Below, in pieces: positions 1 to 64,000 of a stretch of 64,000 nt of DNA. This stretch comes from Burkholderiales bacterium (lineage in GTDB: Bacteria > Pseudomonadota > Gammaproteobacteria > Burkholderiales > Thiobacteraceae), in the NCBI GenBank assembly GCA_018781585.1, contig JADMJT010000021.1:1-64000 (forward strand), written 5' to 3'. The notes beneath the pieces were generated by a model that was given only the letters and a program-made list of their open reading frames with translations, was not told the origin of the DNA and made no database searches. The position numbers and the translations under genes are program-made. The first letter of the stretch is position 1. The number at the start of each line of letters is the position of its first letter.

Positions 1-274
1 TTTTCTTTGCGATTGCCACGCTGTCGCCGACATGATCTGCATGGCCGTGCGTCACTAAGATGAGATCAGCCTTTTCAAGTTTAGCCAGATCATCCTTGCC
101 GTTTTTGTTGGCTGGGTTGGTCAGCCAGGGGTCGAGCATCAAGACTTTGCCGCTCGGTGTTTTGAGCTTGAACGCGGCATGGCCGTACCAAGTCAGTTCG
201 GTGTTGCCCGCAGCTAAGGCAGCGCTGCTGAGCAGGGTGGTGGCGATAAAAACAAGAGTGGAAATAGAGCGCAT
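1..274 (-). CDS. MBL-fold metal-dependent hydrolase, partial (C-terminus outside window)
   Basis: Reverse-strand reading gives [54 protein letters not shown]...[27 protein letters not shown] is the MBL metal-binding motif, and there is a signal-peptide-like N-terminus. Confidence 0.8.
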
Positions 275-399
275 GGGTTTCTCCTGCAAGGGTTATTGTC
301 CATCAAAAGATTAAAATCACCAGCTTTAGCCGGTAAGCTTTAGCTGAGAGCCTGTTTCATAATTTTCAACATCGAATGATGAAAAGCGCCGCATCAACT

Positions 400-423
400 C
401 CCTCTCCCGCTAGCGGGAGAGGG
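400..423. repeat. 24-bp perfect palindrome ccctctcccgctagcgggagaggg
   Basis: Self-complementary sequence between the MBL gene and folA; related to the repeat at about 10615-10735. Confidence 0.8.
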
Positions 424-446
424 GAGATGGGCGAGCACCAGTGTGT

Positions 447-941
447 TTATTTACGATCGTAAATGACGAAATGGTATTCGAAGCCATTCGCGCCTTCGGT
501 GCGGTGCTTGTCGCGCGCGGTTTCAACCCACAGGCTTTGATCGAACTCGGGAAAGAACGCATCGCCATCGAATACGCGTTGAATTTCGGTGAGGTAAATC
601 CGATGTGCGATGGACAAGGCTTGGCGATACAACTCCGCGCCGCCGACGAAAAACACCTCCGCATCGCCATGGCTCACGGTGAGCGCGGCATCGAGTGAAT
701 TCACCGCGAGGCAGCCGGGCACGGCGTAATCGGCATTGCGCGTGACAATCACCGTGTCGCGGCCGGGCAAGGGCTTGCCGATGGAGTCGTAAGTTTTGCG
801 TCCCATCACGATGTGGTGCCCCATGGTCAGCGCCTTGAAATGCTTCAGGTCCTCCGGCAACTGCCAAGGCAGTGTGTTGCGGATGCCGATGGCGCGATTG
901 GACGCCATGGCCGAGATAATCGAGATACGCGAATCGCTCAT
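447..941 (-). CDS. folA: Dihydrofolate reductase
   Basis: [61 protein letters not shown] is typical DHFR. Confidence 0.95.
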
Positions 942-1732
942 ACTGCCACCGGCGCCTTAATCGCGGGATGCGGGTCATAGCCATCCAGCGTGAAATCTTC
1001 AAATTTAAAATCGAAAATACTCGTCACCGCTGGGTTGATGCGCATCGTGGGCAGCGGTCGCGGTTCGCGCGATAGTTGCTCGCGTGTTTGCTCCAGATGA
1101 TTCGAATAGAGATGCGCATCGCCCAGCGTGTGCACGAAGTCGCCGGGCTGTAAGCCGCACACTTGCGCCACCATCATGGTGAGCAGCGCATAGGAAGCGA
1201 TATTGAATGGCACGCCCAGGAAAATATCCGCACTGCGCTGATAGAGTTGGCAGGAGAGCTTGCCATCGGCCACATAGAACTGAAAAAAAGCATGGCAGGG
1301 AGGCAGTTTCATTTTCTCGATTTCGCCCACATTCCAGGCCGAGACGATGAGGCGGCGCGAATCGGGGGTGCGCTTGATCTGCTCGATCACTTGCGTGATC
1401 TGGTCGATATGGCGGCCATCGGCGGTGGGCCAGGAGCGCCATTGGTAGCCGTAGACCGGGCCGAGGTTGCCCGCTGCATCGGCCCACTCGTCCCAGATGG
1501 TGACTTTGTTGTCTTGCAAATATTTGATGTTGGTGTCGCCTTTTAAGAACCACAGCAGCTCATGCAGGATCGAACGCAAGTGGCATTTCTTCGTGGTGAC
1601 GAGCGGGAAACCAGCGCTCAAATCGAAACGCATTTGATAGCCGAACACGGATAGCGTGCCGGTGCCGGTGCGGTCGGATTTTTGATGGCCGTGCTCCAGC
1701 ACGTGTTGCATCAGGTCGAGATATTGGCGCAT
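938..1732 (-). CDS. thyA: Thymidylate synthase
   Basis: 264 aa; [31 protein letters not shown]...[12 protein letters not shown] (PCH catalytic motif); overlaps folA by 4 bp. Confidence 0.97.
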
Positions 1733-1747
1733 GGGCTGGTGTCTTTA

Positions 1748-2545
1748 TTAGGGATTGAGCGCAACGGATTGCACGCTGTGGAATTGCCGGAAGCGTTCAC
1801 CGGCCTCCTTTAAGGGCCTATTGTAGGCGTTCCCAAAGGCCAGATCAAAATCCTGATTATCTTGCACCGCCTGGAGAAAATCTTGAAACCGCGCTGCGGA
1901 TTCTTGGCGCAAAAAATTCACGAATAAAAGTGCTTGGCGATAGAACACGAATACATCCATGCCCCAGTAATCCGCGGTATGGCGCTTAACCGATGTGTCT
2001 CGACGTTCGGGTTCGAACGTCTTGCCTTGGCGCAGGGTTGCGATGGCCTGCTCATCCGACGCGTAATCCGCTCCCCCGCCATTGGCAGCGAAGGCGGCGA
2101 GGCCCTCATGAAACCAGACGGGAACCGTGGGGGTGTAATGGCCGATTTGCTGCCCTAAATGTAGGTGCGATAGTTCATGGGTGAGGATGGCGGATAAGCG
2201 ATGCGTTTCTCGCCCGAACAGTTGTGGCGCAAGAAATACATGATTGTCTGGCACGGTGGCGGCGCTGATGTTCCCTGTCCGCACATGACGTTTGAAGCAA
2301 TCGTTGGTGCCGCATACATGTACTTCGACTGCGTTTAGAAACGCACGGCCATGCGCGTCCTCTACCTGTTGAATGGCGGCGGGCAATAGTGTCGCGACTT
2401 GGACTGCGGCGTTTTCCGCGCCCGCTTCATAGCGCACACGGTGATCGGTGGCGAGCATGTGGAACGATTCAGTCAAGGGATGAGGTGAGGTGGCGCAAGC
2501 AGAGAGGAGCAATGTCGCGCTGAGTGCGTAGAGAAATTTCAACAT
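1748..2545 (-). CDS. Putative lipoprotein with zinc-peptidase-like HExxH motif
   Basis: Lipobox-like LLLSACATS; LTHELSHLHLGQ plus WFHEGLAAF resembles gluzincin/MA-like peptidases. Confidence 0.6.
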   Translation of the reverse strand: MLKFLYALSATLLLSACATSPHPLTESFHMLATDHRVRYEAGAENAAVQVATLLPAAIQQVEDAHGRAFLNAVEVHVCGTNDCFKRHVRTGNISAATVPDNHVFLAPQLFGRETHRLSAILTHELSHLHLGQQIGHYTPTVPVWFHEGLAAFAANGGGADYASDEQAIATLRQGKTFEPERRDTSVKRHTADYWGMDVFVFYRQALLFVNFLRQESAARFQDFLQAVQDNQDFDLAFGNAYNRPLKEAGERFRQFHSVQSVALNP

Positions 2546-2575
2546 GATTCCACGCCAAGCAATGATGATCGCGGG

Positions 2576-3295
2576 TTAATCTTCGAGGCGACGCCAATGG
2601 CCATCGACCAGGCCTTCCAAGGGGCGAAATCGAACTTTATAGGCCATTTTCTGGCTGTTAGCGATCCAGTAGCCGAGATAGAGGTAGGGCAAGCCCAGGG
2701 CGTGGCAGCGTTCGATTTGCCACATCACGTTGTAGGTGCCGAAGCTGGTTTGCTCCAGCGCCGGATCAAAGAAAGTGTAGACGGCGGAGAGGCCGTTATC
2801 GACCACGTCCACCAGACTCACCATGCGCAACACCCCATTCTCGCGGAATTCGATCAAGTTGGTCGAGACGCCGCTCTCTAATAAAAATTGGCGATACTGC
2901 TGCTGGTCGTCTTGATCCATGCCACCGCCAGGGTGGCGTTGGCTTTGGTAGCGGCGATAGAGGTCAAAGTGCTCCTGCTCGTAGCGCAGCGGGAGCATGT
3001 GATAAGTCAGATGCCCGTGGCGCTTAGCGGCTCGGCGCTGGGTGCGATTCGGTTCGAATTCATCCACGATTAGCCGTACCGGTACGCAGGCACGGCAGCG
3101 GTCACACAAGGGGCGGTACACATACGCGCCACTGCGACGAAATCCCATCTGAATCAGTTCACTGTAAACCTCCGCCGTGATCAGGTGGCTAGGGGTGGCG
3201 ACTTGGGAGCGCGCCATGCGCTCCTGCAAATAGCTGCAAGAATAGGCCGAGGTGAGATAGAACTGTAGCTTGTGCGCAGGAAAGTCGTTATGCAT
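2576..3295 (-). CDS. bpt: Bacterial aspartate/glutamate leucyl-tRNA-protein transferase (ATE family)
   Basis: [35 protein letters not shown]...[14 protein letters not shown]...[22 protein letters not shown]. Confidence 0.92.
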
Positions 3296-4004
3296 CCGCT
3301 TCCAATTCCAATTTGATATCCGGGTCAAACCGCCAAGGGGTCGGTGTCGGTGAATATTGTATCAGCTTGGAAACCCGCCGCATAAAATCGCCGCGCGGGA
3401 TTTCACGTGCACCAAACCGGCCCAAATGCTCGGTTTTCATCTGGCAGTCGATTAAGCCGAAGCCCCAGCGCTTGAGTTGCCACACCAAATGCACAAACGC
3501 AATTTTCGAGGCATTGGTTACTTCAGTGAACATCGATTCGCCATAGAACATACGGCCCAGCGCAATGCCATATAGGCCACCGGCCAACTTGCCGTCGATC
3601 CAAGTTTCCGCCGAGTGGGCGACGCCCATGCTGTGTAGTTGCGAGTAAGCGTCCATCATCAATGGTGAAATCCAGGTACCGCTCTGGCCATCACGCGGCT
3701 GCGCGCAACCATGCATCACGCGCGTGAAAACCGTATCGAGCCGCACTTCATATTCACGATTGCGTATGACTTTTTTGAGCGAGCGGCTGACATTTAGTTC
3801 GGCAGGAAACAACACCATGCGCGGATCCGGACTCCACCACAAAACCGGTTCGTCTGCATTGAACCAGGGAAAGATGCCGTGGGAATACGCCTCGATCAGT
3901 CGTGCCGGTGTCAGATCGGCGCCCGCCGCCAATAAGCCATTCGGCTGCTTCAACGCCTTGCTGGTGGGAGGGAACGGGTCGTCAGGCTCTAGCCACGGAA
4001 TCAT
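3288..4004 (-). CDS. aat: Leucyl/phenylalanyl-tRNA-protein transferase
   Basis: [57 protein letters not shown]; stop overlaps the bpt start. Confidence 0.95.
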
Positions 4005-4048
4005 ATGAGGATATTACCTGAGCAAGCAGCACCGGGGATTTACCCACC

Positions 4049-4063
4049 TACCCATAAGGGGTA
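4049..4063. promoter_or_regulatory. Inverted repeat TACCCATAAGGGGTA upstream of ompW
   Basis: TACCCAT-A-AGGGGTA, 6 of 7 arm symmetry, about 99 bp before the ompW ATG. Confidence 0.45.
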
Positions 4064-4102
4064 CTTGAACCAAGGGCTCGATCAGGCTATCTTTACAACA
4101 TC

Positions 4103-4118
4103 AGGACATTAATGTCCT
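4103..4118. promoter_or_regulatory. 16-bp perfect palindrome AGGACATTAATGTCCT upstream of ompW
   Basis: Perfect dyad 37 bp before the ompW start. Confidence 0.5.
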
Positions 4119-4154
4119 AATATCTGTTAATCAATCAATGAAAGGATAGATGCG

Positions 4155-4739
4155 ATGAAGAAAACGTTGATGGCGTATGCAATAGGCGTAGCGCTTGCGC
4201 AGAGCGGAATGGTGCAGGCGGAAGAAAACTGGATGTGGCGGATACGCGCGATCCATATCGCGCCGGATACCAGCTCATCGCCGGTGGCGGGGGTGGATGG
4301 GAGCACCGAAACCGTGCCGGAACTGGATTTCACCTACTTCATTAACAAGAATATCGGGGTGGAGCTGATTCTCGCTACCTCGCGCCATCAGGTCACGCTG
4401 AATGGCGCGAACCTGGGCAAAGTCAGCTTGCTCCCGCCGACGCTGACCTTGCAATACCACTTTTATCCGAATCAAACGATCAAACCTTATGTCGGCGCTG
4501 GCATCAATTACACCCGGTTTTATAGCATGGGCTTAAATTCGCCGCTCGATGTCGAACGCAATAGTTGGGGCGGGGCGCTGCAGGCCGGGGTAGATGTTGC
4601 GCTTGACAAGAGCAGCTACATCAACTTTGATGTAAAGAAGCTCTACATCGAAACGGATGTGAAGAGCGGCGGTGCTTACCTTACCACCTTTAAGATTAAT
4701 CCGATGGTGTGGGGGGTAGGTTACGGACGGCGTTTCTAG
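4155..4739 (+). CDS. ompW: OmpW family outer membrane protein
   Basis: Signal peptide; NWMWRIRAIHIAPD...KNIGVELILATSRHQVTLNG...PTLTLQYHFYPNQTIKPYVGAGINYTRFY...VWGVGYGRRF. Confidence 0.9.
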   Translation: MKKTLMAYAIGVALAQSGMVQAEENWMWRIRAIHIAPDTSSSPVAGVDGSTETVPELDFTYFINKNIGVELILATSRHQVTLNGANLGKVSLLPPTLTLQYHFYPNQTIKPYVGAGINYTRFYSMGLNSPLDVERNSWGGALQAGVDVALDKSSYINFDVKKLYIETDVKSGGAYLTTFKINPMVWGVGYGRRF

Positions 4740-4777
4740 GCCTGAATAACAATCCAAAAAGGAAAGGATTCGCCGGG

Positions 4778-7288
4778 ATGGGTGCAACCAGTTTGAACGA
4801 ACTGGCGCGAAGGGAAAATCAGGCCTGCTTTCATTGTGGCCAGTCGGTTCCCGTCGCGGCCCGCTTCCCGGTTACCTATTCTGGTGCTACTCAGCCCACT
4901 TGCTGCCGCGGCTGCCAAGCCGTGGCGAGCGCCATCATCGATCAAGGCTTCGGCGATTACTACCGCCATCGCAGCGCGTTACCAGCCAACCCCGAAGCCG
5001 CTTTACCCGAGTTTCTTGCTCAAATTTCCTTATACGACACCCCTGAAATCCAGCGCTCCTTCGTGCGCGTGGAAGCGGGCAACGTGCGCGAAGCGGCGTT
5101 GCTGCTTGAAGGCATCCGCTGCGCAGCTTGCGTGTGGTTGAACGAGCAGCATCTGGCGAGCCTGCCAGGGGTGCTGTCGGTCGATATCAATTACACCACG
5201 CGCCGCGCACGGGTGCGCTGGGACGACAGCCAAATTCATCTCTCCGATATCCTGCGCGCGGTGGCCGCGATCGGCTATACCGCGCATCCATTCGATGCCG
5301 CGCGCCAGGAAGATGTGCAGCGCCGCGAGCGCCGCATCGCGCTGCGCCGGCTCGCCATCGCCGGGCTGTCGATGATGCAGGTGATGATGTATGCAATACC
5401 GGCTTATCTCGACGATGGCAGCATGAGCGCGGATATCCAAAGCCTGATGCGTTGGGCGAGCTTGTTGCTGACGCTGCCGGTGGTGCTGTATTCCAGCGCG
5501 CCGTTTTTTCTCGGCGCTTGGCGCGATGTCTCAGCGAAACGTGTTGGCATGGATGTGCCAGTAGCGCTGGGCATTCTGGTTGCGTTCAGTGCCAGTTGCT
5601 ATGCCACGGTGGCGATGCACGGCGAGGTGTATTTCGATTCTATCGCCATGTTTGTGTTTCTCTTACTCACCGGCCGCTATTTGGAAATGGGCGCGCGTGA
5701 ACGCGCAGCCCTTGCGGTGGATCGTTTGGCCAAGCTCATTCCCGCCATCGCCGTACGCTTTGTCAATTTCACCCTGAACCGCAACACTGAAGAAGTTGCC
5801 GTGGCGCAACTCACCAGCGGCGATCATGTGCTGATCCGTCCGGGCGCCGCCGTGCCCGCGGATGGCGTGGTAGTGGAAGGCCAGAGCGAAGCCGACGAAG
5901 CGCTGCTCACCGGCGAGAGCCGTGCTATCGACAAACGTGCAGGCGATGCGCTCGTTGGCGGCTCGATCAATGTCAGCGGCCCGCTGGTGATGCGCGTGAC
6001 GCAAATCGGCCAAGACACCGTGCTCGCCGGCATGCTGCGCCTGCTCGACCGGGCGCAAAGCGAAAAGCCGCACTTGGCGCTGCTTGCCGATCGCGCGGCG
6101 CAAATTTTCGTGGCGGTGATCTTGGCGATTGCCGTCGTGGCCGCCGTTGTCTGGTATGTCATCGATCCGTCTAAAGCCGTGTTCATCGCGGTATCGGTAT
6201 TGGTGGTGACCTGCCCTTGCGCGCTGTCGCTCGCCACGCCGGCGGCGTTGACCGCGGCCACCGGCGCGCTGACACGCATCGGTTTGCTGGTGACGCGCGG
6301 CCATGCATTGGAAACTTTGGCGCGGGTCACGGATGTGATCTTCGATAAAACCGGCACGTTGACACTTGGGCGCACTATCCTGCGCCAGACGCAAACCCTC
6401 GGCGACGCTTCCGCCGCGCACTGCCTGCAACTCGCCAACGCCTTGGAGCAGGGCTCCGAGCATAGCCTGGCCCAAGCCTTGCGCCAGGCAGGCCCCAACG
6501 AGTTTGTAGCGCAGGAAGTGCGCAACACCCCTGGCAGCGGCATCGAAGGCGTGATCGACGGCGTGCGGTTGCGCATCGGCAACTTGGCTTTTGTCGCCGA
6601 GCTTGCGGGGACGCTGCCCGACGCCCTGCGCCCGCACGATGCCGCGCATACGTTGATCGGCTTGGGCAACGCGCAAGGCTGGCTGGCGCGGTTCGAGATT
6701 GGCGACAGCTTGCGTCCGGAAGCGGCGCAGCTGGTGAGCGCGCTGCAAGCGCGCGGCATGCGCGTGCATCTGCTGTCGGGCGACAGTGACGGCGCGGTGA
6801 ACGCAGTAGCGCGCCAGTTGGGGATCGAGCAAGTGCAAGCGCAAGCCAAGCCGGAAGACAAAGTGCGCTATGTGAAGGCGCTGCAAGCGCAGGGCGCGGT
6901 GGTGGCGATGGTGGGCGACGGCGTGAACGATGCGCCGGTGCTGGCCCAGGCCCAAGTGTCGATTGCCATGGGTGGCGGCGCCAGTGTCGCGCATGCGGCG
7001 GCGGATGTGGTGATGCTATCCGGCAGCCTGCTGCGCATCGGCGAGGCGCTGGATAAAGCGGCGGCCACGCGCCGCATCGTGCGCCAAAATCTGCTGTGGG
7101 CACTGCTCTACAACCTGATTGCGATTCCCCCGGCGCTGCTGGGTTTTGTCACGCCGTGGATGGCGGGCATCGGCATGTCCTTGAGCTCGCTGATCGTGGT
7201 GGTGAATGCGCTGCGCTTGGCGAACCATGAAAAGCCGATGCCAATCACGCCGGTCGCCCCGCCCGCATTCGCGGCAGAGAGCGTGTGA
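4778..7288 (+). CDS. ccoI: Heavy-metal-translocating P-type ATPase (cbb3 oxidase copper ATPase CcoI/FixI)
   Basis: GIRCAACVWL, CPCALSLATPAAL, DKTGTLTLGR, GDGVNDAPVL; adjacent to ccoS/ccoN. ORF opens at 4709; 4778 is the likelier start. Confidence 0.92.
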   Translation: MGATSLNELARRENQACFHCGQSVPVAARFPVTYSGATQPTCCRGCQAVASAIIDQGFGDYYRHRSALPANPEAALPEFLAQISLYDTPEIQRSFVRVEAGNVREAALLLEGIRCAACVWLNEQHLASLPGVLSVDINYTTRRARVRWDDSQIHLSDILRAVAAIGYTAHPFDAARQEDVQRRERRIALRRLAIAGLSMMQVMMYAIPAYLDDGSMSADIQSLMRWASLLLTLPVVLYSSAPFFLGAWRDVSAKRVGMDVPVALGILVAFSASCYATVAMHGEVYFDSIAMFVFLLLTGRYLEMGARERAALAVDRLAKLIPAIAVRFVNFTLNRNTEEVAVAQLTSGDHVLIRPGAAVPADGVVVEGQSEADEALLTGESRAIDKRAGDALVGGSINVSGPLVMRVTQIGQDTVLAGMLRLLDRAQSEKPHLALLADRAAQIFVAVILAIAVVAAVVWYVIDPSKAVFIAVSVLVVTCPCALSLATPAALTAATGALTRIGLLVTRGHALETLARVTDVIFDKTGTLTLGRTILRQTQTLGDASAAHCLQLANALEQGSEHSLAQALRQAGPNEFVAQEVRNTPGSGIEGVIDGVRLRIGNLAFVAELAGTLPDALRPHDAAHTLIGLGNAQGWLARFEIGDSLRPEAAQLVSALQARGMRVHLLSGDSDGAVNAVARQLGIEQVQAQAKPEDKVRYVKALQAQGAVVAMVGDGVNDAPVLAQAQVSIAMGGGASVAHAAADVVMLSGSLLRIGEALDKAAATRRIVRQNLLWALLYNLIAIPPALLGFVTPWMAGIGMSLSSLIVVVNALRLANHEKPMPITPVAPPAFAAESV

Positions 7289-7476
7289 TGGACATTTTAT
7301 ATTTGCTGATTCCGATGAGTTTGATTCTGGTGCTGGTCATCGGCTGGGCATTTTGGTGGGCGGTGAAATCGGGCCAGTTCGACGACATGGAAGGCCCGGC
7401 CTATCGCGTGTTGATGGATGATGACCTGCCCGCCAAGGCTGAAACAATTTCGATTTCTAAGCGAGAGGAGAGCTAA
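7285..7476 (+). CDS. ccoS: cbb3-type oxidase assembly protein CcoS
   Basis: [46 protein letters not shown]. Confidence 0.92.
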
Positions 7477-7478
7477 GT

Positions 7479-8900
7479 ATGGAAGCCACCTATAACTACA
7501 AAGTGGTGCGGCAATTCGCACTGATGACCGTGGTGTGGGGCATTGTCGGCATGCTGGTCGGCGTGCTGATCGCGGCGCAGTTGATCTGGCCCGATCTCAC
7601 CTACGGTATCCCTTGGCTGAGTTATGGGCGATTGCGGCCTTTGCATACCAATGCGGTGATCTTCGCCTTCGGCGGCTCGGCGCTCTTCGCCACTTCTTAC
7701 TATGTGGTGCAGCGCACCTGCCACGCGCGGCTGTTCTGCGACAAGTTGGCCGGGTTCACCTTCTGGGGCTGGAATCTGGTTATCGTGCTCGCCGCCGTCA
7801 CGCTGCCGCTCGGTTTCACCACTTCTAAGGAATATGCCGAACTCGAATGGCCGATCGATCTGCTGATCGCAGTAGTGTGGGTGTCGTATGCAGTCGTGTT
7901 CTTCGGCACCATCATGAAGCGCAAGACGCCGCATATCTATGTGGCGAATTGGTTCTTCGGCGCTTTTATTCTGACGGTGGCGTTGCTGCATATTGTGAAT
8001 AGTGCGGCGATCCCGGTTGAAGCGATGAAATCCTACTCCGCCTACGCCGGCGTGCAGGATGCGATGATCCAGTGGTGGTATGGCCATAACGCGGTGGGCT
8101 TCTTCTTGACCGCGGGCTTTCTCGGCATGATGTACTACTTCATCCCGAAGCAGGCTGGGCGCCCGGTGTATTCGTATCGGCTGTCCGTGGTGCACTTCTG
8201 GGCGCTGATTTTTACTTACATGTGGGCCGGCCCACACCATCTGCACTACACCGCGCTGCCGGACTGGACGCAATCGCTGGGCATGGTGTTTTCCTTGATC
8301 TTGCTTGCACCGAGCTGGGGCGGCATGGTGAACGGCATCATGACGCTGTCTGGTGCTTGGCATAAGCTCAGAACCGATCCGATTCTAAAATTCCTCATCA
8401 CGTCGCTTTCCTTCTATGGCATGTCCACGTTCGAAGGCCCGATGATGTCGATCAAAACCGTGAACGCGCTGTCGCACTACACCGATTGGACAGTGGGCCA
8501 TGTGCATAGCGGCGCGCTGGGTTGGGTGGCAATGGTATCCATCGGCTGCATGTACTACCTGATCCCGCGCTTGTTCGGCCGCGCCGAGATGCACAGCATC
8601 AAACTCATCACTTTGCACTTCTGGGTTTCCACCATCGGCGTGGTGTTGTATATCGCCTCGATGTGGATCGCCGGGGTGATGCAAGGCTTGATGTGGCGCG
8701 CGGTGAATCTGGACGGCACGCTCACCTATACCTTTGCGGAAGTCGTAGCGCGCATGTATCCGTATTACATGATTCGCTTGCTGGGCGGTGCGCTGTTCTT
8801 CTCGGGCATGCTGATCATGGCCTACAACGTGATCAAAACCATATCCGGTCAGAAGGCGGTGGATGCACCGATTCCCGCGCCTGCCATGGCCCACGCTTAA
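7479..8900 (+). CDS. ccoN: cbb3-type cytochrome c oxidase subunit I
   Basis: 473 aa; [31 protein letters not shown]...[28 protein letters not shown]...[16 protein letters not shown]. Confidence 0.97.
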
Positions 8901-8916
8901 AGCTAAGGAGAGAGAC

Positions 8917-9531
8917 ATGAGTTCAAGCCATGAAGTAATCGAAAAAAACATCGGCCTCATGATGGTGCTCATCATCCTGGTGGTGAGCGTCGGCGGCCTG
9001 GTGGAAATCGTGCCGCTGTTTTTTCAAAAAACCACCACCGAGCCGGTAAAGGGTCTCAAGCCCTATACCGCGCTGCAATTGGCGGGGCGCGATGTCTATC
9101 AACGCGAAGGCTGCTACAACTGCCATTCGCAAATGATCCGCCCGTTCCGCGCCGAAACCGAACGCTATGGCCACTATTCCGTAGCGGGTGAGTCCGTGTA
9201 CGACCATCCCTTCCAGTGGGGTTCCAAGCGTACCGGGCCGGATCTGGCGCGCGTGGGCGGCCGCTACTCGGATGATTGGCACCGCGTGCATTTGCAGAAT
9301 CCGCGCGATGTGGTTCCGGAATCGAACATGCCGGCTTATCCCTGGCTCGCGCAAAATAAAGTGAGGGGCGACACGCTCGGCGCGCATATGAATGGCCTGC
9401 GCATCGTGGGCGTGCCCTACACCGACGCCGATATCGCAGGCGCCAAGCAAGCCGTCGAGGGCAAGACCGAGGAAGACGCCATGGTCGCTTATCTGCAAGT
9501 GCTCGGCACCGCATTGAAAGGGGCTAAATAA
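8917..9531 (+). CDS. ccoO: cbb3-type cytochrome c oxidase subunit II
   Basis: [37 protein letters not shown]...[32 protein letters not shown]. Confidence 0.96.
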
Positions 9532-9695
9532 TGGATATCCAAATCTTACGCAGCATCGTGACCGTGATGTCGTTCGTCGCTTTCCTGGGCATCGTCTGGT
9601 GGGCGTATAGCGCACCGCGCAAGGCGGCGTTCGACGAAGCCGCGCGCTTGCCCTTGGATGACGACGATACCCCGCGCCCTGCGCAACAAAAATAG
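9531..9695 (+). CDS. ccoQ: cbb3-type oxidase subunit CcoQ
   Basis: Not in the ORF track; translated as [54 protein letters not shown] between ccoO and ccoP. Confidence 0.9.
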   Translation: MDIQILRSIVTVMSFVAFLGIVWWAYSAPRKAAFDEAARLPLDDDDTPRPAQQK

Positions 9696-9704
9696 GAGAA
9701 CATC

Positions 9705-10610
9705 ATGAGCGATTTCACGAGTGGTTTCTGGGGCCCATTCATCGCGATCGTCACGCTGATCAGCGTGATCGGTTGCGGCGTGTTCCTCAAAGTACTGAGC
9801 ACGCGCCGCCTGGCGCCGGGTGAAAAGCCCGGCACCACCGGCCATGTATGGGACGAAGACTTGGCCGAATATCACAACCCGATGCCGCGCTGGTGGATGT
9901 GGCTGTTCTATATCACGGTCGTTTTTTCGCTGATTTACCTGGCGATCTTTCCCGGTCTCGGCTCCTTTGCCGGCGTCGGCGACTGGAACTCGCAAGGTAA
10001 ATACGAAAAAGAGATGGCGGATGCGGATAAAGCCTATGGCCCGCTATTCGATAAATTTCTGAAGCAAGACCTGAAAGCGGTCGCCGCCGATGCGGAAGGC
10101 AAGCAAATGGGCGAACGCTTATACCTCACCTATTGCTCGCAGTGCCATGGCTCGGATGCGCGCGGCGCCAAGGGCTTTCCCAATTTGACCGACAACGATT
10201 GGCTCTATGGCGGCGATGCGGAAATCATCAAAGCCAGCATCACCAATGGACGCAGCGGCATGATGCCGCCGATGGCCGCGGCGGTGGGCGGCGGGGATGG
10301 TACGAATGAGGTCGCGAACTATGTGCTCTCCTTGAGCCGCCGCCCGCATGATGCACAGCTCGCCGCTGCCGGTCAGGCCAAGTTTGCGGTGTGCGCGGCT
10401 TGCCACGGGCCAGATGGGAAGGGCAATCCCGCGCTCGGCGCACCCAACCTGACTGACGAAGTGTGGCTCTATGGTGGCTCGGAGAAAGCGATTATTGAAA
10501 CCATCACCAAGGGCCGCAACGGTCAAATGCCCGCGCAGAGAGACGCGCTTTCGGAAGGCAAAATTCATCTGCTTGCGGCGTATGTTTATGGCTTGTCGGC
10601 GAAGAAATAA
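9705..10610 (+). CDS. ccoP: cbb3-type cytochrome c oxidase subunit III (dihaem)
   Basis: Two haem motifs CSQCH and CAACH; EDLAEYHNPMPRWWMWLFYITVVFSLIYLAIFPGLGSFAG. Confidence 0.96.
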   Translation: MSDFTSGFWGPFIAIVTLISVIGCGVFLKVLSTRRLAPGEKPGTTGHVWDEDLAEYHNPMPRWWMWLFYITVVFSLIYLAIFPGLGSFAGVGDWNSQGKYEKEMADADKAYGPLFDKFLKQDLKAVAADAEGKQMGERLYLTYCSQCHGSDARGAKGFPNLTDNDWLYGGDAEIIKASITNGRSGMMPPMAAAVGGGDGTNEVANYVLSLSRRPHDAQLAAAGQAKFAVCAACHGPDGKGNPALGAPNLTDEVWLYGGSEKAIIETITKGRNGQMPAQRDALSEGKIHLLAAYVYGLSAKK

Positions 10611-10614
10611 GCCC

Positions 10615-10735
10615 GCCCTCTCCCGCGCTGACGCGCACCCCTTCACCCGCAAGAGGTACGCCGGTGGGTACCCCGCTGCTGCGCAGCGACCCTTCCGCAG
10701 TCCCACTAGTGGGAGAGGGGCTGGGGGAGAGGGAA
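10615..10735. repeat. Dispersed intergenic repeat with internal palindrome
   Basis: ccctctcccgcgctgacgcgcacccc...cagtcccactagtgggagaggggctgggggagaggg; related to the palindrome at 400-423. Confidence 0.6.
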
Positions 10736-10822
10736 AGCGCCAGGTTCGGAGTAACGTATGAAGAAGTCGGAAGACATTGTCACGATGCATTCATTTGCCG
10801 AATTCAAATTAGGTAACAAACA

Positions 10823-12238
10823 TTGACCAAAGCAAGCACTAAACCTGAACCCGTGCAGGAGATGGAGCAGGCGCTGTATGCGGTGCGCCAAAAAATTTAC
10901 CCGCGCGCGGTCACCGGCCTGTTCGCCAACTTGCGCTGGTCGGTAGTGCTGTTCACCCAAGTGCTGTATTACGGCCTGCCCTGGTTGTCGTGGGATGATC
11001 GTCAAGCCGTGCTGTTCGATCTCGGCGCGCGCAAGTTCTACATCTTCGGGCTGGTGCTTTGGCCGCAGGATTTTGTTTTTCTGACAGCGCTGCTGATCCT
11101 GGCCGCGCTATCGCTGTTTCTGTTTACCGCGCTCGCGGGCCGGCTGTGGTGCGGCTATGCCTGCCCGCAAACGATCTACACCGAAATCTTTCTGTGGATC
11201 GAGCGCAAGATCGAAGGGGATCGCGCCAAGCGCATGAAGCTGGATAAGTCTGAATTCAGCGCGCGCAAATTCGGGTTGAAATTCGCCAAGCATGCGGCGT
11301 GGATCGCCGTCGCGTTTTGGACCGGCTTTACCTTCGTCGGCTATTTCACGCCGATTGCCACGTTGGCGCGGGAGTTTGTCACCTTCAGCGTCGGCCCATG
11401 GGAAACCTTCTGGGTATTCTTCTACGGCTTCGCCACTTATGGCAACGCCGGCTGGATGCGCGAGCAAGTGTGCAAATACATGTGCCCCTATGCACGCTTC
11501 CAGGGGGTGATGTTCGACCCCGACACCCTGGTGATTACCTATGACATGAATCGCGGCGAGCCGCGCGGCCCGCGCAGTAAGGGCCTCGACTATAAGGCGC
11601 TAGGCTTGGGGACGTGCGTGGATTGCAGCATCTGCGTCCAGGTGTGCCCGACCGGCATCGACATTCGTAACGGCTTGCAATACGAATGCATCGGCTGCGG
11701 GGCCTGCGTGGATGGCTGCGATCAGGTGATGGACAAGATGGGCTACCCGCGCGGGCTGATTCGCTACTCGACCGAGAATGTACTCAAAAGAAAATACAGC
11801 GATGCGGAGATTTTGCGCCACGTGTTTCGTCCGCGCACGCTGATCTACAGTACGATTTTGCTCGTAGTGATGGCCGCACTGATCACCGCGCTCACGCTGC
11901 GCGTACCGCTGCAAGTGGATGTGATGCGCGACCGCAATGCCTTGGCGCGTGAAACCGCACAGGGGCTGGTGGAGAACAGCTACCGCATCATGGTCATCAA
12001 CATGGATGCCGCGCCGCACACCTATACGATCAACGTGGAAGGCGTGCCGAATATTAAAGTGGTCACGGACGTGTCGCCGCTCTCGGTGGAAGCCTTGTCT
12101 TCGCGTCTGGTGTCGGTGCGCTTGCAAGCGCACCCGGCCGAGATTAAAGGCCGCACCGCCAAGGTCACTTTCCAAGTCAGCGCGACGGAAAACAGCAAGC
12201 TGACCCGTACGCTACAAACCACCTTCTTCGCCCGTTAA
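10823..12238 (+). CDS. ccoG: Cytochrome c oxidase accessory protein CcoG (FixG-like), TTG start
   Basis: GRLWCGYACPQTIYTEIFLWIERKIEGDR...GTCVDCSICVQVCPTGIDIRNGLQYECIGCGACVDGCD. Confidence 0.94.
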   Translation: MTKASTKPEPVQEMEQALYAVRQKIYPRAVTGLFANLRWSVVLFTQVLYYGLPWLSWDDRQAVLFDLGARKFYIFGLVLWPQDFVFLTALLILAALSLFLFTALAGRLWCGYACPQTIYTEIFLWIERKIEGDRAKRMKLDKSEFSARKFGLKFAKHAAWIAVAFWTGFTFVGYFTPIATLAREFVTFSVGPWETFWVFFYGFATYGNAGWMREQVCKYMCPYARFQGVMFDPDTLVITYDMNRGEPRGPRSKGLDYKALGLGTCVDCSICVQVCPTGIDIRNGLQYECIGCGACVDGCDQVMDKMGYPRGLIRYSTENVLKRKYSDAEILRHVFRPRTLIYSTILLVVMAALITALTLRVPLQVDVMRDRNALARETAQGLVENSYRIMVINMDAAPHTYTINVEGVPNIKVVTDVSPLSVEALSSRLVSVRLQAHPAEIKGRTAKVTFQVSATENSKLTRTLQTTFFAR

Positions 12239-12251
12239 CGAGAGGAATAAA

Positions 12252-12752
12252 ATGCACGGCATGGCGCAGCAACGACCCTGGTACCGCGACTATTGGCCCT
12301 GGTTTCTCATCTCATTGCCCGCCTCGGCCGTGGTGGCCGGTTTCATCACGCTGTGGCTGGCGATTGAAAGCGATGACGGCGTAGTGGTCGCTGATTATTA
12401 CAAACAAGGCCTCGCCATCAATCGCACCCTGGCACGCGATGAAACCGCAGCAAGGCTGCAACTCGTAGCGGACATGCACCTGGCAGACGGCAATGTCGCG
12501 CTCACCCTCAGCGGCCAACTCACCAGCTATCCCGAGCGCATCACCTTACGCATCGCCCACCCCACCCGTGCCGGCATGGACCAAACCGCATTGTTAACCC
12601 ACATCGGCAATGGCCACTACACCGGCCACGCCCAATTGCCCGCGCCGGGCCGCTGGGCTTTGGTATTGGAAGACCCCGGAAAAATCTGGTTGTTGCATGG
12701 GCAGATTACGCGGGGCGGAGAATCGCGCGTGACATTGAAACCGAATAACTAG
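12252..12752 (+). CDS. ccoH: FixH family protein (CcoH-like)
   Basis: PWYRDYWPWFLISLPASAVVAGFITLWLAIESDDGVVVADYYKQGLAINRTL; follows ccoG. Confidence 0.85.
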   Translation: MHGMAQQRPWYRDYWPWFLISLPASAVVAGFITLWLAIESDDGVVVADYYKQGLAINRTLARDETAARLQLVADMHLADGNVALTLSGQLTSYPERITLRIAHPTRAGMDQTALLTHIGNGHYTGHAQLPAPGRWALVLEDPGKIWLLHGQITRGGESRVTLKPNN

Positions 12753-12905
12753 TTCAGTGAGTCATTCTTGATGAGGATTTATAAAAGCGGTTCACCGCAA
12801 AGGACGCAAAGGCACGCAAATGAAATCGAGTTATACAAAACGACAAAAATAACGCCGCATGCACAGAGTCAGGCGACTTATCGGCGCACATGGATGCAGC
12901 AGGTC

Positions 12906-13004
12906 TCCCCCTTTGAAAAAGGGGGAACAAGGGGGATTTGTCGTGACGCAGCGAATAGCACCGCGTTCAAATCCTCCCTGTCCCTCCTTTTGCAAAGGAG
13001 GGAA
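12906..13004. repeat. About 99-bp nested fold-back (MITE-like) element
   Basis: tccccctttgaaaaagggggaacaagggggatttg ... caaatcctccctgtccctccttttgcaaaggaggga: imperfect terminal inverted repeats, each with its own short dyad. Confidence 0.7.
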
Positions 13005-13157
13005 CCGTCCTTTCGGGTTGCGCTTAGCTTTTTGCATGCGGCGATACTTGAGATCATGTTTACGCACGCTTTTGCATCCTTAGAGGTAAAAGTTTTAGCA
13101 GTGTGGCAATCGCCTAACCCTAAGCACAAGCAGAATAGAGAATAGGAGGAGAGAAAA

Positions 13158-13409
13158 ATGAAACGATTGATGTGGGTGCTCTGGCCTTCGTTCCTGGTTG
13201 CCATCGCCATGGATGGCGTCATGTTCTCCACCTTCGACCCCTTGGAAATCGCCTACAACGGCGAGCCTCTGTTTGATAGCCGCATGGCGGCGTATACGAT
13301 CGCCTTCCTGGTTTTTTGGGGATTCGCAGCCGGCTCCAGCGCGCTTACTTGCTATCTGCAAAGCACGCTGCGCAAGGAAGGGTCAACTTGTCCGCCTGCT
13401 AGTACGTGA
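13158..13409 (+). CDS. Small membrane protein of unknown function
   Basis: Two hydrophobic segments; preceded by AGGAGAG ribosome-binding-like sequence. Confidence 0.6.
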   Translation: MKRLMWVLWPSFLVAIAMDGVMFSTFDPLEIAYNGEPLFDSRMAAYTIAFLVFWGFAAGSSALTCYLQSTLRKEGSTCPPAST

Positions 13410-13450
13410 TGGCGCAATCAAGATAGGTTTGATTTGATATGGGTTGAAAG

Positions 13451-13490
13451 TAATGGGTTAAGCGCGATGGCACTTAACCCATTATTTTTT
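13451..13490 (+). terminator. Rho-independent terminator
   Basis: Perfect 12-bp stem taatgggttaag/cttaacccatta followed by tttttt. Confidence 0.8.
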
Positions 13491-13665
13491 GACGCACCTA
13501 AATAAATATAAACTCCTGATTCCAGGGCTCGTACGGTGGCCAATGTTGGGCTTGGACCTTCTTGGTACGATTAGCCCATATTAGAAATGTGATTCGCAAT
13601 CCTGCGCCGTACGAAACAGCTTCAGCATGGGATAATTACGACTTTCGGGCCCAGGGAGCGAATAA

Positions 13666-15036
13666 ATGTCCATCAACGGATTTGATAAGGATTCATTCGG
13701 ACTTCAACTGAGTGAGGTTGTTTTTCCATCTCGCCCTATTAGAAGTATTCAGCACCTTATGGGGCGCGATGAAGAGTTGGAAACCATCGAGCGAGCTCTT
13801 TACCAGGCGGGTCGGCATATATTCATATTTGGTGATCGTGGTGTTGGGAAAAGCTCATTAGGCGCAACTGCGGCATACCAATATCAGGCTTCAGGAGCAG
13901 AGCCCATATTTGTGGCGGGGTCGGTAGATGACACTTTTAAGAGTGTTATCGCCAATATTGCTAATCAGGCATTGGGAAGGTCGAGGCTAGAGGCTACTAA
14001 GCGTCAAGAAAATATTGGTGTGGAGTGGCGAGGTCTTAAGTGGGGCAGCGGAGTAGAGATAAGCACTATCGAAGTCGCTTCACAAATTCAAACTGTTGGT
14101 GATGCTACGGAATTGCTTAAGCAGGTTGCAGAAAGACATTCTCAAAAATCTATTGTGGTTGTTGATGAGTTCGATGCAATTGGGAGCGTAGAGGAGCGAA
14201 ATAAATTCGCGTCGTTACTTAAGCAGCTAGGTGATCAGTCGGTAAATTTGAAGTTTATATTTACCGGTATTGGGGAAACCCTAGACGAGTTATTAGGGGC
14301 GCACCCGTCGGCATTTAGGCAGCTTGAAACGGTGCAGCTTTTTCGGCTTTCGTGGGAAGGGCGTAGAGAGATTGTTACTAGTGCTGCCGAAGCTTTTGGC
14401 TTGAGTGTTGACGATAATGTGAGTTGGCGAATTGCCATTGTGAGCGATGGCTTTCCTTATTATGTTCAACTCATTACTGAAAAAATGTTATGGGAAGCAT
14501 TCGCTGATCCGGTTATCGTTGAACAAATGGGTCCACAGCACTATCAACTTGGCTTGCGGAAGGCTATCCAAAGTATTAATGCTGAACTAAAGCGTCCTTA
14601 CGAGCGGGCTGTCCTTCATAGGGAGCAAGAGTTTGAGACTGTGGTTTGGGCTACTGCGGATGGAGAAGATCTGTATCGCAACCTTAGAGATATGCATGAA
14701 TCTTATCGAGTTGTTTTTCGTAAGGCAGAGCGCGAAGGTGAGCCGCTTCCCCAAACGAAATTTACTGAGCAAGTCAGAAAGTTGAAATCAAAGGGTTTCG
14801 GTGAAATCTTACAGCCAGTAGAAAAGCGGCCTGGCTGGTACACCTATAAAGAGAAAATGCTACGTGGTTTTGTTCGCATGCAAGCGGAAGCAAATGGCAT
14901 CGAATTGTCTGGCGAGAAAGAGGCGCCGCGCCAGAGAATGCATGTGCCTGGAAATGCTAGGACGGGGTATCGCGGGTCCAGTATTCCAAAAGGCGTTCGT
15001 GTAAACGTGGGTCGAAATGAGGTTCCTGACGACTGA
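13666..15036 (+). CDS. P-loop ATPase (AAA/ORC1-Cdc6-like)
   Basis: Walker A GDRGVGKSS, Walker B IVVVDEFDAIGS, sensor-1-like FIFTGIGE; C-terminal region compatible with winged helix; base composition visibly AT-richer than neighbours. Confidence 0.75.
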   Translation: MSINGFDKDSFGLQLSEVVFPSRPIRSIQHLMGRDEELETIERALYQAGRHIFIFGDRGVGKSSLGATAAYQYQASGAEPIFVAGSVDDTFKSVIANIANQALGRSRLEATKRQENIGVEWRGLKWGSGVEISTIEVASQIQTVGDATELLKQVAERHSQKSIVVVDEFDAIGSVEERNKFASLLKQLGDQSVNLKFIFTGIGETLDELLGAHPSAFRQLETVQLFRLSWEGRREIVTSAAEAFGLSVDDNVSWRIAIVSDGFPYYVQLITEKMLWEAFADPVIVEQMGPQHYQLGLRKAIQSINAELKRPYERAVLHREQEFETVVWATADGEDLYRNLRDMHESYRVVFRKAEREGEPLPQTKFTEQVRKLKSKGFGEILQPVEKRPGWYTYKEKMLRGFVRMQAEANGIELSGEKEAPRQRMHVPGNARTGYRGSSIPKGVRVNVGRNEVPDD

Positions 15037-15128
15037 TCCCGATGTCGTCAGCCGATGTTGGGATGTGTCGCGAAACAAATAAAAAATGTGGTCAAAAACG
15101 ATATTCGTGACTCTTCCAAAGCACAATT

Positions 15129-15638
15129 TCAAGACTGCTTCCCCTGCTTTTGGTAATACTCCTTCTTGAATTCCGCATTCATCCACTCATAGAGCAGTTT
15201 AAAGGCACGGTTGTTTGTGCCTTCGTCGGCGTGGATTTCTTTACCCTTCGCATCGTAGATGATGATGAAGGGGGTGAGGCCGATGTTTCTACTGTAGTCG
15301 CGTAGCGCAGTTCCGGTGGACCAGTTGGTGCCCAGGTTGATTTTTCGGATGGCGACATCTTTGCGTAGCGCGAGAAAGTGTCCCAGGTCGCCGTCGAGGC
15401 GGCGGCAGCCGGGGCAGGTTTCCATATGGTAGTACACCACGGTATAGGCGCCATTGATCGCGTAATCGTGATCGCTGATGGGGATGTTTTTGTAGTCGGG
15501 CTCGACGAAGATGTTGGCCTCGGTGCCGGCGGATAATTCGGGGGCGGGTTTCATGAGTTTATCGAGATCGGTTTCGCGGAATCCGAAGTAGTAGATACCT
15601 GCGGCGATCAGCCCGAAGACAATGATGTTTTTTAGCAT
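15129..15638 (-). CDS. Thioredoxin-fold protein (membrane anchored, CPGC)
   Basis: N-terminal TM; VVYYHMETCPGCRRLDGDLGHFLALRKDVAIRKINLG...LTPFIIIYDAKGKE. Confidence 0.75.
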   Translation of the reverse strand: MLKNIIVFGLIAAGIYYFGFRETDLDKLMKPAPELSAGTEANIFVEPDYKNIPISDHDYAINGAYTVVYYHMETCPGCRRLDGDLGHFLALRKDVAIRKINLGTNWSTGTALRDYSRNIGLTPFIIIYDAKGKEIHADEGTNNRAFKLLYEWMNAEFKKEYYQKQGKQS

Positions 15639-15640
15639 GT

Positions 15641-16288
15641 TTAAGTTTGCGCTTTCGAACGTTTACGGTAGCGTTTGAATAAGAGAAAAGCAGCGTAGCC
15701 GATGCCGGTAAGCGCCAATATCGCGGCGATGCTTTGGTCGCGTGTAATCACGATGACCGTGGGGTGCGAGATGCCGCCTTGCGTCTCTTCGCCGCCTGCT
15801 GCTGCGATCAAGGCGTCGATGGTTGCGTCGATGCCTTCGAACCATTCTTGCCGTCTGAAGTGCGGGTCCATGTGGTCTTGCCAGATGTGGCGCAGCTTGA
15901 CGTCGGGCAATGCTCCCTGAATACCGGGGCCGGTAGCAAAAAAGAAATTGCTTGGCTCTGCGCTGATCAGAAACAACAAGCCATTGCCGTCGCCATGATT
16001 GCCCGGGTCCCATTTTTCCATCACCTTCCAGGCGTATTCATTGACCGGCATATCGCCGATGGTGGGAACGATCATCAGCACGATCTGCGTTCCGTTTTTC
16101 TTTTCCAACCGTGCGAGTTTTTCGGTAAGGGCGTTGGCTTGGGTCAGGCTCAAGACGCCGTGGTAATCATTCACCAGACTATAGTTGTCGGGGATGGGGA
16201 AGGGTATTTTGCTTGTTTCGGGTTTGGCTTCTTCGGCTTGGGCGAAGCTCATGCAGAACAGGGCGAGTATCAAAATGAAAGATCGCAT
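15641..16288 (-). CDS. TPM domain protein
   Basis: Signal peptide; YSLVNDYHGVLSLTQANALTEKLARLEKKNGTQIVLMIVPTIGDMPVNEYAWKVMEKWDPGNHGDGNGLLFLIS; C-terminal TM. Confidence 0.88.
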   Translation of the reverse strand: MRSFILILALFCMSFAQAEEAKPETSKIPFPIPDNYSLVNDYHGVLSLTQANALTEKLARLEKKNGTQIVLMIVPTIGDMPVNEYAWKVMEKWDPGNHGDGNGLLFLISAEPSNFFFATGPGIQGALPDVKLRHIWQDHMDPHFRRQEWFEGIDATIDALIAAAGGEETQGGISHPTVIVITRDQSIAAILALTGIGYAAFLLFKRYRKRSKAQT

Positions 16289-16292
16289 CGCG

Positions 16293-16877
16293 CTACTTGC
16301 CCAAGTTGACGGCGGGCGCTGTCGAGATGGTGCGCTCGCTCTCTACAGAGAAATTGGGCTTGGTTGTATAGCCCATGTACATGGCGGTGAGGTTGCTGGG
16401 GAAACTGCGCACCGTGACGTTGTACTGCGCGATAGACTCGATAAATTTTTGCCGCGCGTAGGTGATGCGGTTTTCCGTGCCCTCGAGCTGAGCCAGCAGA
16501 TCCTGAAAAACGCCATCGGCTTTGAGCTGCGGATAATTTTCGCTCACTGCCAGCAGACGGTATACCGCTTTGCCTAAGCGGTCCTGGGCTTGCACGAATG
16601 ATTCCAGCTTCTTGGGGTCATTGGGCGAGACGCTGCCACTGGCGGCGATGGATGCCCGAGCGGCGGCGACTTCTTCCATGATTTCCCGCTCGTGATCCGC
16701 ATAGGCTTTGACCACCCGCACCAGATTCGGGATCAAATCGAATCGCCGCTGATATTGATTGAGCACATGCCCCCAGCGCGCCTTGATGACTTCATCTTGT
16801 TGCTGCAGATCGTTGTATCCGCAGCCTGAAATAGTTAGGAGCGGCAGCATGGCCGCGATCAGGATCAGTTTGCGCAT
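16293..16877 (-). CDS. LemA family protein
   Basis: GCGYNDLQQQDEVIKARWGHVLNQYQRRFDLIPNLVRVVKAYADHEREIMEEVAAARA. Confidence 0.93.
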   Translation of the reverse strand: MRKLILIAAMLPLLTISGCGYNDLQQQDEVIKARWGHVLNQYQRRFDLIPNLVRVVKAYADHEREIMEEVAAARASIAASGSVSPNDPKKLESFVQAQDRLGKAVYRLLAVSENYPQLKADGVFQDLLAQLEGTENRITYARQKFIESIAQYNVTVRSFPSNLTAMYMGYTTKPNFSVESERTISTAPAVNLGK

Positions 16878-17203
16878 CGTGAGAGCTTCCCCTGGGTGCT
16901 TAGTGCGGGGTTTGGCTTGGCCCTCATCCCCGTCGATATGCGGTTATCGTAGCATAGGATTTAGAAGGGCCGCTCGGATGGCTTTCCGGCTGGGCTTCGT
17001 GACTGGATGTAGTGAGGCTTTTTCTACAACTTCGTTAGAGGTCATCTGGCCATGCTATGAGCCATACGTTTATATGGTCATTTATTCCGTTCTGCGCTAG
17101 CTTTAATTATGGTTACTGGCGGACAGGAAAGGCGATTTATGAGCGCGAAAATGAGTTAAGCGAGTGTCGCTAAATTAAGTACATCAGCGAAATGCCGGCG
17201 CCC

Positions 17204-17233
17204 TTGACATACCATAATTAATATATACATAAT
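17204..17233 (+). promoter_or_regulatory. Candidate sigma70 promoter of the TA pair
   Basis: TTGACA, 18-nt spacer, CATAAT, ending 5 nt before the toxin ATG at 17239; lies in an AT-rich dyad region. Confidence 0.4.
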
Positions 17234-17238
17234 GTAGT

Positions 17239-17523
17239 ATGTGGCAAATTGAAGAACACCGTCGCGTTGACAAGCAGCTTTCTGGCGCTGTTCCTGTTGA
17301 GATTCTGAAGCGTTATGAAAAATGGAAAGACATTGCCAGAATGTCTGGACCACCTGGGTTAAGAGCCATCAAGGGATTTCACGACGAAGCCCTGTCTGGC
17401 GAATGGAAGGGCCATCGTTCTTCCCGACTCGGGCTCCAGTGGCGGGTAATTTACCGAGTTGTCGCCAACGTATTACTGATCCAGGTGGTTCAAGTTACCG
17501 CCCACGACTACAGGAGGTTATGA
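17239..17523 (+). CDS. Type II toxin, RelE/HigB-like
   Basis: 94 aa; LSGEWKGHRSSRLGLQWRVIYRVVANVLLIQVVQVTAHDYRRL is RelE-superfamily-like; followed directly by an XRE antitoxin. Confidence 0.82.
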   Translation: MWQIEEHRRVDKQLSGAVPVEILKRYEKWKDIARMSGPPGLRAIKGFHDEALSGEWKGHRSSRLGLQWRVIYRVVANVLLIQVVQVTAHDYRRL

Positions 17524-17524
17524 A

Positions 17525-17785
17525 ATGAAAGAATTTCGCCCTGCGAAAAAGCGAGTTGAGGTCTCGGTGGGAGAATCTGTCCGCATTTTGCGCGAACTCC
17601 AAGAACTGAGTCAAAGTCAGCTTTCAGAACTTACGGGCATCCCCCAATCAACCATCTCAGCCATTGAGAACGGTCGGGTAAATCTGGGCGTCGAGCGTGC
17701 TAAGGTTCTTGCTCGTGCCCTCAAGTGCCATCCCGCCGTACTCGTGTTTCCCGGATGGGAGATTTCACTTGGGCGCGCTGCTTAA
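17525..17785 (+). CDS. XRE/HigA-like antitoxin
   Basis: HTH SVGESVRILRELQELSQSQLSELTGIPQSTISAIENGRVNLGVERAKVLARAL. Confidence 0.88.
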   Translation: MKEFRPAKKRVEVSVGESVRILRELQELSQSQLSELTGIPQSTISAIENGRVNLGVERAKVLARALKCHPAVLVFPGWEISLGRAA

Positions 17786-17911
17786 TCCAGCATTCCACCT
17801 GACCTGCGCGAAAAGCCGCGCAGGCCGGTGATTTCCACGTTAAGCCTGTAGAAAAAACTCATTTCCCCCGAGAAATACAGCGTCTGAATCACTATAAACA
17901 TTCCAAACTTC

Positions 17912-18835
17912 ATGACGCTTAACAACCCTCCCATGTTCCAGCCCCTGACCGGCATCTATGAGCCATCCGCCATCCAGCAACTTGCGGACGGGCGTTTCCT
18001 TGTCGTCGAAGATGAAAAGCAGTATCCGTTCAGCTTGGTTACGATCAGTTCTACTGGGAGCGTTAGCAGTATTCCGCTGAGCCCGGGAGCACTGGAAGCC
18101 GGCGATGTCTTTAAGAAGCTGGATGATCTGGAAGGGATCGCGCTTGACCGGTCGGGGTATCTCTATGCCATCACCTCGCATTCGCGCGATACTGACGGCG
18201 ACGAGAAGAAGTCACGTGACAAACTGGTCCGGTTCCGCATCGAGGGCGAGCGCGTGGTCGCGCCCTTGGTGGCCAAAGGGCTGAAGCCTGCTTTGGCGGC
18301 GACGCACCCGGTGCTGGCAGCGGCAGCGGAAATACTCGACGTCAAGACCAGCGGTGGGCTCAATATCGAGGCGGTTGAAATCAGCCCCGACCAGCAGCGT
18401 CTACTGATTGGTTTTCGCAGCCCCTTGCTCGGCCACCGGGCCATCATCGCCTATGTTGAGAACCCTGCTGCAATCTTCGAAGCCGGCGAGCCGCCACGAA
18501 TCGCGGCCACCCTGGAAACACTGGATCTAGGCGGCAATGGGATTCGTGGCATGTGCTACCTACCATCCCTAAATGGGTACCTCGTTACCAGCGGTCCTAT
18601 CGCACGCGAGCAGGTTCATTTCCAACTCTGGTTTTGGAGCGGTGATCGAGGTGCGCCGGCACGCCGTGTCAGCGTTCCCGGCTTGCAAGGCTTCGAGCAT
18701 GCAGAAGGGGTTAGCCCCGCCGTGATCGATGGTCGGCAGCGCATCATCATTGTGAGCGATGACGGCAGCAGGCAAGCAGGACGCTGCGCCCGATATCTAT
18801 TGCTGGACCCCGAGCAACTGCAAATTGCGTCTTGA
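17912..18835 (+). CDS. DUF3616-like protein
   Basis: FQPLTGIYEPSAIQQLADGRFLVVEDEKQYPFSLVTI...LDDLEGIALDRSGYLYAITSHSRDTDGDEKKSRDKLVRFRI. Confidence 0.7.
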   Translation: MTLNNPPMFQPLTGIYEPSAIQQLADGRFLVVEDEKQYPFSLVTISSTGSVSSIPLSPGALEAGDVFKKLDDLEGIALDRSGYLYAITSHSRDTDGDEKKSRDKLVRFRIEGERVVAPLVAKGLKPALAATHPVLAAAAEILDVKTSGGLNIEAVEISPDQQRLLIGFRSPLLGHRAIIAYVENPAAIFEAGEPPRIAATLETLDLGGNGIRGMCYLPSLNGYLVTSGPIAREQVHFQLWFWSGDRGAPARRVSVPGLQGFEHAEGVSPAVIDGRQRIIIVSDDGSRQAGRCARYLLLDPEQLQIAS

Positions 18836-19006
18836 GTTGTCGACAAAAGGCTGAGCCTAACGCAGCCAGATGATGTATGTATTTACTGAATATCCCGTGC
18901 TTCTCCGGCAGTTTCGGCACGTTCAATGAGTTTCTGATTCACTAGGCTGTTTGCCCCCCCCCCGCACTTGCACGGCTCGCCGTCTTTATGCGGGGGGCAG
19001 ACCTGG

Positions 19007-19306
19007 TTAGCGTGGCGAGTAGGTCATACAGTTGACTTCTTGGCCTACGCGGCCGACGCGAATGCTGTCCGTCATGCACTCCAGATCCTCGTTGAATCTG
19101 CAGTCGGTCGATTTGCAGGCGCCGACGCCAGCCATCCGGGTGGCCGCCTTGGTGTGGCTCGAACCCGAACAAAAGGTATCGCACCCCGCATGCAGGCTAT
19201 TGCCCACCGTGATCGCCCTGGCGTGGCAATTCATATCGACGTTATAGGCGCATTCGCTTACCAAACACTCGGACACAATCGGCATGTCGATGGTCATATG
19301 TTTCAT
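19007..19306 (-). CDS. Twin DUF1540-like cysteine-rich protein
   Basis: Two tandem modules: CLVSECAYNVDMNCHARAITVG...GCDTF and CKSTDCRFNEDLECMTDSIRVG...NCMTY. Confidence 0.75.
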   Translation of the reverse strand: MKHMTIDMPIVSECLVSECAYNVDMNCHARAITVGNSLHAGCDTFCSGSSHTKAATRMAGVGACKSTDCRFNEDLECMTDSIRVGRVGQEVNCMTYSPR

Positions 19307-19741
19307 AGCAGTTCTCCTTGAGTGAAAGCGTGAATTTTGTGAATTCAGCGCAGCACGCGGCTTGGGGGAACGGAGCTTGCGTGCGGCTGGATGCTGTATT
19401 GGCAGCCGCGCTACCTTTACGTGCGCCGCAGCGCCGCCTTAGGCCGCTGGCTTTGCGGCACCGCCTTGCGGCGGCTTTGCTTTTTGACGATACGCCTTCA
19501 CTTTAGACGCTGTTGCGCGTGTTGCAAGGAAGGCACTACCAGCCGTAATGGAACGATTTTTTCCAGCGGGCGAGGGCCGTTTTCATCGCTGCTCCATCAG
19601 GCAACATGGGCAGGGTTCCGCATCCGGGTTCGGGGCGTTCGACGTGGCAATCTTGTCCTAGAATTGGAGACATCCGTCCAGGATGTGCCGTAGCGCGGCC
19701 TATGCCTGGCTGAACTTAACTCACCACTCGAGGAATAAGCG

Positions 19742-20317
19742 ATGAGCGCACTTCTACTTGGGCTGGTTCTCTTCTTCGCCGCGCACTCCGTGTCCATCGT
19801 CAACGATCCGTGGCGCAACCGCATGGTCGCGAAGCTAGGCGAATGGACATGGAAGGGCCTATACGCGCTGGTGTCCATTGCCGGGTTCGCGCTGATCGTG
19901 TGGGGCTATGTGCTCGCCCGCCATGATCCGATGGTTTTCTACACGCCGCCGGTGTGGCTGCGCCCGGTAACGATGGTGCTGCTCGTCCCCGCTTTTCCGC
20001 TGCTGCTGGCTACCTATCTGCCGGGACGCATCCAGTCCGCCGCCAAACACCCCATGCTGGCTGCCACCATGCTGTGGGCCTTTTCTCACCTGCTCGTCAA
20101 CGGCACGCTGGCCGACGTGCTGTTGTTCGGCGCCTTTCTCGTCTGGGCGGTGCTGGACCGCATTTCCATGAAACACCGCGCGCAGCGCCCGATCCTCCAC
20201 CTGCTGCCCACAGGGGCGAACGACCTGATCGCGATTATTGCCGGCCTTGCGCTCTATGTGGCCTTCCTCTTCTGGCTGCATGGCTGGCTGATCGGTGTGC
20301 CGTTGATCGTGCTTTGA
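19742..20317 (+). CDS. NnrU family membrane protein
   Basis: LGLVLFFAAHSVSIVNDPWRNRMVAKLGEWTWKGLYALVSIAGFALIVWGY...HRAQRPILHLLPTGANDLIAI. Confidence 0.85.
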   Translation: MSALLLGLVLFFAAHSVSIVNDPWRNRMVAKLGEWTWKGLYALVSIAGFALIVWGYVLARHDPMVFYTPPVWLRPVTMVLLVPAFPLLLATYLPGRIQSAAKHPMLAATMLWAFSHLLVNGTLADVLLFGAFLVWAVLDRISMKHRAQRPILHLLPTGANDLIAIIAGLALYVAFLFWLHGWLIGVPLIVL

Positions 20318-20350
20318 ACAGGGTTTTGGGCAGGAAGCGAGGGGGCGACC

Positions 20351-20740
20351 ATGAGCGATGGCCTGGAACTGTACGATTCCCGCGTCAGCCACATCGAGTG
20401 GGAGGACGGCGCTGCGCTGATTCATTTTTCGCTCGCCTATATTCACAAGTCGAAAGGGAAACCCGGCCGCGATCCCGGTACCGTATGGAGCCAGGAGGCG
20501 GACCTCATCTTGTATGAAGCGAGCGCATCGGGGCCGCTTCCGGCGTTGCCGAATTCCATCTCCGAAGGCTTCCTGGAAGTGGGCGGCATCAGGCATGAAC
20601 TGATTCCCCTCCCCTTTAAACGTAAGGTGGGCGCAAGGCTCTACCTGCAATTTGCGGACGGTTCAGAAGCCGAAATCAGCGGCAAGCGACCGATCATCGA
20701 GTTGCTTGGCGCACCGGTTTTCCTGGAGGATTTTTCGTGA
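20351..20740 (+). CDS. Hypothetical protein
   Basis: 129-aa ORF downstream of nnrU-like gene in the same orientation. Confidence 0.6.
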   Translation: MSDGLELYDSRVSHIEWEDGAALIHFSLAYIHKSKGKPGRDPGTVWSQEADLILYEASASGPLPALPNSISEGFLEVGGIRHELIPLPFKRKVGARLYLQFADGSEAEISGKRPIIELLGAPVFLEDFS

Positions 20741-20814
20741 GCACTCCGCATGCGATGCGGGAGCATAGGGTCGCCCCTCAGCCTAATTTTGCGAGCAGCC
20801 GCTACGCGGTCAGT

Positions 20815-21225
20815 CTACGAGAACCAGCGCAGGAAGGCGGCTGCCGTCAGGGCGGTAGCGCCCAGTGCGGCGAGGGCCCGGAAGGTGCGCTGCACCCGTA
20901 CCCGGTCCCATTCCCGGCCACGGACGAGGTAGAAGGCAGCCAGCAGGAATCCCGCTATCGCCGCTATCACCTTGATTGCAAGGGCGGCCATGGCAATGCT
21001 GCTCAAGTCCGGTGTTTTGCCGTAGTAATAGAGGCTGGTGAGGCCGAACAATCCGCCGCTGGCAATTTGCGCGCCCCAGGCAAAGAGGATCAGCCAGGCG
21101 AAAGTGCGTCCGTCTTCCAGTTTGAACGCGGGCCACAGCACGAATACCGCCCCGCCCAGCACGGCGGCGGCGCCGAAGTTATGTACCACCTGGGTCAGCG
21201 CATAGACGAGATTTTCCGGCCACAT
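20815..21225 (-). CDS. Four-TM membrane protein (CopD-like)
   Basis: LTQVVHNFGAAAVLGGAVFVLWPAFK...IKVIAAIAGFLLAAFYLVRGREWDRVRVQRTFRALAALGATALTAAAFLRW. Confidence 0.6.
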   Translation of the reverse strand: MWPENLVYALTQVVHNFGAAAVLGGAVFVLWPAFKLEDGRTFAWLILFAWGAQIASGGLFGLTSLYYYGKTPDLSSIAMAALAIKVIAAIAGFLLAAFYLVRGREWDRVRVQRTFRALAALGATALTAAAFLRWFS

Positions 21226-21228
21226 GGC

Positions 21229-21573
21229 TTACTTCACAGTGACTTGGATGCACTGTTCGATGCCGACGGGCACGTGGGCCTTGTTCACCACCTTGACGCA
21301 AAGGCCGTGCTTGCCGGGCGATGGGGCCTCCAGCAAAAAACTGCCCTTGAGCTTGCGCAATATTCCGACTTCCTTGTTGTCGAAGTAGATATGAACGTGA
21401 TCCCCGCGTGGGCCGGGATCCACTTCATAGACCAGCCGGTTCTCGTCCAGCGCGTCGAGGGTGGCGCCGTCTGCCGGGGACGTGATCAGCACCTTGCCCT
21501 GCCCAAAGCTGGTCGAAGGAATGGCCAGATAGAACCCGAGCGCAAGGGCGGCAGAAAAATGTTTTCCGTTCAT
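21229..21573 (-). CDS. Secreted protein, Ig-like/DUF4399-like fold possible
   Basis: Signal peptide; VLITSPADGATL...VYEVDPGPRGDHVHIYFDNKEVGILRKLKGSFLLEAPSPGKHGLCVKVVNKAHVPVG. Confidence 0.6.
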   Translation of the reverse strand: MNGKHFSAALALGFYLAIPSTSFGQGKVLITSPADGATLDALDENRLVYEVDPGPRGDHVHIYFDNKEVGILRKLKGSFLLEAPSPGKHGLCVKVVNKAHVPVGIEQCIQVTVK

Positions 21574-21944
21574 GGCGATCTCCTTCCTGTTGGCGAAACA
21601 AGCTATTCATTAACCAGCCAGTTTTTAGTTATAGCGGGGCGATGTACACAAAACAACCTTAACTGAAATCTTACGGAGATGTATTTACCTTTCTGTTGTT
21701 TTTACTATATTGGAATACGTGGTTTGTCTTGCTATCTGGAATTGGAAAAGGAATTCCCCTTGTCCACGTTCGTCATGTTAATCCGCGTATCGCCTGACGC
21801 ACTGCATTTGCCAAACATGCTGGATAGTCTGGAATGCAGCGCAGTGGAGCATGTGCATTCCGAATGTAAGACTGGGGCCGCTGCCGAGGGGGAATGTTAT
21901 CCAGGAAATGATTCATTCCCAGTCGGACAACCAGGGACGCTCTC

Positions 21945-22664
21945 ATGACAGATATGGAAATATTAAAGGAGATACGTACCGCCTTCGAGCGCGAGCCGCG
22001 CATTCATGTACACCGGAATCATATCCGGATGGATTTCAGGGGAGGCGCATTGGTCATCGAAGGCGAAGTGGGTGACATAGCGGCCAAGAAGCTTGCGCTT
22101 GAGTGTGCCGGGGATTTCGCCGTGAATGGCCTGGAAGACCGGCTGCGCCTGATTCCTGTCGGGCCAGTGGAGGATGGTGCGCTCCGGAATGCCGTGATCG
22201 ATGCCATGAGCAAGGAGCCGACCCTGAAGAATTGCGCCATTCGGGTGTGGATCAAGGGGAAGGAAGAAACCATCCGCGAAACGCAACCTGAATCAGGCGG
22301 TGCCCTTCATGTTTTCGTCGAGGACGGTGTAGTGACGCTGGAGGGGCAAGTGCTGAGCCTCTCCCACAAGCGTTTGGCCGGCGTGCTTGCATGGTGGGCG
22401 CCGGGATGTCGCGATGTCGCCAACAGATTGGCGGTGACCCCGCCGGAAGACGACAGCGATGACGAAATCAATGATGCGGTGCGTCTGGTGCTGGAAAAGG
22501 ACCATCGCTTGCCTGCCGATCAAATCAGGGTGACCACCAAGGGCCGCGTGGTTACCCTGGAAGGGCTGGTTTTTCGGGAAGCTGAGAGAACGCAAGCCGA
22601 GACGGATACCTGGTATGTACACGGGGTCGGAAATGTCATCAACAAGATCGAGGTGCGCCAATAG
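21945..22664 (+). CDS. BON-domain protein (three BON-like modules)
   Basis: Repeated pattern IRMDFRGGALVIEGEVGDIAAKKLA..., HVFVEDGVVTLEGQVLSLSHKRLA..., IRVTTKGRVVTLEGLVFREAERTQAE. Confidence 0.78.
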   Translation: MTDMEILKEIRTAFEREPRIHVHRNHIRMDFRGGALVIEGEVGDIAAKKLALECAGDFAVNGLEDRLRLIPVGPVEDGALRNAVIDAMSKEPTLKNCAIRVWIKGKEETIRETQPESGGALHVFVEDGVVTLEGQVLSLSHKRLAGVLAWWAPGCRDVANRLAVTPPEDDSDDEINDAVRLVLEKDHRLPADQIRVTTKGRVVTLEGLVFREAERTQAETDTWYVHGVGNVINKIEVRQ

Positions 22665-22717
22665 CGGCAACCGGGCGTTAATCCGGGTACCTTTCTCTGC
22701 ATTCTAAGGAGCGTGCC

Positions 22718-23269
22718 ATGACCAAAATTCTTGGGTTCGCTGGCAGTCTCCGCAAAGACTCTTACAACCGGGCGCTGCTGCGTGCGGCGTGCAAGCTTGC
22801 GGCTGCGGAAGGGCTCGAACTCGAAAATTTCGAAATCGAGGGCATTCCGCTCTATAACCAGGATGACGAGGGTGCATTGCCACCCATCGTCCGGGATTTC
22901 AAAACCAAAATCGAACAGGCGGACGCAGTGCTGCTGGTGACACCGGAATTCAACTACTCCGTTTCCGGCGTGCTCAAAAATGCCATCGACTGGGCCTCGC
23001 GGCCCTATGGCGCCAATAGCTTCGAAGAGAAGCCCGTTGCGATCATGGGCGCCACGGTAGGCACGTTCGGCACCGCCCGCGCCCAATATCACCTGCGGCA
23101 GATGCTGGTTTATTTGAATGCCTATCCGCTCAACCGGCCGGAGGTGATGGTTTCATCCGCAGCCGACAAGTTCAAGGATGGCGAATTGACCGACGAACAC
23201 ACCCGGCAAAAAGTGCGCGAGCAGTTGATCGCCTTGGTCGCGTGGGCGAAGCGGTTGCATCCGGCCTGA
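22718..23269 (+). CDS. NADPH-dependent FMN reductase
   Basis: ILGFAGSLRKDSYNRALLRAACKLA...VLLVTPEFNYSVSGVLKNAIDWASRP. Confidence 0.93.
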   Translation: MTKILGFAGSLRKDSYNRALLRAACKLAAAEGLELENFEIEGIPLYNQDDEGALPPIVRDFKTKIEQADAVLLVTPEFNYSVSGVLKNAIDWASRPYGANSFEEKPVAIMGATVGTFGTARAQYHLRQMLVYLNAYPLNRPEVMVSSAADKFKDGELTDEHTRQKVREQLIALVAWAKRLHPA

Positions 23270-23299
23270 CGCGCTCGTCTCCACTGGAGATACCAAGTC

Positions 23300-24553
23300 G
23301 TGCAACAGACGATTGCGATTCTGGGTGCCGGTTTCGGCGGTCTCCGCGCTGCAATGCTGCTCGGCAAGGCGTTACGCCGCCACAAGCTGACGGACTGGCG
23401 CGTTGCGCTCGTCGATCGCAACGACTATCACACTTATGCGCCGTTGCTCTACGAGGTGAGCGCGACCCCCGAGGAAGTCGCCACCTATTTCGATTTGAAA
23501 TCCATCGTGACTTTTCCGCTGCGCCAAGTGCTGGGCGGACTCGCTGTCGAACTGGTGTGCGACACGGTCAGCGGCCTGGATCTCCCGCATGGCAAGGTGG
23601 CCTTGGCCAGCGGAAGCAGTCTGGATTACGACTACCTCATTATCGCGCTCGGCGCGGAGGCCCGCTATTACGGTATCGCGGGCCTGCAGGAAGCCGCGCT
23701 GGGGCTGAAGACGTTCGACGACGCAATGCGCATCAGGGACGCCATTTGGCTGTCCAGTTGCGCGGTGAAAAAATTAATCATTGTGATCGGTGGGGGCGGC
23801 TCGACCGGGGTGGAGCTTGCCGGCGAGTTGCAACCCTGGCTAAACGAAATCACCCGAGCGGGCCGCTGCAGCACGGGCATCACCTTGCTGCATGCCGGCG
23901 CCAGCGTCTTGAGCGGATTTCCGCAGCGCGTGGTGGAGAAAGTCGCTGCGCGCCTTGGCGGGCTGAAGGTAAAAATACTGACAAATGAAAGAATCGTCGC
24001 AGTCGAAAGCGGTGCGCATGCGGTCCGGCTCGAAAGCGGGATGCAGATTCCCTTCGACATTCTGATCTGGACAGCAGGCGTCAAGCCGAATTCGATTCTG
24101 GGCAAGCTGCCCGTCCAATATGAATCAAACGGGCGGCTTGCCGTGGCCGAGGACTTGTCCCTCCTTGCTGATGGGGGAACGCGCCTGCACGGAAAGGTGT
24201 ACGGCGTGGGAGATGCGGTCTACGTCGGTTCGACAAGCGGTGACCAGGCTGTCCCCATGACGGCAAGAAGCGCCATAGCCCAGGCATCGCTCGCGGCGCG
24301 CAATGTGATCGCAGACATCCAGGGCAAGCCGAGTATTGCCTACAAGCCGAGAAACTATCCGTACATCATCCCCGTCGGCGGCAAATACGCGGTGGCGAAG
24401 ATCGGTCCGCTCGTCGTCGCCGGCTTTCCCGCTTGGCTATTCAAGGGAGGGGTGGAACTGGGCTATCTGCTCGCCATCCTACCGCCGCTCCACGCCCTGC
24501 GCGTTTGGTTCAAAGGGATCAAGCTCTTCACCTTGAACGACCGATTGGGCTGA
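23300..24553 (+). CDS. NAD(P)/FAD-dependent oxidoreductase (NDH-2-like), GTG start
   Basis: TIAILGAGFGGLRAAMLL...LVDRNDYHTYAPLLYEVSA...IVIGGGGSTGVELAGEL...GVGDAVYV. Confidence 0.9.
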   Translation: MQQTIAILGAGFGGLRAAMLLGKALRRHKLTDWRVALVDRNDYHTYAPLLYEVSATPEEVATYFDLKSIVTFPLRQVLGGLAVELVCDTVSGLDLPHGKVALASGSSLDYDYLIIALGAEARYYGIAGLQEAALGLKTFDDAMRIRDAIWLSSCAVKKLIIVIGGGGSTGVELAGELQPWLNEITRAGRCSTGITLLHAGASVLSGFPQRVVEKVAARLGGLKVKILTNERIVAVESGAHAVRLESGMQIPFDILIWTAGVKPNSILGKLPVQYESNGRLAVAEDLSLLADGGTRLHGKVYGVGDAVYVGSTSGDQAVPMTARSAIAQASLAARNVIADIQGKPSIAYKPRNYPYIIPVGGKYAVAKIGPLVVAGFPAWLFKGGVELGYLLAILPPLHALRVWFKGIKLFTLNDRLG

Positions 24554-24716
24554 AACCCTGCGCTCATTAACCTGAAACTCGCGCAGCACGCCTTGCGTCA
24601 CGGGATACTAGGGGCTCGTGTGCTATAAAGAATTACATGGGGTTGGCGGGCGCACCGCCAGCTTTTTATCCGCGTGACACTCCTAGCATCAACCCGATGC
24701 AGAGAGGTGGTGCATC

Positions 24717-26792
24717 ATGCCGCGGGACATTCCCATCGGGAACGGCAGCTTGTTGGCCGCTTTCGATTTCGATTACCGGATCCGGGATTTCTACTATCCC
24801 CGTATCGGCAAGGAAAACCATGCGCTCGGCTCGCCGTGGCGCTTCGGCGTGTGGGTGGACGGCGTGTTCTCCTGGCTCGACGGGCATGCCTGGACGCTCA
24901 GTCTCGATTATCTTCCCGAGACGCTGGTCACGGCGGTGACCGCCACTCACCGCAGCCTGCCGTTGCGGCTCTATTTCAACGATGTCATCGACTACGAGCA
25001 GAATATTCTCGTGCGCCGCGTGCGCGCCCAAAGCCTGGCCGACCATGCCATGGAGGTACGCCTTTTTTTCCACACCGATCTTAATGTGCTTGAAAACGAA
25101 ATCGGCGACACGGTGTTTTTCGACCCGAAGAATGACTGCATCGTGCATTACAAAGGCCCGCGCTATTTCATGATGAGCTGCATGACGCCGACGACGCTCG
25201 GGGTCACCGAGTACGCAGTGGGTGGCAAGCGCCACAAGGGACTGGAAGGCACTTGGCGGGATGCGGAAGACGGCGTGTTGAGCCGCAATCCCATTGCGCA
25301 GGGGGCCGTCGATTCGGTGATCGGCGTTCGCCTCTCCGTGCCGGCAGGCGGGGAGCAGGCCTGCCACTATTGGATGACCGTCGGCAACAGCTATCACGAC
25401 GTCGAAGGCCTGCACCGTTTCCTGATCCAGATCGGCCCCGAGCGGCTGATCGATCGCAACACGGACTATTGGCGCAACTGGGTCGCCGCCGGCGACAAGG
25501 ACTTCCACGATCTGCCGTCGCACATCGTGGATTGCTATAAACGGAGCCTGCTCATTCTGCGCACGCAAATCGATCGCGGCGGCGCGGTGATCGCGGCCAA
25601 CGACACGGATATCTGGCAATTCAATCTCGACACCTATAGCTACATGTGGCCGCGCGACGGCGCGATCACCGCCCAGGCGCTCGATCGCGCCGGCTACGGC
25701 GGACTGGCGCGCAAATTCCTGGAGTTTTGCACCCAGAAAATCGTGAAATACAACTACTCGGCAAGCATCCTGTCGGATACCGGCTTCCTCATGCACAAAT
25801 ACAATCCGGACGGCTCGGTGGGGAGCTCGTGGCACGCATGGTCGCGCAACGAGGAAATGATGCTGCCGATCCAGGAAGACGAGACCGCGCTCGTGTTGTG
25901 CGCCATTGGGCAGCACTACGCACTGCATCGCGACATCGAGGCCATCCGTTCGCTCTACAGTCCCTTCGTCACGGAGGCAGCCGACTTCCTCCTCTCGTTC
26001 CGTGACGAACGAACAGGCTTGCCTTTGCCGTCCTATGATCTGTGGGAGGAACAGCGCGGCGTGTTCACCTACACCACCGCCACGGTGATTGCCGGTCTAC
26101 ACGCAGCGGCGAAATTGGCGGCGCTGTTTCACGAAGACCAGCGGGCGGAAGCCTATGCGCGGGGCGCCGCGGAGATCAAAGCCGCGATGCAACGGTATCT
26201 GTACTGCGCCGGCGAGAATCGGTTTGCGCGCGGCATCGTGTTCGAAGAGGGCGTGCAGCGCCGCGATCACACGCTGGATGCAAGTCTGTTCGGACTGGTG
26301 CTGTTTGGCGGATGCGACCCGTGGGACGAGAAGATCGCACAGACCCTGAAGCGAGTGGAGGAAGCACTCGTACTCAAGACGGGCATCGGCGGCATGGCGC
26401 GCTATGAAGGCGACACGTACCAACTCGCGGCGGGAGCGGCAGGCCTTCCCGGTAATCCGTGGGTGGTATGCACCCTATGGCTGGCTCAATACCGCATTGC
26501 GCGCGCGGTGGATTTCCCGTCGCTGAGGAGCGCCATTCCGCTACTGGAATGGGCTACGCGGCGCGCACGTGCATCCGGCGTGCTGCCGGAGCAGGTGCAT
26601 CCTTACACGGGCGAGTATTTGTCCGTCTCCCCGCTGACCTGGAGCCATGCGACTTTCGTTGCGGCCGTGCTCGATTTCATCGAGAAAGCCGACATGCTGT
26701 CGCGCACGCAGTTGGACCTGGCGCAATCGGCGCGCCCGGGGCGAGCGGCGAAGCCGGGCGTCGCGGAAAAGGCCGCAGGAGCCGGGCCATGA
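24717..26792 (+). CDS. Glycoside hydrolase family 15 protein (glucoamylase/trehalase-like)
   Basis: IPIGNGSLLAAFDFDYRIRDFYYPRIGKENHA...YMWPRDGAITAQALDRAGY...LPSYDLWEEQRGVFTYTTATVIAGL. Confidence 0.9.
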   Translation: MPRDIPIGNGSLLAAFDFDYRIRDFYYPRIGKENHALGSPWRFGVWVDGVFSWLDGHAWTLSLDYLPETLVTAVTATHRSLPLRLYFNDVIDYEQNILVRRVRAQSLADHAMEVRLFFHTDLNVLENEIGDTVFFDPKNDCIVHYKGPRYFMMSCMTPTTLGVTEYAVGGKRHKGLEGTWRDAEDGVLSRNPIAQGAVDSVIGVRLSVPAGGEQACHYWMTVGNSYHDVEGLHRFLIQIGPERLIDRNTDYWRNWVAAGDKDFHDLPSHIVDCYKRSLLILRTQIDRGGAVIAANDTDIWQFNLDTYSYMWPRDGAITAQALDRAGYGGLARKFLEFCTQKIVKYNYSASILSDTGFLMHKYNPDGSVGSSWHAWSRNEEMMLPIQEDETALVLCAIGQHYALHRDIEAIRSLYSPFVTEAADFLLSFRDERTGLPLPSYDLWEEQRGVFTYTTATVIAGLHAAAKLAALFHEDQRAEAYARGAAEIKAAMQRYLYCAGENRFARGIVFEEGVQRRDHTLDASLFGLVLFGGCDPWDEKIAQTLKRVEEALVLKTGIGGMARYEGDTYQLAAGAAGLPGNPWVVCTLWLAQYRIARAVDFPSLRSAIPLLEWATRRARASGVLPEQVHPYTGEYLSVSPLTWSHATFVAAVLDFIEKADMLSRTQLDLAQSARPGRAAKPGVAEKAAGAGP

Positions 26793-28087
26793 GCCCCGAG
26801 CCGCCGCAAGTCAATCCGCCCGCCTTCGACGAAGCGGATCGCAATCTGCGGCTCGCCTATTTGGGTTTCGATGAGCGCGATGCGATGCTGCTGCATGAGT
26901 TGGAGGAGGTATTCGCCCCGCGTCTGGGCGAAATTGCGGATCGCTTCTATGCACACCTGCTGCATTTCGAAGCGACTCGCACGGTATTCAGGGACGATGC
27001 GATGGTGCAGCGTCTGAAGGAGGCGCAGAAAACCTATTTGATGCAGGCAGTGCGCGGCCCGTACGACGCGGTCTACTTCGAGCGACGTTGGCGTATCGGT
27101 TATATCCACAACGTGATCGGACTCGAACCGCGCTGGTTCGTGGGCGCGTTCGCACTCTATCATCGCATCCTGTTCCCCTACGTCATGGCGCGTTTCGGGA
27201 GCGACTCCCAAGCGGTCGTCGATCACATCCTCGCCCTCGATAAAATCATGGCCCTGGATATGATCATCGGTCTGGAAAGCTACTGGGTCCACTACACCGC
27301 CGCCATGGATCACATTCACGCACTCAATGCGAAAATTCAGGCGGCGAGCGCGGCCAAGAGCCAGTTTCTGGCCAATATGTCACACGAGTTTCGCACGCCA
27401 CTCAATGCCATCATCGGGTTCACCGAAGTGCTGCAAGACCGGATTGCTGGCCCGCTCAACGACGAGCAGGCGGAATACCTGGCGGACATACACGGTGCGG
27501 GGCAATTGCTGCTGCGCTTGGTAAATGATGTGCTGGACATTGCCAAGATCGAGGCCGGGCGGCTGGAGCTGTATTACGAGACGTTCCCGATTGCGCAAGT
27601 CGTTCGCGATGGCATTACTACGCTGCGGCCGGCTGCCGAGAAGAAGGGGCTCGATTTGCATTGGCAGTTGCCGCCCGACCTAGGGGTGATAAGGGCTGAC
27701 CAGATACGTATCAAGCAGGTCCTCTTCAATCTGTTGTCCAATGCCGTGAAATTCACGGATGCTGGAGGAGTGACGGTGTCGGCGCAGGTGGAGGAAGGCA
27801 ATCTTCACATTATGGTCGCCGATACCGGCATCGGCATCCGGCCGGAGGACCGCGACCGGATTTTTGTGGAATTCAGTCAGGTCGATGCTTCCCATGGGAG
27901 AAAGTACGAAGGCACCGGACTCGGGCTCTCGCTCAGCAAACGCCTGGTGGAAGCGCACGGCGGGCGCATCTGGTTTGAGAGCGAGATCGGCAGGGGCTCC
28001 GTTTTTCATGTGGTTATGCCGCTGCAACCGAAATCCGATGCGCCGGACAAAGCCGAGTTCATGGTCGGACAGGAGGAAACCAAATGA
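26789..28087 (+). CDS. Globin-coupled (protoglobin-like) soluble sensor histidine kinase
   Basis: N-terminal LLHELEEVFAPRLGEIADRFYAHLL...RRWRIGYIHNVIGLEPRWFVGAFALYHRILFP; then FLANMSHEFRTPLNAIIGF HisKA and HATPase DTGIGIRPEDRDRIF. Start codon taken inside the longer ORF 26459..28087. Confidence 0.85.
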   Translation: MSPEPPQVNPPAFDEADRNLRLAYLGFDERDAMLLHELEEVFAPRLGEIADRFYAHLLHFEATRTVFRDDAMVQRLKEAQKTYLMQAVRGPYDAVYFERRWRIGYIHNVIGLEPRWFVGAFALYHRILFPYVMARFGSDSQAVVDHILALDKIMALDMIIGLESYWVHYTAAMDHIHALNAKIQAASAAKSQFLANMSHEFRTPLNAIIGFTEVLQDRIAGPLNDEQAEYLADIHGAGQLLLRLVNDVLDIAKIEAGRLELYYETFPIAQVVRDGITTLRPAAEKKGLDLHWQLPPDLGVIRADQIRIKQVLFNLLSNAVKFTDAGGVTVSAQVEEGNLHIMVADTGIGIRPEDRDRIFVEFSQVDASHGRKYEGTGLGLSLSKRLVEAHGGRIWFESEIGRGSVFHVVMPLQPKSDAPDKAEFMVGQEETK

Positions 28088-28899
28088 CGGCGCCCCGTTC
28101 CAGCGTTGCGCCGCATGAGGCCGGCAACGTAGAACAAAGAACCATCCTGGTGGTGGAAGACGACTATCAGGCGAGCAAATTGCTGTCCTTGTATCTCCGC
28201 CAAGTGGGCTACCAAGTCGTGCTGGCGCGTACCGGGGCCGAAGCGCTGGAGTGCGCGCGGCATATGCATCCCAGCGCCATTACCCTGGACCTCCTGCTGC
28301 CGGATATGGATGGCTGGGAGGTGCTGGCAGAGCTGAAAGGCGCGCCGGCAACGCGCGACATCCCCGTCGTCATCGTTTCGGTTCTGGATCGGCAGTCGTT
28401 CGGCTTCAAGCTGGGCGCGGTGGAGTATCTGGTGAAGCCCGTAGCGCGCGCCGAATTGTTGCGCGCCTTGGGGCGCTGTCTCCTGCTGGAGAAATCCGCC
28501 GGCGAAACGCATCGCGTCATGGTCGTTCATGCCACTGCGGGTGAACCGCAGTCGTTCGTCACGGCGCTTGCCAGCGAAGGGTACGACGTGATCGAAGTCG
28601 AGGGCAGCCAGGAGGCGATTCATTTGGCGAAATGCATGAGCTTCGATCTGCTGGTGGTGAATGTGGCGCTATCGCGAAAAGCCGGCGATGAAATGATCTC
28701 CGCATTACATGCCGAACCACTCACCTGCCGTATCCCATCTTTGATTCTTGCCACCGAAGAACTGGTTTCGCAGGCGAGCGGGTTATGCGCGGAGAATGAA
28801 ATACCCGTTGTTTGGGCGCCGGGCACGGAGCGGACGCTGCTCAGAACGATCGAGCAGCTCCTGAATCGAACGCGGCGCTTGGGAGCGGAACATGAATGA
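28084..28899 (+). CDS. Response regulator, REC plus degenerate second REC-like domain
   Basis: TILVVEDDYQASKLL...ITLDLLLPDMDGWEV...VIVSV...VKPV; second half VMVVHATAGEPQSFVTALASEGYDVIEVEGSQEAIHLAKCMSFDLLVVNVALS. Confidence 0.85.
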   Translation: MTAPRSSVAPHEAGNVEQRTILVVEDDYQASKLLSLYLRQVGYQVVLARTGAEALECARHMHPSAITLDLLLPDMDGWEVLAELKGAPATRDIPVVIVSVLDRQSFGFKLGAVEYLVKPVARAELLRALGRCLLLEKSAGETHRVMVVHATAGEPQSFVTALASEGYDVIEVEGSQEAIHLAKCMSFDLLVVNVALSRKAGDEMISALHAEPLTCRIPSLILATEELVSQASGLCAENEIPVVWAPGTERTLLRTIEQLLNRTRRLGAEHE

Positions 28900-29278
28900 C
28901 GTGCCCACGCCCGTACTTCTGCTGGTGGAAGACGACGAGGTCAGTCGCAAGCTCATCCGCGCCGTGCTGGGCAGCAAGGGGTATGAGATCAGGGAGGCCG
29001 ACACGATGGAATCAGCGCGCCGCATCCTGAACGAAATGCGTCCGGCCGCCGTGTTGCTGGATATGCGCTTGAAGGATGGCGATGGCTTGGATCTGGCGCG
29101 CTACATCCGCGCCGCGCCGCGCTTAAGCCAAGTGCCCATCATCGCCATCACTGCACAGGCTTTGAAAGGAGACGAGCAGCGCATACTGGAGGCGGGCTGT
29201 GATACCTATCTGAGCAAGCCCATCGACACCCGCGCCTTGCCGCGCGTGGTGGATGGCTTCGTGCAGAAGGGGCGGTAA
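28892..29278 (+). CDS. Single-domain response regulator
   Basis: VLLLVEDDEVSRKLIRAVLGSKGYEIREADTMESARRILNEMRPAAVLLDMRLKDGDGLDLARYI...IAITAQ...YLSKPID. Confidence 0.93.
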   Translation: MNDVPTPVLLLVEDDEVSRKLIRAVLGSKGYEIREADTMESARRILNEMRPAAVLLDMRLKDGDGLDLARYIRAAPRLSQVPIIAITAQALKGDEQRILEAGCDTYLSKPIDTRALPRVVDGFVQKGR

Positions 29279-29279
29279 A

Positions 29280-30008
29280 ATGCTGCAAGAGGCGTCCCCC
29301 CCGCCGGCGACGATTCTCGTCGTGGACGATGCGCCGCAGAACATCAAACTGCTGCGGGTGATTCTGAAGGATGCAGGCTATCGTGTCGTCGAGGCGAGCA
29401 GCGGCCCGGAGGCCCTCGCGCTGATGAAACGCGAGAAGCCGGATGCCATGGTGCTCGACGTGCGCATGCCCGGCATGACGGGGTACGAAGTCTGCCGCCA
29501 GGTGCGCGGGAACCCCGAGTTCGCGACCTTGCCGGTGATCATGCTGACGGCTCTGTCGCAGCCAGAGGAAAGGGTCATGGGCATCGAGGCGGGCGCCACG
29601 GATTTCATCAGCAAACCGTTCAACAAAAAAGAGCTGATGGCGCGGGTGCAAGCCAGCCTGGCGCTGAACCGGGGGATGAAGGGCGGCGCCCACCTGCAAT
29701 TGTCCGGTGTGGTGATCATCGCCGACGCGGACTGGAAGATCGCTGCCGCTACGCCGGCCGCGCTTCGATTCCTGGCCCCCTATGCGGGAAATGTCGTCGG
29801 CCTGGATATCGCGCAAATATTGGCGAGCAAAGGTGTCGCTGTTCCTGCCGATGACACCGCTGTGCTGACCCAGCCGTGGCTGTTCCGCACGGTCGGGACG
29901 GACGCATCGCCCGCCTTTTCCGGTAGGTACACGCTGATCAAAGACCCCGACGAAAACATTGCATTGCGCGTGATCATGCTGCACCCGGAGCAAGCGCCGC
30001 CGGCCTGA
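29280..30008 (+). CDS. Response regulator with C-terminal PAS-like domain
   Basis: TILVVDDAPQNIKLLRVILKDAGYRVVEASSGPEALALMKREKPDAMVLDVRMPGMTGYEVC...FISKPFNKKEL; C-terminal VVIIADADWKIAAATPAALRFLAPYAGNVVGLDI is PAS-like. Confidence 0.85.
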   Translation: MLQEASPPPATILVVDDAPQNIKLLRVILKDAGYRVVEASSGPEALALMKREKPDAMVLDVRMPGMTGYEVCRQVRGNPEFATLPVIMLTALSQPEERVMGIEAGATDFISKPFNKKELMARVQASLALNRGMKGGAHLQLSGVVIIADADWKIAAATPAALRFLAPYAGNVVGLDIAQILASKGVAVPADDTAVLTQPWLFRTVGTDASPAFSGRYTLIKDPDENIALRVIMLHPEQAPPA

Positions 30009-30112
30009 ACGGTGCCAATACGCCCCGCTTAAAACATGTGGGCATGTACTAGAATGAGTTATGTGCATCGGCCCTTTTGCGATCCTGCTGCCGGCGTCAA
30101 GGAGGTGAAATC

Positions 30113-30346
30113 ATGGATATATCCGTAGCAGACGTGATGGTGCATGTGGACGAATCGATTCCTGCCGAGGAAATGCACAAGCTGGAAAACGTGGTGCGCA
30201 CCGATGTTTGCGTCATTGGCGCCTGCACCTCGAAGGAAGATCCCCATCTACTGATGGTGACCTACAATCCCGAGTGCACGAGTTCCGGCAAAGTCTTGAA
30301 CTTGGTTCGTGCGCAGGGCGTGCATGCGGAGCTGGTCGGACTGTAG
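30113..30346 (+). CDS. Small hypothetical protein (HMA-like alpha/beta fold possible)
   Basis: Strong ribosome-binding site AAGGAGGTGA; MDISVADVMVHVDESIPAEEMHKLENVVRTDVCVIGACTSKEDPHLLMVTYNPECTSSGKVLNLVRAQGVHAELVGL. Confidence 0.65.
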   Translation: MDISVADVMVHVDESIPAEEMHKLENVVRTDVCVIGACTSKEDPHLLMVTYNPECTSSGKVLNLVRAQGVHAELVGL

Positions 30347-30505
30347 CTCGCCCCCGCAATCGAATACCTTCGCAGTGGTGCGATCTGGCAAGCAAATAGG
30401 GCCGAATTACTTTTCGGGCTGAGCTTAGAACTTGTCGTGCCTGGAAATTAGCCAACCATGCGTGATTGCTATACGGCGCTGGCTACAGCAGCAATGACCT
30501 AAATG

Positions 30506-30533
30506 AAAAAGGGCTACCTTACGGTAACCCTTT
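30506..30533 (-). terminator. Rho-independent terminator downstream of tRNA-Arg
   Basis: Reverse strand AAAGGGTTACC-GTAA-GGTAGCCCTTTTT. Confidence 0.75.
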
Positions 30534-30541
30534 GGAACATC

Positions 30542-30618
30542 TGGCGCGCCCGAAGAGATTCGAACTCCTGACCCCTTGGTTCGTAGCCAAGTACTCTATC
30601 CAGCTGAGCTACGGGCGC
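30542..30618 (-). tRNA. tRNA-Arg (anticodon ACG)
   Basis: Reverse strand GCGCCCGTAGCTCAGCTGGATAGAGTACTTGGCTACGAACCAAGGGGTCAGGAGTTCGAATCTCTTCGGGCGCGCCA; full cloverleaf with encoded CCA. Confidence 0.96.
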
Positions 30619-30698
30619 ATTTGAAAAGAGGCGTGATTCTACTTGGAATTGCTTTTAATTTCTAGTCCTTGAGCTATGCAGGTGGACTAAAGCGTTCG

Positions 30699-30758
30699 CT
30701 CTCTCCGCCAAATACAAACGGGAGCCACAGGGCTCCCGTTTGTATTTGGCGGAGAGAG
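30699..30758. repeat. Near-perfect hairpin (28-bp arms, 4-nt loop) overlapping the tRNA-Ser 3' end
   Basis: ctctctccgccaaatacaaacgggagcc-acag-ggctcccgtttgtatttggcggagagag. Confidence 0.95.
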
Positions 30759-30840
30759 AGGGATTCGAACCCTCGATGCAGGTTTAAGCCCGCATACTCC
30801 CTTAGCAGGGGAGCGCCTTCGACCACTCGGCCATCTCTCC
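30747..30840 (-). tRNA. tRNA-Ser (anticodon GCT)
   Basis: Reverse strand GGAGAGATGGCCGAGTGGTCGAAGGCGCTCCCCTGCTAAGGGAGTATGCGGGCTTAAACCTGCATCGAGGGTTCGAATCCCTCTCTCTCCGCCA; long variable arm typical of tRNA-Ser. Confidence 0.96.
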
Positions 30841-30897
30841 GAAAGGGCGCAAGGATACTAGCGAATCCTTGTCCCGGTCAAACTCAATTGGCTTATT

Positions 30898-32124
30898 TTA
30901 CGCCGCTTGGTCCAGGTTGAACGCCTTGTGTAGCACCCGTACGGCCAACTCCAGATATTTTTCGTCAATCACGACCGAAATTTTGATTTCGGAGGTGGAG
31001 ATCATTTGGATATTGATGCCTTCGGCAGCGAGGGTTTTGAACATATTGGAGGCGATGCCAGAGTGAGAGCGCATGCCCACGCCCACCAGGGAGACTTTCG
31101 TGGCCTTGTCGTCGCCTTTGATTTCGCGTGCGCCGATCGTGCCTTGCACGATTTTCAATATCCCCATCGCGCGCGTAAAGTCGTTGCGATGCACGGTGAA
31201 GGTAAAATCGGTAGTGGTGCCGTCGGCGCCGACGTTTTGGATGATCATGTCAACGTCGATGTTGGCGTCTGCCACGGGCCCCAGGATTGCGTAGGCGATG
31301 CCGGGGCGGTCGGGCACGCCGAGCACGGTGATTTTCGCTTCGTCGCGGTTGAAGGCGATACCGGAGATGATGGGTTGTTCCATGGCGTCTTCCTCAAATG
31401 TGATGAGCGTGCCTTCGCCTTCTTCCTCGAAGCTAGAGAGCACGCGCAACTTAACTTTATATTTGCCGGCGAATTCCACCGAGCGGATTTGCAGTACTTT
31501 GGAGCCTAGGCTCGCCATCTCCAGCATTTCTTCGAAGGTGATGGTTTTGAGCTTGCGCGCCTCGGGCACGATGCGCGGGTCGGTGGTGTAGACACCGTCC
31601 ACGTCGGTGTAGATTTGGCATTCGTCCGCTTTGAGCGCGGCGGCGAGCGCCACACCGGTGGTATCCGAGCCACCGCGGCCGAGCGTGGTGATGTTGCCCT
31701 TTTCATCCACGCCTTGGAAGCCGGCAACCACGACCACATGGCCGGCATTGAGATCGCGTCGCAGATTTTCTTCGTCGATGGATAATATGCGCGCCTTGGT
31801 ATGGGCGGTATCTGTGAGAATACGCACCTGCGCGCCGGTGTAGCTCTTGGCCTTGAGCCCCATTTCCATTAAGGCCATGGAGAGCAGTGCGATGGTGACT
31901 TGCTCGCCGGTGGCGACCAATACATCCATTTCACGCGGGTCAGGATGCGATTGGATTTCATTCGCCAAGGCAATCAGGCGATTGGTCTCGCCGGTCATGG
32001 CGGAGACCACCACCACCACTTGATGTCCTTGCGCCTTGAAGCGGGCAACCCGTTGGGCGACATTTTTGATGCGCTCGATGGAGCCTACCGAGGTGCCGCC
32101 GTATTTCTGTACGATCAGAGCCAT
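30898..32124 (-). CDS. lysC: Aspartokinase
   Basis: [50 protein letters not shown]...[38 protein letters not shown]. Confidence 0.97.
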
Positions 32125-32256
32125 GCACGTTCCAAAAAAACTGAAATTATACCGAAATTACCGCTTTCTAGGTTCGCGGGGTGTGCCGGGCGTGGCGGAA
32201 CCTGGAGTGGATGGGTAGAAGATGGCCCGATGCGCTTACGAGGCTGGGCCAGTAGA

Positions 32257-33603
32257 TTATTTGGCGATCATGCCCGCCCATTCAATGGCGGCGATATGCG
32301 CGCGGCTGGCGGCGGTAAGATCAATTTCCAGTTCGGCGCAGAGGTGCTCTGCTTGGGCGAGATTGTTGGATTCGAAGGCCAACGCGAGGTCAAAATAGGG
32401 GGCGTATTTGCCTTCATGCTGGCTGATCGCTTGGCCGATTTCCTTAGGTAGATTCAGGCGAGAAAGGGCTTGTTCGATCGAAACGCCCATCAGCGCGTCG
32501 AGTAAGGAAAACACACCAACTACGAATAGGGAGTTTGCCTCTTTCTCAGGCAGTTTCATTTGGCCTAATAATTCAGTCAGGCGGCCGCGGATGATGGCGG
32601 TGTTGAGCAGTACACGCTGCGCGGCAGATAGGTCAATGCCGGCGTAAACCAGTAGCGACAGCCAACGCCACAGGAAATCGTAGCCCAGCAGCATGATCGC
32701 GTTTTTGATCGAGGAGACTTTGTATTGCAAGCCAATGCCGACCGAGTTGATATAACACAGCAAGCTGTAGCAGAGCGCGACATCATGTTTGAAGGCATCT
32801 TCGATCTGGGCCACGTCTGCCTTGTTCATCACCATATTGAAAATATCGACTACTCGTATGCGCGCTGGATCAACGCGATGGTTGACCAGTGTCTCGGGTT
32901 TGGCGAAGTAATTACCTTGAAATAAATCAAAGCAGAAGGCTTTGCAAGCATCAAAATCGCTACGCGTGTTGACGTTGCGCACCAGCCGCAGCAGGCCATG
33001 CGGTTTGACCGCGCGATCGAGTTTGGCAATATCTTGAATATTTTGAAGCGCTAAGTCGTAAACGACATAATTCGCAACGCTGGCCACATTGCTCAGATCA
33101 TCCCCACCGCTATGACAGGTATAGGCTAGGTTGAATCCTTGTTTCAACAGTTGCGCGCAACGGGCATTTTCCTTAGCAGAAACAAGATACGCGGCCGGGT
33201 ATGCAAGAATAAATTTGTCCCTTGGTAGCAGCTCGACAATATCGCTATCGAGCGATTGCTGAGGAAACGTCACCCAAGCGAGCCGATCGCCCATGGCTTC
33301 GGCTACGCCAAATGTATTTAAGGTGTTAACGATCAAGCGCGCGTTGGACACGGCGGTCTCCGGTGCGGCTTCGGGTATCAAACCGGATTTACGCACCAGT
33401 AATTGAAAAGCACGCACTTTCTCTGTCGTGTCGAATATGGCTTGGCGTGCGAGGAATAAGTTGTCCTGGCGCGCCACAGCGATTGTGGAATCGTTTGCAG
33501 TGGCAGCTGCATGGGGTGTGGGTGTGGGGGCGGATTTGTCGCCAGTCGAAGTTGGCGTATCTGATTCGCGTCGAAAAGGTCGGGGGATGATATTCCAGCT
33601 CAT
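32257..33603 (-). CDS. HDOD domain protein with degenerate EAL-like N-terminus
   Basis: DNLFLARQAIFDTTEKVRAFQLLVRKSG (YuxH-like); HDOD region AFKHDVALCYSLLCYINSVGIGLQYKVSSIKNAIMLLGYDFLWRWL. Confidence 0.82.
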   Translation of the reverse strand: MSWNIIPRPFRRESDTPTSTGDKSAPTPTPHAAATANDSTIAVARQDNLFLARQAIFDTTEKVRAFQLLVRKSGLIPEAAPETAVSNARLIVNTLNTFGVAEAMGDRLAWVTFPQQSLDSDIVELLPRDKFILAYPAAYLVSAKENARCAQLLKQGFNLAYTCHSGGDDLSNVASVANYVVYDLALQNIQDIAKLDRAVKPHGLLRLVRNVNTRSDFDACKAFCFDLFQGNYFAKPETLVNHRVDPARIRVVDIFNMVMNKADVAQIEDAFKHDVALCYSLLCYINSVGIGLQYKVSSIKNAIMLLGYDFLWRWLSLLVYAGIDLSAAQRVLLNTAIIRGRLTELLGQMKLPEKEANSLFVVGVFSLLDALMGVSIEQALSRLNLPKEIGQAISQHEGKYAPYFDLALAFESNNLAQAEHLCAELEIDLTAASRAHIAAIEWAGMIAK

Positions 33604-33733
33604 GATTATCTAATTAATATTGTTGAATTTATGCATGACTCATTCTTAACGCCGCTTCCTCGAAAATCTTTAATTACATAAAATTTATAACCAGCCTATT
33701 TCAATGTCTAATTTGGTGCATAAATCAATCATA

Positions 33734-33750
33734 CGCACCAAAAATGTGCA
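33734..33750. promoter_or_regulatory. Candidate NtrC binding site upstream of amt
   Basis: CGCACCAAAAATGTGCA, close to the NtrC consensus TGCACCAAAATGGTGCA (GCAC-N7-GTGC); an extra half-site TTTGGTGCA lies at 33712-33720. Confidence 0.65.
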
Positions 33751-33813
33751 AATTATCAAAGTATCCGTATGCTTTAAATAATTAAAAATATATAGAACAA
33801 GTAGTTAAAAAAT

Positions 33814-33829
33814 TGGAATATAAATTGCT
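33814..33829 (+). promoter_or_regulatory. Candidate sigma54 -24/-12 promoter of amt
   Basis: TGGAATATAAATTGCT: GG-N10-GC spacing with TTGCT at -12. Confidence 0.7.
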
Positions 33830-33863
33830 TTAAGGCTTTGATTACATTTATCTGGGGTAAGCA

Positions 33864-35063
33864 ATGGAAACACTAAAAGTCGGAACGGATTCCTTATTTG
33901 TTTTGCTAGGGGCGATCATGGTGTTGGCCATGCATTCCGGCTTCGCATTTCTGGAGTTGGGTACGGTACGCCAAAAAAATCAGGTCAATGCCCTGGTCAA
34001 GATTTTGGTCGATTTCTCCGTATCAACCATAGCGTATTTCTTCATCGGTTATGGCATTGCTTACGGCGTGCATTTCATGACCGGCGCCGAAACCTTGGCG
34101 CAGAAAAATGGCTACGAGTTAGTAAAGTTTTTTTTCCTGCTCACTTTCGCGGCGGCAATTCCCGCCATCGTCTCAGGTGGCATCGCGGAGCGCGCCAGGT
34201 TCTATCCACAGTTGGTGGCGACCTTCATGTTAGTGGCCTTGGTGTATCCTTTTTTTGAAGGCATTGCGTGGAATAAAAACTTCGGTGTGCAGGCTTGGCT
34301 CAGCGCACAATTCGGCGCCGAGTTTCATGATTTTGCCGGTTCGGTGGTGGTCCATGCAGTGGGTGGCTGGGTCGGTCTGGCCGCAGTGTTATTGCTCGGT
34401 GCGCGTCACGGCCGTTATCGCAAAGATGGTGCGATGGCCGCGCACCCGCCTTCTAGCATTCCCTTCCTGGCGCTGGGCGCGTGGGTGCTGACAGTCGGCT
34501 GGTTCGGTTTCAATGTCATGTCGGCCCAATCGATCGATAAGATCAGCGGCCTGGTTGCCATCAACTCGCTGATGGCGATGGTGGGCGGCACGCTGGTCGC
34601 GCTGGTGGTAGGCAAAAACGATCCGGGTTTCGTGCACAACGGCCCGCTGGCGGGTCTAGTCGCCGTGTGCGCCGGCTCGGACATCATGCATCCGGTCGGT
34701 GCGCTGGTGACCGGCGGCGTCGCCGGTGGCCTGTTCGTCTACATGTTCACACTCACGCAAAACAAATGGAAAATCGACGATGTGCTCGGCGTGTGGCCGC
34801 TGCACGGCCTCTGCGGCGCATGGGGCGGCATCGCCGCCGGCATCTTCGGTGCGAAGGCGCTGGGCGGCTTGGGCGGGGTGAGTTTAGGCGCGCAATTGAT
34901 CGGCACCCTGTTCGGAATTGGTGTTGCATTGATCGGCGGCTTTGTGATTTATGGTGCGCTCAAAGCCCTGGTCGGCATTCGCCTGGACCGGGAAGCGGAG
35001 TTCATGGGCGCCGATTTGGCCATCCACAAAATCTCGTCGACACCGGAAAGAGAATCAGCTTAG
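33864..35063 (+). CDS. amt: Ammonium transporter
   Basis: LGAIMVLAMHSGFAFLELGTVRQKNQVNALVKILVDFSVSTIAYFFIGYG...HDFAGSVVVHAVGGWVGLAAVLLLGARHGRY...WPLHGLCGAWGGIAAGIFG. Confidence 0.95.
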   Translation: METLKVGTDSLFVLLGAIMVLAMHSGFAFLELGTVRQKNQVNALVKILVDFSVSTIAYFFIGYGIAYGVHFMTGAETLAQKNGYELVKFFFLLTFAAAIPAIVSGGIAERARFYPQLVATFMLVALVYPFFEGIAWNKNFGVQAWLSAQFGAEFHDFAGSVVVHAVGGWVGLAAVLLLGARHGRYRKDGAMAAHPPSSIPFLALGAWVLTVGWFGFNVMSAQSIDKISGLVAINSLMAMVGGTLVALVVGKNDPGFVHNGPLAGLVAVCAGSDIMHPVGALVTGGVAGGLFVYMFTLTQNKWKIDDVLGVWPLHGLCGAWGGIAAGIFGAKALGGLGGVSLGAQLIGTLFGIGVALIGGFVIYGALKALVGIRLDREAEFMGADLAIHKISSTPERESA

Positions 35064-35142
35064 AAAGGTAGGATTCTGGATTCAGGCGCGGGATTCAGGC
35101 GAAGGCAGGTATCTGGTTTTTCCTGACTCTGATTCTTAAATC

Positions 35143-35691
35143 CTAGCTCCTCGGTTGCCACAGCACATCCGGCACACCTAATTCCTTGCTGATCGCACGA
35201 CACATCACGAACAGTAAATCGGAGAGGCGGTTGAGATACTTCAGCGCGGCGGGGGAGATGGGTTCTTGTTGATTGAGCGCAACCAAGCGCCGCTCCGCGC
35301 GGCGGCACACCGCGCGCGCCACATGACACAGCGCCGTTGGGCGTGAGCCGCCCGGCAGAATAAACTCCTTTAACGGCAACAGCGCGTCATTCATCGCATC
35401 CAACGCTTGCTCTAGCTGCGCCACCATCGCATCGCTTATTCGTACATAGTTTGGGATCGACAGTTCACCGCCGAGCTCAAATAGTTCGTGCTGGATACGG
35501 ATTAGGGTGATGCGCATGGAATCCGGCAAGGTGCTTTCCGTCAGCAGCAGGCCAAGCTGGCTATTCAGCTCGTCAATGTCGCCAATGGTTTCGATGCGCG
35601 CGCTATTTTTTGTCACGCGTATGCCATCTCCCAAGCCGGTGCTGCCGTCGTCGCCGGTCTTGGTATAAATCTTGGAAAGGCGGTGACCCAT
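35143..35691 (-). CDS. Cob(I)alamin adenosyltransferase, PduO type
   Basis: MGHRLSKIYTKTGDDGSTGLGDGIRVTKNSARIETIGDIDELNSQLGLLL...FILPGGSRPTALCHVARAVCRRAERRLVAL. Confidence 0.94.
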   Translation of the reverse strand: MGHRLSKIYTKTGDDGSTGLGDGIRVTKNSARIETIGDIDELNSQLGLLLTESTLPDSMRITLIRIQHELFELGGELSIPNYVRISDAMVAQLEQALDAMNDALLPLKEFILPGGSRPTALCHVARAVCRRAERRLVALNQQEPISPAALKYLNRLSDLLFVMCRAISKELGVPDVLWQPRS

Positions 35692-35777
35692 GATTTGCTC
35701 GCTTTGAAATAGATGCAGCGAGGATATCATTTTCCCCTCGAGCAAGCTGGCCTGAGCGGCACAGCGTTCACAGCGGC

Positions 35778-36113
35778 TTATTTATCTTTTTCGGCAGGGG
35801 CGGATGGGATGGCGCAGGGCAAGGCGCGTTCATCCGTGCGGCGATCGGCTAGGATGCGCAGTTGGTTGCTGCGGGCGAATTCCATGACATATTCATAAGC
35901 TGAGGGGTTGCTCTGTTCGAGGCAACGCGCCACTACCAGGCACTTCTCGCCATCAATCAAGCAGGGCTGCACGCTGACGGAATAGTGCAAGCGGTGGTTT
36001 GCATCAAAACTCGCCAGCGTGGACGAAATGCGCTCGACCCAGTCGGTCGGGCGGAGTTTTTTCCCGTCTTCCTGTACGCCTGAAATGATGAAATGATCTG
36101 TAGGTAAGGGCAT
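35778..36113 (-). CDS. Hypothetical protein
   Basis: 111-aa ORF in the orientation of the hyf-like operon. Confidence 0.5.
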   Translation of the reverse strand: MPLPTDHFIISGVQEDGKKLRPTDWVERISSTLASFDANHRLHYSVSVQPCLIDGEKCLVVARCLEQSNPSAYEYVMEFARSNQLRILADRRTDERALPCAIPSAPAEKDK

Positions 36114-36244
36114 CTGCGGCTCCTTTCAGAAGAAAATTGGTCCGCGTGATGTATTTCGACACCCTAGGCTATTTCTTTAGTTGGCATAAATGAAATCTAT
36201 GGAAATAAAGCTCATTCCTAGGCATAGAGGGAACCTCGGGCTAT

Positions 36245-36754
36245 TTAACGCGCGCTGATTGCGGCCAAGATGCCTTGCATGATGGCGATGGGGGTGGGCG
36301 GGCAGCCGGGTACCGCGACATCTACCGGGATAACATTCGACACGCGGCCGCAGCTTGCATAGCTCTCACCGAAAATGCCGCCGGTGCAGCCGCAGTCGCC
36401 GATGGCGACCACGAATTTGGGTTCGGGCGTCGCATCAAAGGTGCGCTTAAGCGCGACTTCCATATGCTTGGCGACCGGGCCGGTCACCAGCAGCATGTCG
36501 GCGTGGCGCGGGCTGGCGGTGAATTTGATGCCGAGCCCTTCGATGTTGTAGTAAGGATTATTCAGCGCGTGGATTTCCAATTCGCAGCCGTTGCACGAAC
36601 CGGCATCGACATGGCGGATGGAGAGCGCTTGCCCAAACACGTGCAAAATTTCCGCTTGTAGGCCTTGCGCGGCGGTTCTAAGGGCGTCATCGGCGACGGG
36701 ATGCGGCTCGGTCTTGATGCCGGTTTTCAGAATTTGTTTCAGGATTTGGTACAT
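36245..36754 (-). CDS. NuoB/HyfI-like [4Fe-4S] small subunit
   Basis: HVDAGSCNGCELEIHALNNPYYNIEGLGIKFTASPRHADMLLVTGPV...IGDCGCTGGIFGESYASCG...VPGCPPTPIAIMQGIL. Confidence 0.93.
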   Translation of the reverse strand: MYQILKQILKTGIKTEPHPVADDALRTAAQGLQAEILHVFGQALSIRHVDAGSCNGCELEIHALNNPYYNIEGLGIKFTASPRHADMLLVTGPVAKHMEVALKRTFDATPEPKFVVAIGDCGCTGGIFGESYASCGRVSNVIPVDVAVPGCPPTPIAIMQGILAAISAR

Positions 36755-36756
36755 GG

Positions 36757-38304
36757 CTACAAGTCCTGTCCGGTATAGCTCAAGTTGAACGATTTATTGA
36801 TCAAGGGAAAATCGGGCACGATATTGCCGATCACCGCGTGTTCCAACACGGGCCAGTTTTGCCATGAGGGATCATGCGGATGCATGCGCGCAATGCGATT
36901 GTCGGCGCCAACCTGCAAGCCGATCAACACCTCGCCGCGCCAGCCTTCCACCATACCGATACCGTATGCGCCTGCCGGTGCGGATGGCACGGGTGCGGTA
37001 AGCGGGCCTTCAGTTAGCTTATCCAGGATCAGCCGCGTCAGGCGCAGCGATTCCAACACTTCCTCGACGCGCACGATGGCGCGCGCCGCCACGTCGCCGT
37101 TGCGATGGGTGGCCATGCGCACATCCAATTCGTTGTAGGGCGCGCACGGATATTGCGCACGCAGATCCCAGGCTTGGCCGCTGGCGCGGCCGGGCAGGCC
37201 GGTCAGCCCCAGCTTGGCGGCGCGATCGGGCGAGACGCGTCCGGTGGTCAAGAAGCGGTCTTGCAACCCGGCGTGCTCGTCATAGATGGCGCGCAGCGTG
37301 CCGATTTCCTGCTCCAACTTTTCCGTTTCCGCCAACAAGCGCGCCTTGCCTTGCGGCGGTAGATCGCAGGCCACGCCGCCGGGGATAATGCGATCCATCA
37401 GATAGCGGTGGCCAAACAATGCGCCGTTGGCGCGCAGCACGTCTTCTTTCAAAATCCAGAACTGCGCGAAGCCGAAGGACAGCGCCACATCGTTGCCGAG
37501 ATAGCCCAAGTCGCCCAAGTGATTGTGAATGCGCTCGCGCTCCAGCAACAAGGCGCGCAGTAGCAAAGCACGCGGCGGCGGCGTAACGCCGGTCATGCTC
37601 TCCAGCGCCATGGCATAGGCCCAGGCATAGGCGCAAGTGGCGTCGCCGGAAACCCGGCCGGCGAGCTTGGCGCCCTGCAAGGCATCCATGGTCTCGGCCA
37701 GTTTTTCGATGCCTTTGTGCTTGTAGCCGAGGCGTTCTTCCAAACGCAGCACGCGTTCGCCCACGATCGAAAAACGGAAGTGGCCGGGTTCGATGGTGCC
37801 CGCATGCACCGGCCCCACGGGGATTTCATGCACGCCGTCGCCGAGCACGGGGATGAAGGGATAGGCGTCGAGCCCAGTGGCCATCTTCTGCGTAAAGTCG
37901 AATTCTTTGCGAAGGGGAAACTGCCCCTCAGGCCAGCAACCATGCCGTATCCATTTACGCTGATCCACCGCATCTTTTGCGCATAGTCCGAGCATGTCGT
38001 AAGCGGCGCGCTGCATGCGCTCGGCCGGCGGAAAGATCGCGCTGATATCCGGATAGGCGGGCTGATTCGCGTCGAGCGCAAGGCTCAGCATCAACAAGCC
38101 TGGATGCGTGGCGAGCGCGACGTGTAGCGCAAAACCCTGTCCGTTTGCACGTTCGTCACTGCCCCACAGGGCGAGCAAGCGTCCGCCGCTCTCGCGCACT
38201 TGTGCGCACACGGGCTGTAAACGGTCGGCGCCGATTTGCGCGCGCCAGGCGGGGATCGCACCGGCTAGTGCATGAAATTCAATGTTTAAGTCTTCAAGTT
38301 GCAT
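36757..38304 (-). CDS. HyfG/NuoCD-like large subunit lacking Ni-ligand cysteines
   Basis: Fused NuoC-like and NuoD-like domains; L1 site reads RVSGDATCAY (no CxxC) and L2 reads HDPSWQNWPVLEHAVIGNIVPDFPLINKSFNLSYTGQDL (no DPCxxC). Confidence 0.9.
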   Translation of the reverse strand: MQLEDLNIEFHALAGAIPAWRAQIGADRLQPVCAQVRESGGRLLALWGSDERANGQGFALHVALATHPGLLMLSLALDANQPAYPDISAIFPPAERMQRAAYDMLGLCAKDAVDQRKWIRHGCWPEGQFPLRKEFDFTQKMATGLDAYPFIPVLGDGVHEIPVGPVHAGTIEPGHFRFSIVGERVLRLEERLGYKHKGIEKLAETMDALQGAKLAGRVSGDATCAYAWAYAMALESMTGVTPPPRALLLRALLLERERIHNHLGDLGYLGNDVALSFGFAQFWILKEDVLRANGALFGHRYLMDRIIPGGVACDLPPQGKARLLAETEKLEQEIGTLRAIYDEHAGLQDRFLTTGRVSPDRAAKLGLTGLPGRASGQAWDLRAQYPCAPYNELDVRMATHRNGDVAARAIVRVEEVLESLRLTRLILDKLTEGPLTAPVPSAPAGAYGIGMVEGWRGEVLIGLQVGADNRIARMHPHDPSWQNWPVLEHAVIGNIVPDFPLINKSFNLSYTGQDL

Positions 38305-38313
38305 GATTCAGAC

Positions 38314-39765
38314 TCATTTCCCAAGCAGCGCCGCAGCTTGCTGATACCAGCCGGCAAGATACGGTGGAATGAACAGCCCGAGCAACAACACCAGGGCTAG
38401 GTGCACAAACACCGGCACCAGCGCGGGCGGGTGCGGCAGACGCGGCAAATCAGTTTCGCCGAACACCATCGGCTGCACTTTGGCGAAAATCGACGCGAAG
38501 GCCACGCCCAGCGCCAATAATAAAATCGGTGTCGCCCACGGATGGCTATGCATGGCGGTGGTCAGAATCAAAAATTCGCTGGCGAAGACGCCGAACGGTG
38601 GCATGCCGAGAATTGCCAGCGTGCCCAGCATCAGGCCCCAACCGATGGTGGGGCTTTGTTTGATCAAGCCGCGAATATTTTCCATGAGCTGCGTGCCGGT
38701 GGTTTGCGTGGCATGACCGACGGCGAAGAAGATCGCGGATTTAGTCAGCGAGTGCACCGTCATGTGTAACAGGCCGGCGAAAGTAGCCACCGCGCCGCCC
38801 ATGCCGAAGGCGAACGTGACCAAGCCCATGTGTTCAATCGAGGAGTAAGCGAACATGCGCTTCACGTCTTTTTGCCGTGACAGGAAAAAAGCCGCCACGA
38901 CGACCGACAGCAGGCCGAAGCCCATCATCAAATTGCCCGCGAAATTTGTACCGAGTGCGCCATCGGCCAACACCTTGCTACGCACCACGGCGTATAGCGC
39001 CACGTTCAACAACAGACCGGAGAGTACCGCCGAAACCGGCGTCGGGCCTTCGGCATGGGCGTCCGGCAGCCAGTTGTGCAGTGGCGCTAAGCCGACCTTG
39101 GTGCCATAGCCCACCAATAGAAACACGAAGGCGAGTGACAGCACGGTTGGTTCGAGTTGGGTTTTTACCGCGTTTAAATGCGTCCACAACAGCGAGTCGC
39201 CCCCCGGCCCCAGTACACGCTCCGCTGCGAAGTAAAGCAGGATGGTGCCGAACAGCGCCTGTGCGATGCCCACACCGCACAGAATAAAATATTTCCATGC
39301 CGCTTCGAGACTAGCCGGGGTGCGATACAAGCTCACCAGCAGTACCGTGGTCAGTGTCGCCGCTTCCATCGCCACCCACATGATGCCCATATTGTTGGTG
39401 GTGAGCGCGAGCAGCATGGTGAAGGTAAATAGCTGATACATGCTGTGATACAGCCGCAGCATATTGATGGTGAGCCTGCCGTGATGTTGCTCGATGCGCA
39501 TATAAGGGCGCGAGAAGAGCGAAGTGGTAAAGGCCACGAAGGCAGTCAGCGCCACCAGAAACACATTGAAGGAATCGATAAAAAATTGCTCATCGAAAGC
39601 CGTGATCGGGCCATCATTGATAATGCGCGTGGTCAATACCGCCGCAGCGATAAAGGTGGCGAAGCTGAACACCGCATTCACCTCGGGCGCGAAGCGACGG
39701 CAGCCCACTGTCGCGAGAAAAATTCCGCCAAACAAGGGCATGCCTAAGAGCCAGAGAATTTCCAC
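38314..39765 (-). CDS. HyfF-like proton-translocating antiporter subunit (GTG start)
   Basis: LLVGYGTKVGLAPLHNWLPDAHAEGPTPVSAVLSGLLLNVALYAVVR; the ORF track starts at 39942 but the GTG at 39765 fits the adjacent gene end. Confidence 0.9.
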   Translation of the reverse strand: MEILWLLGMPLFGGIFLATVGCRRFAPEVNAVFSFATFIAAAVLTTRIINDGPITAFDEQFFIDSFNVFLVALTAFVAFTTSLFSRPYMRIEQHHGRLTINMLRLYHSMYQLFTFTMLLALTTNNMGIMWVAMEAATLTTVLLVSLYRTPASLEAAWKYFILCGVGIAQALFGTILLYFAAERVLGPGGDSLLWTHLNAVKTQLEPTVLSLAFVFLLVGYGTKVGLAPLHNWLPDAHAEGPTPVSAVLSGLLLNVALYAVVRSKVLADGALGTNFAGNLMMGFGLLSVVVAAFFLSRQKDVKRMFAYSSIEHMGLVTFAFGMGGAVATFAGLLHMTVHSLTKSAIFFAVGHATQTTGTQLMENIRGLIKQSPTIGWGLMLGTLAILGMPPFGVFASEFLILTTAMHSHPWATPILLLALGVAFASIFAKVQPMVFGETDLPRLPHPPALVPVFVHLALVLLLGLFIPPYLAGWYQQAAALLGK

Positions 39766-39766
39766 T

Positions 39767-40429
39767 TCATTCGTCCTTGAGTTTTTCCATATGACGCAGA
39801 TCGAGACTGTCGAACGTTTCGCGAATCTGGAAGAAGAAGATGCCGAGAATGAACATCCCCACCAGCACATCCAGCGCAATGCCGAGTTCCACCACCAGCG
39901 GCATGCCGTAGGTGGCGCTGGTCGCGGCGAAGAACAAACCATTTTCCATGGCCAGGAAGCCGATCACTTGCGGGATGGCTTTGCGCCGCGTCAACATCAT
40001 TAAGAACGACAGCAGCACGATGGCGATGGCGATGCCCAGGGTGCTGCGCGTGATGGTGCCGGCAAGCTGCGTAATCGGCAGCGCCAGGTTGAAGGCGAAA
40101 ATCACCAGCATGATGCCGACCAGCATGGTGGTCGGAATGTTGATCAGCGTCTCCACATCCCATTTCACGTTCAGCTTGCGGATCAGGCGATGCAGAATCC
40201 ACGGCAGGATGATGACTTTCAACACCAAGGTCAGCGCGGCCGAGTAATACAAATGCTGCTGCTGCGTGCTCATGGCGACGACCAGGGTGCTGATGGTGAG
40301 CACCACGCCCTGCCACGCAAACAAGTTGATCAAGGACAACACCCGCCGCTGCGACAGCATGGCGAATGCGATCAACAGCAAGAGTGCTGCCAGCAGATTA
40401 ATCAATTGTCCGCTCAGGGAAACCGACAT
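39767..40429 (-). CDS. HyfE-like membrane subunit
   Basis: LINLLAALLLLIAFAMLSQRRVLSLINLFAWQGVVLTISTLVVA...MENGLFFAATSATYGMPLVVELGIALDVLVGMFILGIFFFQIRETFDSLD. Confidence 0.88.
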   Translation of the reverse strand: MSVSLSGQLINLLAALLLLIAFAMLSQRRVLSLINLFAWQGVVLTISTLVVAMSTQQQHLYYSAALTLVLKVIILPWILHRLIRKLNVKWDVETLINIPTTMLVGIMLVIFAFNLALPITQLAGTITRSTLGIAIAIVLLSFLMMLTRRKAIPQVIGFLAMENGLFFAATSATYGMPLVVELGIALDVLVGMFILGIFFFQIRETFDSLDLRHMEKLKDE

Positions 40430-40430
40430 C

Positions 40431-41384
40431 TCAGGCCCCCAACAGGAAGTGGATGAGCATGCCCAACACCGCAAGCAGGAACGCGGTGCCCAAGAATTCC
40501 GGCGCACGGAAGATACGCATTTTGGCCGAAATCGTTTCCAGCAGGGCGAGACCGGCGCCCGCCGCAACTAATTTCACACCGAGCGCGATCAGGGCCAGCG
40601 GCAACGCGGCCCAATTGCCTGCCTCGGCAATACCATAGGGAACAAACAGCGCGAAACCAATCGTGGTATAGGCGAGTAATTTGATGCTGCTCGCCCATTC
40701 GATCAGCGCCAGATGGCGCGCGGAATATTCGAGGATCATCGCCTCGTGAATCATGGTGAGTTCGAGATGGGTGGTCGGATTGTCCACTGGGATGCGTGCG
40801 TTTTCCGCCAGCAGAATCATCACGAAGGCGATCGCGGCGAACGCCATGCTGGGATAGAGCGTGAATTGTGTATGTGCTAAAGCTTCGACGATGGTTGGCA
40901 GCTGGGTGGAGTGACTAATCAGCGAAGCGGTGAAAAACACCATCAACAGCGCGGGCTCGGCCAGAAACGCGACCAACATTTCGCGCCGTGCGCCCAGGGT
41001 GCCGAACGAAGTACCGATGTCCATTGCCGCGAGCGCAATGAACACGCGCGCCAGGGCGAAAATGCCGACCAGCGCGATCACGTCGGCCGCAGGTGAAAAA
41101 GGCAGATCGGTCGCCAGTACCGGCACCACGCCCGCCGCCAGCCACATGCAAGAAAACAGAATATACGGCGTCACCCGGAACAAGGGCGAGGCGTTGTGTG
41201 CGATCACCGCATCCTTGTGGAACAGCTTGCGCAGCGTGCGATAGGGTTGCAGCACGCCTGCACCGCTGCGGTTTTGCAGCCAGGCGCGGCACTGATTGAC
41301 CCAGCCGAGCAGGAGCGGCGCGATCGCCACCACCAGCAGCGATTGAAATAATTGAAACAGAATGCCGGAAAGTTGCGCGCTCAT
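40431..41384 (-). CDS. HyfC/NuoH-like membrane subunit
   Basis: LLLGWVNQCRAWLQNRSGAGVLQPYRTLRKLFHKDAV...ENARIPVDNPTTHLELTMIHEAMILEYSARHLALIEWASSIKLL. Confidence 0.92.
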   Translation of the reverse strand: MSAQLSGILFQLFQSLLVVAIAPLLLGWVNQCRAWLQNRSGAGVLQPYRTLRKLFHKDAVIAHNASPLFRVTPYILFSCMWLAAGVVPVLATDLPFSPAADVIALVGIFALARVFIALAAMDIGTSFGTLGARREMLVAFLAEPALLMVFFTASLISHSTQLPTIVEALAHTQFTLYPSMAFAAIAFVMILLAENARIPVDNPTTHLELTMIHEAMILEYSARHLALIEWASSIKLLAYTTIGFALFVPYGIAEAGNWAALPLALIALGVKLVAAGAGLALLETISAKMRIFRAPEFLGTAFLLAVLGMLIHFLLGA

Positions 41385-43408
41385 GACCATCTCACCAATA
41401 CCAACATTAAGAGCAGCGTGACGAAGCTGTACATGAGGTACAAATGAATTCGCCCATGCTGCAAGATGCTGATCCAAGCAGAAAGTTTGTCCGCCGCTTT
41501 TGCGATCGGCAGATAGAGCCCGTACCACAGCTTATCCTCGCTACGACCGTGGTAGCGCGGTTCGCGGTCGAAGGGGCTGGGCACTTCGCGTTCGATTAAA
41601 AAGAACGGTTCGAAGATTTGCCGGATCGGTTGACCGAAGCCTTCTGCCGAGTCCTGCATGCGCGGTGTTTGTTCCGGAAAGCCACAGTCCCAGGCCGGGC
41701 CGCGGCGCAGGCGGCCATGATAAAAGCGGCGCACCGCGAGGAACGTGATCAGCAGCACCACCAGAATGGCCAGCAGGAAGAACAGTGGGCTGTAGCTCGC
41801 GCGTTCCGGCGCGATCGGGGTCAGGAATAGCCAGCCTGTTTTGGCCGCGCTCATGCCGAGCGTGTCGCCGATCAGCGCCTGTGTCACGTGATCCAATTGC
41901 AGGATGACTTGCACTGGGAACAAGCCCAGCAAAATACAGCCGAGCGCGAGCCAGGCGAGCCCCAGGCGCTCCCACCAACCGGCGTCATGCGCTTCATTGA
42001 GCTTTTCATCGCGCGGTTGGCCCAGGAACACGATGCCGTAGAACTTCACCATCACGTACGCAGCCAAGGCGGCGGCGAGCGCGATGGCCGCGGTCGCCAC
42101 CGGGATCAGCATATTTAGATAAGGCTGCGGCAAATCGGGCGTGAGCAAGAAGGCTTGCAGCAACAGCCATTCCGAGACGAAACCATTGAGCGGCGGCAGG
42201 CCGGCAATCGCCAGGGTGCCCACCAATACTAAGGCCGCGACCCATGGCATGCGTCGAATCAATCCACCGAGACGGCCCAAATTGCGCTCGCCCGTGGCAT
42301 GCAGCACCGAGCCTGTGCCTAGAAATAATAAACTTTTGAAGAAGGCGTGATTGAGGGCGTGATATAGCGTGGCGGTCAAGGCCAAAGCAGCGAGTGATTC
42401 TTTACCATTGGCGTGGAACAGGATGGCAAGCCCGATACCCACCAGCAGAATACCGATGTTCTCGATCGAAGAATAAGCCAACAGACGCTTCATGTCGGTC
42501 TGCACCGCGGCGAACATCACGCCGAACAATGCGGTGATCAGCCCCAGCGTGAGTGCGAGCACGCCCCACCACCAAATTTCCCCGCCCAGAAAATCGAACG
42601 TGATGCGCAGCAAACCATAGATCGCGGTCTTCAACATAATGCCGCTCATCATCGCCGACACCGGGGAGGGCGCAGCTGGGTGCGCCTCCGGTAGCCATAC
42701 ATGCACCGGCAGCAGACCGGCCTTGGCGCCGAAACCAAATAGCGCGAGTGAAAACGTGATCGAAGCCCAGAACGGTGTCAGATGCGCGGTACGCATGGCG
42801 TCGAAGGTGTACGCCGCAATGCCGTGGCCGCCTTGCATGACACCGAAGGCCAACAAGATGCTGATGGCGCCCACATGCGCAATCAGCAGATAAAGATAAC
42901 CTGCTTTGCGAATTTCCGGCACTTTGTGATCGGTCGTGACCAGGAAATAGGATGAGAGCGCCATCGACTCCCACGCCACCATAAACAAATAGGCGTCATT
43001 GGCCAGCAATACCAGCGCCATACTCGCCAGAAAGAAATGATATTGCAACGCTAACAAGGCCAGCGCGCGGGCTTCCATGTGCCGGAAATAACCCGCGCTG
43101 TATAGGGAAATAGCGAAACCGGCAGCGCCCAGCAGCATCAAGAAAAATGCCGACAACGCATCCAGTCGCAAGTGGAACGGCAAATCGGGCAGGCCGAGCG
43201 GGAGCACCGCGACATTCGGTGTTTGGCCAAGCGCGACCAAGCCGGTACCCGCCAACACCAGCGCGCCCAGCGCGCCCGCCGGGAAAATGAGCTGCGTGAT
43301 GTGCTTGGGGGAGCCGATCAGCAGCAGGGAGAACATGCCCAGCACCAGCCAGTACACGACGACTCCACCCGCGATATCGATAGGAAGCAAGGTCAACAGG
43401 GTTTCCAC
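41381..43408 (-). CDS. HyfB-like proton-translocating antiporter subunit
   Basis: AKAGLLPVHVWLPEAHPAAPSPVSAMMSGIMLKTAIYGLLRITFDFLG...WDCGFPEQTPRMQDSAEGFGQPIRQIFEPFF. Confidence 0.92.
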   Translation of the reverse strand: METLLTLLPIDIAGGVVVYWLVLGMFSLLLIGSPKHITQLIFPAGALGALVLAGTGLVALGQTPNVAVLPLGLPDLPFHLRLDALSAFFLMLLGAAGFAISLYSAGYFRHMEARALALLALQYHFFLASMALVLLANDAYLFMVAWESMALSSYFLVTTDHKVPEIRKAGYLYLLIAHVGAISILLAFGVMQGGHGIAAYTFDAMRTAHLTPFWASITFSLALFGFGAKAGLLPVHVWLPEAHPAAPSPVSAMMSGIMLKTAIYGLLRITFDFLGGEIWWWGVLALTLGLITALFGVMFAAVQTDMKRLLAYSSIENIGILLVGIGLAILFHANGKESLAALALTATLYHALNHAFFKSLLFLGTGSVLHATGERNLGRLGGLIRRMPWVAALVLVGTLAIAGLPPLNGFVSEWLLLQAFLLTPDLPQPYLNMLIPVATAAIALAAALAAYVMVKFYGIVFLGQPRDEKLNEAHDAGWWERLGLAWLALGCILLGLFPVQVILQLDHVTQALIGDTLGMSAAKTGWLFLTPIAPERASYSPLFFLLAILVVLLITFLAVRRFYHGRLRRGPAWDCGFPEQTPRMQDSAEGFGQPIRQIFEPFFLIEREVPSPFDREPRYHGRSEDKLWYGLYLPIAKAADKLSAWISILQHGRIHLYLMYSFVTLLLMLVLVRWS

Positions 43409-43428
43409 GGTTTGGTTTTTTTATATTT

Positions 43429-45600
43429 TCAGGCCGCGCCGCTCGCCGGGCGCAGCAGGCAAAATTCCGCATCGGCATCAGTTTCGCACAGATTGCGATA
43501 GACCATATCGAGCGCCCTATCTTCGGTGGTAAAAATGTTTTCCTCGCCGATCAACTCGCGCAGGCCGGTGTGTTCCATGACGTCCAGCACTTGTTTTTTG
43601 AGTCCGCTGAACAGTAGCGTCACGCCGTTGTCTCGCAGCCGTTCCACCAAGTGATGAATGACTTCTTCGCCCGAAGCATCGAGCTGGTTGATGCCGTCAC
43701 CCACCACCAAAATGTGCTTGGCCTTGGGATGATCCGCCGCCGCTTCCAGAATCGCGTCTTCAAAATACGCGACGTTGGCGAAGTAGAGCGAGCCATCGAA
43801 GCGAATCGCCACCACATGCTCGCTGGTAGGCAGATTATGCACTTTCACATCGCGCAGCGTGCCGTCGGCGTGGCGGCCGAGGATCGCGACACGCGGCGTC
43901 ATGGTGCGCAACAGATAGAGAATAATCGCCAACCCCGCACCCACCATAATGCCATTGTCCAAGTGGGGCGCGAATGCCAGCGTGGCGACGAAGGTCACGA
44001 CCGAAGCGATGCCGTCATGCTTGTGCGCGTGCCAGGCATGCTTAATCGCTTTGAAATTGATGAGCCCGATGACTGCCATCATGATCACCGCCGCCAACAC
44101 CGCTTGCGGCAAGTGATACAAGAGGGGTGTCAGGAACAGCAAGGTCACTAACACAATCAGACCGGTATAGACGGAGGACATGCCCGTCTTGGCGCCTGCG
44201 TTCAGGTTCACCGCCGAGCGCGAGAACGAGCCGGAGGCCGGGAACGATTGCGACAGGCTCCCCACCAGATTGGCGAGGCCCTGTCCGATCAATTCCTGGT
44301 TCGGGTCGATGCGCTGCTTGGTCTTGGCGGCCATGGCCTTGGCGATGGAAATCGCCTCCATGAAACCCACCAGCGAAATCACCAGCGCACTGGAGAGTAG
44401 GGTGCCGATCAACTCCCAACTGATTTTGGGCACTTCGAGACTCGGCAAGCCGGAGGGAATGCTGCCCACCACTTCGCCGCCGCCGACGAGCTTAAGCTCA
44501 CCTTGGCTGATTTTTTTGACACGCCAGCGGTGACCATCGGTTTTCAAATCCCGCGGCGCCTGGCCATGGAGATATAAGCGATCAGATTCACCCGCGGCGC
44601 CTGGCACGCGTTCGAGAATGAATTTGCGCAGCGCCCGGTTGCGCTTGCGGTTTTCCGCTTCCAGATCCGTCAAGCCGAGGCGCAGTAATTCGACTTCATA
44701 ATGCAGGGCGGCAAGGTGCTGATTGCTTTCGTTTTCCGCTTTTTCCTGGGTTTTGATCGCAGCCGATTTGGCGCTGATCTGCTGGTTGATCTCGCCGATT
44801 TTTTGTTCAGTGGCCGAGAAGTCGCTGGCGAGGGTACGGACTTCGCTGTCCATGATCTGCTCGACCTGGCCCGTGCTATTGCGCTCGAATCCGATCGCAA
44901 AACTCACCACGGTGGTGAGCGTCACAGCGATCAGTACGCCGGGTAGTTTCGGCGCGTATTTCTTCAGCCCCCACATGATGGCGAAGGCGGATACGCCCAT
45001 GAGCAGGGTCGGCAGATGGGTTTCGCCGATTTGCATCAGCACGCCCCAAATATCATTGATGAAATGCTCGCTGCGCCCCATGGAGACGCCGAAAATTTTA
45101 TTCAACTGCGACAGGCCGATGATGATGGCGGCGGCGTTGGTGAAGCCGACGATGACAGGGTGGGAGAGAAAATTCACCACTACGCCAAGTTTAAATACAC
45201 CCAAGGTCAGTTGCACGATGCCGACCAGTAGCGCCAACAAAATGGCGAGCGCGACGAAGGCTTCAGAGCCAGTCGCAGCTAACGGCGCGAGCGCAGAGGC
45301 AGTCAAGAGCGAGGCAACGGCAACCGGCCCCGTGGCCAACTGCGCCGAAGACCCCCAGAGCGCTGCGATGATGCCGGGCAGGAATGCCGCATAAAGACCG
45401 TAATAAGCGGGCAGACCTGCCAATTGCGCATAGGCCATGGATTGCGGGATCAACACCAGCGCGACTGTGACGCCGGCGAGCAGATCAGCGCGCATCGTGT
45501 CACCACGGAACGGAAGCCATTTAAGGAAAGGGAAGAATTTAGCGAGTGACATGTGGCTGTCTCGATTCATGTGCGGTTGTGCGGCAATTTCGCGTGGCAT
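43429..45600 (-). CDS. SulP family anion transporter with STAS domain and internal coiled-coil-like insertion
   Basis: DLLAGVTVALVLIPQSMAYAQLAGLPAYYGLYAAFLPGIIAALWGSSAQLATGPVAVASLLT...; C-terminal STAS with HILVVGDGINQLDASGEEVIHHLVERL. Confidence 0.93.
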   Translation of the reverse strand: MPREIAAQPHMNRDSHMSLAKFFPFLKWLPFRGDTMRADLLAGVTVALVLIPQSMAYAQLAGLPAYYGLYAAFLPGIIAALWGSSAQLATGPVAVASLLTASALAPLAATGSEAFVALAILLALLVGIVQLTLGVFKLGVVVNFLSHPVIVGFTNAAAIIIGLSQLNKIFGVSMGRSEHFINDIWGVLMQIGETHLPTLLMGVSAFAIMWGLKKYAPKLPGVLIAVTLTTVVSFAIGFERNSTGQVEQIMDSEVRTLASDFSATEQKIGEINQQISAKSAAIKTQEKAENESNQHLAALHYEVELLRLGLTDLEAENRKRNRALRKFILERVPGAAGESDRLYLHGQAPRDLKTDGHRWRVKKISQGELKLVGGGEVVGSIPSGLPSLEVPKISWELIGTLLSSALVISLVGFMEAISIAKAMAAKTKQRIDPNQELIGQGLANLVGSLSQSFPASGSFSRSAVNLNAGAKTGMSSVYTGLIVLVTLLFLTPLLYHLPQAVLAAVIMMAVIGLINFKAIKHAWHAHKHDGIASVVTFVATLAFAPHLDNGIMVGAGLAIILYLLRTMTPRVAILGRHADGTLRDVKVHNLPTSEHVVAIRFDGSLYFANVAYFEDAILEAAADHPKAKHILVVGDGINQLDASGEEVIHHLVERLRDNGVTLLFSGLKKQVLDVMEHTGLRELIGEENIFTTEDRALDMVYRNLCETDADAEFCLLRPASGAA

Positions 45601-45610
45601 TTTTTCAATT

Positions 45611-46024
45611 TCATTTGCGTGGTGTGGCGGTCACTAAAGGGCATTCCAATTTTTTCCAGGGATCGCTGCTGCTATCTTGAGCCAGCGTTTCCCACCCCTC
45701 GAGGGAATCGATCACCACGGCGGAAACACACTCATGCGTGTTGGCGTAATCAACGATGTCGCGGCGGCGCAAGCTCGGCTTCCGGGTCAAGTTGAAATAA
45801 AGCCCTTCGGCCCGCAACGATTCCAGTAGTGCTTGCAATGGCTTAGGCAATAATTCACCGTTGACGATGGCCAGAATCTCCAGACCCGCGTCCATCCTCT
45901 TGCACAAATTGAGCGCGGCGGTGAGCAGGCGCTGATCGATGCAGTTCTCACGCACGGCCAGCAGCACTTTTTTTTCGGGTTCCATCAAGGGCATGAGAGT
46001 TTTACATAGCGGTTTTCGTGCCAC
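45611..46024 (-). CDS. Universal-stress-protein-like (UspA-like) protein
   Basis: MEPEKKVLLAVRENCIDQRLLTAALNLCKRMDAGLEILAIVNGELLPK...; true start may be 45994 or 45985. Confidence 0.65.
   Translation of the reverse strand: MARKPLCKTLMPLMEPEKKVLLAVRENCIDQRLLTAALNLCKRMDAGLEILAIVNGELLPKPLQALLESLRAEGLYFNLTRKPSLRRRDIVDYANTHECVSAVVIDSLEGWETLAQDSSSDPWKKLECPLVTATPRK
46009..46023 (-). promoter_or_regulatory. Candidate sigma54 -24/-12 element for the usp-sulP-hyf operon
   Basis: Reverse strand TGGCACGAAAACCGC: perfect -24 TGGCACG and correctly spaced GC at -12 (TT replaced by CC). Confidence 0.4.
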
Positions 46025-46226
46025 CTCATGAAAATATTACAACCTGTTGAATCAAAAAATAAAAATGTATTTAAAGTACCGTTTGTTTGATTCTCTATAT
46101 ATTGCATATTGTAATAATTAGCACAAAATGCTACGTCAGACCCATTCAATTTTGTTTATTTTCAGGTGTTGCATCAGGCGGGCTATATGTTGCAAAATGC
46201 AATTTCTGAATTTATTCCTGTAGCCC

Positions 46227-47732
46227 ATGCATTCCCTGCGCCAGAAAATTATCTTCGGCTATTACGCGGTCGGCACCCTAATCGTGGGTCTATCGCTATT
46301 TGCTTTTGTGGAGTTATATCTGATTGAGGAAAAAATTCTGGCCGGGGGGCGGATTTCAGAGTTTTTTGACGTAACGCTGGAGATACGCCGGTTCGAGAAG
46401 AATTATTTTCTTTACCGGCAGGTAGCGGATCTGACGGAGACCCAGCGCTATGTGCATCAGGCGCAGGCTTTGCTGCGCGAGAACGCTGAGGTGTTTGAAG
46501 CAATCGCGACCGCTACGCGGATGGCTGTGCTGCGAGATCAGTTGACGCAGTATGCCGCCCTGATGGGGGAATACGCGACCTTGGGTGACGCAGGCACGGC
46601 ACGTACGGAGGCGCTAGAAATACGCATCCGCCAAGCCGGTAAAGAGATGGTCACGGTGGCCGAGGGGATCGCCCGGGCCGAGCGCGCTACGCTGCAATCT
46701 TCGCTCGACCGGCACCGGCGCGTGTTGCTCATCTCCATCGTGGTGCTGGTGATGGTGGTGGTGGTCATCGGCCAGCTTTTATCGCGACGCGTGGCACGGC
46801 CGCTCAAAAGTTTGGAAGATGACATGGAGGCGGTAGCCAACGGCAAGTTGACGCAGCTGGATCGGGTGAGTGATGACCGCGAGATCGTTTCGCTTACCCA
46901 CGCCTTCAATCATGTGCTGCGCGAATTGGAATTGCGTCAGACGCATCTCGTGCGCGCCGAGAAGCTGGCTGCACTGGGTACGCTGCTCTCTGGCGTAGCA
47001 CATGAACTCAACAATCCTTTGTCCAATATTTCCTCCTCCTGCCAGATTTTGATGGAGGAGGGAGATGAAGCCGATCCGACATTCCGGCGGGAGTTGCTGG
47101 GCCAGATCGATGAGCAGACCATTCGGGCGCGCAATATTGTGCGCTCCCTGCTCGATTTTGCCCGCGATCGCGAATTCAAGACCGCGCCTTTGCAGCTCGC
47201 GCAATTGGTCAAAGAAACCCTGCGTTTTCTCAAGGGCCAAGTACCGACACAGGTGACGCTTACTACCGACATTCCATCCGATTTGGTGTTGCAAGGGGAC
47301 AAGCAGCGCCTGCAACAGGTGTTCCTCAATCTGATCAAGAACGCAGCAGAAGCCCTGGAGAGTGCGGGGAAAGGCGCGGGGGAGATCCGCATCTCTGCGC
47401 ACCGGGGGCGCGTGACTGGCGATTCGGCTCCGCCTGGCGCGGGCGAGCACTTTTTCGCCTTCGGCCGCTGCGAGGGTCACGGCGAGGTGGTGGATATCGA
47501 GATACGAGATAACGGCAGCGGCATTCCACTCGACATTCTGCCGCGCATTTTCGATCCCTTTTTCACCACGCGCGAGGTGGGCAAGGGCTCGGGGCTGGGA
47601 TTGTTTATCGTATTTGAAATCATCGAAGAACACGGCGGCTGCATCGCGGTGGAGAGCGTGCCGGGCCAAGGCACGGCCTTCTTCATTCGCCTCCCGCTAC
47701 CATCAGGAGAAAGTGTTGAACATCATGGCTAG
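46227..47732 (+). CDS. Membrane sensor histidine kinase (HAMP, NtrB/AtoS-like)
   Basis: Two TMs, HAMP, AALGTLLSGVAHELNNPLSNISSSCQIL, HATPase DNGSGIPLDILPRIFDPFFTTREVGKGSGLGLFIV. Confidence 0.93.
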   Translation: MHSLRQKIIFGYYAVGTLIVGLSLFAFVELYLIEEKILAGGRISEFFDVTLEIRRFEKNYFLYRQVADLTETQRYVHQAQALLRENAEVFEAIATATRMAVLRDQLTQYAALMGEYATLGDAGTARTEALEIRIRQAGKEMVTVAEGIARAERATLQSSLDRHRRVLLISIVVLVMVVVVIGQLLSRRVARPLKSLEDDMEAVANGKLTQLDRVSDDREIVSLTHAFNHVLRELELRQTHLVRAEKLAALGTLLSGVAHELNNPLSNISSSCQILMEEGDEADPTFRRELLGQIDEQTIRARNIVRSLLDFARDREFKTAPLQLAQLVKETLRFLKGQVPTQVTLTTDIPSDLVLQGDKQRLQQVFLNLIKNAAEALESAGKGAGEIRISAHRGRVTGDSAPPGAGEHFFAFGRCEGHGEVVDIEIRDNGSGIPLDILPRIFDPFFTTREVGKGSGLGLFIVFEIIEEHGGCIAVESVPGQGTAFFIRLPLPSGESVEHHG

Positions 47733-49086
47733 CCAAGGAAGATTGCTCATCGTGGACGACGAAAAGGTCGCCCTCAAAAATCTAGAACACGTCATGAAGA
47801 AGGAAGGTTATGAAGTCACCGCAACGCAGAGCGGCGCTCACGCCCTGGCTTTTTTGGAGAAGCAACCCTTCGATGTGGTGCTCACCGATCTGCGGATGGA
47901 GAAGGTGGATGGCATGCAGATCCTGCGCAAATGCCGCGAGGCCTCTCCTGATACGGAAGTGGTGCTGATCACCGGTTACGCCACACTCGAGTCGGCGGTA
48001 GAGGCCATGAAGCACGGCGCATTTTATTACATCGCCAAACCGTTCCGTTTGGACGAAGTGAGAAAAGTAACCGCCGAGGCGATGGAGAAAACCCGCCTAA
48101 AACGCGAGAACCGCAGCCTGCGCGAGCAGGTGGAAAATTTCCAGGGCAAAGTCCGCATCATCACCCAAGATCTTAAAGTGCAGCGCCTGCTGGAAATGGC
48201 GCGCCAGGTCGCGCCGACCGGTTGCAACATTTTGATCACGGGCGAATCCGGCACCGGCAAGGAGCTGTTCGCGCGCTATCTGCACGCCCAAGGCGAACGC
48301 AGCGAGGGGCCGTTTCTGGCGGTCAACTGCGGCGCGTTTAATGAGGAGTTACTTTCCAACGAACTATTCGGTCACATCAAGGGTGCGTTCACTGGCGCGG
48401 GCACGGATAAGAAAGGGTTACTGGAGGCGGCATCCGGCGGCACCCTGTTTTTGGACGAAATCACCGAGATGTCGCCCGCCATGCAGGTGAAGCTGTTACG
48501 CGTGATTCAGGAGCGCGAAGTGCTACCGCTGGGTGGCACAGTGCCGCTCAAGGTGGACGTGCGATTCATTGCCGCCACCAACCGTGATGTGCAAGACATG
48601 GTGCGCCAGGGCGGCTTCCGCCAGGATTTGTATTTCCGTTTGAACGTGGTCAACTTGCATATCCCCCCCCTGTCACAGCGCAAGGAGGATGTGCCGCTCC
48701 TGGCTTACCATTTCCTGCGGAAATACGCCGCACTGATGAAAAAGGCGGTGACGGAGATCGCGCCCGCCGCCCTGGATCTGCTCAAGGTTTACGCCTTTCC
48801 GGGCAATATCCGCGAGTTGGAAAATATTATTGAGCGCGGCGTGGCCATCAGCACCGGCCCGATCATCGAAGTCACTCACCTGCCCGAGGATTTGCGTGAC
48901 TTATCCATCCGTACTTTCCGCAAGAAAGACGGCCGCATCCCGTCTTTAGACGAACAAGAGAAGGACTACATTCGCTGGGTGCTGGAAGAAGCCGGCGGCA
49001 ACCAGACCCAAGCGGCGCAAATCCTCGGCATCGACCGCGTCTCGCTCTGGCGTAAGCTCAAGCGCTATGAGCTTGAGGCGGAATGA
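47725..49086 (+). CDS. Sigma54-dependent response regulator (NtrC family)
   Basis: REC LLIVDDEKVALKNLE; AAA+ GESGTGKELFARYLH, GAFTGA motif, GGTLFLDEITEM; Fis-type HTH NQTQAAQILGIDRVSLWRKLKRY. Confidence 0.95.
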   Translation: MASQGRLLIVDDEKVALKNLEHVMKKEGYEVTATQSGAHALAFLEKQPFDVVLTDLRMEKVDGMQILRKCREASPDTEVVLITGYATLESAVEAMKHGAFYYIAKPFRLDEVRKVTAEAMEKTRLKRENRSLREQVENFQGKVRIITQDLKVQRLLEMARQVAPTGCNILITGESGTGKELFARYLHAQGERSEGPFLAVNCGAFNEELLSNELFGHIKGAFTGAGTDKKGLLEAASGGTLFLDEITEMSPAMQVKLLRVIQEREVLPLGGTVPLKVDVRFIAATNRDVQDMVRQGGFRQDLYFRLNVVNLHIPPLSQRKEDVPLLAYHFLRKYAALMKKAVTEIAPAALDLLKVYAFPGNIRELENIIERGVAISTGPIIEVTHLPEDLRDLSIRTFRKKDGRIPSLDEQEKDYIRWVLEEAGGNQTQAAQILGIDRVSLWRKLKRYELEAE

Positions 49087-49092
49087 AGCGCC

Positions 49093-49653
49093 TCAAAACT
49101 CGTTCTGCAACTTCTTATACCCCTTCACCAGCTCATGATTGGCGCGCGCCACGGATTCGGAAAAATCCGCGGTCTGCGGCGTGACCTGCTGGATGTTCGC
49201 GAGGTCCGAACTGGAGTGGATGTTGGTCGTTGAAGGAATATAGAAGCCTGCGGGGATTTCGCAGCCTTCCACCACCGAGTTGTGGCGCACCACCGAGCGT
49301 TCGCCGATGGTGCAGTTGAACAGCACTGAATTAAATCCGATGAATACATGGTCGCCCACTACGCACGGCCCATGCACGATGGAGCGATGGGCGATCGAAG
49401 TGAACTTACCGATTTGCACCAAGCCCCCCGCCTTGGAGTGGATCACCACGCCATCCTGAATATTCGAGTTTGCACCGATGATGACCGGCTCCATCTGGCC
49501 ATTTTCATCCACCTCGTCGGCGCGGATCACCGCATAAGGTCCGACAAACACGTTTTCCTCGATGATGATTTTGCCGCAGATGATCGCGGTCTGGTCCACA
49601 TAGGCGGATTCATGGATTTGCGGAATATCGCCGCTGGGGTTTTTTCGGATCAT
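49093..49653 (-). CDS. Gamma-carbonic-anhydrase-like left-handed beta-helix protein
   Basis: GANSNIQDGVVIHSKAGGLVQIGKFTSIAHRSIVHGPCVVGDHVFIGFNSVLFNCTIG: NxQD, H and HxxxxH pattern as in Cam-type gamma-CAs. Confidence 0.85.
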   Translation of the reverse strand: MIRKNPSGDIPQIHESAYVDQTAIICGKIIIEENVFVGPYAVIRADEVDENGQMEPVIIGANSNIQDGVVIHSKAGGLVQIGKFTSIAHRSIVHGPCVVGDHVFIGFNSVLFNCTIGERSVVRHNSVVEGCEIPAGFYIPSTTNIHSSSDLANIQQVTPQTADFSESVARANHELVKGYKKLQNEF

Positions 49654-49748
49654 GGCTCGCGTACCGGAAACAGGATTTATCGGAGAACTGCGATGCAATC
49701 ATAGGTTTATTGCATGGTCAGGCTGGTCAGCCCTAACGATATGAATTA

Positions 49749-49760
49749 AAATTGCAATTT
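49749..49760. promoter_or_regulatory. Perfect 12-bp palindrome AAATTGCAATTT between gamma-CA and SulP2
   Basis: Sequence dyad in the divergent intergenic region. Confidence 0.4.
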
Positions 49761-49932
49761 GTATCGTAGGTGTTTAATTTTGCATCAATCAGGCCGGAGC
49801 CGATTCTGCCGGAAAAGAGCAGAGCGGTAAAGGCCGGTTCCGCTGTTTCCATCTTGATTCGGTTTTTCTGTCCTGGCTTTTTAAGCCGGGTTTTGGTCGT
49901 GTCTGTCAGTACCAGAAAATATTTAGGAAGTT

Positions 49933-52062
49933 TTGATGATCTCCAAGAAGCTGTTGCAGCGATTTTTCCCCTTTCTCTCCTGGTTTCCGGTCGATTCCAT
50001 CGTTCTACGCGGCGACCTGATTGCCGGTATCACGGGTGCCTTGGTGCTGGTTCCCAAGGCCATGGCCTATGCTCAACTAGCGGGGTTGCCGGTGTATTTC
50101 GGTCTCTACACAGCCTTCATTCCCGCCATCCTCGGAGCCTTGTGGGGCTCATCGCGGCAACTGGCCACCGGCCCCGTGGCGATTGTGTCTCTCATGACCG
50201 CCGCCGCAGTCGCGCCGCTTGCGGTGCCCATGACGGAAAGCTTCATTGGTCTCGTACTGCTCTTAACCTTCATGGTGGGCTTGATCCAATTCGGGTTGGG
50301 GACCTTAAAACTGGGCACCGTGGTCAATTTCGTATCGCATCCGGTCATATTGGGTTTCATGAATGCGGCGGCCATCATCATCGCCATCTCCATGCTCGAC
50401 AAGTTATTGGGCATTCCTAAGGGACGGAGCGATTCGTTCCTGGTGGATGTGTGGGAGATGTTGGGCTACTTGCCGCTGACCCATTTGCCGACGCTGGCCA
50501 TGGCGGTGTTTGCCTTGGCGTTGATGCTAGGCTTGAAGAAAGTGCCGTTGCTGGCGAAGACCAGCGTGCTGATCGCGGTGATTATCACCACGCTGGTAAG
50601 CGTTGCTGTGAATTACGAACAGAGTGCCAAGGGTCAGCCTGATTTGATCGCCGATTCCGCCGCGCGTGAGCTGGTGACGAGCTATGCCACTACCGAGCAG
50701 CGCATTAACAGCCTCCTAGCCGAGGTAACGGCCAAGTCGACGCAACTGCGCGCCTATGAAAAAGCCAACAATCCCCGTGCTGCTGCTGATCTTCGGCATG
50801 ACATTGATCTCATGAAGCTGGATAGCGCGAGCTTGGAAAAAGAAAACAAGCAGCGCTTGCACTACATTCGCAAACTGCAATTCGAACGCGCCAAAGCGGC
50901 AGATGGACAGCCCACCGCGCTCTATTTGAAAGGCATCGTGCCCACCGGCATCGAGACTGATGGCCATGCCTGGCATATCAAGAAAATCGAGAAGGGTGAG
51001 ATGAAGCTGATCGGCGGGGGCGAGGTGGTCGGCACCATTCCCCAAGGCTTGCCTTCCCTGCGCGTGCCCACACTGAGCTTCGACGCCCTGATGTCCCTAT
51101 TCTCGGCGGCGATCATCATCTCGCTCGTGGCCTTCATGGAGTCGATCTCCATGGCCAAGGCCATGGCGGCCAAATCCAAGCAGAAGGTCGATCCCAACCA
51201 GGAGCTGATCGGCCAGGGCTTGTCCAATCTTGGTGGCGCTTTCTTCCAGGCTTATCCGGCGTGCGGTTCCTTCACCGGTTCCGCCATCAACTTGCAGGCC
51301 GGGGCCAAGACCGGTTTTGCCATGGTGTTCAACGGCGTGTTCGTGGCCATGACGCTGCTGTTTCTTACGCCCTACCTGTATCACCTTCCCCAAGCTACTT
51401 TAGCGGTGATCATCTTGCTGGCCGTGGTCGGGCTGGTGAATATTCCGGCGTTAAAACATACCTGGCAGGCCAGCCGATCCGACGGCATCGTTGCTTTTAC
51501 CACTTTCAGTGTCACCCTGCTGGCCGCCCCGCATTTGGATAAGGGCATCATGGTGGGTGCGATACTTGCCATCGTGCTCTACCTCTATCGCACCATGAAA
51601 CCCCGCGTGTCGCAGCTTGGGCGGCACAAGGACGGCACCCTGCGCGACGTCAAGGTTTATCCAGACATGCCCACTAGCGAGCATCTGATTGCCATGCGTT
51701 TCGACGGCTCGCTCTACTTTGCCAACGTGTCTTATTTTGAAGACACCGTGCTCGAAGCCGTGGCCAGCAAACCCAATGCCAAATACCTGCTGGTGGTGGG
51801 CGAGGGCATCAACCAGCTTGATGCCACGGGTGAGGAAATGTTGCATCACCTGGTGGAGCGGCTGCGTGAAACGGGTGTGGTGATTGTGTTCTCCGGCCTG
51901 AAAAAACAGGTGCGGGACGTGATGCAAGCCACTGGCTTGAACGAACTGATCGGCGCGGACAATTTCTTTCCCACCGAAGATTCGGCGATTGCGGCGGTCT
52001 ATGAGCGTCTGGGGGTCGAGGCGGAGGACGATCTGTTCTGCGCGCTGCCAGCCCGGGCCTGA
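49933..52062 (+). CDS. SulP family anion transporter with STAS domain and internal coiled-coil-like insertion
   Basis: Close paralogue of the 43429-45600 product, including the insertion and C-terminal STAS. Confidence 0.93.
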   Translation: MMISKKLLQRFFPFLSWFPVDSIVLRGDLIAGITGALVLVPKAMAYAQLAGLPVYFGLYTAFIPAILGALWGSSRQLATGPVAIVSLMTAAAVAPLAVPMTESFIGLVLLLTFMVGLIQFGLGTLKLGTVVNFVSHPVILGFMNAAAIIIAISMLDKLLGIPKGRSDSFLVDVWEMLGYLPLTHLPTLAMAVFALALMLGLKKVPLLAKTSVLIAVIITTLVSVAVNYEQSAKGQPDLIADSAARELVTSYATTEQRINSLLAEVTAKSTQLRAYEKANNPRAAADLRHDIDLMKLDSASLEKENKQRLHYIRKLQFERAKAADGQPTALYLKGIVPTGIETDGHAWHIKKIEKGEMKLIGGGEVVGTIPQGLPSLRVPTLSFDALMSLFSAAIIISLVAFMESISMAKAMAAKSKQKVDPNQELIGQGLSNLGGAFFQAYPACGSFTGSAINLQAGAKTGFAMVFNGVFVAMTLLFLTPYLYHLPQATLAVIILLAVVGLVNIPALKHTWQASRSDGIVAFTTFSVTLLAAPHLDKGIMVGAILAIVLYLYRTMKPRVSQLGRHKDGTLRDVKVYPDMPTSEHLIAMRFDGSLYFANVSYFEDTVLEAVASKPNAKYLLVVGEGINQLDATGEEMLHHLVERLRETGVVIVFSGLKKQVRDVMQATGLNELIGADNFFPTEDSAIAAVYERLGVEAEDDLFCALPARA

Positions 52063-52075
52063 CGCTGAAAATAGA

Positions 52076-53863
52076 TTAAGCGCGCGGCTCGCCGTTCGGC
52101 AATGTGATCTGGCACTCGGGGAAAATGCGTGCTTGGCAGCTGCGGCAAATAGCTGAATCGAGCTTGGGATAGATCGCCTCGATCGGGCGCACCTTGATCG
52201 GAAAAATGTTATCGCGCCCGATGTAGCCAATATATGGCCCCTTGCGCAGGGTGCCGCACACCGATTCCTTCACCCGGTAGAAATACAGACCACCGCCTAG
52301 TTTCTCGCGCCGTCGCGCTTCCTGCGCAAGCATCTCGGCGCCGGCGATGTCGATGAAATTGACCCCGCTGGCGACGATCAGTACATGCTTTTTTTGGGGC
52401 GCCTGTTCGTCGATCTCATGCAAGGCTTGCTGCACATGATCTACCGCGCCGAAGAAGATGGAGCCATTGATGCGCACCATCTTCAATTGCGGGCATTCAT
52501 CATGCTCTTCGGCGCTGACGTGGTGGTAGCTGCCCGGCGCGGGGTCGGGCACCACCGCCTTCACTTGCGGGCGCGAAGTGCGGTAAAGGTAGAACATGAG
52601 CGAAATCAGCACACCGAAGAAAATACCTTTTTCCAGGTTGATCAGCGTACCGATCAGCGTGACCCAAAGAATCACGCTTTCGGCGCGACTGGCTTTAGCA
52701 ATCGCGATGATGTGGTGAAAATCGATCAAGCCCCAGGCCACCAGAAACAATAGCCCGGCCATGGCGGCATTGGGCAAATAAGCGGCCAGGGGTGCGACCA
52801 GCAGCAAAACCACCAGTAGAAAAATCGAAGCGAACACCGCCGCCAGCGGCGTCTGGGCGCCGGAAGCGAAATTGACGCCGCTGCGATTGAAGGAGCCGCT
52901 GGATGCATAGCCGGAGAAAAAGCTACCAATGAAATTGGACAAGCCTTGGCCGATGAATTCTTGATTGCCGTCGATGCGTTGTTCCGATTTCACCGCGACC
53001 GAACGCGCGATCGATACCGCTTCGGTCAACGCAAGCATGGTCACCACCAGCGCCGGGAAAACCATGTGGCGAATAGCGTCGAGTGAGAAATCGGGGCGGG
53101 AAAAGGGCGGTAAATGGGCGGGCAGCGCGCCGATGGTTTTGATGCCGGTCTGTGCCAGCCCGCCGAATAAATCATTCAACCATAATGCAGCCAAACTGCC
53201 GATGATCATTGCCACGATCATATAGGGAAGCTTGGGCACGAATTTTTTGACTAAGATGCCCGAGATCAATGTCACCCCCGCCACACTCGCGACATAGGGA
53301 TTGATGTTATTAAGGTGCAGCGCGAACAGCTTCAGTATGTCAAAAAAAGGTGTGCCGCGTGGAATATCGACCCCGAAGAAATTGGGTATTTGGCTCCCCG
53401 CAATCAACAGTGCCGCGCCTGCGGTGAAGCCGATCACCACCGTGTGCGAAATGAAATTTACCAGCGCACCCATGCGTGCCAAGCCCAAAATCAGTTGGAA
53501 CAAGCCGGTAAAAAAGGTGAGCGTCAACACCATGCCGATGAATTGCTGGCTACCCGGTTCCGCGAATGGACTGACCGAGGCGAACACCGCAATCGAAATC
53601 GCCGTGGTGGGCCCGGAAACTAAATGCCAGCTCGAACCGAACAAGGCGGCAATAATCGTGGGTACCATCGCCGCATACAGGCCATATTCTGGCGGCAGCC
53701 CGGCGATGGTGGCGAAGGCCACGCCTTGCGGCAGCACAATCAACGCGCCCGTTAAGCCTGCTGTCAGATCGGCACGGGTCGTCGCGCGATTGACCGTGGG
53801 CCACCAACGCAAGAAGGGGAGCAAGTTGTATAGCCAGAGTGGGCAGGCGAGCGAGGTGTTCAA
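52076..53863 (-). CDS. SulP family anion transporter with STAS domain, no insertion, Cys-rich C-terminal tail
   Basis: DLTAGLTGALIVLPQGVAFATIAGLPPEYGLYAAMVPTIIAALFGSSWHLVSGPTTAISIAVFASVSPFA...; STAS; tail ICRSCQARIFPECQ. Confidence 0.93.
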   Translation of the reverse strand: MNTSLACPLWLYNLLPFLRWWPTVNRATTRADLTAGLTGALIVLPQGVAFATIAGLPPEYGLYAAMVPTIIAALFGSSWHLVSGPTTAISIAVFASVSPFAEPGSQQFIGMVLTLTFFTGLFQLILGLARMGALVNFISHTVVIGFTAGAALLIAGSQIPNFFGVDIPRGTPFFDILKLFALHLNNINPYVASVAGVTLISGILVKKFVPKLPYMIVAMIIGSLAALWLNDLFGGLAQTGIKTIGALPAHLPPFSRPDFSLDAIRHMVFPALVVTMLALTEAVSIARSVAVKSEQRIDGNQEFIGQGLSNFIGSFFSGYASSGSFNRSGVNFASGAQTPLAAVFASIFLLVVLLLVAPLAAYLPNAAMAGLLFLVAWGLIDFHHIIAIAKASRAESVILWVTLIGTLINLEKGIFFGVLISLMFYLYRTSRPQVKAVVPDPAPGSYHHVSAEEHDECPQLKMVRINGSIFFGAVDHVQQALHEIDEQAPQKKHVLIVASGVNFIDIAGAEMLAQEARRREKLGGGLYFYRVKESVCGTLRKGPYIGYIGRDNIFPIKVRPIEAIYPKLDSAICRSCQARIFPECQITLPNGEPRA

Positions 53864-54051
53864 TCTGATTCCTATGTGGGATGGGCTATTGCAGCCTGGA
53901 GAATTTCATAATTATCTAATATTTAAGCTGTTTTTCCAAGGTTTTAGGGGAAAATGCCTTGACCTAGACCAATGTCCTAAATAGCATGGATTCAAGTACA
54001 GGGGCGCAGTAAAAAAATAATTGCAGTCCATTCATGAGGTTTTCAAACGCC

Positions 54052-56802
54052 ATGACCCACGATCCAGATTCAAACCCACCTACTGCTTTTAGCCAAGTGA
54101 TTGCCGCCGAGCAAGACGCCATACTCAGGCTGGAAGGCGATACCGGCCAGCCACGCCAGTTCGCAGGGCTGGCTTTTTCCGGCGGCGGCATACGCAGCGC
54201 CACGTTTAATCTGGGGATAATTCAAGCGCTGGCAGAACTCAAGTTGCTGCGCCATTTCGATTACCTCTCCACCGTATCGGGGGGCGGCTACATTGGCGGT
54301 TGGTTGTCAGCCTATATCCATCGCCGCGCGGCGGGCGATGTGCGCCAAGCCGAAGCAAAACTCCACAGCGGCGGACAGGAAGATAGTGCGCTGCGTTTTC
54401 TGCGCAGCTACAGCAATTACCTCACGCCACGCTTAGGGTTTTTTTCGGCGGATACGCTGACGGCAGTGGCGACCTATGTGCGTAATCTCTATCTCAATCT
54501 GAGCGTGCTGCTGCTGTATTTGGCGGCTGCGCTGTTGCTGCCGCGCATTTTGGTTTGGAGCGGTCGTTGGCTCGCGGGATGGGAAGGAGAGGCGGCGACG
54601 GCGGCAGGCCGCAGCGACCTTTTGTTTGTCCTGGGGGGTGGATTCATTACATTGGCCATGGTGTTCATCGGCCTCAATCTGGCTTGGCGCGGCGCTAAGC
54701 AAACGGCCGCGCCGCCTTTTTTCACGCGCCAGTTACCTATCATCTTGCTGGTGGTGCTGCCCACGCTGCTCGCGGCCTGGTTCATGGGTTATGGCTTGTA
54801 TGTGGATTCACAAGCCTTCGCCGCCATGACTGTTTGGTCATGGGTGGGCTGGGGCGTGCTCGCCTATTGGTTGCCGTGGATCCTGGGTTGGCTGATCGGG
54901 CGCTGGTATAGCCGCGATGATCCGGACACCCCGCCGCTAACGCCGGCTGTGATCGCGCGCGGCATGGTGTATGCGTTGGGTGCGGCGGCGCTCGGCGGGC
55001 TGATGCTATCGCTGTTCGCGCGCTTCGCCGATTGGGTTCATCTATACGGCTATAGCGGCTCCTGGATTATTTCCGCCGTGGGCGCCGGTTTGATGCTGAA
55101 GTTTTATTCGCTCACCGTGGTGGCGCATATCGGGCTCATGGGCCGCGATTTTTCGCATGAGGCGCGCGAATGGTGGGCGCGCTTGGGCGGCTGGTTGTTG
55201 CTGTGCGCTTTGATCTGGGCGGGTGTGTTTAGCATCGTGTTTATAGCCCCCGCATTTTTCAAATGGGCGCCGCATTGGTTTTTGCAATCGGGCGGCGTGG
55301 CTTGGGTTTTCGCAACAGTGACCGGCATCGTGCTGGGCCGCAGCCCGGCAACCAGCTTAGCCACCAACAAGACTTGGCGCGATCGCGTCGCATCGGTAAC
55401 GCCTTATGTATTTATCATCGGCCTGATCGGCCTCATGGCCTGGGGGCTGCAAGAATTGCTGCTGCGTTTTTTCTGCGAGAGCTGCGCTCATGCGATCTAT
55501 GCGCCGGAGGTGACTTTCCTCGATGTGCTGTTGAAGGAGGCGACGTTCTTTAAGGCGGTGCCGATCGAGACTTTGCTCTGGCTGGCTGCGGGCAGCGCGA
55601 TCGCGGCCACCCTACTGGCCATGCGCGTGGATGTGAATTTGTTTTCCATCTACCACTTTTACCGGCAGCGGCTCACGCGCTGTTATTTGGGCGCGACGCG
55701 CAACGAGGCACGCACCCCGCATCCGTTTACCGGCTTCGATCCGCAGGACGATCTACCCTTGGATGCTTTCTGCCGCGTCGAAAATGGCAAGATCGTGTGC
55801 CAGCGGCCTTATCCGATCCTCAATACCGCGTTGAATTTAGTGCATGGCAAGCAACTGGCCTGGCAAGAGCGGCGGGCCGCTGCGTTCGCATTTAGCCCGC
55901 TCTACTGCGGTTATGATTTCGTGCTGCCGGATGAAACCGGCGCGCGCATCAGCTGCTACCGGCCGAGCGCGGCTTACCTGGAGGGCGCCATGCTTGGTTC
56001 AGCGATCGCGATTTCCGGCGCCGCCGCCTCGCCCAATATGGGTTACCACAGCTCACCCGCGCTGACTTTTCTGATGACCGTGTTCAACGTGCGGCTGGGT
56101 CATTGGAGCGGCAACCCATCTCATCCCCGCAGTTGGCGCCGCCAGAGCCCGAATGCGGGCGGCAAATATCTGCTCAAGGAATTGCTCGGTCTGACCGACG
56201 AGGAATCGTCCTATGTCTATCTTTCCGATGGCGGGCATTTTGAAAATCTCGGCATCTATGAGCTGGTGCGGCGGCGCTGCGACCACATCGTGGCGATCGA
56301 TGCCGGCGCGGATGCGCTCAATACCTTCGACGACCTGGGCAATGCCATCCGCAAGTGCTATGCCGATTTCGGCGTGGTAATCGACATCCGCGTGGACGAA
56401 TTAAAACGCAAGGCAGCGGGCGAAGTCGATGGCTATTGCGCGGTGGGCACGATACGCTACCCAGAGGGCGAAGCCGGCACGCTGATCTACATCAAGCCCG
56501 GCTTGACCGGGCAAGAGCCAGCCGACTTACTCAATTACGCCCGCACTTGCAGGGCGTTTCCGCACCAGTCCACCGCCGACCAATGGTTCGACGAATCGCA
56601 ATTCGAGAGCTACCGCAAACTCGGCCATTGGATTGGTAAATTGGTATTCGAAGGCCCACTCGGCGATACCCTGGAGCGGCGCAAACACGCGATTGACACC
56701 TCGCCCTTACTACCGTACCTACTTGCTGTGATGCGCGAGCAAGCCGAAAAACAAGCTGAAAACCGCGCCAGTAAGCTTGCGGCAAAGGGGGAGGCCGTCT
56801 AA
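54052..56802 (+). CDS. Patatin-like phospholipase with large internal transmembrane region
   Basis: FSGGGIRSATFNLGIIQALAELKLL...DYLSTVSGGGYIGG (GxSxG-type) and LSDGGHFENLGIYELVRRRCDHIVAIDAGAD (DGG), separated by about ten hydrophobic segments. Confidence 0.85.
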   Translation: MTHDPDSNPPTAFSQVIAAEQDAILRLEGDTGQPRQFAGLAFSGGGIRSATFNLGIIQALAELKLLRHFDYLSTVSGGGYIGGWLSAYIHRRAAGDVRQAEAKLHSGGQEDSALRFLRSYSNYLTPRLGFFSADTLTAVATYVRNLYLNLSVLLLYLAAALLLPRILVWSGRWLAGWEGEAATAAGRSDLLFVLGGGFITLAMVFIGLNLAWRGAKQTAAPPFFTRQLPIILLVVLPTLLAAWFMGYGLYVDSQAFAAMTVWSWVGWGVLAYWLPWILGWLIGRWYSRDDPDTPPLTPAVIARGMVYALGAAALGGLMLSLFARFADWVHLYGYSGSWIISAVGAGLMLKFYSLTVVAHIGLMGRDFSHEAREWWARLGGWLLLCALIWAGVFSIVFIAPAFFKWAPHWFLQSGGVAWVFATVTGIVLGRSPATSLATNKTWRDRVASVTPYVFIIGLIGLMAWGLQELLLRFFCESCAHAIYAPEVTFLDVLLKEATFFKAVPIETLLWLAAGSAIAATLLAMRVDVNLFSIYHFYRQRLTRCYLGATRNEARTPHPFTGFDPQDDLPLDAFCRVENGKIVCQRPYPILNTALNLVHGKQLAWQERRAAAFAFSPLYCGYDFVLPDETGARISCYRPSAAYLEGAMLGSAIAISGAAASPNMGYHSSPALTFLMTVFNVRLGHWSGNPSHPRSWRRQSPNAGGKYLLKELLGLTDEESSYVYLSDGGHFENLGIYELVRRRCDHIVAIDAGADALNTFDDLGNAIRKCYADFGVVIDIRVDELKRKAAGEVDGYCAVGTIRYPEGEAGTLIYIKPGLTGQEPADLLNYARTCRAFPHQSTADQWFDESQFESYRKLGHWIGKLVFEGPLGDTLERRKHAIDTSPLLPYLLAVMREQAEKQAENRASKLAAKGEAV

Positions 56803-56898
56803 AATAGCCCGCAACGCCGCGCACAGGCAGAGCAAACAACAACTAAAAGCGCGTGCCATCCAGGTTTTTAAACCATCAATGAATAAAGAGTGAGGAAA

Positions 56899-57216
56899 AT
56901 GAAGAAATACGCTATAGCCAGTCTGGTTCTCCTGGCTGCTGCGAGCGGCGCCGCGTTTGGCGCGGGCGATGCGGCGGCAGGCAAGAACAAAAGCTCCATG
57001 TGCGCCGGTTGCCACGGCATCCCCGGCTACCGCACGGTTTATCCCGACACCTACCAAGTGCCCAAAATTGGCGGCCAGCACGCGAGCTATATCGTGAGCG
57101 CGCTCAAAGGCTACAAAGCAGGCGATCGCAAGCACGCCACCATGCGCGCCATTGCCGGCAGCTTGACCGAGCAAGACATGAACGATCTCGCGGCCTACTA
57201 CGCCGAAGCCAAATAA
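56899..57216 (+). CDS. Small monohaem cytochrome c
   Basis: Signal peptide, CAGCH, C-terminal class I features. Confidence 0.9.
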   Translation: MKKYAIASLVLLAAASGAAFGAGDAAAGKNKSSMCAGCHGIPGYRTVYPDTYQVPKIGGQHASYIVSALKGYKAGDRKHATMRAIAGSLTEQDMNDLAAYYAEAK

Positions 57217-57229
57217 CAGGACGAATCAG

Positions 57230-57556
57230 ATGAAAATACAAACGCTACTCGCAGCCACCTTATTGAGCGTGGCGATCAGCAGCCCAGCCTGGGCGGCAGG
57301 GGATGCCGCCGCCGGCAAGAATAAATCGACCGTCTGCGCCGCCTGCCACGGACCGGATGGCAACAGCACTGCACCGGATTTTCCGAAACTCGCCGGCCAG
57401 CAGGGAGATTATCTGAGCCACACCCTCAAGGCCTATAAAACCAAAGCGCGCACCAACGCGATCATGAACGGCCAAGCGGCGACATTATCGGATCAAGACA
57501 TCGCTGATCTGGCGGCCTACTACGCTGGCCAAAAAGGGTTGTCCGTTAAGCGCTAA
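57230..57556 (+). CDS. Small monohaem cytochrome c
   Basis: Signal peptide, CAACHGPDGN, DFPKLAGQQGDYLSHTLKAYK. Confidence 0.92.
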   Translation: MKIQTLLAATLLSVAISSPAWAAGDAAAGKNKSTVCAACHGPDGNSTAPDFPKLAGQQGDYLSHTLKAYKTKARTNAIMNGQAATLSDQDIADLAAYYAGQKGLSVKR

Positions 57557-57573
57557 GCAAGGCTTCGCCCTAT

Positions 57574-57608
57574 AAAAAACCCGAGACGTTTGTCTTGGGT
57601 TTTTTTTC
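57574..57608 (+). terminator. Rho-independent terminator after cytochrome pair
   Basis: aaaaaacccgagac-gttt-gtcttgggtttttttt. Confidence 0.85.
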
Positions 57609-57822
57609 GTCCTTCATCCGTCCGTGCTCATCCTTCTAAATCGCTTAAGTTCTCCTCGCCCCTTTCCGTTAAGTAGTATGAAGATCGACAAATCTTTATC
57701 GAATGGTCGGTTGTGCAATCTGCATGATTCAACCCTTATTGAGTTATGGATATTCCTCGGGCATAGCTAAATGCCAGGGCGCTTGGTTGAGGTTGAGACG
57801 AAGCACCGTATTGGAGAAATAG

Positions 57823-58650
57823 ATGGAACGCACCTTACTTTTGGTGGATGACGAACAAAACATATTGTCGGCCTTATCTCGCTTGTTCCGGCGCGATGGT
57901 TATCGGATTCTCACCGCAAACAGCGGCAGCGAGGGTCTGTCGTTACTCGCGGAAAACAAAGTGGGCGTGATTCTTTCCGATCAGCGCATGCCAGCGATGT
58001 CTGGCTCGGAATTCTTAAGCCTCGTGAAAGACCGTTTTCCCGACACGGTGCGCATTATGCTTTCCGGTTACACCGATCTCGCGTCGGTGACGGATGCCAT
58101 CAACCGTGGCGCAATCTACAAATTCTTGACCAAACCGTGGGAAGACGAGCTTCTGCGCGACAACGTGAGTCTGGCGTTCGAGCATTATGAATTAACCTCT
58201 GAAAACGAACGCTTAACCCGCGAATTGACCGAGGCCAACGCACTTCTTGCCGCGACCAATCAAGGGTTAGAACGACGCGTGGAGGAAACCTCGCTCGAAT
58301 CCGCACAACAAGTCACCGTGTTGAATGTGGCGCACGAAGTCCTCGATGCACTGCCGCTCGGTGTGCTGGGGGTGGGCGACGAGGGCTTAGTGGCCATCGC
58401 CAACCGGGTTGCCATTGAGGTTTTAGAAAGTATGTCGCCGTTGCCGGTACTCGGTACCTTCGCCAACACGCGTTTGCCGCGCGAGCTACTGGATTGTTTG
58501 AAGCAAGTGGGGCAGAGCGGTCAACAAGTTTATGGAAAGATGGAAGTCGGCGTGGAACAAACCCCATGGGAAATTATTGGCAGCCGCCTCGGCCTCGCGT
58601 CGGAAGGCCGGGGTTATGTGTTGGTGATGATTCCAGCAGAAGCGCAGTGA
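57823..58650 (+). CDS. Response regulator (REC plus C-terminal PAS-like region)
   Basis: TLLLVDDEQNILSALSRLFRRDGYRILTANSGSEGLSLLAENKVGVILSDQRMPAMSGSEFL...YKFLTKPWEDELL. Confidence 0.9.
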   Translation: MERTLLLVDDEQNILSALSRLFRRDGYRILTANSGSEGLSLLAENKVGVILSDQRMPAMSGSEFLSLVKDRFPDTVRIMLSGYTDLASVTDAINRGAIYKFLTKPWEDELLRDNVSLAFEHYELTSENERLTRELTEANALLAATNQGLERRVEETSLESAQQVTVLNVAHEVLDALPLGVLGVGDEGLVAIANRVAIEVLESMSPLPVLGTFANTRLPRELLDCLKQVGQSGQQVYGKMEVGVEQTPWEIIGSRLGLASEGRGYVLVMIPAEAQ

Positions 58651-58653
58651 GCG

Positions 58654-58965
58654 ATGACCAAATCAATAGAACTTGATCTAGCAGCCGCACAAGTAGGCAT
58701 GGTATTGGCCCACGATGTGGTGAATGCAACAGGCCAAACCTTAGCCGCTGCCGGAATGGTGGTCACCGAGAGTTTGCTTGAGGGGCTGCGCAAGCGCGAG
58801 ATCGAGCGTTTGACGGTGTGCCCGCTGGTCGATGCAAGCGCCGAAGCGGCAGCCTTAACCGAGCGCCTTGAATACTTATTCCGCAAAGCAGAGGCTGATC
58901 CGATACGCGCCACCTTGCGCCGCGCGTTGGAGCAATATCGGCGCGGAGGGAATCGGGCATGTTAA
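58654..58965 (+). CDS. Small protein resembling the N-terminal module of HD-GYP proteins
   Basis: VGMVLAHDVVNATGQTLAAAGMVVTESLLEGLRKREIERLTV. Confidence 0.55.
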   Translation: MTKSIELDLAAAQVGMVLAHDVVNATGQTLAAAGMVVTESLLEGLRKREIERLTVCPLVDASAEAAALTERLEYLFRKAEADPIRATLRRALEQYRRGGNRAC

Positions 58966-59798
58966 CGATGGCACAGTCGTTAGAGCGCGCTTCTCGGTTA
59001 CCGTCGATATCGGCCGTGTTGACCCAGGCGCTGGAAGAAATGAATAAACCGGAGGCTGATATTAGCCGCCTGGCTACCTTGCTCGCCCGAGACCAAGGTG
59101 CTTTAGCGCGGCTGTTGCGCGTGGCGAATTCGGCGTTTTATGGTTTGTCGGGCCACGTATCTTCGCTGAGCCAGGCGGTGACTTTAATCGGACTGCCTAC
59201 CACGCGCACCCTAGTAACAGCAGCGGCAATCATCGATCGTTTTCCCCAGCGTGCTGGGGGCGCATTCAATTATCAGGGCTTTTGGCAACACTCACTTGGC
59301 GTCGCAGCTGCGTCACGCTACCTAGCACCGCGCGTGGGCGTCAATCCGGAGACAGCGTTTTTGGGCGGCATGCTGCACGACATCGGGATTGCTGTATTGG
59401 GTTGCTGTTTGGAAGAGGAATATCGTGCCGTGCTCGATCGAGTGCATGCCGAAGATTGCGCGACCACGGAAGCCGAGTTGACGGTACTAGGGTTTACACA
59501 CGATGAATTGGGCGCGGCATTGGCAGAACAATGGAAGTTTCCGCTGGCGATCCAGGAAGCAATACGCAGCCATCATGCACTGAATATACAAGCAACCCCC
59601 TTGGTGCGCGTGGTGCATGTAGCCAATGTGCTCGCGGTGACGCTCGATATCGGCGACATTGAAGGCAGCTTTGTGCCGCCAGTCGATCCGGCCAGTTGGG
59701 CCGCATTCGGGTTCAATGAGCCGGAGTTGGCCGGTGTGCTCGAAGCAATCGATATCCAAGCGCAAAGTGCGTTGGCTGTTCTGCACGAGGTGAATTGA
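58959..59798 (+). CDS. HDOD domain protein
   Basis: LERASRLPSISAVLTQALEEMNKPEADISRLATLLARDQGALARLLRVANSAFYGLSGHVSSLSQAVTLIGLPTTRTLV...GGMLHDIGIAVL. Confidence 0.92.
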   Translation: MLTMAQSLERASRLPSISAVLTQALEEMNKPEADISRLATLLARDQGALARLLRVANSAFYGLSGHVSSLSQAVTLIGLPTTRTLVTAAAIIDRFPQRAGGAFNYQGFWQHSLGVAAASRYLAPRVGVNPETAFLGGMLHDIGIAVLGCCLEEEYRAVLDRVHAEDCATTEAELTVLGFTHDELGAALAEQWKFPLAIQEAIRSHHALNIQATPLVRVVHVANVLAVTLDIGDIEGSFVPPVDPASWAAFGFNEPELAGVLEAIDIQAQSALAVLHEVN

Positions 59799-59800
59799 CC

Positions 59801-61204
59801 ATGGCGTTTGACAACATGGCCAAACTGTCCTGGATATACGATCTGTATCGCATGGGGCAATCCACTGAACTGCGCAACGACCCGCGCAAGGTGCAACAGC
59901 AGATCATGATGCACATCGTGCAGGGGATGGAAGCGGTGAGCGGCTCGCTTTCCCTGCGCGAAGGTGAGACCGATGATCTGATGCTGGTCGCGGGGATCGG
60001 CATACCCGACAATGTGATCGGATCACGGCGTAAATTCGGCGAAGGCATTATCGGACGCGTGGCGGAGTCAGGCGAGGCCTTGCTGCTCGACGGCGTCGAT
60101 GCAGGCAAGCGTCATGGCGCGATGGATAGCGGTGAGCGAAAAGTAGCGCCAGCCTCGGCTATCTGCTGGCCGCTCAAGCATGACACACGCCTGCTCGGCG
60201 TCCTGTGTGTGAATCGGGGTGAGGGTCAACCGGTTTTTACCCCACAAGATGAAGAATACGGCAAGGTCATGGTCAATCTGATTACGATCGTGATCGAGAA
60301 TATGCGTCTGCATACCGAACAGGAAATGCGCATTCACCACCTGCATGAGATGAATAGTAAGCTGGAAGATGCGCAAGCACAGCTAGTGCAGTCGGAAAAA
60401 ATGGCATCTATCGGCCAGTTGGCGGCAGGAGTAGCGCACGAGATCAACAACCCCATTGGCTATGTCAATTCCAACTTGGGTGCGCTAGAAAAATATCTGG
60501 CGGATGTCTTTAAATTAGTTGCCGCTTACGAACAAGCCGAGGCGCATCTGAGTGATACGGCTGTGTTGGCGAGCATTCAAGCGCTGAAGAAAAAACTGGA
60601 CTTGCCTTTTCTGCGCGATGATACGGCAGCCCTGATGAGCGAGAGCAAAGAAGGTATTAGCCGCGTTAAAAAAATAGTGCAGGATCTGAAAGATTTCTCC
60701 CATGCCGATACGGGCGACGAATGGCAAGAATCGACACTTCAGCAGGGCTTGGACAGCACCCTGAATATTGTCTGGAACGAGCTTAAGTATAAGTGCGAGG
60801 TGAAGAAGGAATACGCACAGATTCCGGATATCGAGTGCTTGCCATCACAACTGAATCAAGTGTTCATGAACATGATGGTGAATGCTGGCCATGCCATGGA
60901 GGAAAAGGGCGTGCTCATTTTGCGCACCGGGCGTGAGGACGAAATGGTGTGGGTAGAGGTTGCCGATAACGGCAAAGGCATGCCGCCAGAAATCGTACAG
61001 CGGATTTTTGATCCTTTTTTTACGACCAAACCCGTGGGGACAGGGACCGGCCTTGGACTTTCACTCTCACTGGGTATTATCAAAAAACACAATGGCCGCA
61101 TCGAAGTAAATAGTGTGTTGGGCACCGGCACCACTTTCCGCGTTTGGCTGCCAATTAAGCACGTGTCGTTACAAGAAGAAGCCAGCCCGATGGCAACGGT
61201 ATAG
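59801..61204 (+). CDS. GAF-domain sensor histidine kinase
   Basis: GAF-like N-terminus; QSEKMASIGQLAAGVAHEINNPIGYVNSNLGALEKY; HATPase DNGKGMPPEIVQRIFDPFFTTKPVGTGTGLGLSLS. Confidence 0.92.
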   Translation: MAFDNMAKLSWIYDLYRMGQSTELRNDPRKVQQQIMMHIVQGMEAVSGSLSLREGETDDLMLVAGIGIPDNVIGSRRKFGEGIIGRVAESGEALLLDGVDAGKRHGAMDSGERKVAPASAICWPLKHDTRLLGVLCVNRGEGQPVFTPQDEEYGKVMVNLITIVIENMRLHTEQEMRIHHLHEMNSKLEDAQAQLVQSEKMASIGQLAAGVAHEINNPIGYVNSNLGALEKYLADVFKLVAAYEQAEAHLSDTAVLASIQALKKKLDLPFLRDDTAALMSESKEGISRVKKIVQDLKDFSHADTGDEWQESTLQQGLDSTLNIVWNELKYKCEVKKEYAQIPDIECLPSQLNQVFMNMMVNAGHAMEEKGVLILRTGREDEMVWVEVADNGKGMPPEIVQRIFDPFFTTKPVGTGTGLGLSLSLGIIKKHNGRIEVNSVLGTGTTFRVWLPIKHVSLQEEASPMATV

Positions 61205-61210
61205 CGCGAA

Positions 61211-63955
61211 ATGAAAACGACGATCAGCAGACGACAATTACAGCAACTGACACTGGGCTTCGTATTCGTATTGACGTTGATGGCGGCCATTGTCGGCGTG
61301 GCGATTTTCGGACTAGATCTCTTGTCACAAGATCTAAAAAAGATAGTGGTGGGGCACAGCGTACATAACAAGCTAGCGAGTGAAATGCGCCAGCTCTCGC
61401 GCGAACGCGCCACCCTACTTGGTAGGATCGTACTCGAGAATGATCCTTTTGCGCGCGACGATTTGACGCAGCAGTTTACCAATCTGGGGCGGCGCTTTGG
61501 CACTGCCCGGACACAATTGCGCGCTTCAAACGAGGTCTTAGTAAAAGCGGAACAGGACTTGTTGAAAAAACAGCAACTACTCGTTGTCCAGCTACTGCCG
61601 ATGCAAATGAGGGTGCTTGATTTAATGGTGGAAGAGCGCTCAGACGAAGCCGCCAATCTATTGTTGCGCGAGGTAATTCCGCTACAGGAGCAGGTGATCG
61701 AGACATTACGTCAATTTGTTGAGTTTCAAGAGGGTCAGACAGTAGCAACCGCGCAGCATGCCCAGCAAACCAAAGCTCGGGTCAATTTGTTACTCCTGTT
61801 GAGTGGGGCGCTGGCCCTGCTAGTTGGTGGTGGAATAGCCGTTGTTGTATCACAGCGCATACGTTTGCTGATTGGTTCGATAGGGCAGCGTGAGCATGAA
61901 TCGCGCACCTTGCTGGAAAATATTCCCGCCCTGGTATGGTTCAAGGATCGCCAAGAGAATTTCATCTGGGCAAACCCTACATTCTTGCAAGCAGCGGACA
62001 TTGAGCCCGATAAGATTACTGCTTTACAAGACGCAGCTGTCTGGCTAGCGAGTGAGGTGGCCCAACTCAAATCGGATGACCAGGCGGCCATCCAGTCTGG
62101 CAAGACGGTACGCTTGGAGAAAACGTTAACACTGCGGGGCCAAGCAGGCCGCTATGAGACGAGTCACACGCCCGTGTACGACCAAACAGGACAATGTGTG
62201 GGGGTGCTGTGTGTCGCTCATGACGTGAGTGAGCAGCGCAGGATTGAGCTAGAGAGTCGGGCCATGTTACGTGAATTGGAATTTCAAAAATTCGCCATGG
62301 ACCAGCACGCGATTGTCAGCATCGCCGATGCGTTAGGCCGTATTACCTATGCCAATGAAAAATTTTGCGAGGTGAGTGGCTACAGCAGGGAAACGTTGAT
62401 TCATGAGAACCACAGCTTGCTTAAATCGGGCAAGCATACTGATGCGTTTTACGCGGATATGTGGCTCACCCTGACCTCGGGCAAAGTCTGGAAGGGCGAA
62501 GTGTGTAACCGTAACAAGCATGGTGACCTTTTTTGGGTCGGTACGACCATCGTGCCGTTCCTCGACGACAATGGTTTGCCCTATCAGTACATCTCGATCC
62601 GCACTGATATCACTCAACTTAAGAACGCGGAAGCGGCTTTGCAACATGGTAAAGAAGAATTGGAACGCCTCGTCGCGGTGCGTACGAGTGAGTTAAACGA
62701 GCAACTTCACTTCACCACAGAATTAATGGAAGTGTTGCCCACACCGCTGTTCTTCAAGGACATTGCGGGTAATTATTTGGGGGTGAATAAAGCATGGGAA
62801 GATTATTTTGGCATTCCCAGGGAGGCGATCATCGGCAAATCGCTAGAGGTGCTCTACCCACACGCGCAGGCGGTGTCGGCTGTGCACCGGGCCAAGGACC
62901 AAGAGTTGTGGCACCGTCTAGGCGCGCAATCCTATGAGATATCGATTCCGATTGCAGGGGGTGAAGTGCGTGATGCGTTGTACTACAAGGCAACCTTCAC
63001 TAAGGCAGATGGTAGCGTGGCAGGTCTGGTCGGTAGCATCGTCGATTTTACCGAGCGCAAGCAAGCGGAAGTGGAGTTGAAACAACGTTATGAAGAAGTT
63101 CGGATGCTGAACGATCAGCTAAATGAAGCGCAGAACCAACTGATGCAATCAGAAAAGATGGCCTCTGTGGGGCAACTTGCAGCGGGGGTGGCGCATGAGA
63201 TCAACAATCCAGTCGGTTATGTGTATTCCAATCTTGGCACACTGGAGAAATACGTCCAAGATCTCTTCGGCCTCATCGCCACGTATGAAAAAATTGAACC
63301 AGCCATTGCCGATGAGACGTTATTGGCACAGGTGCGTGCAGCTAAAGAAAGCGTGGAGTTAAACTTTTTACGCGACGATGTGCACGCCCTGATGGGAGAG
63401 ACGCGCGAGGGGATTATTCGCGTCAAAAAGATTGTTCAGGATCTCAAGGATTTCTCACGCATTGATGCGACGGATGAATGGCACTGGGCCGATTTGCAAA
63501 AAGGAATCGACTCTACGCTCAATATTGTCTGGAACGAATTGAAATACAAGGCTGAAGTTAAGAAGGAATACGCCGATATTCCAGAAGTAGAGTGTCGGGT
63601 ATCACAACTGAACCAGGTATTTATGAATCTGTTGGTCAATGCGGGCCATGCCATTGAAGATAAAGGCGTCATTACGGTTCGCACCGGCCTGGAAGGCGAT
63701 CAGGTATGGGTGGAAATCATGGATAGCGGTAAGGGTATTTCGCCAGAGAACCTAACGCGTATTTTTGATCCATTCTTTACCACCAAGCCGATTGGTCAGG
63801 GCACAGGACTTGGGCTTTCCTTGTCCTATGGCATTGTGCAGAAGCATGGTGGACGCATCGAGGTGCAAAGCAAGTTGGGCAAGGGCACGGCGTTTAAGGT
63901 TTGGCTGCCGATTAGTCAGCGTGACCTGGCAGATGTAGAAACAGCGCATGGTTAA
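61211..63955 (+). CDS. Membrane PAS-domain sensor histidine kinase
   Basis: Two TMs, three PAS-like modules, QSEKMASVGQLAAGVAHEINNPVGYVYSNLGTLEKY, HATPase. Confidence 0.93.
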   Translation: MKTTISRRQLQQLTLGFVFVLTLMAAIVGVAIFGLDLLSQDLKKIVVGHSVHNKLASEMRQLSRERATLLGRIVLENDPFARDDLTQQFTNLGRRFGTARTQLRASNEVLVKAEQDLLKKQQLLVVQLLPMQMRVLDLMVEERSDEAANLLLREVIPLQEQVIETLRQFVEFQEGQTVATAQHAQQTKARVNLLLLLSGALALLVGGGIAVVVSQRIRLLIGSIGQREHESRTLLENIPALVWFKDRQENFIWANPTFLQAADIEPDKITALQDAAVWLASEVAQLKSDDQAAIQSGKTVRLEKTLTLRGQAGRYETSHTPVYDQTGQCVGVLCVAHDVSEQRRIELESRAMLRELEFQKFAMDQHAIVSIADALGRITYANEKFCEVSGYSRETLIHENHSLLKSGKHTDAFYADMWLTLTSGKVWKGEVCNRNKHGDLFWVGTTIVPFLDDNGLPYQYISIRTDITQLKNAEAALQHGKEELERLVAVRTSELNEQLHFTTELMEVLPTPLFFKDIAGNYLGVNKAWEDYFGIPREAIIGKSLEVLYPHAQAVSAVHRAKDQELWHRLGAQSYEISIPIAGGEVRDALYYKATFTKADGSVAGLVGSIVDFTERKQAEVELKQRYEEVRMLNDQLNEAQNQLMQSEKMASVGQLAAGVAHEINNPVGYVYSNLGTLEKYVQDLFGLIATYEKIEPAIADETLLAQVRAAKESVELNFLRDDVHALMGETREGIIRVKKIVQDLKDFSRIDATDEWHWADLQKGIDSTLNIVWNELKYKAEVKKEYADIPEVECRVSQLNQVFMNLLVNAGHAIEDKGVITVRTGLEGDQVWVEIMDSGKGISPENLTRIFDPFFTTKPIGQGTGLGLSLSYGIVQKHGGRIEVQSKLGKGTAFKVWLPISQRDLADVETAHG

Positions 63956-64000
63956 TCAGATAGGCATAAGTGACGTTAACTAGATTAATGACAGATCAAA

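Follow-up and report, generated by a model that had tools for sequence, protein, structure and literature searches.

Complexes of the energy-converting hydrogenase-related (Ehr) class combine a group-4-like large subunit devoid of Ni ligands with antiporter-like subunits (PMC6349859, PMC10284858), and an electron-donating module or partner has been described for Mbx and the proposed FDH-Ehr. In Pyrococcus furiosus MBS (Mbx), also a hydrogenase-derived complex with an altered active site, two of the four Ni cysteines are left and three cysteines hold the proximal cluster (PMC7684303). The E. coli hydrogenases-3/-4 (HycE, HyfG), in contrast, contain the Ni ligands, ferredoxin subunits (HyfA/HyfH, HycB/HycF) and HyfD, and are accompanied by a maturation protease and hyp genes.

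Clusters of the hyfBCEFGI type that are not hydrogenases have been published before. They are described in Cupriavidus, as "incomplete" (PMC2864759), and in Nitrospira (PMC5596200), and the catalytic subunit of Acidithiobacillus ferrooxidans is classed by HydDB as a non-hydrogenase (PMC7735108). The accessible portions of these reports give no replacement motif, no argument from the loss of ferredoxin subunits and no SulP/DAB context.

The locus analyzed here lies within a window of 64,000 nucleotides (the whole stretch of DNA under study) from a bacterium of the Thiobacteraceae. It comprises six intact, tightly spaced genes, hyfBCEFGI (Table 1), whose products are homologous to subunits B, C, E, F, G and I of the E. 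coli hydrogenases. The clusters of Cupriavidus metallidurans/C. necator, At. ferrooxidans and Nitrospira share both the six genes and their order; for At. ferrooxidans and Nitrospira the comparison used the published description.

Table 1. Features of the hyf locus and its surroundings (positions within the window)
Feature	Position	Strand	Remarks
hyfI-like small subunit	36245..36754	-	169 aa, no C-terminal extension; four [4Fe-4S] cysteines C54, C57, C121, C151
hyfG-like large subunit	36757..38304	-	515 aa; fused NuoC-like and NuoD-like domains; Pfam PF00346, PF00329
true L2 position, NKSFNLSYTGQDL	36760..36798	-	C-terminus, replacing IGSLDPCxxCTDR; alignment; kept in ~100 homologues
HPHDPSWQN motif	36856..36882	-	conserved within family, not Ni site; aligns to HycE AATYANW
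L1 position, RVSGDA	37639..37656	-	replaces RxCGxC; family consensus RxSGD[S/T]; alignments
hyfF-like antiporter subunit	38314..39765	-	NF005045 above cut-off; key Glu/Lys kept; GTG start inferred
hyfE-like membrane subunit	39767..40429	-	NF008556, E=1.5e-26, below its cut-off; start inferred
hyfC-like subunit (NuoH/HycD family)	40431..41384	-	PF00146; several E-channel acids kept; start inferred
hyfB-like antiporter subunit	41381..43408	-	NF005086 above cut-off; Glu/Lys/Lys/Glu kept
SulP-family transporter	43429..45600	-	723 aa; insert splits Pfam domain; PF00916 + STAS; 20 bp upstream of hyfB
small conserved ORF, dubbed USP-like	45611..46024	-	upstream of SulP; no Pfam match
sigma-54-like site, TGGCACGAAAACCGCT	46008..46023	-	weak -12 half; same site in L033
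HAMP sensor histidine kinase	46227..47732	+	divergent from operon; adjoins several hyf loci
sigma-54-activating response regulator	47614..49086	+	true start probably ~47725
CcmM-like gamma-carbonic-anhydrase-type hexapeptide protein	49093..49698	-	NF053794, NF040597, both below cut-off
second SulP	49933..52062	+	same insert type, 57% identical

Loss of the Ni ligands from HyfG

An earlier note on this DNA, made from the sequence alone, had read the large ORF as a Hyf-like large subunit, and this identification holds. In addition to its two Pfam domains, the protein has HycE of the E. coli formate hydrogenlyase as its nearest PDB relative by sequence, and HycE is also the top fold match of its AlphaFold model (TM 0.84). 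The same note claimed that the cysteine pairs of both Ni-binding motifs are lost. This was borne out by alignment for L1, where R-V-S-G-D-A of the window protein stands opposite R-V-C-G-I-C of E. coli HycE. In the case of L2 the note was right about the loss but not about the place: DPSWQN (36856-36873), which it took for L2, aligns with AATYANW of HycE and APSFVN of NuoD. The real L2 is formed by the final 13 residues of HyfG, where NKSFNLSYTGQDL replaces IGSLDPCYSCTDR of E. coli HycE/HyfG (letter by letter, N-K-S-F-N-L-S-Y-T-G-Q-D-L against I-G-S-L-D-P-C-Y-S-C-T-D-R), with both cysteines gone. Since the true L2 also lacks its cysteine pair, the conclusion of the note stands despite the misplaced evidence.

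All four Ni ligands are thus missing from L1 and L2. No displaced Ni-ligand cysteines were found, and HyfG does not have the C-terminal tail by which L2 is followed in HycE/HyfG. The loops at the former active site (residues 148-196 and 491-515) were modelled by AlphaFold with low confidence, too uncertain to define a cavity. At the level of the genome (98.7% complete) neither of the maturation proteins HypA and HypD was found, and no PF00374 match over the cut-off, indicative of a [NiFe] hydrogenase, was detected. Taken together, these comparisons support the view, already expressed in the earlier note, that the predicted complex is not a [NiFe] hydrogenase.

Subunit composition, conservation and origin of the family

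The cysteine motifs of the small subunit (CNGCE, GDCGC and PGCPP) are all present, as the note had stated. HyfI contains the hydrogenase-type CxxC (CNGC) and not the adjacent Cys pair (CC) of NuoB, and displays the CxxC...C...C proximal-cluster pattern of the small subunits of group 4 [NiFe] hydrogenases. Residues C54, C57 and C121 are invariant in 97 of 97 homologues and C151 in 96 of them, the sole exception being a gap. Both Mrp-type antiporter subunits (HyfB and HyfF) are encoded, and the pattern of ion-channel residues in HyfF matches that of E. coli HyfF. Downstream of hyfI we observed DUF3579 and cobalamin adenosyltransferase genes (window 35143-36113); PduO likewise lies 3′ of hyfI in several relatives and adjoins SulP in the hyf-less locus L211.

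Electron-entry subunits of the HyfA/HyfH type are likewise missing from the operon, a point not raised in the earlier note. A tblastn search of the loci with HyfA, HyfH, HycB, HycF and NuoI revealed no ferredoxin subunit of the HyfA/HyfH/NuoI type beside the clusters of this family. The ferredoxin subunits that it did detect adjoin Ni-type or complex I loci (L196, L052, L202 and L186), are located kilobases away from the family cluster (L057, L045 and L047), or, in the case of L065, form part of another cluster.

The replacement motifs, RxSGD[S/T] and NKSxNxSYxGxDL, are kept in about 100 homologues representing five phyla, and the C. metallidurans copy bears the same motifs in the alignment. 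L1 reads mostly RxSGD[S/T/A]; in seven members the first of the two L1 cysteines is retained, while the second L1 cysteine or the L2 cysteine pair occurs in none of the approx. 100 sequences. In a 36-sequence alignment D221, N503, K504, S505, N507 and Y510 of HyfG are invariant. Judging from these alignments, the site in HyfG is a replaced one under selection, and not one in decay. Chance or a sequencing error was rejected as the cause of the cysteine loss because the same substitutions recur in approx. 100 homologues, and a pseudogene was rejected in view of the six intact genes and of motifs strongly conserved across phyla.

Members of the family were identified in 52 of 249 sampled Pseudomonadota genomes, as well as in Nitrospirae, Acidobacteria, Rhodococcus and Allomeiothermus. 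The order hyfB-C-E-F-G-I is found in nearly all complete loci, including those of Rhizobium pRL11 and the Burkholderia plasmids; in the Rhodococcus members hyfI is placed first. Small HTH regulator genes adjoin standalone hyf clusters of more distant members (L197, L204 and L179). In public records the plasmid members (H5-H41) are labelled 'NADH-quinone oxidoreductase subunit C' or 'nickel-dependent hydrogenase large subunit'.

In the phylogenetic analysis the family grouped with other Cys-less sequences (L187 and L188) in a clade apart from HycE/HyfG, MbhL and NuoD. The support for this clade was 97 (UFBoot) in one tree; in a second tree, calculated with the Ni-site columns masked, the separating branch received 100/100 and the family was again apart from NuoD. 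The resemblance to Ehr proposed in the earlier note agrees with this topology. As the clade lies apart from HycE/HyfG and NuoD, it seems reasonable to group the family with Ehr, an assignment that rests on published descriptions (PMC6349859, PMC10284858) and on tree position, the reference set of the trees containing no named Ehr sequence.

One locus contains two large subunits. On the contig of L065 (1676-3587 and 9976-11602), genes for a Ni-bearing relative, L065A (RICGVC at L1 and NKSFELCYSCTDR at L2), and for a ferredoxin subunit lie upstream of a Cys-less cluster of the family. L065A joins the clade of the family, its exact place being weakly supported (43); this placement is consistent with loss of the cysteines from a Ni-bearing ancestor, and the pair may possibly represent a living intermediate. 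Other Cys-less large subunits (L187, L188 and L191) carry different replacement motifs (RFAATT, RVSGVG and RINAVD), and a ferredoxin match was found near L188; several Ehr-like types seem to exist. NuoD-like proteins of 401-422 aa (L189, L190 and L192) have RVCVPEP/RICVPEP at L1, with one cysteine retained.

Possible chemistry of the complex

We favor, with a probability of roughly 70%, the interpretation that the product of the operon is a hydrogenase-related energy-converting complex of the Ehr type, built from six subunits without a ferredoxin subunit, in which electrons would pass from a carrier through HyfI to the emptied cavity and drive ion pumping. A soluble one-electron carrier would dock directly on HyfI. 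No electron-donating module or partner such as those of Mbx and FDH-Ehr is encoded in the operon. Electron exchange would take place between the single cluster of HyfI and a small molecule occupying the former NiFe cavity, for which a lining of Ser, Asp, Lys and Asn is expected. This redox step would shift charge through HyfC and lead to the translocation of H+ or Na+ by HyfB and HyfF, and the whole pump may also run in reverse. The proposed ion pumping is based on the retention of key residues in HyfB, HyfF and HyfC.

The former cavity could alternatively bind quinone, as in NuoD, which would make the complex a complex I-like ferredoxin:quinone oxidoreductase. Complex I is likewise devoid of all four cysteines (PMC7684303), and NuoD models match the HyfG sequence; however, the column occupied by Tyr in complex I (RMDY, RIEY, RLDY) is Gly in HyfG, the cluster motif of HyfI is not that of NuoB, and the 100/100 branch splits the family from NuoD, so we regard quinone chemistry as unlikely. 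Catalysis at the proximal cluster by a sulfane-sulfur reductase appears improbable. Its appeal is that MBS is the best-studied relative in which part of the Ni site was lost, but MBS needs a three-cysteine proximal cluster and a hydrophobic chamber (PMC7684303), whereas HyfI keeps all four cysteines and the conserved replacements in the HyfG family, which has no Ni cysteine pair, are polar.

A decaying or non-functional hydrogenase operon would fit the term incomplete used in print (PMC2864759), but the integrity of all six genes, with replacement motifs so strongly conserved across phyla, makes it highly improbable. A [NiFe] hydrogenase using unusual Ser/Asp Ni ligands would be compatible with the modelled HycE-like overall fold; given the lack of HypA/HypD in the genome, of the C-terminal tail after L2 and of a cysteine pair at either motif, we find it scarcely credible.

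Gene neighborhood and a possible link to inorganic carbon

Along the operon the genes are arranged in the order gamma-carbonic anhydrase (gamma-CA), response regulator and kinase (divergent), small ORF, SulP and hyf, and the small ORF and SulP probably share one transcript. The sigma-54-like site in the window is weak and scores 12.5 of 14.5, a value equalled in 7.6% of random 480-bp windows; better sites (score 13.5, 1% background) are present upstream in L036, L066 and L071. Three SulP genes and the gamma-CA-type gene fall within 10.5 kb (43429-53863), and in two of these SulPs the Pfam domain is interrupted by an insert of roughly 115 residues. Apart from SulP, gamma-CA, kinase/regulator and PduO, the neighbor families, annotated in part, resembled housekeeping genes by sequence.

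Among 24 hyf-bearing relatives, 9, belonging to four families, have SulP immediately upstream of hyfB or separated from it by gamma-CA, and further named loci share this arrangement; a rough estimate that takes SulP counts and genome sizes into account puts chance adjacency at well under 1% per genome. The gene between SulP and hyfB is CcmM-like in L045, L047, L050 and L071. The window SulP is 49-67% identical to SulPs of alpha-carboxysome and DAB loci: the same type (49-60%) occurs in or beside alpha-carboxysome/RuBisCO operons (L205, L206 and L208), and the hyf-negative genome G052 (L212) shows the arrangement sigma-54 regulator (61% identical) - SulP (67%) - DabB - DabA (PF10070, 5.7e-87). 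DAB (DabA-DabB) thus resembles the present system in having an antiporter-type subunit within a SulP/sigma-54-regulator locus, and differs in its lack of hydrogenase-like subunits. RuBisCO is present in 16 of 23 hyf-positive and 12 of 36 hyf-negative relatives (p=0.008; per genus p=0.02; Fisher tests, which ignore phylogeny). The genome studied here carries carbon-fixation genes and no homologue of DabA (PF10070). In addition, hyf of A. caldus lies beside a carbonic anhydrase gene (PMC3826726), and for At. ferrooxidans a role of SulP, together with carbonic anhydrase, in bicarbonate uptake has been put forward (PMC6458275).

These associations allow the tentative suggestion that the Hyf-like complex directly powers the accumulation of CO2/bicarbonate, whether through vectorial hydration of CO2, as in DAB and NDH-1MS, or through an ion gradient supplied to the adjacent SulP; this possibility, which we hold with considerable reserve, is compatible with the energy-converting complex favored above and names its physiological output. 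Against it, SulP and gamma-CA are missing from most loci of the family, the plasmid members of Rhizobium, Burkholderia and Rhodococcus have no such neighbors, and family members also occur in relatives without RuBisCO. Moreover, L211 (G055) keeps SulP and PduO without hyf, and the comparison with DAB concerns one genome. Nor is DabA a clear stand-in for hyf: among RuBisCO-positive genomes it occurs in 3 of 16 with hyf and 4 of 12 without, a trend only, and mutual exclusion of Hyf and DAB was not adopted.

With SulP or RuBisCO missing from many members, the core reaction has to extend beyond carbon uptake, and a dissolved-inorganic-carbon function for the whole family is not supported, most members having neither SulP nor gamma-CA. 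In the SulP-linked lineages only, the SulP/DAB context suggests a role in inorganic-carbon uptake, and lineages whose operon has SulP and gamma-CA genes attached would probably use the ion gradient for bicarbonate uptake. The further proposal of a hydrogenase-derived CO2-concentrating machine in chemolithoautotrophs, sigma-54-regulated and with a nickel-free remodelled site, in which hyfBCEFGI replaces DabA-DabB beside a bicarbonate-type SulP, is doubtful at present. Our literature search, which lay mostly outside subscription journals, found nothing linking hyf, this SulP type and DAB, and it is this genomic context of hyf that looks new.

Members of the family frequently bear the annotation hydrogenase or NADH dehydrogenase, and H2 metabolism may therefore be inferred where it is absent. 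Being a minimal relative of complex I in which a single iron-sulfur cluster is predicted and the active site has been cleanly replaced, the complex would be useful for understanding how redox chemistry drives a pump. If the link to carbon is true, one further mechanism would join the few energy-coupled CO2-concentrating systems known.
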